From the IMG/VR virus record IMGVR_UViG_3300026518_000537, positions 1 to 35,159 of that record: 35,159 bases of DNA; one strand, given 5' to 3'. The notes beneath the pieces were generated by a model. That model was not told the DNA's origin and did not search any database. It saw only the letters and a program-made list of their open reading frames with translations. The stretch comes from a virus. This document shows positions 1 to 35,159 of this stretch, piece by piece. A program made the translations under genes and the position numbers. Each line of letters starts with the position of its first letter. Positions within the stretch are counted from its first letter, which is position 1.

Positions 1-621
1 ATGTGTTATTGTACCAACCTGAACCCCATCGATATAACAGTACATTATATTAGGTGTAGCTGGATCTGTTCCCCAATGCAAAACATACCATCTATCTTCA
101 TCTAAATTTGTAACAGAAACTATGCTTCCACCAGCATTAGTAAAAGTATTCTGAAAATTTGCTGATACTATAGTTGGTGTGCTGTTTAAGGTAACATTTG
201 TTGCGGTAGCTAAACCAAAGATATTTTCGTTAAAAAACCCACCAGATCCCGAAACAGGTTTTAAAGCTTTTAGAATAATAAAACCTGCTTGGTTATTTTG
301 GAAGGTTCCGCTAGATGGTGATAGACCTCTTTCAATTATGTCATCATCTTGATACTCAAGTACAGGAGCATTAGCTAATGTTTCAGTGCTTAATCTAGGT
401 GCTCTATCTATATTATTTTGTCTAACAAAGTTATTTGGATCTATAGGTGATATGCTATTAATTCTGGTAACCTTACCTGATGTTTCAGTAATAGGTGAAT
501 TAGCCATATCAATATTAAATACCAAATTTTCGCTAAAGGGTATCTCTTTGTTAGGGTTGTTAAAGATGTTGCTAGTAATTTGTTTTGCAACACCAGATGT
601 TAAATCTAATGCGTTAACCAT
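1..621 (-). CDS. Lectin-like (LamG/ConA-like) phage virion protein, C-terminus beyond window
   Basis: The frame is open from an ATG at 619-621 to the left edge, giving 207 residues without a stop. The ATG overlaps the TAA of the preceding gene (TAATG), so the two are translationally coupled. Residues about 30-205 look like a concanavalin-A/LamG jelly-roll: a polar beta-rich sequence with NNQAGFIILKALK, DRWYVLHWGTD and MYCYIDGVQVGTIT, the last matching the 'xxYIDGxxVGT' strand typical of that fold. There is no signal peptide or membrane segment. The position just after the head genes suggests a virion-surface or decoration protein that may bind glycans; this is inferred from fold resemblance only. 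If the window is a closed circle, the protein continues in frame into the fragment at the right edge and would be 306 residues. Confidence 0.6.
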   Translation of the reverse strand, partial: MVNALDLTSGVAKQITSNIFNNPNKEIPFSENLVFNIDMANSPITETSGKVTRINSISPIDPNNFVRQNNIDRAPRLSTETLANAPVLEYQDDDIIERGLSPSSGTFQNNQAGFIILKALKPVSGSGGFFNENIFGLATATNVTLNSTPTIVSANFQNTFTNAGGSIVSVTNLDEDRWYVLHWGTDPATPNIMYCYIDGVQVGTITH

Positions 622-911
622 TATTGGTTTATTTCAACAAATACGTTGCTAGCACCAGTTGCTCCTGACAAATTAGCTCTAAGCTTTGTTCCAGCAGGTA
701 GGTAATCTAATGTTTTTTGTCCGTTTTCTGTAAATGATGCATCGGTAAGAACAGTGTATCTACTTGATGGGTCACTTCCAGCTGCAACTTCAATATCTAC
801 AGTTCCTGAACCAAAATTGTCACCTCTAACAAAAACAACGGCTTTGCCACCATTTGAGTTAATTGTGTCACTTACAGTATTAGCGTTAACTTGATTAAGT
901 AAAATAGTCAT
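621..911 (-). CDS. Small virion protein, possibly head decoration
   Basis: A 96-residue protein, MTILLNQVNANTVSDT..., rich in Gly, Ser, Thr, Asn and Val with alternating beta-strand character and no cysteine, membrane segment or signal peptide. A GAGG-type ribosome site lies about 8 bases upstream of the ATG (GGGGAAAAATG on the minus strand). It follows the Mu-F-like head protein and is coupled by TAATG to the lectin-like gene. Position and composition fit a head decoration or similar small structural protein, but I do not recognise a family. A fibre-like accessory protein is the alternative. Confidence 0.6.
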   Translation of the reverse strand: MTILLNQVNANTVSDTINSNGGKAVVFVRGDNFGSGTVDIEVAAGSDPSSRYTVLTDASFTENGQKTLDYLPAGTKLRANLSGATGASNVFVEINQ

Positions 912-1039
912 TTTTCCCCTCTTATATATATTTCTTCACACAGAATATATAGGCCGTAAACAGTGTCAACTAATTATTAACTGGAGATTCTGTTTTATTT
1001 GGGTAATTTTAAATGATTAGTGTTGATTAACAGGTTATT

Positions 1040-1270
1040 ATGAAAATGAAAAAAGAGCACATTGTTCGTAATTCTAACAAACAGCTTGTTATTGTTCAGG
1101 AGTATAACGACAAATATGTTTTAAATATTGAAATAGAAGGTGAAATGCACGGTGGTAATAGTATATCAAAAATTACTTTTGAAGATAATAGTAGATTTTC
1201 TGATCTAATAGATTATCTGGAAAAGGTTTTAGTGTTCAAAGGTTCAGAATTAGAGTGTTTATACGATTAA
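1040..1270 (+). CDS. Small hypothetical protein on opposite strand in the head operon
   Basis: A 76-residue protein beginning MKMKKEHIVRNSNKQLV and ending LECLYD. It is probably a compact alpha/beta cytoplasmic protein with no membrane segment. It lies on the plus strand between minus-strand head genes and converges with the Mu-F gene, only 10 bases separating the two stops. AGG stands 6-8 bases upstream of the first ATG (1040); the second ATG at 1046 is an alternative start. The 128-base leader (912-1039) is AT-rich and could hold its own promoter. An isolated, oppositely oriented gene in a late operon is typical of a moron expressed from the prophage. No family recognised. Confidence 0.55.
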   Translation: MKMKKEHIVRNSNKQLVIVQEYNDKYVLNIEIEGEMHGGNSISKITFEDNSRFSDLIDYLEKVLVFKGSELECLYD

Positions 1271-1280
1271 GGTATTAATT

Positions 1281-2285
1281 TTAGTTAATTTCAAAATTAC
1301 TAATACATCTACAATTAATAATGTTTTTAGCACTTCCATTTGGATCTCGTGGAAACTTTAATCTTTCACCATCAACTAGGAAAGTGTCATTCACTCCAAC
1401 TTCTTGTTGATCTGCTGCAACATGAGATTCTCTTGTTCTAGAGTCAAGAATAGGGAACCAAGTCTTTGTTACTGATACAGTTTGTCCTGCAGTTGTTGTT
1501 AAATTAGCATTATCAATTAACTCAGCTTCTGTTTGTCTTGCCCATGATTCAGCTAATCCTACATTTTGTGCAGATATTAACTCACTTCTAGCAGGAGCTC
1601 TTTCTAATAGGTTAGTTCTAATATTTTCAGCAACTATAGCTCTTTGGTTATTATTAGCTGCTTCTATTTGTCTATTAACAGCATCAATTTGCCTTGCAAT
1701 TCTTTGTCCTTCTCTGGGTGATGCACCAACTAACCTAGATGAAAGATTGTCTATTTCTCTTTGTCTTTTAGTAATAAGGTTTGTGAACGCAGCAATTCCT
1801 GAAACTATAGCTGCATCTAGCATTTTAACATTTGTTTCTGTAACTAGATCATTTTGATTTTCACTTTCGTTTGCTACAAATACAGTAGATTCGACTAGGA
1901 ACTGGTTGTTTATAGATTCTATTTTAGGTTCTAAGCCTTCATCTTGGATTCTTACAGTTTGTTTGAGTTCTAGGTCTATTAGTCTTGCTTTGGTTTCTAT
2001 ATCGAATAGAAAGTTATGTTTCCTTTCAAGATCTCCCCTTAGGTTAAACCCAAATGCTCTAATTGATTTACGCATAGCATCCCTTATTTCCTTTAGGAAT
2101 TCTGGGCTATAATTATTAGCTAATTCTTGAGAGGGGATATTACCTGTAGCTCCATATAAGTTTGAAGCATCATCTGCCATATCTTTAAATACTTGCTCAA
2201 GCTTTTTTGTTATAGGAACTTCAAGCTTTCTTTTTTCTATATCTAGTTTTCTTGCAGATTCTCTACGAACATTAAGAGTCGCCAT
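1281..2285 (-). CDS. Mu F-like minor head / head morphogenesis protein
   Basis: A 334-residue protein. The C-terminal 90 residues carry the phage Mu protein F / SPP1 gp7 signature: WFPILDSRTRESHVAADQQ, then a GERLKFPRDP turn and NIINCRCISNFE at the end. The N-terminal two thirds is helical and charged, with coiled-coil-like stretches, as expected for a protein packed against the portal inside the head. Members of this family are minor capsid proteins needed for head assembly and sometimes ejected with DNA. The start at 2285 overlaps the portal stop by 14 bases, which supports coupled translation. Family assignment is confident; the exact role is by homology. Confidence 0.88.
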   Translation of the reverse strand: MATLNVRRESARKLDIEKRKLEVPITKKLEQVFKDMADDASNLYGATGNIPSQELANNYSPEFLKEIRDAMRKSIRAFGFNLRGDLERKHNFLFDIETKARLIDLELKQTVRIQDEGLEPKIESINNQFLVESTVFVANESENQNDLVTETNVKMLDAAIVSGIAAFTNLITKRQREIDNLSSRLVGASPREGQRIARQIDAVNRQIEAANNNQRAIVAENIRTNLLERAPARSELISAQNVGLAESWARQTEAELIDNANLTTTAGQTVSVTKTWFPILDSRTRESHVAADQQEVGVNDTFLVDGERLKFPRDPNGSAKNIINCRCISNFEIN

Positions 2286-3669
2286 AGTATTCTTCTATAC
2301 TTTCTTTAATTTCTTGGTCGCTATATAGTCTGTTACCTTTTAGGTCTTTTTGTCTCATCATAACTTCTATAAACCTAGCTTTCTCATCATTAGGTTTATT
2401 TCTATTATCTTCAGTGAATAGATCTGATGCTATTGATGCTAGAGATGCAGGTTGGTATATGTTATCGCCACCTTCAAGAGATTCATAACCAAGTTTAGTT
2501 CTAATTTCATTAATTGTTAAAACTCCTGATTGGCTAAGTTTTAATGTGTTATCTACTTGTCTTGATTTCAAAGCATCAATGTCTGACTCATCATAAGTAA
2601 GAATAAGCTCTTCACTTCCTGCATATCTTGGAAGCAGCAGGTTACCTAGGAAAGAATACAGAATCTTGGCTAAAGGGATGACGGTATTGTCATAAAGATC
2701 TAGCTTAGCTATTTCTTTATTATTCATCGTGCTAGCACTCTCTGTAGCGAAAGTTAGAGGCACTTTTAGAGCTTTGTAGATAGATTGTTCAGTTTGGCTT
2801 TTTAAAGTAGCAAAATCCATATCTTTAATAGATTCTGAAAGTTGCTTCCAATCAAAGTCACCATTTAAAAATATTGTTTGTCCAGCGTTAGCTGCTCCAG
2901 ATAAATTTTCTTTTACAAGATTCTTTATAGAATCGATACTTTCTTGTGATACAATGTTTTGACCTTTTCTTATTAGTAATCCACTTGGTCTGGCTTGATT
3001 CTTAAGTAATGAATTATTGTGGATACTAGCAGCTAAATATTGGCTTATTTCCAATTCACATGCAACTAATTCAGACACTCCATAAAGATTGTCCTTAGAA
3101 TATTTAGGGTTGAAGTTCTTAAGATGACCAATTTGATTACCAGCTTGGCTTCCACTAGTTATTACAAAGTTTTGATTTCTATCTCTGTTATAGGTTGCTG
3201 AGCCACTAGGTGCACAATATTGATAACTTTGAGGATAGCCATCTTTTGTATTTGAAACAATGTTTATGTCTTGAGGGTTAAAAGAATATAGCTCTAATGG
3301 TTTAGAGCTTCCAACAATGTTAACATAACAATTTCCAGTTAATAGATAATAACTTGCCAGTGATTTAATAAATAGATCACCATCAGAAAATGGGTTAGGC
3401 TTTTGCAACAATGTTAATAAAGGGTGCTCATATACATATTCATTTTTCTTGTTATCAAAGATAACAGGTTTTATAGAAGCTAAATTATCTGTAATAAGTT
3501 TTATAGCGGTGAATACAGGTGATGACTGAAAATAATATTTTATATATTCAGATGAGCCTTCAGAAAACACGAAATTGCCACCATTACTTAGAAAGTAAGA
3601 TGAGCCGAAATCATAGTTTTTTTTATCAATGTTACCTGGAGTTATTTTACTGAATAATTCTTTTAGCAT
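2272..3669 (-). CDS. Phage portal protein, HK97 family
   Basis: A 465-residue protein with the HK97-type portal pattern: SSPVFTAIKLITDNLASI near residue 50, HPLLTLLQKPNP near 80, LASYYLLTGNCYVNIVG near 105, YGVSELVACELEI near 200 and NNSLLKNQARPSGLL near 218. The portal forms the dodecameric ring through which the terminase pumps DNA. The length is usual for the family. It lies downstream of terminase and the par cassette and overlaps the next head gene by 14 bases. The C-terminal 60 residues are hydrophilic. Confidence 0.93.
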   Translation of the reverse strand: MLKELFSKITPGNIDKKNYDFGSSYFLSNGGNFVFSEGSSEYIKYYFQSSPVFTAIKLITDNLASIKPVIFDNKKNEYVYEHPLLTLLQKPNPFSDGDLFIKSLASYYLLTGNCYVNIVGSSKPLELYSFNPQDINIVSNTKDGYPQSYQYCAPSGSATYNRDRNQNFVITSGSQAGNQIGHLKNFNPKYSKDNLYGVSELVACELEISQYLAASIHNNSLLKNQARPSGLLIRKGQNIVSQESIDSIKNLVKENLSGAANAGQTIFLNGDFDWKQLSESIKDMDFATLKSQTEQSIYKALKVPLTFATESASTMNNKEIAKLDLYDNTVIPLAKILYSFLGNLLLPRYAGSEELILTYDESDIDALKSRQVDNTLKLSQSGVLTINEIRTKLGYESLEGGDNIYQPASLASIASDLFTEDNRNKPNDEKARFIEVMMRQKDLKGNRLYSDQEIKESIEEYYGDS

Positions 3670-3763
3670 CTGCTCTAGTTTTCTTTAAGCAAAGAAAGTT
3701 AGAATTCAATTTGAACTCTATCAACCAAAAACTGGCTCAGTAATATTTTTTGTTATTTTTTAA

Positions 3764-3964
3764 TTAATTATCCACGTAATCACTAATTAACTTTATCAAA
3801 ACTTCTTTCATATTAGTTCCATTTTCAGCAACTTTAATTTTGAATTTAGTATGAAGATCTTTGGGTATTTTGTTCATTAAAGGAGCTTCATCTACTTTTT
3901 TAACATCCTTTATAGCATCATCTAGAGTTCTACTTCTATGCTGCTTTGTTTTTGCGCTTAACAT
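3764..3964 (-). CDS. Ribbon-helix-helix protein, likely partner of ParA
   Basis: A 66-residue protein with a basic, disordered N-terminal half and a C-terminal ribbon-helix-helix fold: strand around [16 protein letters not shown], then [16 protein letters not shown]. Small RHH proteins such as ParG and Omega are the DNA-binding partners of short ParA ATPases: they bind the centromere, repress the par promoter and stimulate ParA ATPase. The start overlaps the end of parA by 29 bases, the order usual for parF-parG type cassettes. The palindromes upstream of parA are the obvious binding sites. The N-terminal tail could carry an arginine-finger-like region (HRSR), an inference. Confidence 0.75.
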
Positions 3965-4712
3965 CTATTATATTTATTAAATTATCAGTTATATTAGAGA
4001 TTTCTTCTTGAGCTTTCTGCAGCCCTTCTTTTGAAATGTCTCTAGGCTTTCTTTTTTCGTATACAGAAGGGTTTAATAATAGCTTATCTTTGTATTCCTT
4101 CTCTGAGTGATTAACTAAAGTTTTGTAATCACAGAAAACAGTTTCTCCATATCTAGGAGTTTGAACGTATATTTGTAAATCAGTTGTAACTGTTTCTAAG
4201 CATGGAAATCCATAATCTTCTAAATCTTCTGATATTTCAATTGAGGTTCTAGTATTTTTCTTTGTTCTGTTTGGAATAAAAGCTGCTAGTGGTTGTCCAT
4301 CAGTTATTTCCTGTCTTGCTTTTACAATCTCAATAAAGTCTGCTGATGCTACAACATCGAAAGGACTGGGATTTACAGCTATTAAAACCATATCTGATAC
4401 TTTAACAGCTGCACTAGTGAGTTTTTCTGACCTTGGCGCTCCATCAATAATTATAATATCATAACCATTTTTAACGGCTTTTATATCGTTTGCTAGAGTA
4501 TCTCTATCTAATCCTATTACAGGAAGTATAGAACCCTGGTTAGCTTCGTTCCAGTCTCTTAAACTTCCTTGAGGGTCTGAATCAATTAGTAAAACTTTAT
4601 AACCTTTCTCATGAAAGGCTTTACCAATATTAATTACTAGAGTTGTTTTTCCGACTCCACCTTTTTGGTTGAGTACAGACAGTATGTATGGTTCGTTCAT
4701 GCATTTTACCAT
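3936..4712 (-). CDS. parA: ParA-family partition ATPase
   Basis: A 258-residue deviant Walker-type ATPase. KGGVGKTT at residues 17-24 supplies the signature lysine K17 and catalytic K22. [10 protein letters not shown] near 42 is the A' motif and [10 protein letters not shown] near 85 the Walker B strand. There is no N-terminal HTH, so it belongs to the short (type Ib, ParF-like) group. It would position the phage molecule or its partition complex on the nucleoid during plasmid-like maintenance. Two starts are possible, 4712 or the ATG at 4700; no good ribosome site precedes either. It lies between terminase and portal, an unusual place, and is preceded by palindromic AT-rich repeats. Confidence 0.88.
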
Positions 4713-4794
4713 ATAGTTATATAGTTAACTATATATCTAGTTATATATATGTCTAGTTATAAAGTTCTACAGTTAACTATATATTAATAAATCT
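4713..4794. promoter_or_regulatory. Candidate centromere/operator of the par cassette
   Basis: The 82-base gap between terminase and parA is almost pure AT and repetitive. An 18-bp perfect palindrome lies at 4718-4735 (TATATAGTTAACTATATA). The 14-mer AGTTAACTATATAT recurs at 4723-4736 and 4771-4784, and TCTAGTTATA occurs twice between them. Repeats directly upstream of a ParF/ParG-like pair are where such systems keep their centromere and autoregulated promoter. Function is inferred from arrangement. Confidence 0.6.
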
Positions 4795-6030
4795 TTAGAA
4801 GGCGAATCCGAATATATCTTCTTTGGGAGTTATGTACGTGCTTAAAGCGTATCTTAATGAGTCGATAATATGATTATATTTATCTAATATAATTGGTAAT
4901 ATCTCACCAGTATTATTATCAACTTTATAACTATAGAGCCTAAATTCATCTATAGCATTCTTGCAACTAGGGTGAATTATTATTCTGTTAAAATTCTTAA
5001 TATAATCTACTCCTGATTCTACATATTTTAATTTATTTGATTGCCCCCCATCAATAGACTTTTTTACTCCAGAAATATTAAAACCTTCAGTTCTAAGCAT
5101 AGAAATTATATCCGGTCTTGCAGAATCTCCGTAACTGGGCCATTTTTTTACTTCAGGCATTTTAGTTAAGATTTCTGCTCCTATATTTTTAAGCTCAACT
5201 CCGACTTTATACACTTCTTGGTCAATATACAGATTATCTCCGACTATAAAGCATCTAATACCTGCCAAGGGGTCAGGATTAAAACCCCAGTCAAGACCGT
5301 AAAAGAATCTTTGCTCAAGCATAGTCTCAATAGGAGGTGTTTGAAAATCTTGTATTTCCCATTTGCCTTTAAATATTTGAGCATCACTTATGCTTCTAGG
5401 ATTTCCTTCCCAAACATGGTCATATTTCTCAGGGTTTACCTTTTTGTCATATTCCATTTCACTTTTTAGTACTGCAGGAAACCAAGGGTTATCATAGTAA
5501 TTTATTTTTACACTCTTGCAGCTAGGAGGAGGTTTTAAAATAAATCTATCATATGTAGCGCTATCAGGTGATTCAGGGTTGAATATAACCCATATTTCTG
5601 AGCCTTCTTGACGTACAGTAGGGATAAGTATTTGCCAGGAGTTTTCACTTACTCTTTCAGCTTCTTCTACCCATACATAATCTATTCCCTGTAAGGACTT
5701 TATTTCATTGATATTATTTTTAAGCCCTTTGAATAAAAACTCACTACCGTAGATATTTCTAATAGAGTGTTGAGTAATAGTGAAATAATCATCTAATTTA
5801 AGATCTGATATTAGATCAGACAATAATTTGTGTACAGAATCAGTAATAGAGTTCTGCAACTCTCTGGTGCAAAGTATTCTTAGTTTTCTACTTAAGGATA
5901 GGGCAATAAGGCATCTAGCAATAGACTCTGATTTACCAGCGCCACGACCGCCATATGCTACTTTATATCTGCTTTTATCCGTAAGAAAGAATTTAAGCTT
6001 CTCCGGTAGTTGTATCTTGAGATTTTGCAT
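4795..6030 (-). CDS. terL: Terminase large subunit (PBSX/Terminase_3 type)
   Basis: A 411-residue DNA-packaging motor. The ATPase Walker A is GGRGAGKS at 27-34 and Walker B YVWVEEAE at about 118-125. The C-terminal RNase H-like nuclease supplies Asp in GLDWGF (D247), SYGDSARPD (D302) and NHIIDSLRYAL (D390). These match the PBSX family of large terminases, which bind the portal, translocate DNA and cut it. The start overlaps the end of the small terminase gene by 38 bases. The length is typical and nothing is missing. PBSX-type enzymes occur in both headful and site-specific packaging phages, so the packaging mode is not decided here. Confidence 0.95.
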   Translation of the reverse strand: MQNLKIQLPEKLKFFLTDKSRYKVAYGGRGAGKSESIARCLIALSLSRKLRILCTRELQNSITDSVHKLLSDLISDLKLDDYFTITQHSIRNIYGSEFLFKGLKNNINEIKSLQGIDYVWVEEAERVSENSWQILIPTVRQEGSEIWVIFNPESPDSATYDRFILKPPPSCKSVKINYYDNPWFPAVLKSEMEYDKKVNPEKYDHVWEGNPRSISDAQIFKGKWEIQDFQTPPIETMLEQRFFYGLDWGFNPDPLAGIRCFIVGDNLYIDQEVYKVGVELKNIGAEILTKMPEVKKWPSYGDSARPDIISMLRTEGFNISGVKKSIDGGQSNKLKYVESGVDYIKNFNRIIIHPSCKNAIDEFRLYSYKVDNNTGEILPIILDKYNHIIDSLRYALSTYITPKEDIFGFAF

Positions 6031-6418
6031 TTATTCCCTCAATAACGATATTCATAGGTGTTAAAGGAACTCCATCTTTACCAGCATGTTCTAGCGATAC
6101 TTTCTCGCCATATTTCTTAGGAAGCATTTTACAAGCCTTCCATTTTATATTATCGCACATCAATCTAGCTCTTTGAACATCTTCTTCTGTTTGAGCTATA
6201 TAATGCAAATCATCTATCTGTGTATCAATACAAGCCTCTCTAGCTCGCGCGTATTGGTCAGCCAATTTTTCATCTTTTCCTACAATGTCATAAAACAAAG
6301 CTCTAGAAAAAGGCATTTCCCTTCTAACAAAGATGGATCTAATGCTTTCTCCTTTTCTAAGGTCACTAAAGATCTCTTCAAAGATTTCTGGTTTATATTC
6401 TATATTTCTTTTGCTCAT
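5993..6418 (-). CDS. terS: Terminase small subunit
   Basis: A 141-residue protein with an N-terminal HTH-like helical region (IFSDLRKGESIRSIFVRREMPF, then RALFYDIVGKDE), a long central helix starting near ADQYARAREACIDTQ, and the motif IKWKACKMLPKKYGEKVSLEH. The last resembles the W..a..lpk.YG.k... signature of phage small terminases. It recognises phage DNA and loads it onto TerL. It is first in the packaging block, overlaps terL by 38 bases, and is preceded by tRNA-Glu. Confidence 0.85.
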   Translation of the reverse strand: MSKRNIEYKPEIFEEIFSDLRKGESIRSIFVRREMPFSRALFYDIVGKDEKLADQYARAREACIDTQIDDLHYIAQTEEDVQRARLMCDNIKWKACKMLPKKYGEKVSLEHAGKDGVPLTPMNIVIEGINAKSQDTTTGEA

Positions 6419-6436
6419 AACTTCCTCATATATTTA

Positions 6437-6511
6437 TGGTGACCCCTGCCGGATTTGAACCGATGTGAACAGGATGAAAACCTGCTATCATAACCACTAG
6501 ATGAAGGGGCC
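6437..6511 (-). tRNA. tRNA-Glu (anticodon TTC), CCA encoded
   Basis: The minus strand folds as a full cloverleaf of 75 bases. The acceptor stem is GGCCCCT with AGGGGTC (one G-U). The anticodon stem GCAGG/CCTGT encloses loop TTTTCAT, giving anticodon TTC for GAA/GAG. The T loop is TTCAAAT on a stem with CGG/CCG at its inner end and a mismatch at its outer end. Discriminator A and CCA are encoded at 6437-6440. It sits between a small gene and the terminase genes on the same strand, so it is probably cotranscribed and processed. Confidence 0.92.
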
Positions 6512-6523
6512 TTTGATCTTATA

Positions 6524-6757
6524 TTATTTTTTTTGGTCTAAAGTGTCGTAAATCTCATCAAAATACCTTTTTCCTAGTGTAAAAGGGAGGTCTTGAGATA
6601 TTTGTAATTTTTGAACATACATTACTTGGTCCTCGATAGAGTCCGAAGATGATTTAGCTAGAGATACAATTCTTTTTATTGTTTCTTCTAGTTTATGAGG
6701 TTGTTGTATAAGCAGTCTAATAGCATCAACACCATCATTATATATTTCATTGTTCAT
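6524..6757 (-). CDS. Hypothetical 77-residue helical protein
   Basis: MNNEIYNDGVDAIRLLIQQPHKLEETIKR... is acidic and all helical with no membrane segment and no recognised family. It lies directly upstream of tRNA-Glu and terminase. Its upstream region holds one copy of the 30-bp repeat that also precedes the Bax-inhibitor-like gene, so the two are probably controlled alike. It might be a packaging or transcription accessory protein from its place, but nothing in the sequence shows this. Confidence 0.6.
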   Translation of the reverse strand: MNNEIYNDGVDAIRLLIQQPHKLEETIKRIVSLAKSSSDSIEDQVMYVQKLQISQDLPFTLGKRYFDEIYDTLDQKK

Positions 6758-6814
6758 GACTATATATTTCTTAGATTTGATTAATAATTTTCAACTGCTT
6801 GGTTACGATCATAT

Positions 6815-6844
6815 TAGGAATATTTAATTAGTAAACTAATATGA
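6815..6844 (-). promoter_or_regulatory. 30-bp repeat copy A, promoter/operator candidate
   Basis: Identical in 29 of 30 positions to 7658-7687. Read on the minus strand it contains the palindrome TTAGTTTACTAA, and a TTTACT hexamer followed 16 bases later by TATGAT. It lies 58-87 bases before the ATG of the 77-residue gene, matching the distance of copy B from its gene. Confidence 0.55.
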
Positions 6845-6891
6845 ATCACATCTTGTTTTTACAGAGCTCAAATAAAAACCTTTATTAAAAT

Positions 6892-7605
6892 TTAATCTTT
6901 TTCACCAATAAAATGTAAAAGGTGAATAAAAATATTTATTATGTCTAGGTACAAATCAAGAGCTCCGTGTATTGCTACTTTTTTTACTATTTCAGGTTCT
7001 CCTTCTAACTTTAAATATGTTTGTTTAATTTTTTGTGTATCATAAGCGGTTAATCCTAAAAACATTACAATTGCAGCAATTGAAATTAAAGTTTGCATCA
7101 CAGTGCTGTCCAGAAAAATGTTAATGACAAAAAGAATCATTAAACCAAAAACACCCATTATTAAAAAAGAGCCAATATCTGTTAAATCTTTCTTTGTTAC
7201 GTATCCATATAGACTCATAGAACCAAACATTGATGCCGCAATAAAAAAAGCTCTTGCAATTGAAATATTAGTATACACGAGAAAAATGGAAGACAAAAGC
7301 ACGCCTATTGCACAAGAAAATGTATAAAATAAACTTTTAGCTGTTGTATACCTCATGGTTGTTGACTTTATGGAGTACAAAGTTAATAGCGCAAATGGTG
7401 CAAGTATTACAAAGGCCATTTTTATATAGCTTCCAAATATAGCTTGATGTACTGCCGGGGTTGTGCCCACTATATAAGCTATAAATCCTGTTAAGGATAA
7501 GCCTAAAAACATATGTTTATAAACTCTTGTCATGCAATCTTTTAATGATTCATTACAAGTTTCTAAATTAATTGTATTTGGGGTTTTAAAATTGGTGCAG
7601 CTCAT
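6892..7605 (-). CDS. Bax inhibitor-1 / YccA family membrane protein
   Basis: A 237-residue polytopic protein with about seven transmembrane segments, starting near residue 30 (MFLGLSLTGFIAYIVG). The C-terminal signature is AYDTQKIKQ near 195 followed by GALDLYLDIINIFIHLLHFIG, characteristic of TMBIM/BI-1 proteins of the YccA/YbhL type. Bacterial YccA is a substrate and modulator of the membrane protease FtsH; BsYetJ-like members conduct calcium. The protein is full length, so it is not a decaying fragment. It is bracketed by two copies of a 30-bp repeat, and HTH genes lie upstream. In a phage it could modulate host FtsH, membrane stress or calcium; this is inference. Confidence 0.88.
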   Translation of the reverse strand: MSCTNFKTPNTINLETCNESLKDCMTRVYKHMFLGLSLTGFIAYIVGTTPAVHQAIFGSYIKMAFVILAPFALLTLYSIKSTTMRYTTAKSLFYTFSCAIGVLLSSIFLVYTNISIARAFFIAASMFGSMSLYGYVTKKDLTDIGSFLIMGVFGLMILFVINIFLDSTVMQTLISIAAIVMFLGLTAYDTQKIKQTYLKLEGEPEIVKKVAIHGALDLYLDIINIFIHLLHFIGEKD

Positions 7606-7657
7606 ATTGATAAAATTAAGTTAATAATATCCTTCAACTGCGCTATTAACTTTACTA

Positions 7658-7687
7658 TAGGAATATTTAATTAGCAAACTAATATGA
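7658..7687 (-). promoter_or_regulatory. 30-bp repeat copy B, promoter/operator candidate of the BI-1-like gene
   Basis: Second copy of the repeat at 6815-6844, differing at one position (TTAGTTTGCTAA in place of TTAGTTTACTAA on the minus strand). It lies 53-82 bases before the BI-1 ATG and directly after the stop of an HTH gene, whose product is a possible binder. Confidence 0.55.
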
Positions 7688-7688
7688 G

Positions 7689-7919
7689 TTATAGCTTTTT
7701 ATTAAGGCCATCAAAAAAATAGCTTACATCACATTTTAAAGCATCTGAGAAGTGCCAAAGTTTACTTGCGCTAATATTATTTCTTCCTTTTTCGTAATGC
7801 TGTATTTGTTGGTACGTAGACTTCATTATTTGAGATAGTTCAACTTGAGTAATGTTTCTTTTTCGTCTTAAAGCTTTTATTTGCTGGCCTATATGCTCAT
7901 TAACAATTTTTTTACTCAC
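7689..7919 (-). CDS. XRE-family HTH transcriptional regulator
   Basis: A 76-residue protein that is almost entirely one XRE HTH domain: IGQQIKALRRKRNITQVELSQ, recognition-helix region STYQQIQHYEKGRNNIS, then LWHFSDALKCDVSYFF. The 'QQIQHYEKGRNNISASKL' style is common in alphaproteobacterial regulators. It has no effector domain, so it probably acts as a Cro-like dimer. Its start overlaps the upstream 61-residue gene by 8 bases and it precedes repeat copy B and the BI-1-like gene, which it may control. Confidence 0.88.
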   Translation of the reverse strand: MSKKIVNEHIGQQIKALRRKRNITQVELSQIMKSTYQQIQHYEKGRNNISASKLWHFSDALKCDVSYFFDGLNKKL

Positions 7920-8097
7920 TAGGTGATTTTTTATCTTTCTTTAATTCTTCTTTCTTCGCTTCTTCAGCCAGCTTATAAAATTCTTCAAGAGATTTAATTT
8001 GTTTCCCTATTAGTTTCTTAAATCTTTCCTCGCCTATTTTTTCCATTACCTTGTTAAATTCTTCTCTACTTATTTGTTCCATTTTTTTACTCATCAT
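7912..8097 (-). CDS. Small charged hypothetical protein
   Basis: A 61-residue, Lys/Glu-rich helical protein (MMSKKMEQISREEFNK... ending KKDKKSPSE). A second ATG one codon later is an alternative start. It sits between RusA and an HTH gene, overlapping the HTH start by 8 bases, which supports real translation. No family recognised and no membrane segment. Confidence 0.55.
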   Translation of the reverse strand: MMSKKMEQISREEFNKVMEKIGEERFKKLIGKQIKSLEEFYKLAEEAKKEELKKDKKSPSE

Positions 8098-8113
8098 TTC
8101 TTTGCTTTTCTTG

Positions 8114-8503
8114 TTACTCTGTTAAACTATAAATTTTACAATTAACAGTATTTCCTCTCTTTCCAGACCAGCACTGAACATTGCAGTTAATTTTGCTATC
8201 ATCTATCAAAACATTCATCTTAACAAGGAAATCTGTTAAAGTTTTTTCATAGTTTGCACAATCTCTGATTCTATTGTCAGGTCTGTTAAATAAATACAGA
8301 GCGGCATAAGGTGAAGAAATCTTATTTGTAAAGTTTATTAATCCCTTTTGTTCTATGAAAGAGCGTTTAGCTATGCTTAACCAATAATTATAGCTTTTGC
8401 TTTTTATCCTTTTCTTTCCTGCATTAACGTAACATGAGTTAACAGAAGGAGGGAAGGGTAATGTAACTTCAAAACAAGGTTTTCTTATGTACCACTCAAA
8501 CAT
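8114..8503 (-). CDS. rusA: RusA-like Holliday-junction resolvase, one catalytic Asp position altered
   Basis: A 129-residue protein with RusA features: TLPFPPSVNSCY at 14-25, RIRDCANYEKTLTDFL at 78-93 and VLIDDSKI at 98-105. RusA cleaves four-way junctions, which would debranch recombination or replication intermediates before packaging and fits the exonuclease/RecT/SSB set. In E. coli RusA the catalytic stretch reads RDLDN with D70 and D72. Here it reads RDCAN, so D81 is kept but the second Asp position is Ala83, while the later DD (101-102) is present. The enzyme may be weakened or use another acid. The gene overlaps the upstream HTH gene by 19 bases. Confidence 0.82.
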   Translation of the reverse strand: MFEWYIRKPCFEVTLPFPPSVNSCYVNAGKKRIKSKSYNYWLSIAKRSFIEQKGLINFTNKISSPYAALYLFNRPDNRIRDCANYEKTLTDFLVKMNVLIDDSKINCNVQCWSGKRGNTVNCKIYSLTE

Positions 8504-8871
8504 TCTTCTTCTTGAGATTCTCTAAAACATTGAATAAGCCCTTTGATTTTATTCTTAATTTTCTGATCTCTTATTGCGTTAAAATCATTGAGTAACGTAA
8601 TTGACTGAGAATTGCAGTCTTTCCAGTCAATTTCTATTTCCTCGTCAATTCCTTCGAAAAAGTAAGATGTATTAGTTTTAAATAGTTTAGATAATAGAAA
8701 AAGCTTGCTTGCACTAATACGGTTTTCTCCTGATTCATATTTTTGAACTTGTTGAAAAGTTGTACCTATTTCATCGCCAATATCTCTTTGTGTTAAGCCA
8801 CAAACTTTACGTTTGATCTTTAATTTGTTTCCAACATGAAGATCTATTTTGTTGCATAATACTTTATCCAT
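8485..8871 (-). CDS. XRE-family HTH regulator with C-terminal extension
   Basis: A 128-residue protein with an XRE domain at about 12-75: GNKLKIKRKVCGLTQRDIGDEIG, FQQVQKYESGENRISASKLFLLSKLF, then SYFFEG. A C-terminal helix of about 45 residues (IRDQKIKNKIKGLIQCFRES) probably mediates dimerisation. This is the architecture of alphaproteobacterial and phage repressors of the SinR/CI-short type. Two copies of the perfect palindrome TGAAGCTTCA stand in its upstream region, so autoregulation is likely. It leads the operon running through RusA towards the BI-1-like gene. Confidence 0.87.
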   Translation of the reverse strand: MDKVLCNKIDLHVGNKLKIKRKVCGLTQRDIGDEIGTTFQQVQKYESGENRISASKLFLLSKLFKTNTSYFFEGIDEEIEIDWKDCNSQSITLLNDFNAIRDQKIKNKIKGLIQCFRESQEEECLSGT

Positions 8872-8910
8872 TTTATTTACCTTTGTTTGTTAGTTGAAGT
8901 TTGTAATTCT

Positions 8911-8949
8911 TGAAGCTTCACTGCACTAATGTTTTTGAATGAAGCTTCA
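8911..8949. promoter_or_regulatory. Twin palindrome TGAAGCTTCA, operator candidate
   Basis: A perfect 10-bp palindrome at 8911-8920 is repeated at 8940-8949, centre to centre 29 bp. A related half-site, TTGAAG, lies at 8894. The pair sits 40-78 bases before the ATG of the HTH gene that starts at 8871. Paired palindromes at this place are typical repressor binding sites. Confidence 0.6.
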
Positions 8950-8960
8950 ATTTTACAAAA

Positions 8961-9929
8961 TTATTTTGGTGAAATTAAAATTCCTCCATTCTCTACACCC
9001 GAATAAACAGGTAGTTTTCCATCCCATTTTTCCATTTGTTTGTATTTTATTAAATTAGAGCTTAGAGAGGAGTTTATCAATCTATTGGCTTTAGCTTGAG
9101 ACTTAGCAACCTCCAAGATCGAAGCAGATTTTGCTTGAGCTTGCTTAACAGCAATTTGTCTTCTTTGTTCAGCTTGTAAAACTTCATATTTTAATTGCTT
9201 TTCTTTTTGGTTAGCCTCTTCGACAGCTTTAATTTTGTTTCTTATGATCTCATCAAGAGTAAATCTTCTAATATTTACCTCTTCAATAAAAAAGAAGGTT
9301 TCTTTCTCAAAAGCTAAATCCAAAGCTACTTTTAATTCGTTAGATATTTCTTGCCTTTTAGTAGAAACTTGATCGGCGGTGTAGCTTCCCAATACGTTCC
9401 TAGAAACTTCTAGTACTACTGGGTTTATTCTTTTGTTAAAAAAATTACTTCCATCGTTAATGAATATTGAGTAAACGGTATCAGGGTTAACCTTGTATCT
9501 TAAAGATAATTCTAAACCTATATTTAAGTTTTTTTCATCTAATACTGTTATTTTAGGAAGTTGGATAATTCCAGTTTTAGATTCTGCTTTATCAGATGAT
9601 TCATACCCATAATGAGCTGTTTTGCTTCTTACATCAACTTTAGTAACTGAATGTATAAGAGGAAGTTTGAAATGCACACCGGGTTCTCTAGTATCTTTAT
9701 CAAATACTCCTAGTTTAGAAACTAGTCCTACTTTTCCACTTGGAATCACAAACCAAGAGCCTAATAACAGTGTTAACGCTGTAAATATTAAAAATCCGTA
9801 ATAGCCTAGTATGTAAGCAACGTGAGAAAATTCGTTATAATCATCAATTGTTCTGTTGGCATTAAAAGGGTCCTGTTTTTTTAGTATGAACTCGGATTTT
9901 TGTAAGAATTTGGGGTTTAAAATATTCAT
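8961..9929 (-). CDS. SPFH / band-7 (prohibitin/HflC-like) membrane protein
   Basis: A 322-residue protein. A transmembrane segment at about 39-61 is followed by the SPFH start VIPSGKVGLVSKLGVF. Then come REPGVHFKLPLIHSVTKVDVR near 81-101, the prohibitin-homology beta region, IEEVNIRRFTLDEIIRNKIKAVEEANQ near 215-240, and a long Ala/Lys/Glu/Gln coiled coil (ILEVAKSQAKANR). This is the layout of stomatin/prohibitin/HflC proteins, which form large membrane cages. HflK/HflC surround and modulate FtsH in bacteria. It is full length. It lies in an accessory block with a BI-1/YccA-like gene 1.4 kb downstream on the same strand; a role in FtsH control or membrane protection is inferred. Confidence 0.88.
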   Translation of the reverse strand: MNILNPKFLQKSEFILKKQDPFNANRTIDDYNEFSHVAYILGYYGFLIFTALTLLLGSWFVIPSGKVGLVSKLGVFDKDTREPGVHFKLPLIHSVTKVDVRSKTAHYGYESSDKAESKTGIIQLPKITVLDEKNLNIGLELSLRYKVNPDTVYSIFINDGSNFFNKRINPVVLEVSRNVLGSYTADQVSTKRQEISNELKVALDLAFEKETFFFIEEVNIRRFTLDEIIRNKIKAVEEANQKEKQLKYEVLQAEQRRQIAVKQAQAKSASILEVAKSQAKANRLINSSLSSNLIKYKQMEKWDGKLPVYSGVENGGILISPK

Positions 9930-9986
9930 AATATTAATTTTAAGTTTGTTTGTATTTTTTTATAAATTTGTATTTTGCTAATTTTA

Positions 9987-10223
9987 TTAGTTTTTATTCA
10001 TTTCATTACCTTTTTTTAAGTTAGTTAAAATTTCATCAGCTCTTGGCGAATCAACAACAAATGACATCATTTCTCCTGTTGAATCATCTAAGATTGGTGT
10101 AATAGCGCAAATACCGCTGAAGGTTTTGAGCATATTGTTTGAGAATTTATCAAAGTTCTCTTTGTCTTCTTTGGTTTCGAAGCCACCTGCATGTAGCTCT
10201 ATAAATCTTGCTTTAATTTTCAT
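9987..10223 (-). CDS. Small phage hypothetical protein
   Basis: I place the start at the ATG at 10221-10223 (MKIKARFIELHAGGFE...), giving 78 residues. Longer upstream starts would overlap the neighbouring gene in another frame by over 100 bases, whereas this start overlaps its stop by only 11. The protein looks like a small alpha/beta cytoplasmic protein, FETKEDKENFDKFSNNML followed by strands. There are no recognised motifs or membrane segments. Confidence 0.6.
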   Translation of the reverse strand: MKIKARFIELHAGGFETKEDKENFDKFSNNMLKTFSGICAITPILDDSTGEMMSFVVDSPRADEILTNLKKGNEMNKN

Positions 10224-10395
10224 ATTTGCACCATTCTTTAGGGGCTTCCTTGTATTCAGGCTCTCTGTCTTCAAATACTGAGAGTATGAATTCAATTCCG
10301 TTATAGAGACCAAGTTCATAAGGAGACTTTTGCCATGCACTTTCTTTTGTCTCTAGTAAGTAGTTTAATTCTTCTAATTTTGCTTCAATACTCAT
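10213..10395 (-). CDS. Small conserved-looking phage hypothetical protein
   Basis: A 60-residue protein, MSIEAKLEELNYLLETKESAWQ..., with LYNGIEFILSVFEDREPEY. It resembles small accessory proteins seen beside early genes in many phages (helical, acidic, containing a 'G.e.ilsvfe.rep' pattern), but no function is known to me. GGTAAG stands upstream of the ATG. It lies 6 bases after the zinc-ribbon gene and is coupled to the next gene by an 11-base overlap. Confidence 0.62.
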   Translation of the reverse strand: MSIEAKLEELNYLLETKESAWQKSPYELGLYNGIEFILSVFEDREPEYKEAPKEWCKYEN

Positions 10396-10401
10396 GAGTT
10401 C

Positions 10402-10575
10402 TTACCAATAACGTCGTTTAGTGAATATGAATTGGCTATTACCGCAAAATTTGCACTCATACCAGTGGTAACTGTAAGGTTTGCGAAACAACCCTTTCTT
10501 TCCGCAACATGAGCATCTTTTTCTGGCGCAATATTCTAAGAATTTCTTGATGTAATTAATGATTTTTCTCTTCAT
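10402..10575 (-). CDS. Small zinc-ribbon protein (57 residues)
   Basis: A short open frame of 57 codons: MKRKIINYIKKFLEYCARKR, CSCCGKKGLF, then YECKFCGN and a basic tail ending KRRYW. The two pairs CxxC (CSCC) and CxxC (CKFC), 20 residues apart, form a typical zinc ribbon. The ends are rich in Lys and Arg, so nucleic-acid binding is plausible. The start overlaps the stop of the preceding HTH gene by 20 bases and the gene ends 6 bases before the next, so it fills what would otherwise be a 160-base gap in the operon. The coding claim rests on the CxxC pairs and fit. Confidence 0.7.
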   Translation of the reverse strand: MKRKIINYIKKFLEYCARKRCSCCGKKGLFRKPYSYHWYECKFCGNSQFIFTKRRYW

Positions 10576-10852
10576 ATCTTTCTAGTTTTACAAAATTAAT
10601 GTTTTCGAGTTTTTTTTTATTATCTAAACTTGATTGCATGCCATCTAGAAAAGAGTTAACTCTTGTTTTGAGGGCTCGAGATAGGCGGTATAAATTCACT
10701 AAATTTATGTGATCTATTCCTTTTTCATATTTTGATATTTGTTGAGTAGAAACACCCAGAAAATCTCCTAGATCAGTTTGGGTCATGCCCATGCACTTTC
10801 TCTTGTGTCGAATCTTTTCACCGATGTATTTGTTTATAAATTCCTGTTCCAT
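10556..10852 (-). CDS. XRE-family HTH regulator
   Basis: A 98-residue protein with an XRE domain at about 10-70: IGEKIRHKRKCMGMTQTDLGDFLGV, STQQISKYEKGIDHI, NLYRLSRALKTRVNSF. A short charged tail follows. It is a Cro/CI-like regulator of the same style as those at 7.7 and 8.5 kb. It lies 13 bases downstream of the 273-residue replication-associated gene and overlaps the zinc-ribbon gene by 20 bases, so it is part of the leftward early operon. Confidence 0.85.
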   Translation of the reverse strand: MEQEFINKYIGEKIRHKRKCMGMTQTDLGDFLGVSTQQISKYEKGIDHINLVNLYRLSRALKTRVNSFLDGMQSSLDNKKKLENINFVKLERYEEKNH

Positions 10853-10865
10853 TTTTTTAATGTAG

Positions 10866-11687
10866 TTATGCTGTTTTTAATATTTGTTTGATTGATAGTT
10901 CGTAATCCTGCATGAATTTAATTTCTTCAGGGCTTAAAGTTTGTTTTTTGTATTTCTTGTTTGAAAGATGCTGATACTTTCTGTTTTTTAGCTCTTTCTG
11001 TTTCTCAATGTAAGATTTGTCATTTTTCTTAAGCGTTGAGCTAAGTTTTAAAATAATGCCATCTATTTGGCTTTCAGACTTATCTTCAATCTGTGGTTTT
11101 TCGTATTGAGATATGAATTGAAGGCATATTTCTTCGTTGCCAATTTTGTTTATTGTTTTGTTACTTCCAGATGTAAAACTAGGAGTAAATTTTTGCTTAT
11201 TCAAATCTTTGCAAGTAAGCCACATTTCCTTCAAATCTTTTTTAAGCCAGTGTGATTCCCTTCGGTTAGGGTTGTCTTCGTCTAAAAGCCACCTTAAATT
11301 GGCAATACCGTCCATTTCATAAATAGTTTGATTGCTAAAACCATTATCCATGATTACTCCACCACCATATTTTACTGAGTTTATGGCAACGAGAATCTTG
11401 TTAGCTTCTATTTCAGCTTGTTCTTGTTCGCTGTGTAAAGAGCCTGACCCTTCAATCATTTTGATAAAGTAAGCAGGGGATGGTTTGCCATTAAAACCAA
11501 ATATTTTATTCCACTCTTCGTTATCGACATTGAGAACTATGTGATCGACGCATTGGGTAAGTTCTTTGTCGCTTATGCCTTTAGCTGTAAGGATGCTTTC
11601 CAATGCTTTTAGGTAATCCTCAGAGCAGCTAAAACCGTAAATATCTTTAAGAAGTTTAATGTTTTTTGCGAATTCTTTTTTATTCAT
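10866..11687 (-). CDS. Replication-associated protein (DUF6475-like), possible helicase-loader analogue
   Basis: A 273-residue soluble protein, MNKKEFAKNIKLLKDIYG..., with WNKIFGFNGKPSPAYFI near 58-75 and a long Lys-rich C-terminal region (KKYKKQTLSPEEIKFM). The N-terminal pattern 'kllk.iyg......yl......l.....lt.......ilg....kPsp..f' resembles phage DUF6475 proteins found next to DUF1376-type replication proteins. It lies 8 bases downstream of the DUF1376 gene on the same strand, the place where a helicase loader or primosome helper usually stands. That role is inferred; there is no Walker motif. Confidence 0.55.
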   Translation of the reverse strand: MNKKEFAKNIKLLKDIYGFSCSEDYLKALESILTAKGISDKELTQCVDHIVLNVDNEEWNKIFGFNGKPSPAYFIKMIEGSGSLHSEQEQAEIEANKILVAINSVKYGGGVIMDNGFSNQTIYEMDGIANLRWLLDEDNPNRRESHWLKKDLKEMWLTCKDLNKQKFTPSFTSGSNKTINKIGNEEICLQFISQYEKPQIEDKSESQIDGIILKLSSTLKKNDKSYIEKQKELKNRKYQHLSNKKYKKQTLSPEEIKFMQDYELSIKQILKTA

Positions 11688-11695
11688 ATTGACCT

Positions 11696-12640
11696 CTATT
11701 CTGCGTTTGCGTAGGCTAATATAGCATCGTCGCTTTCTCGATCTCTTCTTTGCGCAGCAGTCTCACAAGAGGCTGATTGATTGGCGACGATTTTCCTTGA
11801 ATCTATTTCCTGATAATCTTCCCAAGCTCTGTCATTTAGAAACTTAGGTGCAGATTTAGAAAATTGATTGTTTTGCATGCAGTGCTTCAGGTAGTTTTGA
11901 AGCCCTAGCATTATTTCCTTGAATGTTTGTTCAGGTTCTTTCGAGTTGTTTAGAATCAAATTAAACTTTTCCTTTGAAGGTTTTTTAGCTCCCTTAGCTG
12001 GGGATGATCCGCTAGAAGTTTCTACAGGAATGTAAAAAGACCAAAATTCTTGAAACTGTTCTTCAAAATCTTTTTTTGCTTTAGTTTTTTTAATTATATT
12101 AGATTTATCTAATATATTCTGGTTCTGGTTGGTTGAACGATCGTTTAACGGTTTTGGAACGAGTGAACCATCAATCGTTATATCATTGGTTCTATCAATC
12201 GTTGCATCATTCGTTAAACGGTTGATAGAATTCTCTTTAGCTTTTTTTTCTTTTTTCTTTGCTGCTGCTTTTTTACCTGCCTCGGATAATTTCCTGTATT
12301 TCTCTGCTTGGTGAGCTATTACCTGTTCGACTTTTTTGTTTAAATAAGCTCCATTTTTGTATGTAAAAAACATTTTTAACACATTATCTACAGCTTCTCT
12401 TTCTTCTTCAGAAATTGCTCTACACAATCTGTACATTCTTAAGTTATTTTTAGATTGGTTAACGGATGAGTCATCAATCGTTTCATCATTCGTTGAACGA
12501 TTGATGCAGCAAGCTAAAGAACCTGTGCTGTAGTAATGGTCCATAAGTAAGCGGTAAGCTCCATGTTCAAGTAATGAAAGTTGTTGGGTGTCTCTAGCAT
12601 AATCTCCTGGATAATGCGGATACCATTGAAGTCCTGACAT
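11696..12640 (-). CDS. DUF1376/YdaU-like phage replication protein with internal iterons
   Basis: A 314-residue protein. Residues 1-45 (WYPHYPGDYARDTQQLSLLEHGAYRLLMDHYY) are the DUF1376 signature of phage replication initiator-like proteins, related to winged-helix O-type proteins. The middle is Lys-rich (GKKAAAKKKEKK) with repeated peptides TNDETID, TNDATID and TNDITID. The C-terminal part (FEEQFQEFWSFYIPV, NYLKHCMQ) resembles the tail of phage O/DnaT-like proteins. The DNA encoding the TND-TID peptides contains 22-bp repeats (12170-12494), like the ori iterons inside lambda gene O. It is first in the leftward operon. Confidence 0.78.
   Translation of the reverse strand: MSGLQWYPHYPGDYARDTQQLSLLEHGAYRLLMDHYYSTGSLACCINRSTNDETIDDSSVNQSKNNLRMYRLCRAISEEEREAVDNVLKMFFTYKNGAYLNKKVEQVIAHQAEKYRKLSEAGKKAAAKKKEKKAKENSINRLTNDATIDRTNDITIDGSLVPKPLNDRSTNQNQNILDKSNIIKKTKAKKDFEEQFQEFWSFYIPVETSSGSSPAKGAKKPSKEKFNLILNNSKEPEQTFKEIMLGLQNYLKHCMQNNQFSKSAPKFLNDRAWEDYQEIDSRKIVANQSASCETAAQRRDRESDDAILAYANAE
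12170..12494. repeat. Three 22-bp iterons, candidate replication origin
   Basis: Repeats of the form ATCAATCGTT-NN-ATCATTSGTT lie at 12170-12191, 12194-12215 and 12473-12494. The palindrome AACGATCGTT lies just left of them near 12136-12145 and the inverted motif AACGATTGAT at 12496-12505. All lie inside the replication-protein gene, in the stretch encoding TND-TID peptides. The placement imitates lambda-type ori sequences in gene O. Protein-level repetition is the other possible cause. Confidence 0.5.
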
Positions 12641-12661
12641 AATTTACCTCTTTCTTTTTAT

Positions 12662-12709
12662 AAAAGGGCATGCTATTTAATCAGTCATTATCAAATGACA
12701 TGCTCTTTT
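12662..12709. other. Large nested inverted repeat in the divergent control region
   Basis: Outer arms AAAAGGGCATG (12662-12672) and CATGCTCTTTT (12699-12709) pair with one G-T. Inner arms GTCATT (12684-12689) and AATGAC (12694-12699) pair perfectly around ATCA. It lies between the replication gene (leftward) and the HTH operon (rightward). It could be an operator pair, a leader structure of the minus-strand mRNA, or part of a small RNA ending at the terminator that follows. Confidence 0.6.
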
Positions 12710-12734
12710 GTATGTTATTTATGATACTACGCTA

Positions 12735-12769
12735 GGAGGCGCATCTAAGGTGCGTCTCCATTTTTTTTT
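12735..12769 (+). terminator. Strong Rho-independent terminator
   Basis: A 9-bp stem, GGAGGCGCA (12735-12743) with TGCGTCTCC (12751-12759), has one G-U and a 7-base loop, followed by A and nine T on the plus strand. It is GC-rich in a very AT-rich area. No recognised plus-strand gene ends here, so it may end a short plus-strand RNA. Confidence 0.8.
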
Positions 12770-12790
12770 AAACATATAATCAATAAATGA

Positions 12791-12812
12791 ATAATATGTT
12801 TACTCATATTAT
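12791..12812. promoter_or_regulatory. Inverted repeat upstream of the triple-HTH operon
   Basis: ATAATATG (12791-12798) and CATATTAT (12805-12812) are perfect inverted arms around TTTACT, 57-78 bases before the first HTH gene. The centre GTTTACT is shared with the repeat at 6815-6844. An operator for one of the HTH proteins is the likely role. Confidence 0.5.
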
Positions 12813-12868
12813 GTATCTTTACAAATTTAATAATCAACTATAAGTTTAAAAAAAAATTAATTTAATGA

Positions 12869-13303
12869 ATGCCAAACAACACTGGTTTTAAGAATACAAA
12901 GCTTCTTATAAAAGAAATGCGTTTAAAAAGAGGTTTGAGTCAATCAAGGTTGGGAGAGGCTTTAGGGCTGTCTCAAGCTCAAGTTGGTAAGATTGAAAAT
13001 GGTGATTCTGTTAATGGTTCAAGATTAGAAGATATAGCTAATTTTTTTGGTTGCTCAGTCTCTGATTTATTTTATGGCGCTGAAAAACAAGAAGATTTTG
13101 TTCCAGACAAATCTCTTTCTCAAGATATACATGATGCAATATCTTATGTTTTGAAAAATAAGAAACTTTCTATAAGCAAAGAGTCTTATGCTGATGCGTT
13201 TTCGTTCATTTATAATGAAATATCTAATTCCAGCAAAAATAAAATTGAGGCCTTGCAAGAATCTAATATAGCTAATGTTATCAAATTAGTTAGAGAGGGT
13301 TAA
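12869..13303 (+). CDS. HTH regulator, first of three tandem paralogues
   Basis: A 144-residue protein with an N-terminal XRE domain (KTKLLIKEMRLKRGLSQSRLGEALGLSQAQVGKIENGDSVNGSRLEDIANFFGCSVSDLF) and a C-terminal domain of about 65 residues. The latter reads SLSQDIHDAISYVLKNKK, ESYADAFSFIYNEIS, KIEALQESNIANVIKLVREG. Its two neighbours share both parts. The C-terminal domain is not one I know; it is probably helical and used for dimerisation or sensing. Translation start: ATG at 12869, preceded by an AT-rich leader with little Shine-Dalgarno. Likely role: phage immunity or accessory gene control. Confidence 0.82.
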   Translation: MPNNTGFKNTKLLIKEMRLKRGLSQSRLGEALGLSQAQVGKIENGDSVNGSRLEDIANFFGCSVSDLFYGAEKQEDFVPDKSLSQDIHDAISYVLKNKKLSISKESYADAFSFIYNEISNSSKNKIEALQESNIANVIKLVREG

Positions 13304-13321
13304 TAATATTTTTATTTAATC

Positions 13322-13756
13322 ATGTATAAGAAAAAGCTCAGTACTAAGCTTCTTATTAAGGATAAAAGGAAGGTTACTGGAAAGAGTCAGGCGGACTTTG
13401 CTAATATATTGGGAATATCTAGAACTCAGTATGGTAAACTTGAAAATGGTCATCATTTAAGTCTATATTGGTTGGAAAAGATAGCTGAAATATTAAAGTG
13501 TTCTGTTACTGATCTTATCTCTGAAGGTAGTATTTATAATTTTAGGGATAAGGTTATTAATGAGCCGCTTGCAGAAGATATTCATGAGGCTTTATCTTAT
13601 GTAGTGAAAAAAAACAACGATACAGTAAATACAAAGCAGTATGCCAATGCATTTTTGAAAATATACCAGGGGATTTCATATGAGGGGGTGAAAAAAGTTG
13701 AAGCTTTGCAAGAGCCTAATATATATGATGTGATTAGATTGATTAAAGGTTGTTGA
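13322..13756 (+). CDS. HTH regulator, second of three tandem paralogues
   Basis: A 144-residue protein of the same architecture as its upstream neighbour: XRE domain with KVTGKSQADFANILGISRTQYGKLENGHHLSLYWLEKIAEILKCSVTDLI, then the conserved C-terminal domain LAEDIHEALSYVVKKN, KQYANAFLKIYQGIS, KVEALQEPNIYDVIRLIKG. It begins 18 bases after the first copy. The recognition-helix region (SRTQYGKLENG) differs from the other two (SQAQVGKIENG, SQTQVGKIESG), so it probably binds a different operator. No stop or frameshift disrupts it. Confidence 0.82.
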   Translation: MYKKKLSTKLLIKDKRKVTGKSQADFANILGISRTQYGKLENGHHLSLYWLEKIAEILKCSVTDLISEGSIYNFRDKVINEPLAEDIHEALSYVVKKNNDTVNTKQYANAFLKIYQGISYEGVKKVEALQEPNIYDVIRLIKGC

Positions 13757-13770
13757 TAAGATAGTAAAAA

Positions 13771-14196
13771 ATGTCTGATGCTAGGAAGGTAGAAAATAGT
13801 TTATTGGTCAAAGAGTTTAGAGTTAAAGCCGGTCTAACCCAGAGAGAATTTGGGAAGAAGGTTGGGCTATCTCAGACGCAAGTTGGAAAAATTGAATCAG
13901 GTCTGCATGTAAGTCTTTACAGGTTAAATCAAATAGCGAGGGTTTTAAATTGCAGGGTTTCGAATTTGATAAATGATGGTGACAAAGATTTTGGTCCTGA
14001 CGAGTCATTGGCTAATGATATTCATCAAGCGATTTGCTTTGTTGATAAGAATAAAAGCTCTTCTCTTTCTAGGCGTGATTATACCAGTGTTTTTGTAAGA
14101 ATTTATAATCAGATATGTGAGCCTGGTAAACTTAAAATAGAGGTTCTGCAAGAGGAAAATATACATAATGTTATTAAGCTTGTCCAAAACGGATAG
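13771..14196 (+). CDS. HTH regulator, third of three tandem paralogues
   Basis: A 141-residue protein with XRE domain (LLVKEFRVKAGLTQREFGKKVGLSQTQVGKIESGLHVSLYRLNQIARVLNCRVSNLI) and the same C-terminal domain (LANDIHQAICFVDKNK, YTSVFVRIYNQIC, IEVLQEENIHNVIKLVQNG). It starts 14 bases after the second copy and ends about 50 bases before a terminator hairpin, so the three form one transcript. The three have diverged well at both DNA and protein level, so the duplication is old and retained. Confidence 0.82.
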   Translation: MSDARKVENSLLVKEFRVKAGLTQREFGKKVGLSQTQVGKIESGLHVSLYRLNQIARVLNCRVSNLINDGDKDFGPDESLANDIHQAICFVDKNKSSSLSRRDYTSVFVRIYNQICEPGKLKIEVLQEENIHNVIKLVQNG

Positions 14197-14246
14197 CAAT
14201 ATCAATTTGCGTTGTTGATTTTATCACAATAGCTTCTAAAAATAAA

Positions 14247-14274
14247 AAAGCCCCGTTGGTAGCGAGGCTTTAAA
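14247..14274 (+). terminator. Terminator hairpin after the triple-HTH operon
   Basis: AAAGCC (14247-14252) pairs with GGCTTT (14266-14271), with additional pairing CG/CG and one mismatch inside; A-rich before and T/A-rich after. It works in outline for either strand. It separates the HTH operon from the SLATT-like gene, which then needs its own promoter. Confidence 0.55.
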
Positions 14275-14336
14275 ATAAATTTTGTAATTTTTATTATGTT
14301 AAAGAATAAAGATGTTAAATCTTTTAGTAAAGAACT

Positions 14337-14909
14337 ATGGTTACAAGACAAAAAAAATCTACCATTTCCTCCAACTCCTCCGCCTCCAAAAAAGTAGCTC
14401 TGGAAAGAGGTTGGTGGAAAATTGAGTTTGATGCAGATAGGCTTCAACTTTATAACAAAACTCGTTATAATTTCTTTATAAGGTTAAGAAAGTTTATATC
14501 TTTCGTTTCGCTGCTTTTCTCATCATCTACAATATATTCTTTTTTTAGTGATAGTTCGCAATATTTTGTTGCAGTATTTGGAATTGTAATGGTTGCTATA
14601 TTTATATTTGATATTGTCTTTGATTTATCTGAGAGAGCTGCAAAACATTACGATTTGTATAAGCGTTCACATGCTTTATTGGTTAAAATAGAGCTGTTAG
14701 AATCTAAAGACTCTAAGCTATTAAATAAGTATAAAAAAGATTTTAAATCTATAGAAGTTGAGGAGCCTCAAATATATAGAGCTTTAGGTGTCTGTTGTCA
14801 TAATCAAGTGGTGGAATCTAGGGGTTTAGATGAAAAATACCGTTATAAAATGACAATAGCTCAGAAGCTTTTTATGAATGTATATTCCTATCCTCATTTA
14901 AAATTTTAA
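14337..14909 (+). CDS. Two-TM protein resembling SLATT effector domain
   Basis: A 190-residue protein with a basic, Ser-rich N-terminus, then LYNKTRYNFFIRLRK. Two transmembrane helices follow at about 50-70 (FISFVSLLFSSSTIYSFF) and 75-97 (FVAVFGIVMVAIFIFDIVF), then SERAAKHYDLYKRSHALLVKIELLES and a long charged cytoplasmic tail. This is the arrangement of SLATT domains: paired TM helices followed by a helix with Ala/His/Tyr. They are predicted pore-forming effectors linked with nucleotide signalling and phage defence. A superinfection-exclusion or abortive role in the lysogen is inferred. No cyclase or sensor gene adjoins it, so the match is structural only. It lies 10 bases from the stop of the convergent repressor gene. 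Confidence 0.5.
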   Translation: MVTRQKKSTISSNSSASKKVALERGWWKIEFDADRLQLYNKTRYNFFIRLRKFISFVSLLFSSSTIYSFFSDSSQYFVAVFGIVMVAIFIFDIVFDLSERAAKHYDLYKRSHALLVKIELLESKDSKLLNKYKKDFKSIEVEEPQIYRALGVCCHNQVVESRGLDEKYRYKMTIAQKLFMNVYSYPHLKF

Positions 14910-14919
14910 AGCCTCTTTT

Positions 14920-15234
14920 TTATTCGTCTTTAATTATATTCTTGATTCCTTCTTTTATTTCCTTTCCTCTCATTCCTATAGCTTCATAATCGCTATCTTT
15001 TCCTTGGTAGAGTAGGTAGCTTTCATCTACATCTAATATCTCTGCAATGGCTTTGATTCTTGCTAAATTTAGGCTCTGAACTCTTCCATTTTCTATTTTA
15101 TGAAGACCTGAAACTGAGCATCTTATTTCTGGTTTGTATTTTTCTAGAGCCTCACTAAGTGAGTTCAAAGTGTGGCCATTTTCTATCCTGGCTTTTCTGA
15201 TTTTTGCCCCCACAATAGATACTTCGTTGCTCAT
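14920..15234 (-). CDS. XRE-family repressor candidate (phage switch)
   Basis: A 104-residue protein with an XRE domain at 8-78: VGAKIRKARIENGHTLNSLSEALEKYK, CSVSGLHKIENGRVQSLNLARIKAIAEILDVDESYLL, followed by a short helical tail. It is the only minus-strand gene between 12.87 and 21.25 kb and is divergent from the recombination/integration operon, the usual place for a CI- or C-like repressor. Its upstream region (15235-15400) holds motifs like the 20-bp repeats at 15644-15703, and a TACACC/GGTGTA inverted repeat. It lacks a peptidase domain, so induction would not be by LexA-type self-cleavage. Confidence 0.78.
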   Translation of the reverse strand: MSNEVSIVGAKIRKARIENGHTLNSLSEALEKYKPEIRCSVSGLHKIENGRVQSLNLARIKAIAEILDVDESYLLYQGKDSDYEAIGMRGKEIKEGIKNIIKDE

Positions 15235-15254
15235 GAAATTTATATATATTTAAA

Positions 15255-15400
15255 TTTTAATGATAACATCTTTTAATAGTACTTGATAGTTTTTAACAAC
15301 ATTTTCTCGAGTTTACCTGCTTTTTTCTACCCCTAGTAAAAAAATACACCTTATTTTATGCTATTGGTGTAAATATACACTTCGTGGGTTGAGATTAAGA
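15255..15400. promoter_or_regulatory. Divergent control region next to the repressor
   Basis: Degenerate versions of the downstream 20-bp repeat occur at about 15255-15277 (TTTTAATGATAACATC) and 15289-15307 (TTTTTAACAACATTTTC). Further right TACACC (15345-15350) and GGTGTA (15366-15371) are inverted arms, followed by TGTAAATATACA (15368-15379), another inverted motif. These are probably repressor sites between the leftward repressor and rightward genes. Exact promoters are not decided. Confidence 0.5.
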
Positions 15401-15449
15401 TAGAGGCGGTTAATAATTCACGCATCTTTTTAACTCATTAGAGGTCTTT

Positions 15450-15620
15450 ATGAACAACTATGATAATAAAAGGGTAAGGGAGTTGGCGGAAAGCTTTTTT
15501 GATAAAAGCGATTTAAGTAGGAAAACTAACTTTGAAATGGGTTATAGTTTTTTTTCCAAGTTAATCAAGTACCATTTTGCAGTGACATCATTCATGATTG
15601 TCCTTCTTTATATTAAGTAA
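15450..15620 (+). CDS. Small single-TM protein (56 residues)
   Basis: Short frame MNNYDNKRVRELAESFF... with a hydrophilic N-terminal 38 residues and a C-terminal hydrophobic segment (YHFAVTSFMIVLLYIK) that may anchor it in the membrane. GAGG lies 5-8 bases before the ATG, a good ribosome site. It is the first rightward gene after the repressor and lies before the main early promoter, so it may be expressed differently, for example in the lysogen. Family unknown. Confidence 0.55.
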   Translation: MNNYDNKRVRELAESFFDKSDLSRKTNFEMGYSFFSKLIKYHFAVTSFMIVLLYIK

Positions 15621-15643
15621 TTGTATCGTCTAAATCGTTAATT

Positions 15644-15703
15644 TTTTGATAACGTTTTGAGCATTTTAATAACATTTTGAATGTTTTAATAAAGATTTGA
15701 CAT
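15644..15703. repeat. Three tandem 20-bp repeats, operator array
   Basis: Direct repeats at 15644-15663, 15664-15683 and 15684-15703; the middle copy reads TTTTAATAACATTTTGAATG and the others match it at most positions. The third copy includes the -35 hexamer of the early promoter. Tandem sites on one face of the helix (about two turns) upstream of a strong promoter suggest cooperative binding by a repressor or activator. Confidence 0.75.
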
Positions 15704-15725
15704 TTTATATTACTCAATATATGAT
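15697..15725 (+). promoter_or_regulatory. Near-consensus sigma-70 early promoter
   Basis: TTGACA at 15697-15702, 17-base spacer, TATGAT at 15720-15725. It overlaps the repeat array and lies 53 bases before the first gene of the exonuclease/RecT/SSB/integrase operon. This is the best-matched promoter I see in the window. Confidence 0.75.
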
Positions 15726-15777
15726 TAAAGTTAGTAGTTACATTATCTACTAATTAACCAACTATTAGCGTAGTATT

Positions 15778-15939
15778 ATGATAAAAACTAAAACCCTTGA
15801 GGCCACATTTGTGGCACTCACAAGCTTACTTCTAGTAATGGCAGTAGGTTATGCATTTGAAAAAGATGCACAATATGTAGAAAAAGAGGAATCTTGCTAC
15901 ATAGATTTCGGTAAACCTTGTGATCAAGTTAGAGGTTAA
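15778..15939 (+). CDS. Small membrane-anchored or secreted early protein (53 residues)
   Basis: Short frame MIKTKTLEATFVALTSLLLVMAVGYAFEKDAQ... with an N-terminal hydrophobic segment at about 8-27, followed by an acidic outer part containing two cysteines (ESCYIDFGKPCDQV). It could be a signal-anchored periplasmic peptide with one disulphide. It is the first gene after the early promoter, and the next ATG follows its stop after one base. Function unknown; phage products of this kind often act at the host envelope. Confidence 0.55.
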   Translation: MIKTKTLEATFVALTSLLLVMAVGYAFEKDAQYVEKEESCYIDFGKPCDQVRG

Positions 15940-15940
15940 C

Positions 15941-16138
15941 ATGAAAACAGGAATATACGAAATATACCAATTTTTGAAATTTAACCACGAAATTTCTCAA
16001 ATAAAAAAATTACCTAAGTCTCTAAGATCATTTAGATATAAAAGGCTGATAGAAATAACTCCTAAAAATATCTTAAATCTTAGATCTCACTTTAGAAAAG
16101 GTACTTTATTAACTAATAATAGAGGTAGCCATGCTTAG
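15941..16138 (+). CDS. Small basic hypothetical protein (65 residues)
   Basis: I use ATG 15941 (MKTGIYEIYQFLKFNHEI...), preceded by AGAGG at 15931-15935. A TTG at 15920 would extend it by seven codons but overlaps the upstream gene. The protein is rich in Lys and Arg (LPKSLRSFRYKRLIE, NLRSHFRKG) and probably helical. Its end overlaps the next start by 8 bases. No family recognised; nucleic-acid binding is possible from charge alone. Confidence 0.55.
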   Translation: MKTGIYEIYQFLKFNHEISQIKKLPKSLRSFRYKRLIEITPKNILNLRSHFRKGTLLTNNRGSHA

Positions 16139-16406
16139 TGATATAATGAACGATATTATGTTATGTAGTAAGACTTTAGATAGGCTGTATTACTTACATA
16201 AAAAGGATATGGGAGATGTTGTTGATAAAATCAATGATCTTCACGCAGACTATCCACAAAGCAACCTTCTAGCAGAAAGAGTAAAGTATATATTAGATAA
16301 AGTCTTTGATGATCTTGATGAGTTAAGAACTGAACTAGATGAAGAGTTTCAGCCTTCTCATGAAGAGTTAGAGCGCATAGCTTACCATAACTCAATTGCG
16401 GTATAG
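16131..16406 (+). CDS. Small acidic helical early protein
   Basis: A 91-residue protein, MLSDIMNDIMLCSKTLDRLYYLHKKDMGDVVDK... with acidic helix VFDDLDELRTELDEEFQPSHEELERI. No recognised family. It overlaps the preceding basic 65-residue gene by 8 bases and ends 2 bases before the exonuclease start, so it is translated as part of the recombination operon. An acidic partner for a neighbouring basic protein, or a DNA-mimic inhibitor, are possibilities with no direct support. Confidence 0.6.
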   Translation: MLSDIMNDIMLCSKTLDRLYYLHKKDMGDVVDKINDLHADYPQSNLLAERVKYILDKVFDDLDELRTELDEEFQPSHEELERIAYHNSIAV

Positions 16407-16408
16407 AT

Positions 16409-17227
16409 ATGGCTTTAAAAGAAGGTGTATACATGAACTTATCTAACGCAGAATATCACGCAGACCCAGCTCTTGGGTCTACGTCCATAAAGCGTTTGTT
16501 AGAAAGCCCTTTGCAATATTGGTATAACTCACCATTTAACACTAATAAGGAGTCTATAAAAGAGAGTGCAGCGATGAAAGTTGGAACTGCTGTTCACACT
16601 GCTATTTTAGAGCCTGAAAAGTTTAAAGAGGAATATTCAATAAACAGAAAGGTTAAATCTTCAACTAAGTCAGGAATTCTAGGTAGAGAACAGTTTCTAA
16701 CTGTGAAAAGAATTAGAGACTTAATTAGAAGGTCTGAGTTTTCTCAGTTCTTTACAGATGGAGTAGCAGAAGCTTCTGTTATTTGGAAAGATGAAGAAAC
16801 TGGCATTTCTTGTAAGGCACGCTTTGATTATCTATTAAAGGCTAACATAATAATCGATTTAAAAACCATTGGTTTAGAGACTCTTTCATATAAGGAGTTA
16901 ATCAACGAGATATTTTCGCACAAAAGAAAATATTATGTTCAAGCTGCAGTTTATATCGAAGCTTTAAGAAACCTAAAGAAAATTAAAGGTATTAAGTCTG
17001 GTAGTGAAGAGTTCTTTTTCTTCTTCGTGACTAAAACGGAGCCTTTAGACTTTCAATTAGTCAAAATAGAGCAGGATATAATCGATCTAGGCATAGATGA
17101 GTTTAGGAAAGCTTTATCAATATATAAAAACTCTTTTGAAGAATACGGGCCTAAAGAGTGGAGGCCATCAAAAGAAGTAGAATCATTAACACTAAGCGAT
17201 GCACCAGCATGGTTTAACTATTATTAA
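16409..17227 (+). CDS. PD-(D/E)XK exonuclease, RecE/DUF3799-like
   Basis: A 272-residue protein. The N-terminal NAEYHADPALGSTSIKRLLESPLQYW and MKVGTAVHTAILEPEKF are the start of the phage YqaJ/RecE-like (DUF3799) exonuclease pattern. The catalytic core is CKARFDYLLKANIIIDLKT with the D-x-K (D-L-K) and YYVQAAVYIEAL carrying the QxxxY motif. It would degrade one strand of linear DNA ends for RecT to anneal. It is directly upstream of recT, as expected. Two ATGs are possible (16409 and 16433); the first gives better spacing after the previous gene. Confidence 0.88.
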   Translation: MALKEGVYMNLSNAEYHADPALGSTSIKRLLESPLQYWYNSPFNTNKESIKESAAMKVGTAVHTAILEPEKFKEEYSINRKVKSSTKSGILGREQFLTVKRIRDLIRRSEFSQFFTDGVAEASVIWKDEETGISCKARFDYLLKANIIIDLKTIGLETLSYKELINEIFSHKRKYYVQAAVYIEALRNLKKIKGIKSGSEEFFFFFVTKTEPLDFQLVKIEQDIIDLGIDEFRKALSIYKNSFEEYGPKEWRPSKEVESLTLSDAPAWFNYY

Positions 17228-17241
17228 CACAGGTAAATAAA

Positions 17242-17967
17242 ATGGAAAATAACAATAACGAAAACAATATTAAACAATACGAAATTGATAAGAAATATCA
17301 GATGATGCAGAGCGTTTCTGAGAAGAAAATGGAAATGTCATCAATGGTAAAAGTTGGTGACACTGACTTAGCCAGCATTTCACTTCTAGCAGATAAATTT
17401 ACTAAAGCCGGTGATTTGGTGCCAAAAGAGTATCAAGGTCATCCAGAAAAATGCTTTGCAGCCATATATAAAGGCGCAAGCTTAGGATTAGATGCTTTTA
17501 CTGCGCTTCAAAGAATAGCAGTGGTTAATCAAAGAGCGACAATCTGGGGGGATACAGGTTTAGCCCTTGTAAGAAAATCAGGGCTGATGACAAAGTTTAA
17601 AGAAGAAATTTCAGAACATAATGGAAAGCTAACGGCGACTTGTACGGTTAGAAGAGCTGAGGAAGATGAACACACTGAAGTGTTCTCTCAGGAAGATGCG
17701 GAAAGAGCTGGTCTTTGGAACCGTAATGTTTGGAAAACTCATCCTAAAAGAATGTTAAAGTATAAAGCAAGAGCATTCGCTCTAAGAGATATATTTCCAG
17801 ATATATTAGATGGTCTTCATTTTAAAGAGGAGATGGAAGGCGAGTCAGTCACACCTAGACCTGGTTCAGTATCAGATGTTACGCCTCAGAAAACGGTCGT
17901 AGTTAAGGAAATACTAGATGTAGAAGATCAAACAAGAGAATTATTTAGTGAGGTAAAAGATGCATAA
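17242..17967 (+). CDS. recT: RecT-family single-strand annealing protein
   Basis: A 241-residue protein: LADKFTKAGDLVPKEYQGHPEKCFAAIYKGASLGLDAFTALQRIAVVN at about 50-95, AGLWNRNVWKTHPKRMLKYKARAFALRDIFPDIL at about 152-185, then an acidic tail. These are the hallmark regions of RecT annealases. Together with the upstream exonuclease and downstream SSB it makes a complete phage recombination module for genome circularisation, concatemer formation or repair. AGG lies before the ATG. The 3' end overlaps the next gene by 8 bases. Confidence 0.93.
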   Translation: MENNNNENNIKQYEIDKKYQMMQSVSEKKMEMSSMVKVGDTDLASISLLADKFTKAGDLVPKEYQGHPEKCFAAIYKGASLGLDAFTALQRIAVVNQRATIWGDTGLALVRKSGLMTKFKEEISEHNGKLTATCTVRRAEEDEHTEVFSQEDAERAGLWNRNVWKTHPKRMLKYKARAFALRDIFPDILDGLHFKEEMEGESVTPRPGSVSDVTPQKTVVVKEILDVEDQTRELFSEVKDA

Positions 17968-18403
17968 TTACGATATTTATAAAACAAGAATGGAAGTTTT
18001 AGATTGGTTTGAGAAAGACATGTTACAATCTAAAGCATTAGATACAGCTTTTTATGCTAAAGAAGATGACATGGTTATAGCGTGCATGATGCAAGCTGTT
18101 GCTGATAAAAAGCTGGAATATGCTAAGCAATGTTCTGATGATATTACTAATTCATATAAAGAATTATATCAAAAGAACACGGAAACTCAGCAGTCGGTAG
18201 GAATCGTTGTAAATCTAAAGAACTCAATTAAAGCTCTATTAGATTTTCATGATGAGATTACTTCTGAAGAAAGAAAGGATTGCCTTAGCCAAATCATCGA
18301 CAAGGCTAATGTTTTTATTAATAGCAAATACCAATCTGAAAATTATTCAGACAATGTCATTCCCTTAATAAAAGAAACTAACACACAACAAGCTGCAATA
18401 TAA
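17960..18403 (+). CDS. Hypothetical recombination-operon protein
   Basis: A 147-residue mostly helical protein, MHNYDIYKTRMEVLDWFEKDMLQSKA..., with VIACMMQAVADKKLEYAKQC in the middle and an acidic C-terminal half. No motif recognised, no membrane segment. It is tightly coupled to recT (8-base overlap) and followed after one base by the MerR-like HTH gene, so it is a true member of the operon. A partner of RecT or SSB is a reasonable guess from context only. Confidence 0.6.
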   Translation: MHNYDIYKTRMEVLDWFEKDMLQSKALDTAFYAKEDDMVIACMMQAVADKKLEYAKQCSDDITNSYKELYQKNTETQQSVGIVVNLKNSIKALLDFHDEITSEERKDCLSQIIDKANVFINSKYQSENYSDNVIPLIKETNTQQAAI

Positions 18404-18404
18404 A

Positions 18405-18605
18405 ATGATAGATAATTTAATAAGTAGAAAAGAGGCTATGCAAATGCTTAAAATTTCTAGCCCTAACACGTTTCAGTCAATTAGAGATGAATTGAAGCCT
18501 GTTATGATAGGAAAAAGAATGAAGTTCAGTGTTGAACATATTAAGTCATACATAGAAGCAAAAGTAATTAACACAGAAGAGGAAAAAAATGTCATCAGTA
18601 AATAA
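18405..18605 (+). CDS. MerR-like (HTH_17/excisionase family) small protein
   Basis: A 66-residue protein, LISRKEAMQMLKISSPNTFQSIRDELKPVMIGKRMKFSVEHIKSYIEAK. It has the pattern of the winged HTH_17/excisionase family: 'isrkEAaelLgis..tl..l...l.pv.iGkr.rf....i..yie'. Proteins like this are either excisionases bending DNA at attP or small operon regulators. It lies two genes before integrase. It ends 17 bases inside the SSB gene. Good candidate for Xis, together with the 111-residue gene at 19065. Confidence 0.72.
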   Translation: MIDNLISRKEAMQMLKISSPNTFQSIRDELKPVMIGKRMKFSVEHIKSYIEAKVINTEEEKNVISK

Positions 18606-19044
18606 AGTAATATTAATAGGTAATTTAGGAAAAGACCCAGAAATAAGATCTACTCAAGATGGTAGAGAGATCGCTAACTTTACTCTTGCAACTAGTGAGT
18701 CCTGGAAAGACAAATTGAGTGGAGAGTCTAAAGAGAAAACAGAGTGGCATAAGATAGTAGTCTTTCAGGCTGGCCTAGTTGATATAGTGAAGAAATATAT
18801 CAAAAAAGGATCTAAATTATTTGTTGAGGGAAGTCTGCAAACAAGAAAGTGGCAAGATAAATCTGGTGTTGAGAAATACACAACAGAAGTGGTTATACAA
18901 GGTTTTAATGGTAAGATTGAAATGCTTGGAGGAAAAGCGCAAGCGCAAAATGTAGAGCAAGCAGAAAATTCTACATCTGACTGCAAAGCTGAAGACTATG
19001 CAGAAGCTACCCAAAGTGTAGGCAGCGATGAAATACCATTCTAA
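18589..19044 (+). CDS. ssb: Single-stranded DNA-binding protein
   Basis: A 151-residue protein. The OB fold starts SVNKVILIGNLGKDPEIRSTQDGREIANFTLATS and continues EKTEWHKIVVF, YIKKGSKLFVEGSLQTRKWQD. A Gln/Ser/Ala-rich linker follows and the C-terminal tip is SDEIPF, close to the canonical DDDIPF that recruits partner proteins. It is complete. In this operon it protects ssDNA during phage replication and RecT recombination. The ATG overlaps the upstream MerR-like gene by 17 bases and has GAGGAAAAA as ribosome site. Confidence 0.95.
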   Translation: MSSVNKVILIGNLGKDPEIRSTQDGREIANFTLATSESWKDKLSGESKEKTEWHKIVVFQAGLVDIVKKYIKKGSKLFVEGSLQTRKWQDKSGVEKYTTEVVIQGFNGKIEMLGGKAQAQNVEQAENSTSDCKAEDYAEATQSVGSDEIPF

Positions 19045-19064
19045 TAATTTAACTAGGGTTAAAC

Positions 19065-19400
19065 ATGGAACAAGAAGTTAAAACGATATCAAAAAGGTTA
19101 GAGCCAAAACAAGCTCTAGAGTATGTGATTAATAATTATGGTTACACTAAAACATGGTTCTACGATCATATATCTAAAATTAAAAGGGGAGGGAGATACA
19201 ACCCAGTATTAATAGATAAATACATTGAACAATATGAGGACCAATCATGGCAACAATCTACAAAAGAACAGATGGTAAAAGCAAGAACTGGTGGTGTTAC
19301 TTTTCAATCAAAAACCCGAAAACAAAGAAAACCACAAAGTTCCAACAAAGTACTGGAACAAGTGACAAATATGCTGCGCAACAGTTCGCAAACCTCTTAG
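19065..19400 (+). CDS. Small protein overlapping integrase by 154 bases, HTH/Xis-like N-terminus
   Basis: A 111-residue frame: N-terminal half KQALEYVINNYGYTKTWFYDHISKIKRGGRYNPVLIDKYIEQYEDQSW looks like a small DNA-binding HTH (pairs like 'YTKTWFYDHI' and 'L.DKYI.QY'). The C-terminal third (TKEQMVKARTGGV...) lies in the region overlapping the integrase start and reads as low-complexity basic sequence, as happens when one frame is constrained by another. AGGGTTAAAC stands before the ATG. It may be an excisionase or an integrase translation-coupling leader. Moderately sure it is translated. Confidence 0.55.
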   Translation: MEQEVKTISKRLEPKQALEYVINNYGYTKTWFYDHISKIKRGGRYNPVLIDKYIEQYEDQSWQQSTKEQMVKARTGGVTFQSKTRKQRKPQSSNKVLEQVTNMLRNSSQTS

Positions 19401-20344
19401 AAGAAGAAGAGAGAAATAAACTTTATTTTAAACGAAAAGCTAGGATCAGTCTTGGTGGTTTAATAACTGAGTACACTAAAGAGAGAGTGATTAAGCTCAG
19501 AACTAAAGATGTTTATTTAACAACGTTCGAACTTCTTTTAGCAAGTGTACCTGCTGATATTACTATAGAGGAAATAGATTCTTTAGATATTAGCAAAGTG
19601 AAAGCCAGATGCGCACATTTAGAAAGCGCATCATGGAATAGATATTTAGCTAATATTGTTGCTATGTTTAATTGGGCTAAAAATAACTATCAAGTGCCTG
19701 ATATTAATTTCTCTGTTCTGAAGGAGAAAGAGCGATCTAAGCCTATTGTATACTTTACTGGTGATCAAATAGTCAGTTTACTAAACCAATCTTTAAAAGT
19801 TCATAATGTTGATAAAAAAGACGGGTATGTTAATTATCATTTTTACAAGTTTCTTATTCTTTCATTCTTTAGTGGGCAAAGGCAGAACGAGGTTCTTAAT
19901 TTAAAAGTTGAGGATGTAGACTTTGAATTAATGGTATTAAAAATAAAGCGCACCAAATCTGGTAATGCTCATTATATACCTTTATATCCAGCTCTAAAAG
20001 AGGTGTTAGAAAAAATGATACCTGAAGCAAATAATGAAGGTTATTTAATTCATTACAGAGGGGAAAAGATATCAAGTGTCAAAAAAGCTTTTAATGTAGC
20101 TCTTGAAAAATGTGGGATTGAATTACCAAAAAACCACAAGATTCATGTTATAAGGCATACAGCAGCTACAGTAATATACTCTAAAACGAACAATATAAAC
20201 TTGGTAAAAGAAATTTTAGGTCATCAATCTATTGAAACTAGTATGATATATACTCATTTAGTCCAAAAGAATAAAATAGATGATTTGCAGATAGCTTTTA
20301 AAGATATTGAAGTAAAAAATAAAATGATAGGATTAGAGAAATGA
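19247..20344 (+). CDS. int: Tyrosine recombinase integrase
   Basis: A 365-residue protein. The N-terminal arm-binding domain starts MATIYKRTDGKSKNWWCYF. A SAM-like core-binding domain spans about 65-160. The catalytic domain carries R212 (SGQRQNEVL in place of the usual TGxRxxE), K237, H300 and R303 (HVIRH), H326 (LGHQS) and Y335 (SMIYTHL). All catalytic residues are present. The start overlaps the upstream gene by 154 bases. Immediately downstream lies a partial tRNA-Thr(GGT) that is a clear attP core, so it would integrate into the host tRNA-Thr gene. The last A of its TGA-preceding codon begins a 27-codon frame that ends in attP. Confidence 0.95.
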   Translation: MATIYKRTDGKSKNWWCYFSIKNPKTKKTTKFQQSTGTSDKYAAQQFANLLEEEERNKLYFKRKARISLGGLITEYTKERVIKLRTKDVYLTTFELLLASVPADITIEEIDSLDISKVKARCAHLESASWNRYLANIVAMFNWAKNNYQVPDINFSVLKEKERSKPIVYFTGDQIVSLLNQSLKVHNVDKKDGYVNYHFYKFLILSFFSGQRQNEVLNLKVEDVDFELMVLKIKRTKSGNAHYIPLYPALKEVLEKMIPEANNEGYLIHYRGEKISSVKKAFNVALEKCGIELPKNHKIHVIRHTAATVIYSKTNNINLVKEILGHQSIETSMIYTHLVQKNKIDDLQIAFKDIEVKNKMIGLEK

Positions 20345-20424
20345 AAAATAGACGCACAGTAGACACCATGTCAAAATGGGAGCTCTTTACGAAGTTTTAC
20401 ACCGCAGAAAATATGGTGCCGTAA
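20341..20424 (+). CDS. 27-residue frame between integrase and attP
   Basis: An ATGA overlap links the integrase stop to ATG at 20341, giving MKNRRTVDTMSKWELFTKFY..., 27 residues ending with a TAA inside the tRNA-like core. It is short, but the start overlap is typical of translational coupling. It could also be chance, since it has no recognised family and low length. Confidence 0.25.
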   Translation: MKNRRTVDTMSKWELFTKFYTAENMVP

Positions 20425-20462
20425 CCGAGAATTGAACTCGGGACCTCTTCATTACCAATGAC
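20414..20462 (-). other. attP core: 3' half of tRNA-Thr(GGT)
   Basis: Read on the minus strand: anticodon loop TTGGTAA (anticodon GGT, Thr), half anticodon stem TGAAG, variable AGGTC, T arm CCGAG-TTCAATT-CTCGG, acceptor 3' strand TTACGGC, discriminator A and CCA (20414-20416). No 5' half is present, so this is not a functional tRNA but the copy that restores the host tRNA after integration. It lies about 70 bases after the integrase stop. Confidence 0.85.
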
Positions 20463-20577
20463 ATTTCCTAAATAATAAAAAACCTCAAGAACCCCAGTTT
20501 ATCAATGTTTATAGAGTGTTTGGTTATTGAAATTTTTGTAAAAACTAAGTTCTTTTTCCATAGTTTTTGGAGCTTTA

Positions 20578-20597
20578 GTTGACATCTGGTTGACACC
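20578..20597. repeat. Direct repeat pair, candidate integrase arm-type sites
   Basis: GTTGACATC and GTTGACACC occur one helical turn apart, about 116 bases beyond the attP core. No matching -10 follows at 16-18 bases, so an arm-type site for the integrase is more likely than a promoter. Confidence 0.4.
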
Positions 20598-20637
20598 ACA
20601 AATCAAAAACTAAATTTCAAATAATGGTATAAAAAAA

Positions 20638-20709
20638 ATGACAACATTATTTATAACAGTAACAGCTTTGCTATATTTACACACAATTATTATTTCGGTT
20701 AATAGTTAA
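20638..20709 (+). CDS. Tiny hydrophobic frame (23 residues)
   Basis: ATG at 20638 starts MTTLFITVTALLYLHTIIIS..., a single hydrophobic helix. No ribosome site is visible before it. It may be a leader or small membrane peptide, or chance. Confidence 0.2.
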   Translation: MTTLFITVTALLYLHTIIISVNS

Positions 20710-20764
20710 GGTTGTTTACATCCAGAGACAAACAGCTATTCTTATAATATATCCCTTGGTAGAG

Positions 20765-20797
20765 CCCGTCACATACGAGTAGCTATAACGGGTTTTT
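20765..20797 (+). terminator. Hairpin with T run
   Basis: CCCGT (20765-20769) pairs with ACGGG (20788-20792), followed by TTTTT. The loop is 18 bases. It is GC-rich compared with its surroundings. It probably ends rightward transcription from the integrase operon, or a small RNA across 20710-20797. Confidence 0.55.
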
Positions 20798-20833
20798 ATT
20801 GAATATAGCTAAAATAATAAAATAAGGATAGGC

Positions 20834-20992
20834 GTGAAACAGAATAAAGTTAAAAAAATATTGAGAAAAATACCCATTTATAACGGTTGTTATACCTGGG
20901 GTGATTTTGCTGTTGTAACTTTTGGAATTATACTAATGTTGCCTACGACTTTTGTTGCAATGTATTATTTAAAGCTAGTTTTTCTAGGTTAA
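20834..20992 (+). CDS. Small single-TM protein (52 residues), GTG start
   Basis: GTG at 20834 with AAGGATAGG just upstream gives VKQNKVKKILRKIPIY..., a basic N-terminus then WGDFAVVTFGIILMLPTTFVAMYYLKLVFLG, one long hydrophobic segment with positive-inside charge. The strong ribosome site supports translation. It lies after the terminator and ahead of another small membrane protein, so the two may form a pair of holin-like or envelope-acting proteins, inferred from size and topology only. Confidence 0.5.
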   Translation: MKQNKVKKILRKIPIYNGCYTWGDFAVVTFGIILMLPTTFVAMYYLKLVFLG

Positions 20993-21025
20993 AATAGGTT
21001 TAGCTTGAACCTTTCTTATACCTAT

Positions 21026-21051
21026 TGTAAACATTACGCCATAATGTTACA
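21026..21051. promoter_or_regulatory. Inverted repeat just before the 63-residue membrane gene
   Basis: Arms TGTAAACATTA (21026-21036) and TAATGTTACA (21042-21051) pair over 10 bp with one bulged A, loop 5. It ends 9 bases before the ATG at 21061 and could be an operator or a hairpin that limits ribosome access; the start has no good Shine-Dalgarno. Confidence 0.5.
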
Positions 21052-21060
21052 GTAATTGGC

Positions 21061-21252
21061 ATGAAAAGAAGAATTTACTCTCTCATAATACTCATTGTTA
21101 ATGTTTTAGTTATATGGTTTCCTTACAGGGCTATTTTTGATTCTTATATCTCTCTAACTGCTAAGACATCTCTAATCCTACTGTTACTAGCGGTTAACAT
21201 AGCTATAGTACGTTATATTCTTGGTACTATGCAAGAAGTAGAATTCAAATAA
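21061..21252 (+). CDS. Small two-TM membrane protein
   Basis: A 63-residue protein with two transmembrane helices: SLIILIVNVLVIWFPYRAIF (about 7-26) and TSLILLLLAVNIAIVRYIL (about 36-55), with basic MKRR at the start. The size and hairpin topology resemble class II holins. It is, however, on the plus strand and stops exactly where the minus-strand spanin-like gene stops (21252/21253). This makes late expression with the lysis genes uncertain. An upstream inverted repeat suggests separate control. Confidence 0.5.
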   Translation: MKRRIYSLIILIVNVLVIWFPYRAIFDSYISLTAKTSLILLLLAVNIAIVRYILGTMQEVEFK

Positions 21253-21594
21253 TTAGCAACCATTGCGTTCTTGCTGCCTTTCCAACTCCTTAATTTCACC
21301 ATTTAGCCTTATACTTTCTCTCTCAGTTCTTCTGTAATATTCCAAAGAATCTTGCTTTCCTAACTTAGAATATATATTAGCAGTTATTGAAGATTGTTTG
21401 TAGTTTAAGTCTTCTTTTTTATCAGCGAGGCTTTGCTTGATAATTTTACAGTAATTATCTTTTATTTTTAGATCTGTTTGTCCTCTCCATTGATGAAAGT
21501 TCCACAGCCATCCAACAATAGCTGTGACCAATGCTATTAAATAAGGAATTATTATTGAAATATATTTTTCAAATACTTTCTTCATCAATAGCAA
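21253..21594 (-). CDS. Spanin-like (Rz-like) inner-membrane protein candidate
   Basis: A 113-residue protein with an N-terminal transmembrane segment (ISIIIPYLIALVTAIVGWLW, about 12-31) and a long charged periplasmic helical part ending ESIRLNGEIKELERQQERNGC. Membrane anchor plus coiled coil next to an endolysin is the layout of i-spanin/Rz proteins. No separate or embedded o-spanin lipoprotein gene was found. It is the last gene of the minus-strand late operon. It could equally be a general phage membrane protein. Confidence 0.5.
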   Translation of the reverse strand: MLLMKKVFEKYISIIIPYLIALVTAIVGWLWNFHQWRGQTDLKIKDNYCKIIKQSLADKKEDLNYKQSSITANIYSKLGKQDSLEYYRRTERESIRLNGEIKELERQQERNGC

Positions 21595-21609
21595 TTGTAA
21601 TAATAAGAA

Positions 21610-21999
21610 CTATGCTAACTCCCAGTGTACAGCATCAATAAAAGATTGGTCTTTGAAATCTTTATCTCCATCCCAATCAATACCCGATCTAACTTTGATT
21701 CCCATTTGATCAGCAGTAGCTAGGACATAACCACAGAAGTGATACCATTTGTTCCAATCATTCCAATCAATAGGGTAAAAAGCTACATCAACTCCCAAAG
21801 ATGGGGATTGGTTGTGCTTACTTTCAGGAAACTTTAGCTTGCTATGACCTGTTCTAAACGCTTCATCTTGTTCTTCTTTAGCGCGGTGACCCACTAGAAT
21901 TGTACAGTCATAGGTCTTAATTACCTCATTGAACAACTTTTGCAAATCATCATGGCAAGACTCTAATTTAGATTTAGATCTTTTAGAAAATTTAGGCAT
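21610..21999 (-). CDS. Endolysin, M15/VanY-type peptidase
   Basis: A 129-residue protein with zinc-site residues of the M15 L-alanyl-D-glutamate (VanY-like) peptidases: SKHNQSPSLGVDVAFYP giving H62 and D71, and DAVHWEL giving H125 and E127. The family cleaves peptidoglycan cross-link peptides. It has no signal peptide, so it needs a holin. The length is normal for a compact phage endopeptidase. It stands between small membrane-protein genes, as usual in a lysis cassette. Confidence 0.88.
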   Translation of the reverse strand: MPKFSKRSKSKLESCHDDLQKLFNEVIKTYDCTILVGHRAKEEQDEAFRTGHSKLKFPESKHNQSPSLGVDVAFYPIDWNDWNKWYHFCGYVLATADQMGIKVRSGIDWDGDKDFKDQSFIDAVHWELA

Positions 22000-22004
22000 G
22001 TTTT

Positions 22005-22187
22005 TTATTTAAGACAATCAACAACTTTTTTAACCACTTTGTCATCTAAAGTGTTTTTAGTATTTTTAGAAATATGCTTTAAGCTATAGATTACAACGTG
22101 CTTACCAATAGTGTACAAAGCAGCTCTCACGGGGCTTAGTTTAAGTGTGCCAATTACACATGATTTTAATACTTTTAATGCTTTCAT
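22005..22187 (-). CDS. Small basic hypothetical protein in lysis cassette
   Basis: A 60-residue protein, MKALKVLKSCVIGTLKLSPVRAALYTIGKHVVIYSLKHIS..., basic and amphipathic with a moderately hydrophobic middle but no clear transmembrane segment. It lies 5 bases upstream of the endolysin gene. The position suggests a lysis accessory, perhaps a holin-like or anti-holin peptide, with no motif support. Confidence 0.5.
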   Translation of the reverse strand: MKALKVLKSCVIGTLKLSPVRAALYTIGKHVVIYSLKHISKNTKNTLDDKVVKKVVDCLK

Positions 22188-22192
22188 AATAT

Positions 22193-22543
22193 TTATTTAC
22201 CTAATTTAGTTGGTTTTTTGGTTTTTAATGTTTTTTTAATCTCGTCATCATCGAGAGTTCCGTACATAAAGTACCAGAAGTCTACAGTCCGCTCTAAAGC
22301 GGTTGTATTTTTGCTCAGCTTAGTTACAGCACTGTTTAGATTTAAAATAGCCTCTCTTTGAGAGTTAAAAATCCAAATAAGAAGAGCTCCTATTATTAAA
22401 AGAAATGGAGTAACAATTGTTACAAACTCTTTTATAGAAGCTTTAAGAGCTTTTCTAATACGTTTTGAGTACTCAAGATTAAATTCTGAGCTATTAAAAA
22501 CCTCATGGACGCATTCTTTTATTTCAGCTCTCATGTCCTTCAT
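22193..22543 (-). CDS. Single-TM membrane protein, holin candidate
   Basis: A 116-residue protein with a charged N-terminal helix of 40 residues, one transmembrane segment (FVTIVTPFLLIIGALLIWIF, about 40-59) and a C-terminal helix with SQREAILNLNSAVTKLSKN. The order fibre-assembly, this gene, small basic gene, endolysin suggests a holin or lysis regulator. One TM with long flanks resembles class III holins or a spanin. It starts 7 bases after the fibre-assembly gene stop. Confidence 0.5.
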   Translation of the reverse strand: MKDMRAEIKECVHEVFNSSEFNLEYSKRIRKALKASIKEFVTIVTPFLLIIGALLIWIFNSQREAILNLNSAVTKLSKNTTALERTVDFWYFMYGTLDDDEIKKTLKTKKPTKLGK

Positions 22544-22549
22544 TTTAGT

Positions 22550-23011
22550 CTATAACTTATTCCACTCTGCCTCTACGTCAAAAGCTTCTAAATCTGCAAC
22601 ATTATCTAATGCATTAATTGCTGCTTTTAGTGTTTTGCTTTTAACAGTTGCGTTTAAACCTCTAGTGTAAACGTCATCAATAACATGAATTACCTCTGTT
22701 TTACTAAGTGTTATTGCATTATCGTTTGCATCAAACCAATCTATAGAAGTGTTTCCATTAAACCTCCCAGAAGCAAAAGATAGTGCGTTCATGCTATCTA
22801 TATCAGTTTTTAAGGTGTGTCCTTGGCTTTCAATGGTTGGAGCAAATTTTTCTGAATCTCTAAGAAACTTCCTAGATAAGTGAAGTGACTGTGCTTTTTT
22901 ACCCATAGAATATTGATCTTCTGTAAGGCTTTCCCATTCAGATTGATTAATATTCAAACCAAATTCACCTTTTACATACTCGTTTGTATTTTTGTTTTTC
23001 TTATATTGCAT
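22550..23011 (-). CDS. DUF4376-like tail-fibre assembly protein
   Basis: A 153-residue protein. The second half (MNALSFASGRFNGN, IDWFDANDNAITLSKTEVIHVIDDVYTRGL) matches DUF4376, found with phage tail-fibre genes, and the C-terminal tip EAFDVEAEWNKL fits. The N-terminal half begins YKKNKNTNEYVKGEFG. It is probably a chaperone for the preceding tail fibre. It lies 11 bases after the fibre gene. Confidence 0.7.
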   Translation of the reverse strand: MQYKKNKNTNEYVKGEFGLNINQSEWESLTEDQYSMGKKAQSLHLSRKFLRDSEKFAPTIESQGHTLKTDIDSMNALSFASGRFNGNTSIDWFDANDNAITLSKTEVIHVIDDVYTRGLNATVKSKTLKAAINALDNVADLEAFDVEAEWNKL

Positions 23012-23022
23012 AATCTTACATT

Positions 23023-24228
23023 TTATAATTTATAATCTAACCATCCTGCTGTATTCAATGTTACAGAAGCGTTTCCTAACCCTGAATCGTATCCATGAAT
23101 AATTGTTGCTGATGTATCAGTTAATATAGGAGGAGCAGAAAAAGCGTCTCTATCTTGCGAAACATTTCCTATTCCACCAACGTTTCTAAAGTCTCCTTCA
23201 ATCTTTGATTTTAAAAGATACAACATTGCTGCACCAGCATGACCTATTCCACCATGCAATAGAGCCCCAATATTTATTCCAGTAGGTAAACTTAAAACTA
23301 AGTCAGTGTTACTAGAAGTGATTGGTGGAAACCCAGCAAAATCAATGATATTTCCGTTGTAAAGAAATTCAGCACTAGTTGAAGAAATAAACTTCATTTT
23401 AAAGCCAAAAATATTTGCACTACCATCTGTAAGCAAACTTCCAACACGTTGATGTTTTGTATAACCTGAAGGTGCATTTGCTGCATTTACATCAGTATCA
23501 AATCCAAAATCAACATTTCCTGTGGTTGGATTCGTAATAGCGAAACAATGGTAAGTAGTAGAAGCAGCTACAGTACCAGAAAACAAACCTCCAGTGTTGT
23601 TTCCTGCAACCCATGAAGCATCAATTTGTTTTGTCAAAGCTGAAGCTCTAGCTTGCCCACTTCCATCTGAAAAATTAAAAATACCTTCTCCAAAATCGAT
23701 ATCATGATCAGAATCAACGCTATTATTAGCTATAACAATTTTCTGATTTAAAAAAGAGACACCTTTAGTAGATATCGTTGCATCATTTGATGATGTATCT
23801 ATAAAAATCATAGCATCATTAGCTAGATCATATCTTAAATAAGAGTCAGTAGTGGTTACAATTTCATTACTTATATCAGTAGTGCCATCAGCAAGTTTGA
23901 TGTTTTTAACGCCAAGACCAGCTACATTAACAGTAGAAGCAGTAGTACTTGCATTTCCAGCTCTAAATCTAACTAACATTCCATCTATATATTCAGTTGG
24001 AGCTTTAAATGAATTAATAGGTGTTAATACATATGCATTAGCAGCACCTGAATCAGAGTAAAAGTCAGAAACTGCAGAATAATTAGCTACTGCTTTAGCT
24101 AATTGATCATTATCAGAAGAAATAGGAATACCTGCACTTGTGATAGTGTTTTTAGGAGAACGTACAATATTATTATACTCAGAAGCATCTACGGTATTAC
24201 CGTTTACTTTATCATCAAATTTTGCCAT
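23023..24228 (-). CDS. Tail fibre protein
   Basis: A 401-residue protein. The N-terminal module (FDDKVNGNTVDASEYNNIVRSPKN..., NASTTASTVNVAGLGVKNIKLADG, NEIVTTTDSYLRYD) is the usual start of phage fibres that bind the baseplate. The rest is beta-rich and Gly/Ser/Asn/Thr-rich (WVAGNNTGGLFSGTVAASTTYHCFAI, GSLLTDGSANIFGF), the distal receptor-binding part. It follows the gp48 homologue and is followed by the assembly protein. Only one fibre gene is present, with no sign of a second or invertible part. Confidence 0.82.
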   Translation of the reverse strand: MAKFDDKVNGNTVDASEYNNIVRSPKNTITSAGIPISSDNDQLAKAVANYSAVSDFYSDSGAANAYVLTPINSFKAPTEYIDGMLVRFRAGNASTTASTVNVAGLGVKNIKLADGTTDISNEIVTTTDSYLRYDLANDAMIFIDTSSNDATISTKGVSFLNQKIVIANNSVDSDHDIDFGEGIFNFSDGSGQARASALTKQIDASWVAGNNTGGLFSGTVAASTTYHCFAITNPTTGNVDFGFDTDVNAANAPSGYTKHQRVGSLLTDGSANIFGFKMKFISSTSAEFLYNGNIIDFAGFPPITSSNTDLVLSLPTGINIGALLHGGIGHAGAAMLYLLKSKIEGDFRNVGGIGNVSQDRDAFSAPPILTDTSATIIHGYDSGLGNASVTLNTAGWLDYKL

Positions 24229-24242
24229 AATTACCTCATATT

Positions 24243-24848
24243 TTATGAATATCTAAAAATTATTTGTGTGTTAGCTGGTTTAAGTTTGTCAAAAAGACAT
24301 TCTAAAATCTCCGGAGCCTGATCTGTTAATTCAAATGGTAGTTCAAGTGGCAAACCAGTGGGTTGCAGAGATTGATTTAGTGTTACTATTATTGTAAAAG
24401 GAGCCTCATCTGGATCTAAAAGAATAAGGGGTAATGTTGCAGGAAGAACTGCTTCATCTACTCCATTGCTTACTGTTACATCGAATCCAAATGTTTGTGC
24501 TAAATCTTCAAATTGTTTTGCAGTCGATACATTAACACCGGCTAGCTTAACTAATATATTTCTTCTTCTATCCTCTAAAGAGCCAGTGTTACTAAAGCAA
24601 TCATCAGGTATCCCAACAACTCTTTCCCATTCTTCTATTAATGCTGTGGTCTGGTTGATGTCATATTCGTTAGATACTTCATTAACCTTATCTCTAAAAC
24701 GAAGCCACTGACAAGCCAATCCTGTTAGCACTTTACGTAAGTTGCTACCTTCTATATTTTTAGCAAGGTGCAACCTATCATCTCTTAAATATTGAGCTAA
24801 TACATCAGTTTGTTCTGCTTTTGTTCTAGGTTCTAAGAAGTTTGTCAT
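24243..24848 (-). CDS. Mu gp48/YmfQ-like baseplate protein (DUF2313)
   Basis: A 201-residue protein with EWERVVGIPDDCF near 73-85 and TGSLEDRRRNILVKLAGVNVSTAKQFEDLAQTFGFDVTVS near 88-127, the DUF2313 pattern ('ll..wE...glp......rr..v...~~~.~g.t...l..la..lG'). It joins baseplate to fibre. It overlaps the gp47 homologue by 4 bases (ATGA). Confidence 0.85.
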   Translation of the reverse strand: MTNFLEPRTKAEQTDVLAQYLRDDRLHLAKNIEGSNLRKVLTGLACQWLRFRDKVNEVSNEYDINQTTALIEEWERVVGIPDDCFSNTGSLEDRRRNILVKLAGVNVSTAKQFEDLAQTFGFDVTVSNGVDEAVLPATLPLILLDPDEAPFTIIVTLNQSLQPTGLPLELPFELTDQAPEILECLFDKLKPANTQIIFRYS

Positions 24849-26191
24849 GGATAAGTTACCGTTCCTAAAGTTGGTAATTCTCCAGAGTTAACTGTTATAT
24901 CTCCAGCTGGACTACTAAGAGTAAATGTTGGGGTATTTCCTGAACTATCTACTACAGAAAATACAATGTTATTATATTCTTCAGAAGTAAGGTCCTGAGC
25001 TATATTTGTGTTGTTTCTAAAGTAATCATTAAGTGCTTGTGAGATAGCACTTTGCATATCATCGGTATTTGGGCTAAGAGATGTAAATGTGAAGTCAACT
25101 GGCACAGCAGTTGGCGAACTAACTATAACAAAGCTATCAGGTGTATTGGCTGGCTTAACACCAGTTTCAGGGTCGATGATAGCATTCTTTACTGTAGTTG
25201 CTTGGCCAGCTGTCGGTATAATATTTGTGTCGTTATCTCTAGTGAAATATATAGTTACCATGCCCGCACTAGGAGTTGCATCCTCAACCCATATTCTTGT
25301 TACTCCAGGAACCTGTTCTTTTATAAAAACTGATAGACCAGCATTAGTAAAAGGAGCTGAGAAATTACTAGTTCTTTCCTGAAGCCTTGTTCTTAAGCTA
25401 TCGTCGCTTTCTATGTCTAAACCACCGATTAAACCATCTTGGTTAACTAAAACCGTATCATTCACATTAACAATAGGGCTTACTAAAGTTAATTGTGCTC
25501 CTGCACCAGCATTACCATCAGATCCAAATTCTGAAGCTGTAATATTACCAAAACCTGAAACATAATTTAATTGAATAGTTCCAGTTGCAGGGCTTACTGG
25601 AGTTCCACTAACTTCATAAGTAAACTCATTAGCGCTTGTAACAGTAATAACTGTATTCGTAACATTATATTCTGACTGATCTGCTCCTGTTATGGAATCT
25701 ATAACAAAACCCGTAGCTAAATTATGATTACTAACAGTAGTTACAATTGCTGTTGTTCCAAGCCTTGTAATAGATGAAATATTAATTGTTTCACTAGATA
25801 CAGTTATATCAGAGTCTGTTGCATATTGTATTCCATTAGCTCTTTGAACTAAAGTTGATGATGGAATCACTGATCCACTATCTCCTGAGAAAACAGCAAC
25901 CCCAGAAGATTTTGTTGCTATCGCTCTATTGATACCATAATAGGCAGCCCATCTTTCTAGATATATACCAGTAGCAGACCAAGGAAATAATTGGATAACT
26001 AACTGTCTTAATACGTCATTATTCTCATCAAATCCAGCCGCTGTAGAGTCAACAAGTCCTTTAGCAAAGCTATTTCTTATTGTTGGGTCTACATGTTTAC
26101 TAGTATCCAGCTGTCCAGAATTAATAGATAATATTAGATCATTGGCAATCTTAGACTGTATCTGTTGTATTGTTGAAAATTCAATTGCCAT
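24845..26191 (-). CDS. Baseplate J / Mu gp47-like protein
   Basis: A 448-residue baseplate wedge protein. GFDENNDVLRQLVIQLFPWSATGIYLERWAAYYGINRAIATKSSGVAVFSG at about 35-87 is the family's beginning. Further on GGLDIESDDSLRTRLQERTS and WVEDATPSAGMVTIYFTRDND match the baseplate J domain. An insert of about 60 residues in the middle (SRLGTTAIVTTVSNHNLATGFVIDSITGADQSEYN) looks like an Ig-like decoration. It overlaps the gp46 stop by 1 base. Confidence 0.9.
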   Translation of the reverse strand: MAIEFSTIQQIQSKIANDLILSINSGQLDTSKHVDPTIRNSFAKGLVDSTAAGFDENNDVLRQLVIQLFPWSATGIYLERWAAYYGINRAIATKSSGVAVFSGDSGSVIPSSTLVQRANGIQYATDSDITVSSETINISSITRLGTTAIVTTVSNHNLATGFVIDSITGADQSEYNVTNTVITVTSANEFTYEVSGTPVSPATGTIQLNYVSGFGNITASEFGSDGNAGAGAQLTLVSPIVNVNDTVLVNQDGLIGGLDIESDDSLRTRLQERTSNFSAPFTNAGLSVFIKEQVPGVTRIWVEDATPSAGMVTIYFTRDNDTNIIPTAGQATTVKNAIIDPETGVKPANTPDSFVIVSSPTAVPVDFTFTSLSPNTDDMQSAISQALNDYFRNNTNIAQDLTSEEYNNIVFSVVDSSGNTPTFTLSSPAGDITVNSGELPTLGTVTYP

Positions 26192-26637
26192 TATCTAAAC
26201 GTGTTTATAAATAAATTATAATAATTACTGTCTTCTTGTGTTTGGTTTGTGAGGTTGATGTTAATTTCAACTCCACCATCAACTCTTTGTGCTTCAACCT
26301 CGCTATCAGAAATAATGTTGTCATCTATCATCCAACTAAGCCCCTCAGAAACAGTGTTTTCTATTGATAATAGGTTACTTTCTGTGTTCTTAGCTTGATC
26401 AATAAATAGCCACAATTTACTTCCAACCTCATAGTCTTGAATTGCACTAAATTCATTTGTAAAGTGTCCACGTCTTAATGTAGGTTCTGTAACTTCCGAT
26501 CTAGAAGCTCTTTTTTCACCAAACACAGACAGGTAAAGAGCAGTGTCTAAGCCATCAGTTAGTTCAAAATCACCATTTAGGAAATCAATATCCCAACAAC
26601 TATTTGAATCTTGCTTTAGCTTAATATCTCTTGCCAC
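26191..26637 (-). CDS. Mu gp46-like baseplate protein
   Basis: A 148-residue protein with DIDFLNGDFELTDGLDTALYLSVFGEKRASRSEV, then LRRGHFTNEF and GSKLWLFIDQ, matching phage GP46 (gp25-like sheath-initiation/wedge group). GTG start (MARDIK) at 26637. It lies downstream of an inverted segment that holds the spike gene. The family connects the baseplate to sheath initiation. Confidence 0.86.
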   Translation of the reverse strand: MARDIKLKQDSNSCWDIDFLNGDFELTDGLDTALYLSVFGEKRASRSEVTEPTLRRGHFTNEFSAIQDYEVGSKLWLFIDQAKNTESNLLSIENTVSEGLSWMIDDNIISDSEVEAQRVDGGVEININLTNQTQEDSNYYNLFINTFR

Positions 26638-26690
26638 TTTAATAAATTTACTATTGTCAATTACCTAATCTTAGCTTTAAAGCGGCTGAT

Positions 26691-26713
26691 TTCATTGACA
26701 AAAAATATCATTA
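26691..26713 (+). promoter_or_regulatory. 23-bp repeat (copy 1) with TTGACA, upstream of the spike gene
   Basis: Identical to 34840-34862 over 23 bp. It begins TTCATTGACA, so a consensus -35 at 26695-26700; TTAAAC follows after 18 bases. This makes it a promoter candidate for the plus-strand spike segment. The second copy lies at the end of a minus-strand gene, where it does not fit this role. Confidence 0.45.
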
Positions 26714-26755
26714 TCAGATTAAACCCTAGAAATAGGAGAGTCTTAAGGTTAAAGT

Positions 26756-27310
26756 TTGAGCACACTTATAGGAAATAAAATGCAAGGAATGGATATTCTA
26801 AAAGGTTATATTACTTCGACTTCAGAAGGTGGCACAAAAGCTCAGGTTCAAACTTTAAAAGGTCGTGTCATAAATGATGTAACTCTTTTATATCCTTATG
26901 GTCATGCTTCTAACATCCAAAATGATGATTCAAGCTTAGTTCTTTTATTCAGTGTAATGGGAAGCAAAACAAATATCTTTGGAGTTCCATTTAACATACC
27001 TTTGCAGCCAGAATTATCTACAAGCGAAGTTAGTACGGGTAACTTCAAAAAAGGTAATAAAATTACTTTCAAAAGCAATGGTGATATTGAAGTCGTAACT
27101 GATTCAGATATATTAGAAACTGTTGCTAATTTAACTACAACAGCTACAGGTAAAATCACTTTATCTGCTCCAGAAGTTGAATTAGGAGATGCGGTTGATC
27201 TAGCTTTAAATCAAGCAGCTGTTATGCAAGTTGTAATCCCAGGTGGAAGTAGTGCAGGTACTTATCCAGTAACAATAGTTAGTGCAGGCCAAACTAAAGT
27301 AAAAGCCTAG
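26756..27310 (+). CDS. Mu gp45-like baseplate spike, on inverted strand
   Basis: A 184-residue protein with the gp45 arrangement: N-terminal OB-like part (GYITSTSEGGTKAQVQTLKGRVINDVTLLYPYGHAS) and a C-terminal repetitive beta-helix part (KITFKSNGDIEVVTDSDI, GKITLSAPEVELG). Proteins of this type form the membrane-piercing tip of contractile tails. Starts: TTG at 26756 with AAGG 8-11 bases upstream, or ATG 26780 preceded by AGGA. It sits precisely between the gp44-like and gp46-like genes, its standard place, but on the plus strand, opposite to all tail genes. Confidence 0.85.
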   Translation: MSTLIGNKMQGMDILKGYITSTSEGGTKAQVQTLKGRVINDVTLLYPYGHASNIQNDDSSLVLLFSVMGSKTNIFGVPFNIPLQPELSTSEVSTGNFKKGNKITFKSNGDIEVVTDSDILETVANLTTTATGKITLSAPEVELGDAVDLALNQAAVMQVVIPGGSSAGTYPVTIVSAGQTKVKA

Positions 27311-27329
27311 CATTTTACTTTTAAAAAAT

Positions 27330-27358
27330 CCGTTATATGTTGTATTCAACTTATACGG
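27330..27358. other. Inverted repeat after the spike gene
   Basis: CCGTTATATGTTG and CAACTTATACGG are imperfect inverted arms around TATT in the 55-base gap before the first secreted-protein gene. A mild terminator or operator is possible. No T run follows. Confidence 0.35.
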
Positions 27359-27365
27359 TAAAATC

Positions 27366-27758
27366 ATGATTAAGGCTCTTATTTTTCTAACAGTATTTGT
27401 TAATAATGCTGTTTATGCAGAGGGTGGCTTGGAAAATAAGTTCTATAAAGAACTAAGTAAGAATAAAAAAGAAAAAATATTGTTCATACCTAAAGGTATA
27501 CCTTTTTGTAATAAAGCTGCATCTATTAGGAAGGTTGAAGAATATAGATCCATTTCTGGAAAAAAAATCACTAAAAGGAATTTAAAAAGAATAGGTTGTT
27601 CAAGAACAGCATATGGTTCAAAGGCAATTATACTTGATGTTAGTAAAGATAAACAAGTTTATGAATTAGCCTTCAGACCATGGGGGAAAAAGAAAAAATA
27701 TGTAGAATCAGCTTATTTTATACATTCAGATGTAACTTCCTTAGTTAATAAGAAATAA
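27366..27758 (+). CDS. Secreted small protein, first of two paralogues
   Basis: A 130-residue protein with a signal peptide (MIKALIFLTVFVNNAVYAEGG, cleavage likely after YAE or AVYA) and a basic mature part: KILFIPKGIPFCNKAASIRKVEEYRSISGKKITKRNLKRIGCSRTAYG, then VYELAFRPWGKKKKYVES. The two cysteines (FCNK, GCSR) are shared with the next gene, so a disulphide is probable. No family recognised. It lies within the inverted spike segment, a moron place, and may act on the host envelope or on other cells. Confidence 0.7.
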   Translation: MIKALIFLTVFVNNAVYAEGGLENKFYKELSKNKKEKILFIPKGIPFCNKAASIRKVEEYRSISGKKITKRNLKRIGCSRTAYGSKAIILDVSKDKQVYELAFRPWGKKKKYVESAYFIHSDVTSLVNKK

Positions 27759-27843
27759 ACTAAGTAATTAGCATAGAGTAGGGGCTTGTTTTACTTTTGC
27801 AGAATCTTGTGTATCTTTAAAGTTTAAATTTCAAAATTGAATT

Positions 27844-28275
27844 ATGATTAGAATATTAGTAGTTTTATTAACACTTTTTGTAAGCAATGCTTTTGCTAAA
27901 AATGTTGATGTCAATAAAATGACCCAGGAAGAATTGTTTAAAATTTATGATAAAGCGCTTAATAATTCTCCTGAAAATCAAATTATATTCATACCTAAGC
28001 AAACTCTTCACTGTTCAGGATTGACTGGCTTTAAAAAAGCTTATAACCAACTATTATTATCAAGCGGAGAGCTATCAAAAGGTTTTTTATCCTCCTTAAA
28101 CTGTTCAGCGATGCATGGATGGGCACATGGGATCGTAGTCAGTATACATCAAGATAATAATGTCTATAGGTTACTATATAGAAGTCCTTTCTCTAAAAAG
28201 AATATGAGAATTAGATACTTTCATGCAAGCCATTTGACCACGTTTAGTGATATGAAAAAACGAGAATTAAAATAA
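27844..28275 (+). CDS. Secreted small protein, second paralogue
   Basis: A 143-residue protein with signal peptide MIRILVVLLTLFVSNAFAKN and the same order of features as its neighbour: IIFIPKQTLHCSG, KAYNQLLLSSGELSKGFLSSLNCSAMHGWAHGIVVSIHQDNNVYRLLYRSPFSKKNMRIRYFHASHLT. IxFIPK, the two Cys, the VYxLxxR strand and an 'SxHxTxF'-like end are common to both. Spacing of 85 bases suggests a separate or shared promoter. Family unknown; it would be exported to the periplasm. Confidence 0.7.
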   Translation: MIRILVVLLTLFVSNAFAKNVDVNKMTQEELFKIYDKALNNSPENQIIFIPKQTLHCSGLTGFKKAYNQLLLSSGELSKGFLSSLNCSAMHGWAHGIVVSIHQDNNVYRLLYRSPFSKKNMRIRYFHASHLTTFSDMKKRELK

Positions 28276-28320
28276 GAAAAGCCTAGCGTCAAAAGGTCTT
28301 AATAAGCTTTCAATACAATA

Positions 28321-29454
28321 TTAAGCAGCTTTTATCAAGTTACTTGAAAATTGATTTGAATTAGAAAGTCTTACAGCTTTATCAACGTCTAATGTAAATG
28401 CACCTTGATTCACTATTACTAAGTCAGTAAAGCTACCTTCTAGAGATTTTGAATATGTAACACCTTGTATTAAGAAAGTCCCATTCAGCTGGCATTTATC
28501 ATCGATTACTTGAACTAGGGTGTTTTGTTTCCAAATCAACCCTGCATCGTTATAATATCCTTGAAATCTGCAATTATATCTTTCACCTTTAGCTCTTCTT
28601 ACATTAACGCTCCATTTAGCTAATTCAGATAAATATTCACTATTTGTGGATTCAGAGTTATTAATTGAAATAGTTCTTGTGGCTCTAATGACTACGTCTT
28701 TAGATGAACCAGTTGGAAATACGGATCCAATATTATTTTCTAGGCTTTGAGAGCTATACTCAACAACATTAAACCTATCACCAGTATTAATATCTATGTT
28801 TGCAGTTAAAATATTGTTATTACGGTTACTAAAAGTGCTAATAAGCGCTCCTCCTGAATTTTGTGAGCCTTCTCTTGTAATAACTATGTTACCATCAGGG
28901 TCAGTAGTTAGTAATACTTGTAACTTTCTTGCATAAGTATCTAGAAACTGGAATATGCTTTGTCCAAACTCAGCGGTAACCACATTTTCTGTAAAACCAT
29001 TACTATTTGGCGACGCTGCAACTGAATCTAGAGTCTGTATATCAGGTACATTGTTAATTACCTTTATATCATTAAATCCATGCTCTTTAAGTACTATCTC
29101 AATAAGTCTAGGGAAAGACTTTTCTTTGTAAGCCGTTTCTTTAGCAGAACTATCAACCAAATCCCCAGTCTTATCTCTCCCACCAACACTAATAACATGA
29201 GAAGCTGCATCATAGCTTATATTTAGAGTCTCAACCGTTCCTGTAATTATCAACTCATCATCAATAAATATCCTAGCTACATCCTGAGCCTTAATGGGGT
29301 TTTCAATAACTCTTTCCCCGTTAACAACAATTTCATTAACTGAAGACGTAAAAGAAAACTGCCCAGTAAATGCTTCCATTGACTTAGAAACACTAATTGA
29401 TTCAAAGCCTCTATATCTAATTCCGTTTATTTCTAAGAAAATCTCGTTTTCCAT
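28321..29454 (-). CDS. Mu gp44/P-like baseplate hub protein
   Basis: A 377-residue protein: ENEIFLEINGIRYRGFESISVSKSMEAFTGQFSFTSS at the start, then PIKAQDVARIFIDDELIITGTVETLNISYDAASHVISVGGRDKTGDLVDSSA and KLQVLLTTDPDGNIVITREG. These are typical of the gpD/P-like hub (late control protein D type). It forms the centre of the baseplate under the tube. It overlaps the N-like gene by 1 base. Start and length are as expected. Confidence 0.87.
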   Translation of the reverse strand: MENEIFLEINGIRYRGFESISVSKSMEAFTGQFSFTSSVNEIVVNGERVIENPIKAQDVARIFIDDELIITGTVETLNISYDAASHVISVGGRDKTGDLVDSSAKETAYKEKSFPRLIEIVLKEHGFNDIKVINNVPDIQTLDSVAASPNSNGFTENVVTAEFGQSIFQFLDTYARKLQVLLTTDPDGNIVITREGSQNSGGALISTFSNRNNNILTANIDINTGDRFNVVEYSSQSLENNIGSVFPTGSSKDVVIRATRTISINNSESTNSEYLSELAKWSVNVRRAKGERYNCRFQGYYNDAGLIWKQNTLVQVIDDKCQLNGTFLIQGVTYSKSLEGSFTDLVIVNQGAFTLDVDKAVRLSNSNQFSSNLIKAA

Positions 29455-30647
29455 TATGCAGCACTTAATATTCTTAAATCCCCATCAATTCTTGAGGTAT
29501 CTAGGAAGTTATTGAGTTTTCTAATATCTTCTTTTTGATCTAATGATCCGTAATATTTATATGTAAGAACATTAAGGCTAATAGGTTTAGTATTTATTGT
29601 AGTAACTCTAGGAGTGCTAAGAGCTAAATTGCTTAAGATAGTACTAGTTTCTAATCTCATATTTAAGAGAGATCTATACACATCTCTATCTAGATTATCT
29701 GGAAGTAGTGCAAATCCATTCTCTAAATCTGTATTTACAGCTGTTATCTCATCAAAATTAGAATAGTCTATATTAGCAGCTGCATTATAAGCTAAAGCCA
29801 TTGCAGAAGCATTAATAAAGTTATTTATTTGATCCTGGTTGTTTTTAATTTCTTGCTGTTGGTTTGAAGTTCCAGTTGCATTTCTATCTCTTTCATCAAA
29901 ACCAAATAATCCTTTTGAAATATCAAAGACGTCTTGGCTATTATTATAGGCAACTTCTAAGTTATCAAAAGCGGTTCTTAGCTTACTGGAAAGATCCGAA
30001 GGAGTTTGAACTAATGCTGTAGCATCATCAACTAACTCATTTAAAGTTGTTACATAATCACTTATCCCATCTACTGCACCTTCTATTTGTGCTGAAACTC
30101 TTTGAATGGCTCTTGATGCTTGTTGAGTTGTTCTAACAGCAGAGTCAAATTGTGCTTTTTTAGACCTAACGCTTGCCCACGCATTATCAAAAGCAGCTTC
30201 ATTACTACCTAGTAAACTACTCTTTAAATTTTCAAGGAATCCTTTGTTTCCTGAAGTTGTTGCAGGGAACCTTGTGTTTTCTGAAACTTCAAAAGTTAAG
30301 TTGAATGTAGAAATACCTAAACTACCAATAGCATTATCGCTAATAGAATAGCCTTTTAGAGTAACATTATGGCTTCCATATTCAGGATGTATTAATGTTC
30401 CTGATCCTTCTTCTTCTAAAACTTTAATTAGTCTGTCTCTATCACCATAAGTCTTATTGTTGTCTACAATCGCCTTAATATTAAAAACTTTCTCTAACTT
30501 ACCCAAATCTTCGACATTTCTTATATCGCTATCTGGGTATTCATGAGTTACTGTTTTTCTACCTCCCTCAATAGAGCTTTCCTGGTAGTAAAATTCCACA
30601 CCTTTAAATGATGCTTCTCTTAATTTGTTTGGATTAAATATAGTCAT
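29454..30647 (-). CDS. DNA-circulation N-like tail/baseplate protein (Mu gp43-like)
   Basis: A 397-residue protein. Its N-terminal 120 residues (LREASFKGVEFYYQESSIEGGRKTVTHEYPDSD, VEDLGKLEKVFNIKAIV, LIKVLEEEGSGTLIHPEYGSHNV, GISTFNLTFEVSE) match the 'DNA circulation protein N-terminal' family. The rest is long helices (coiled coil) and a C-terminal tail. Despite the name the family is a hub-associated tail component in Mu-like phages. It follows tape measure directly (1 base) and leads into the hub gene. Confidence 0.88.
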   Translation of the reverse strand: MTIFNPNKLREASFKGVEFYYQESSIEGGRKTVTHEYPDSDIRNVEDLGKLEKVFNIKAIVDNNKTYGDRDRLIKVLEEEGSGTLIHPEYGSHNVTLKGYSISDNAIGSLGISTFNLTFEVSENTRFPATTSGNKGFLENLKSSLLGSNEAAFDNAWASVRSKKAQFDSAVRTTQQASRAIQRVSAQIEGAVDGISDYVTTLNELVDDATALVQTPSDLSSKLRTAFDNLEVAYNNSQDVFDISKGLFGFDERDRNATGTSNQQQEIKNNQDQINNFINASAMALAYNAAANIDYSNFDEITAVNTDLENGFALLPDNLDRDVYRSLLNMRLETSTILSNLALSTPRVTTINTKPISLNVLTYKYYGSLDQKEDIRKLNNFLDTSRIDGDLRILSAA

Positions 30648-32054
30648 CTAGCTACCTGCAAATACTTGATTAATACCAACTTTAAGAGGACTGTCTGCAA
30701 CAGGTGTGAACCTAGTGTTAGAACCTTTAGGCAAGCCATTTATATTTATTCCTAATTCTCCACCTAGAACAACATTTTGATTGCTATTGGCATTAACATT
30801 TTGATTAATCTGTTGAGTCACTACGCTATTATCAATAGCATCAAGCTCATCACCTCTACCAACCCCCAAAAAGCTTTTCACCTTAGCAAAGCCTGAAATA
30901 AACTTATCTAAGACTTTTTCCTTTATCTTCATCATCCAATCAAACACCATTTTCAAAGCTCCAACTAATTTAAATAGTGGATCTAGTGCAAGCTTGAAAG
31001 ATTCAACTAAAACATCCCATTTAGCAGTAATGAAGGCACCTAATGCACCAAGTGCAGTAAGACCTACTACTATTAAACCTATTGGAGATGCAAGTGCAGT
31101 TATTGCAGCAACTAATAATCCAAAACCAATTAAAAGAGGTGGTAATATTGCAGCTAAACTTCCTAATATTACTACTATCTTTTGGGTTGTAGGGCTTAGT
31201 TTATTAAACTTATCAATTATCTTAATTAAAAAGTTAACCAATTTTGTCGCTACAGGTAATAAAGCCTGTCCAACAGTTATTCTTAAATCATTAAAACTAC
31301 TTTGTAACTGTCTGAACTTATTTGCAAATCCATCACTAGTTCTTGCAAAGTCCCCCTGAGCATTTTTTGTTTTATTCATTATAAATTGATAACGAAGTAA
31401 CACTTTATCAGCCTGAGAGAAATCTTTTATATTCTTTGTAATTCCTTTACTTAGAGCAAATTGTTTTAAGTTTGTTTCAGTCATAACAACACCAAGCCTT
31501 TTTAATGACTCTGTTTCTCCTGTAAAAACTCCAGCCAATGCTGTGGTTGCTTGTTCAACTCCAACGTTCTTAAATGATGCTAAATCTCCTGCTAATCCTG
31601 CTAATTCAATTGAAAGTTCAGCTGCTCTATCTTGACTTAATCCCATAGAAGTAGACATATCACCAAATAAAGCTGCCATATCTAAAGCTCTACCTCTATC
31701 TATACCGAAATCATTTCCAGCATTTTTTGCAAACTCTCTAACACTTGCACCTGCAGATCCAAATGCTACTTCGACTTTGTTCAGGGATTCTTCAAAATCC
31801 GATGCTGCTTTTATTGATGCAACACCCATAGCTCCTAAGGGTAGGGTAACTTTAAGTAGTAAGGATTTTCCAAGAGCGGCTGTTTTCTGGCCTAATTGTG
31901 AAACCTTGTTTTTAACTTTGTCAAAACTAGCACCAATTTTTCTAGCACTGTTTTGTACAGACGCACCAACACGCTTCATATTAGCATCAATCTTCTTTAG
32001 AGAGGGGCTAATTTTATCTACTAGGTCATATACATATTTTACATTAAAAGCCAT
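30648..32054 (-). CDS. Tail tape-measure protein
   Basis: About 468 residues from the ATG at 32052-32054; a GTG one codon upstream is an alternative. ATG overlaps the stop of the frameshifted chaperone frame (TGATG). The N-terminal helical region (VDKISPSLKKIDANMKRVGASVQNSARKIGASFDKV), the phage tail-measure core (ASDFEESLNKVEVAFGSA, DMSTSMGLSQDRAAELS, GVFTGETESLKRLGVVMTETN) and two or three hydrophobic stretches near 290-345 match short tape-measure proteins. At about 1.5 angstrom per residue it predicts a tail near 70 nm, short for a myovirus. Confidence 0.9.
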   Translation of the reverse strand: MAFNVKYVYDLVDKISPSLKKIDANMKRVGASVQNSARKIGASFDKVKNKVSQLGQKTAALGKSLLLKVTLPLGAMGVASIKAASDFEESLNKVEVAFGSAGASVREFAKNAGNDFGIDRGRALDMAALFGDMSTSMGLSQDRAAELSIELAGLAGDLASFKNVGVEQATTALAGVFTGETESLKRLGVVMTETNLKQFALSKGITKNIKDFSQADKVLLRYQFIMNKTKNAQGDFARTSDGFANKFRQLQSSFNDLRITVGQALLPVATKLVNFLIKIIDKFNKLSPTTQKIVVILGSLAAILPPLLIGFGLLVAAITALASPIGLIVVGLTALGALGAFITAKWDVLVESFKLALDPLFKLVGALKMVFDWMMKIKEKVLDKFISGFAKVKSFLGVGRGDELDAIDNSVVTQQINQNVNANSNQNVVLGGELGININGLPKGSNTRFTPVADSPLKVGINQVFAGS

Positions 32055-32197
32055 CACCTACCTTCGTTTCTTTGCATAGCCTTATTAATCTTTTCGGCTT
32101 GCTTATTCATTTCTATTAGTTTTGGAACAGTCTGATTCTCTAACCATTCAAAACTAGCAGCCCCCTTATAAAAATAGGCCAAGTTACATATTAGGCG
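32054..32197 (-). CDS. Tail chaperone frameshift extension (47 residues)
   Basis: Directly after the chaperone stop, the -1 frame is open from CGC at 32197-32195 to TGA at 32054-32056. It encodes RLICNLAYFYKGAASFEWLE..., the 'xYF..G.sfeWl....p.li.l...a..in' pattern of the T or gpG-T type extension. There is no start codon or ribosome site. A -1 slip at the TTC codon (32199-32197), where tRNA-Phe can re-pair with TTT, links both frames with few residues lost. Mechanism inferred from known tail-chaperone frameshifts. Confidence 0.7.
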   Translation of the reverse strand, partial: RLICNLAYFYKGAASFEWLENQTVPKLIEMNKQAEKINKAMQRNEGR

Positions 32198-32691
32198 AAA
32201 GACTCCAAGGTCTTCATCCATGAAGTAGCAAAAAAAAACTCTATATATTTTGCTACAAGCTCCTCAAAATCATCTTCAGATAATTTATTTACATCTACAG
32301 ATAATATAGGTTGCTCATGTTGCTCATCTTTAAAGCATATGTCGCTTAATAGTAATTTTGTGAACTTCTTGTAAAAACCATCTAGATCAAAGTCTCTATC
32401 AGAGTATAAAATAACCTTTGCGCTCTTTGCATCGATCTTATTGTCTTTAGTGTCAGAAGCGTCATCAATTCTAGCTTGGGCATCTTCTTGGTTTAATGAG
32501 CTAGTCATTCCAAAGATTGCACCTATAAACATTTTCTTTAAAACCAATGTTTTATCTCTATGCCTATATGTTGGGGCTTTCAAATATAAAGCTTTTAAAT
32601 CAGAGAAAGTGTTTTCACCATCTATGTTGGCTTGCACTTTAATAGGATTAGCAAGTTTAAACTTGAATTTATCCTCAACAATTTTACTCAT
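32191..32691 (-). CDS. Tail assembly chaperone (gp41-like)
   Basis: A 166-residue acidic protein, VEDKFKFKLANPIKVQANIDGE, LKALYLKAPTYRHRDKTLVLKKMFIGAIFG, SVDVNKLSEDDFEELVAKYIEFFFATSWMKTLESFA. The C-terminal 'l..dd~.~lv..~i~~F~~~~~~~' pattern is that of gp41/gpE-like tail chaperones acting with the tape measure. It stands between tube and tape measure as expected. The stop lies in the frameshift window described for the extension. Confidence 0.8.
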   Translation of the reverse strand: MSKIVEDKFKFKLANPIKVQANIDGENTFSDLKALYLKAPTYRHRDKTLVLKKMFIGAIFGMTSSLNQEDAQARIDDASDTKDNKIDAKSAKVILYSDRDFDLDGFYKKFTKLLLSDICFKDEQHEQPILSVDVNKLSEDDFEELVAKYIEFFFATSWMKTLESFA

Positions 32692-32695
32692 TTAT

Positions 32696-33040
32696 CTATA
32701 CTTCTGGATTAGCGAAAAATACGTACTCCACTATTTCTTGGTCTTCTCTTTCTGGAAGAACCTCCATTGTTGCCTTAGAAAAGTTTTTATCTCTAAAGCT
32801 AATTGTATTGTTATCCCCATTATCATAAAATCCATCAAACAACTCTTTAGATTCTACAGAGTTTCTTATTGGAATCATAATTTTAGCTCTCTCTGTTGAG
32901 ATATCAGTTGTGTAAACTATTTCTCCATTCACTTGTGGGTTAGCAGTTCTAGTTCTAGAGCCTGACTCTATTTTAACTCTACCTTCGTAAGCAACTACTT
33001 TCCCATTAATTAGTAAATTACCGTAATCTAATATTGTCAT
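32696..33040 (-). CDS. Tail tube protein (Mu gp40-like)
   Basis: A 114-residue protein, ILDYGNLLINGKVVAYEGRVKIESGSRTRTANPQVNGEIVYTTDISTERAKIMIPIRNS, of the Mu gp40 / short tail-tube family. The hallmark is 'G.~~~g.~~~~~g~~r~~~~~~~g~~~~~~~~~a~i~~~~~~~~~~', here with R-T-R-T preceding NPQ. It forms the hexameric tube inside the sheath. It starts 2 bases after the sheath stop. Confidence 0.85.
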   Translation of the reverse strand: MTILDYGNLLINGKVVAYEGRVKIESGSRTRTANPQVNGEIVYTTDISTERAKIMIPIRNSVESKELFDGFYDNGDNNTISFRDKNFSKATMEVLPEREDQEIVEYVFFANPEV

Positions 33041-33042
33041 GA

Positions 33043-34593
33043 TTATTCAAAAGTTGGTGTAATATTAATAATAACGTTTCTCACTTGAGTAACGATGTTT
33101 GCAATGCTTTCAGCTGTAATAGTTCCAGTAGCTAAATTTATAGCTACGCTTTCTAAAGCATCTCTAAAAGCTTGTCTTTCTTCAGCACCTGCTCTTAAAA
33201 GAACATATGAATTATCCCCATTATCTCCTGAAAGAACTGAATAATAACCCATCATTATTGCAATGAATCCCTCTCTATTAACCATAGGTCTTCCAGCGAT
33301 TAACTTTCCAGTAGTTAATATATGTTGTGAAAGGTCTGCTTTTAGGTTATTGAAAATGTACTCCCTAGCAAGTGAGAGGGTATCAACATAATTTAAATAC
33401 TTAAAAGTAATATCAGGGTTACCTAAAGTATTGGTTTTATATGTAGTTACTGCTTCATTTGAAATAACTACAGTGTTTGAAGGGTTGTTGCGTAGTAACC
33501 AACCCCCTGAATTTTCAAGCTCTAAAGCTTCAGCATTTGTAAAGTCATCTCCTGTTTCAATAGTTGGAAGGTTTGCAAATGGAGTGTTATGGTAAGGAAT
33601 ACCTCCAAAGAAAAATCCTCCTGTTCCTTCTCCATTAGTAACTATTGAACTAGTGTTAGAACCAACAGTTAATCTTAAACCTCTATATGCTGCTGCTTGA
33701 GCTGCAATTACTATTGGGCTTTCAAATATAGCACCGCCTTTGTGATCAGCGTCAGAAACTATTTTGTTAGGAATATAAGCTAAAGTTCTTTGATTCAGCG
33801 CATCTAAGGCAGTGTTGTGATTAGCGTATGTATCAGTTACAGAAACTATACCAACGCCGTCTAAAATGTTATCATCTACATTAAATCTAGACTCTGTAAA
33901 ATCAGTTAATGTAGAAATCCCCCATTCAGCAGGGTAAACAATACTGTTAAATCTTGAATCATCTACTACATCAAATAAAGTAGTAAGCACTGGGTCAGTA
34001 GCACCTCCTGTAAGGGCAGTTGAAGTCACAGAGAGTCCTGCTACTGATCCAGCCTTTCCAACGCCAATTGTATTTCCTTGCGTCCCTGCATTTACAGCAG
34101 TTAAAGTTACAGTTCCTGTTGCATTAGCAGCAGTTACAGGGCTATCTAAGTTTGCAGTTATAGCCGCCACCAAAGCGTCTCCCACATTAGTAGCAGTATC
34201 ACCGCTAGATATATCAAGTTTGTATGCTCCATTTTCTTTACTATCTACATATACAGTTATTGAACCTGCTTCAGTAGCAGTTCCTGAAAATACAACAGTC
34301 CCAGTTGCACTAACTCCTGAACCATTATCTGTCAAACCAATTGCCGACACTTGAGGCCTTACTCTTGAGATAGATAGTTCTTTCATTAAGTCTCTTCCAG
34401 CTTTTGCCATTTGAGAATTTCTACCAAAAGCGTTGTTAATTTCTTCTTCACTTATCAAACCTTCAACAAGAGCACCACTTGTTGCATTTCCAGATGTCAT
34501 TTGCGCAATCAATAAGATTTTATGTTGATCTGGAGTTTGTGGAGTTTGTGCTGATAAGATATTTGCTGTAGTTCTAGGTAATGCGTTTGCCAT
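33043..34593 (-). CDS. Contractile tail sheath protein
   Basis: A 516-residue protein, Mu gp39/L-like: LPRTTANILSAQTPQTPDQHKILLIAQMTSG at the start, EEEINNAFGRNSQMAKAGRDLMKE, GTVVFSGTATEAGSITVYVD with an inserted beta domain (residues about 105-185), then FNSIVYPAEWGISTLTDFTESRF and SREYIFNNLKADLSQHILTTG. Length and order are typical. It makes the phage a myovirus. ATG at 34591-34593 overlaps the DUF2635 gene by one base. Confidence 0.93.
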   Translation of the reverse strand: MANALPRTTANILSAQTPQTPDQHKILLIAQMTSGNATSGALVEGLISEEEINNAFGRNSQMAKAGRDLMKELSISRVRPQVSAIGLTDNGSGVSATGTVVFSGTATEAGSITVYVDSKENGAYKLDISSGDTATNVGDALVAAITANLDSPVTAANATGTVTLTAVNAGTQGNTIGVGKAGSVAGLSVTSTALTGGATDPVLTTLFDVVDDSRFNSIVYPAEWGISTLTDFTESRFNVDDNILDGVGIVSVTDTYANHNTALDALNQRTLAYIPNKIVSDADHKGGAIFESPIVIAAQAAAYRGLRLTVGSNTSSIVTNGEGTGGFFFGGIPYHNTPFANLPTIETGDDFTNAEALELENSGGWLLRNNPSNTVVISNEAVTTYKTNTLGNPDITFKYLNYVDTLSLAREYIFNNLKADLSQHILTTGKLIAGRPMVNREGFIAIMMGYYSVLSGDNGDNSYVLLRAGAEERQAFRDALESVAINLATGTITAESIANIVTQVRNVIINITPTFE

Positions 34594-34802
34594 TATTTAT
34601 CTTTCTTAGATTTTAATTTTTCCTTATGAAACTCAACGCAATTATCAATTACCGAATCTGCAACTCTTGCTCTCCAAAAAAGATCAACAGGAACGTTATT
34701 AGAGTCACATTCTATTTCGATAATAGAACCCTCTAACTTTTTTCCTTTGGGAGTTGACAAATCCCTGTTAATTTTAAGTTTCTTCGTTTTCATAAGTCTC
34801 AT
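34593..34802 (-). CDS. DUF2635-like small protein (Mu gp38-like)
   Basis: A 69-residue protein with LSTPKGKKLEGSIIEIECDSNNVPVDLFWRARVADSVI, matching the DUF2635 pattern ('dP.t...L...G..v..s.yW.RRl.dgdv'). In Mu-like phages this gene lies between the neck gene gp37 and the sheath, as here. MKTKKLK at 34790 is an alternative, shorter start. Function unknown in the family. Confidence 0.75.
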   Translation of the reverse strand: MRLMKTKKLKINRDLSTPKGKKLEGSIIEIECDSNNVPVDLFWRARVADSVIDNCVEFHKEKLKSKKDK

Positions 34803-34839
34803 TTAGATATTTTCTATATAAATACCTTTTTAAGAATTA

Positions 34840-34862
34840 TTCATTGACAAAAAATATCATTA
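34840..34862. repeat. 23-bp repeat (copy 2)
   Basis: Exact copy of 26691-26713. It ends on the TAA of the right-edge gene (34860-34862) and fills most of the 57-base gap before the DUF2635 gene. See the finding on this repeat. Confidence 0.6.
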
Positions 34863-35159
34863 ACGAAGATTTGGTTTGTAAGTAAGATCAATACCAGAAG
34901 TTGATCCATCTACTAATCTTAATGCTACTCCAGGGTCGCAATCTACTGCATCATCAGATTGTATATATCCTTTAGCAAGGAAATCATATCTATGCACATA
35001 ATATGCAGTGTTGTAGTCCTCAGCTTCATTCCCGACATATATTGTAGGTTGGTATAATTGGTCCACTAAAACGCTTGGAAATTGGTAATTAGCTATGCTT
35101 TTTAGAATTGGCATCTCCAATGTTCTAGCTTTATCAGATGAAAAAGCACCTAAAGTCTG
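34860..35159 (-). CDS. C-terminal part of a head/neck-region protein, cut by window end
   Basis: The frame is open from the right edge (first in-frame codons read QTLGAFSSDKARTLEMPILKS) to TAA at 34860-34862, giving 99 residues. An internal TTG or ATG start is not needed, as the frame continues beyond the edge. FPSVLVDQLYQPTIYVGNEAEDYNTAYYVHRYDFLAKGYI resembles the strand pattern of tail terminator/neck proteins such as the gp37 group, which precede DUF2635 in Mu-like phages. The resemblance is weak. It could otherwise be the end of the lectin-like protein if the window is circular. Confidence 0.5.
   Translation of the reverse strand, partial: QTLGAFSSDKARTLEMPILKSIANYQFPSVLVDQLYQPTIYVGNEAEDYNTAYYVHRYDFLAKGYIQSDDAVDCDPGVALRLVDGSTSGIDLTYKPNLR

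Follow-up and report, generated by a model that had tools for sequence, protein, structure and literature searches.

The central spike is part of the hub from which a phage baseplate is built, and three copies per virion are needed; with so few copies and such a role, when and in what order it is expressed is a real question. This question arises at a locus in which the spike gene lies on the strand opposite to the tail operon around it: how did the arrangement come about, and how would the spike and the genes beyond it be transcribed? The window, i.e. the whole stretch of DNA analysed, is the entire IMG/VR virus record IMGVR_UViG_3300026518_000537 (35,159 bp). Its late genes are encoded on the minus strand. 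They comprise terminase and portal and, starting at the opposite end of the record, a series that leads from sheath, tape measure, DNA-circularisation protein and the gp44-like hub, past the inverted spike, to gp46, J and gp48. The features of the locus are:

24243–24848, minus strand: gp48-like baseplate protein (Pfam Phage_Mu_Gp48, 2e-21)
24845–26191, minus strand: Baseplate J, gp47-like (Pfam Baseplate_J, 2e-43)
26191–26637, minus strand: gp46-like baseplate wedge protein (Pfam GP46, E 2e-14), the first gene past the inverted spike
26638–26779, no strand: AT-rich divergent gap between spike and gp46
26691–26713, minus strand: putative late box at gp46, TAATGATATTTTTTGTCAATGAA on the minus strand, ~54 bp away from the start codon of gp46
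26780–27310, plus strand: Mu gp45-like central spike of the baseplate, inverted with respect to the tail genes around it
27366–27758, plus strand: cargo gene 1, coding for a small protein whose N-terminus resembles a signal peptide
27844–28275, plus strand: cargo gene 2, paralogue of cargo gene 1, predicted small alpha/beta domain
28321–29454, minus strand: gp44/GpP-like baseplate hub (phrog_177, 2e-62; Pfam GpP domains), convergent with the spike unit
33043–34593, minus strand: tail sheath (phrog_165, 2e-47), downstream of the second late box
34840–34862, minus strand: second putative late box, upstream of the small gene lying before sheath

The first-pass annotation had described a spike inverted at its standard place between gp44 and gp46, and had called an inverted tail gene very unusual. 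The strands and coordinates bear out the first point and the second was upheld; a search of the literature for an inverted spike or tail gene yielded no relevant precedent. Position 26691, from which that annotation began the unit, is the start of a 23-bp repeat and not of a gene.

The spike open reading frame encodes 176 residues when read from an ATG with AGGAAATAAA upstream; the list of open reading frames gives a TTG start at 26756. The protein matched Pfam Phage_Mu_Gp45 weakly (E 5e-4, 20.4 bits, below the curated cut-off of 24.1), and 5 of 28 spike homologues matched this family at E≤0.001. A profile built from the 28 members matched the solved Mu gp45 (9ki1) with an E of 0.011. The best PDB match of the predicted fold (pLDDT 78, pTM 0.57) was Mu gp45 (9ki1_V, E 4e-6 with Foldseek), followed by the R2 pyocin spike (4s37). 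On the basis of the weak Pfam match, the profile match and the predicted fold, assignment of the window spike to the Mu gp45 type holds. It resembles the central spikes of contractile tails (Mu gp45, P2 gpV and R2 pyocin) in its modelled fold and in its place between gp44- and gp46-like genes, but its gene runs against the other genes of the tail operon and its C-terminus, which ends in ...AGQTKVKA, lacks the HxH metal-binding tip. Such a tip is found in several gp45-type spikes and was not treated here as essential to the family. The spike alignment contains three tip types within one clade (HTHSGV-type, ...HGLIA and ...AGQTKVKA), the HTHSGV-type being kept in one subclade (L081, L082, L084, L090 and L093). 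The median dN/dS of the spike homologues was 0.10 over 400 pairs, which are not independent, and each of ten longer contigs carried exactly one spike gene. Judged by these values, the flipped spike is under purifying selection and still functional.

The first-pass annotation had proposed looking at the same locus in relatives. With the window spike alone as query, no relative was found in viral contigs or in phage and plasmid collections. Relatives were reached via baseplate J instead and reduced to 90 loci, in nearly all of which an iterated spike profile placed the spike. Among the 85 loci with both J and spike (window included), the spike was inverted in 60 (36 non-redundant) and on the same strand in 25, and the order gp44-spike-gp46-J was constant in both groups. 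In a J tree of 59 non-redundant rows, a single branch (SH-aLRT 100) parted the inverted from the same-strand loci. This corresponds to one change of orientation, compared to 18.5 for shuffled labels, and none of 500 shuffles gave as low a number. As read from this tree, the inversion of one structural tail gene is a clade-defining single change, dating from one ancient event. The gp45-like spike would have flipped, without leaving its place between gp44 and gp46, in the ancestor shared by this Mu-tailed clade; the one branch and the one change were observed, and, the tree being unrooted, we infer the direction of change from the same-strand state of Mu and other known phages. Two same-strand relatives are peculiar in other respects: L061, a Mu-like baseplate region, comes from a record titled Thermoplasmatales archaeon chromosome (MAG), and in L052 (2065–6222) the spike profile matches an open frame of more than 4 kb, possibly a fused gene.

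A single origin with no reversal on the tree is also what would be expected if the inversion were an accident of no regulatory advantage, tolerated thanks to a nearby promoter and hard to revert; any regulatory benefit is so far hypothetical. The dedicated late box at gp46 and the cargo genes, described below, suggest later accommodation, with which an accidental start is still compatible. As an account of the locus, we consider the accident rather unlikely. In the reading that we prefer, the spike would be the first gene of a separate transcription unit, which diverges from gp46 and converges on gp44; the layout was observed, and transcription would follow it. As the inverted spike interrupts the late operon, late transcription would have to restart at gp46.

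The 23-bp repeat occurs in two exact copies in the window (26691–26713 and 34840–34862; 0 matches expected by chance), the only two found there, and both lie upstream of minus-strand genes. In relatives with both sites, a common word of 11–23 bp recurs on the same strand and at the same two places, ~66–76 bp before gp46 and 251–269 bp before the sheath gene. The word itself varies by lineage (TAATCATAGTTTTTAGGGTTG in L066, TAGTGATTTTACCTATT in L073 and TCTTGGTTTTCGGATTTT in L076). In eight lineages, sheath site and gp46 site scored on average 18.1 against each other within a genome versus 10.6 between genomes, an agreement reached by 3 of 40320 permutations; the opposite-strand control gave no difference (9.94 versus 9.96). 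Longer contigs of relatives contain 3–5 boxes on the late strand, upstream of the portal, head, sheath and gp46 genes and sometimes further downstream too. In non-inverted relatives, nothing longer than 10 bp was common to the corresponding sheath and gp46 places, and the L089 subclade had no clear sheath-gp46 box pair (score 8.5). A -10 element at a fixed distance after the box, sought in relatives, was not clearly conserved.

These properties fit a late-promoter or late-activator element that reads away from the spike, and the box at gp46 probably restarts late transcription beyond the flipped gene, from a copy of the phage's own element of ~20 bp. Position, strand and co-variation of the box were observed, and from these we infer its promoter activity. 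The late promoters of phage Mu (lys, I, P and mom) depend on one activator, protein C, which binds upstream of the core promoter (PMC4461284). The likeness to the C-dependent promoters is that one element heads several late-gene groups on the late strand; unlike there, the box sequence differs between lineages, and an activator of the Mor/C family (PF08765) was found in 0 of seven records, which may be fragments. The co-varying boxes offer a route to the late regulator in these uncultured phages, for which the present data suggest a link to Rickettsiales.

Minus-strand late transcription cannot express a plus-strand spike, as the first-pass annotation had recognised and the strand layout confirms, so a divergent spike promoter is a logical need. 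The gap at 26638–26779 must, by this reasoning, contain or adjoin the start signals of both the gp46 side and the spike side. In most relatives the start codons of spike and gp46 are ~60 bp apart, with a box that overlaps the spike start or abuts it. A promoter different from the late box would then transcribe the spike, from within the short AT-rich gap or from just inside gp46. Exact TATAAT occurred on the spike strand of 6 of 22 gaps, no commoner than in shuffled sequences (4.1±1.7).

In principle, one bidirectional late promoter at the gp46 site could drive gp46 in one direction and the spike in the opposite one, which would leave the spike a late gene. The box adjoins the spike start in relatives and some gaps contain TATAATTATA-like symmetric sequence; bidirectional promoters that arise from sequence symmetry have been described in bacteria (PMC10268837). 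However, neither strand of the gap is enriched in TATAAT, and the box is directional, with no copy reading toward the spike in the window or in the relatives examined. We regard a shared promoter as possible but rather unlikely.

The convergent 3' junction of gp44 and spike appears to act as an insertion slot, whose accessory genes would mostly be read with the spike; the gene arrangement was observed, and co-transcription is suggested by it. The stop codons of gp44 and spike overlap by 4 bp in 25 loci, and the spacing in the remaining loci ranges from 24 bp to 5.4 kb. Slot open reading frames of at least 85 residues are on the spike strand in 45 of 51 cases, a count in which the slot boundary is open for some contigs without gp44. 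Among the products of the slot genes are DUF3440/PAPS-reductase, ParB-like, ectoine-synthase-like cupin and SNF2 helicase proteins (L018, L063, in part L068, L008 and L091). The slot of L010 has a gene for nicotinamide phosphoribosyltransferase (NAMPT) and that of L044 one for a GNAT acetyltransferase; secreted proteins are encoded there in the window and in L037, L078 and L080. A large late-strand slot frame is present in L081–L083 and L090, and in L081–L083 it is DNA polymerase beta-clamp-like. Matches of the slot DUF3440 proteins to DndC were weak. In G012 (24791–26981), a DUF3440 and ParB-like pair lies away from the spike slot, and the slot there has other genes.

For the window, two secreted-protein paralogues had been claimed behind the spike in the first-pass annotation. 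Both frames are indeed on the plus strand; the paralogy is weak (29% identity), and the signal peptides were read by eye from the sequence rather than predicted by a program. The two proteins share 29–30% identity with L037 and have weaker similarity to L078 and L080. Anti-phage models did not match either protein, and the predicted fold of cargo gene 2 gave no confident PDB match. A periplasmic role, e.g. in superinfection exclusion or lysis control, is our guess.

Phage morons are accessory genes set among structural genes, in many cases in the opposite orientation. The unit shares with them the accessory genes in a structural region and the opposite strand, but it starts with a structural gene, the spike. 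Were it moron-like, a host-type promoter, possibly early or lysogenic, would drive it, the cargo would be the selected payload and the spike would merely be carried along. The cargo of relatives is indeed metabolic or accessory and mostly on the spike strand. Against this, the gap between gp44 and spike is at most 24 bp in 34 of 50 measured loci, so cargo is unnecessary for keeping the inversion, and the promoter scan located no such promoter. On balance, a moron-like unit seems rather unlikely. The slot is in any event a place for seeking accessory genes.

Overall, the locus is likely to be best explained as a whole by a single ancient inversion, a late-box restart at gp46, a separate promoter for the spike and a cargo slot behind it. 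More tentatively, this whole clade of contractile-tail phages may have shifted its spike from the late operon to a separately timed unit that also bears host-modifying cargo, with a lineage-specific late promoter restarting transcription beyond it. A natural clade in which the spike is uncoupled from the tail operon, together with same-strand relatives, makes the question of timing testable.

The first-pass annotation had taken the TTGACA in the 23-bp repeat as a candidate promoter for the spike. A plus-strand TTGACA does lie 85 bp upstream of the spike start. A scan of the spike strand around it found no promoter-like pair above threshold, and there is no acceptable -10 at 16–18 bp; moreover, the second copy would then drive antisense transcription of the gene ahead of the sheath operon, and the homologous boxes of relatives, 3–5 per longer contig, read in the late direction. 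We give this reading very little credence, and on the strand of the copies and of the relatives' boxes we rejected the 23-bp repeat as the element serving the spike.

An assembly error or an invertible (phase-variable) segment, both raised at first and favoured by nothing further than the layout itself, are very unlikely to the point of being negligible, because one orientation recurs in 36 of 36 non-redundant inverted lineages, in contigs of numerous metagenomes as well as two Rickettsiales MAGs, with a single change on the J tree, low dN/dS and one spike gene per contig; strong inverted repeats were not seen at the flanks of the segment, where the best pair is 73% complementary over 26 nt, and both orientations do not occur among close relatives.

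The two MAGs with clade members are G001 (which holds L060/L132) and G300 (L133 and L138), and Rickettsiales-like hosts are tentatively suggested, the MAG members sitting on short contigs. The window encodes a Bax-inhibitor-1-like membrane protein (6892–7605, Pfam Bax1-I, 6e-52) with matches of up to 51% identity in Rickettsiales genomes, which is compatible with such a host but not specific for it. Phage WO of Wolbachia, also a phage of Rickettsiales, has inversions as well (PMC9203015); there, whole modules are inverted between variants, whereas in the present phages the inversion affects one gene within the baseplate module and holds for an entire clade. Elsewhere in the window, an SPFH/Band 7 protein is encoded at 8961–9929, and a ParA-like ATPase and a small gene (3764–4712) lie between terminase and portal. 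The region 7689–15234 contains seven small HTH_3/HTH_19 (Cro/C1-type) regulators, three of which are tandem paralogues (12869–14196).
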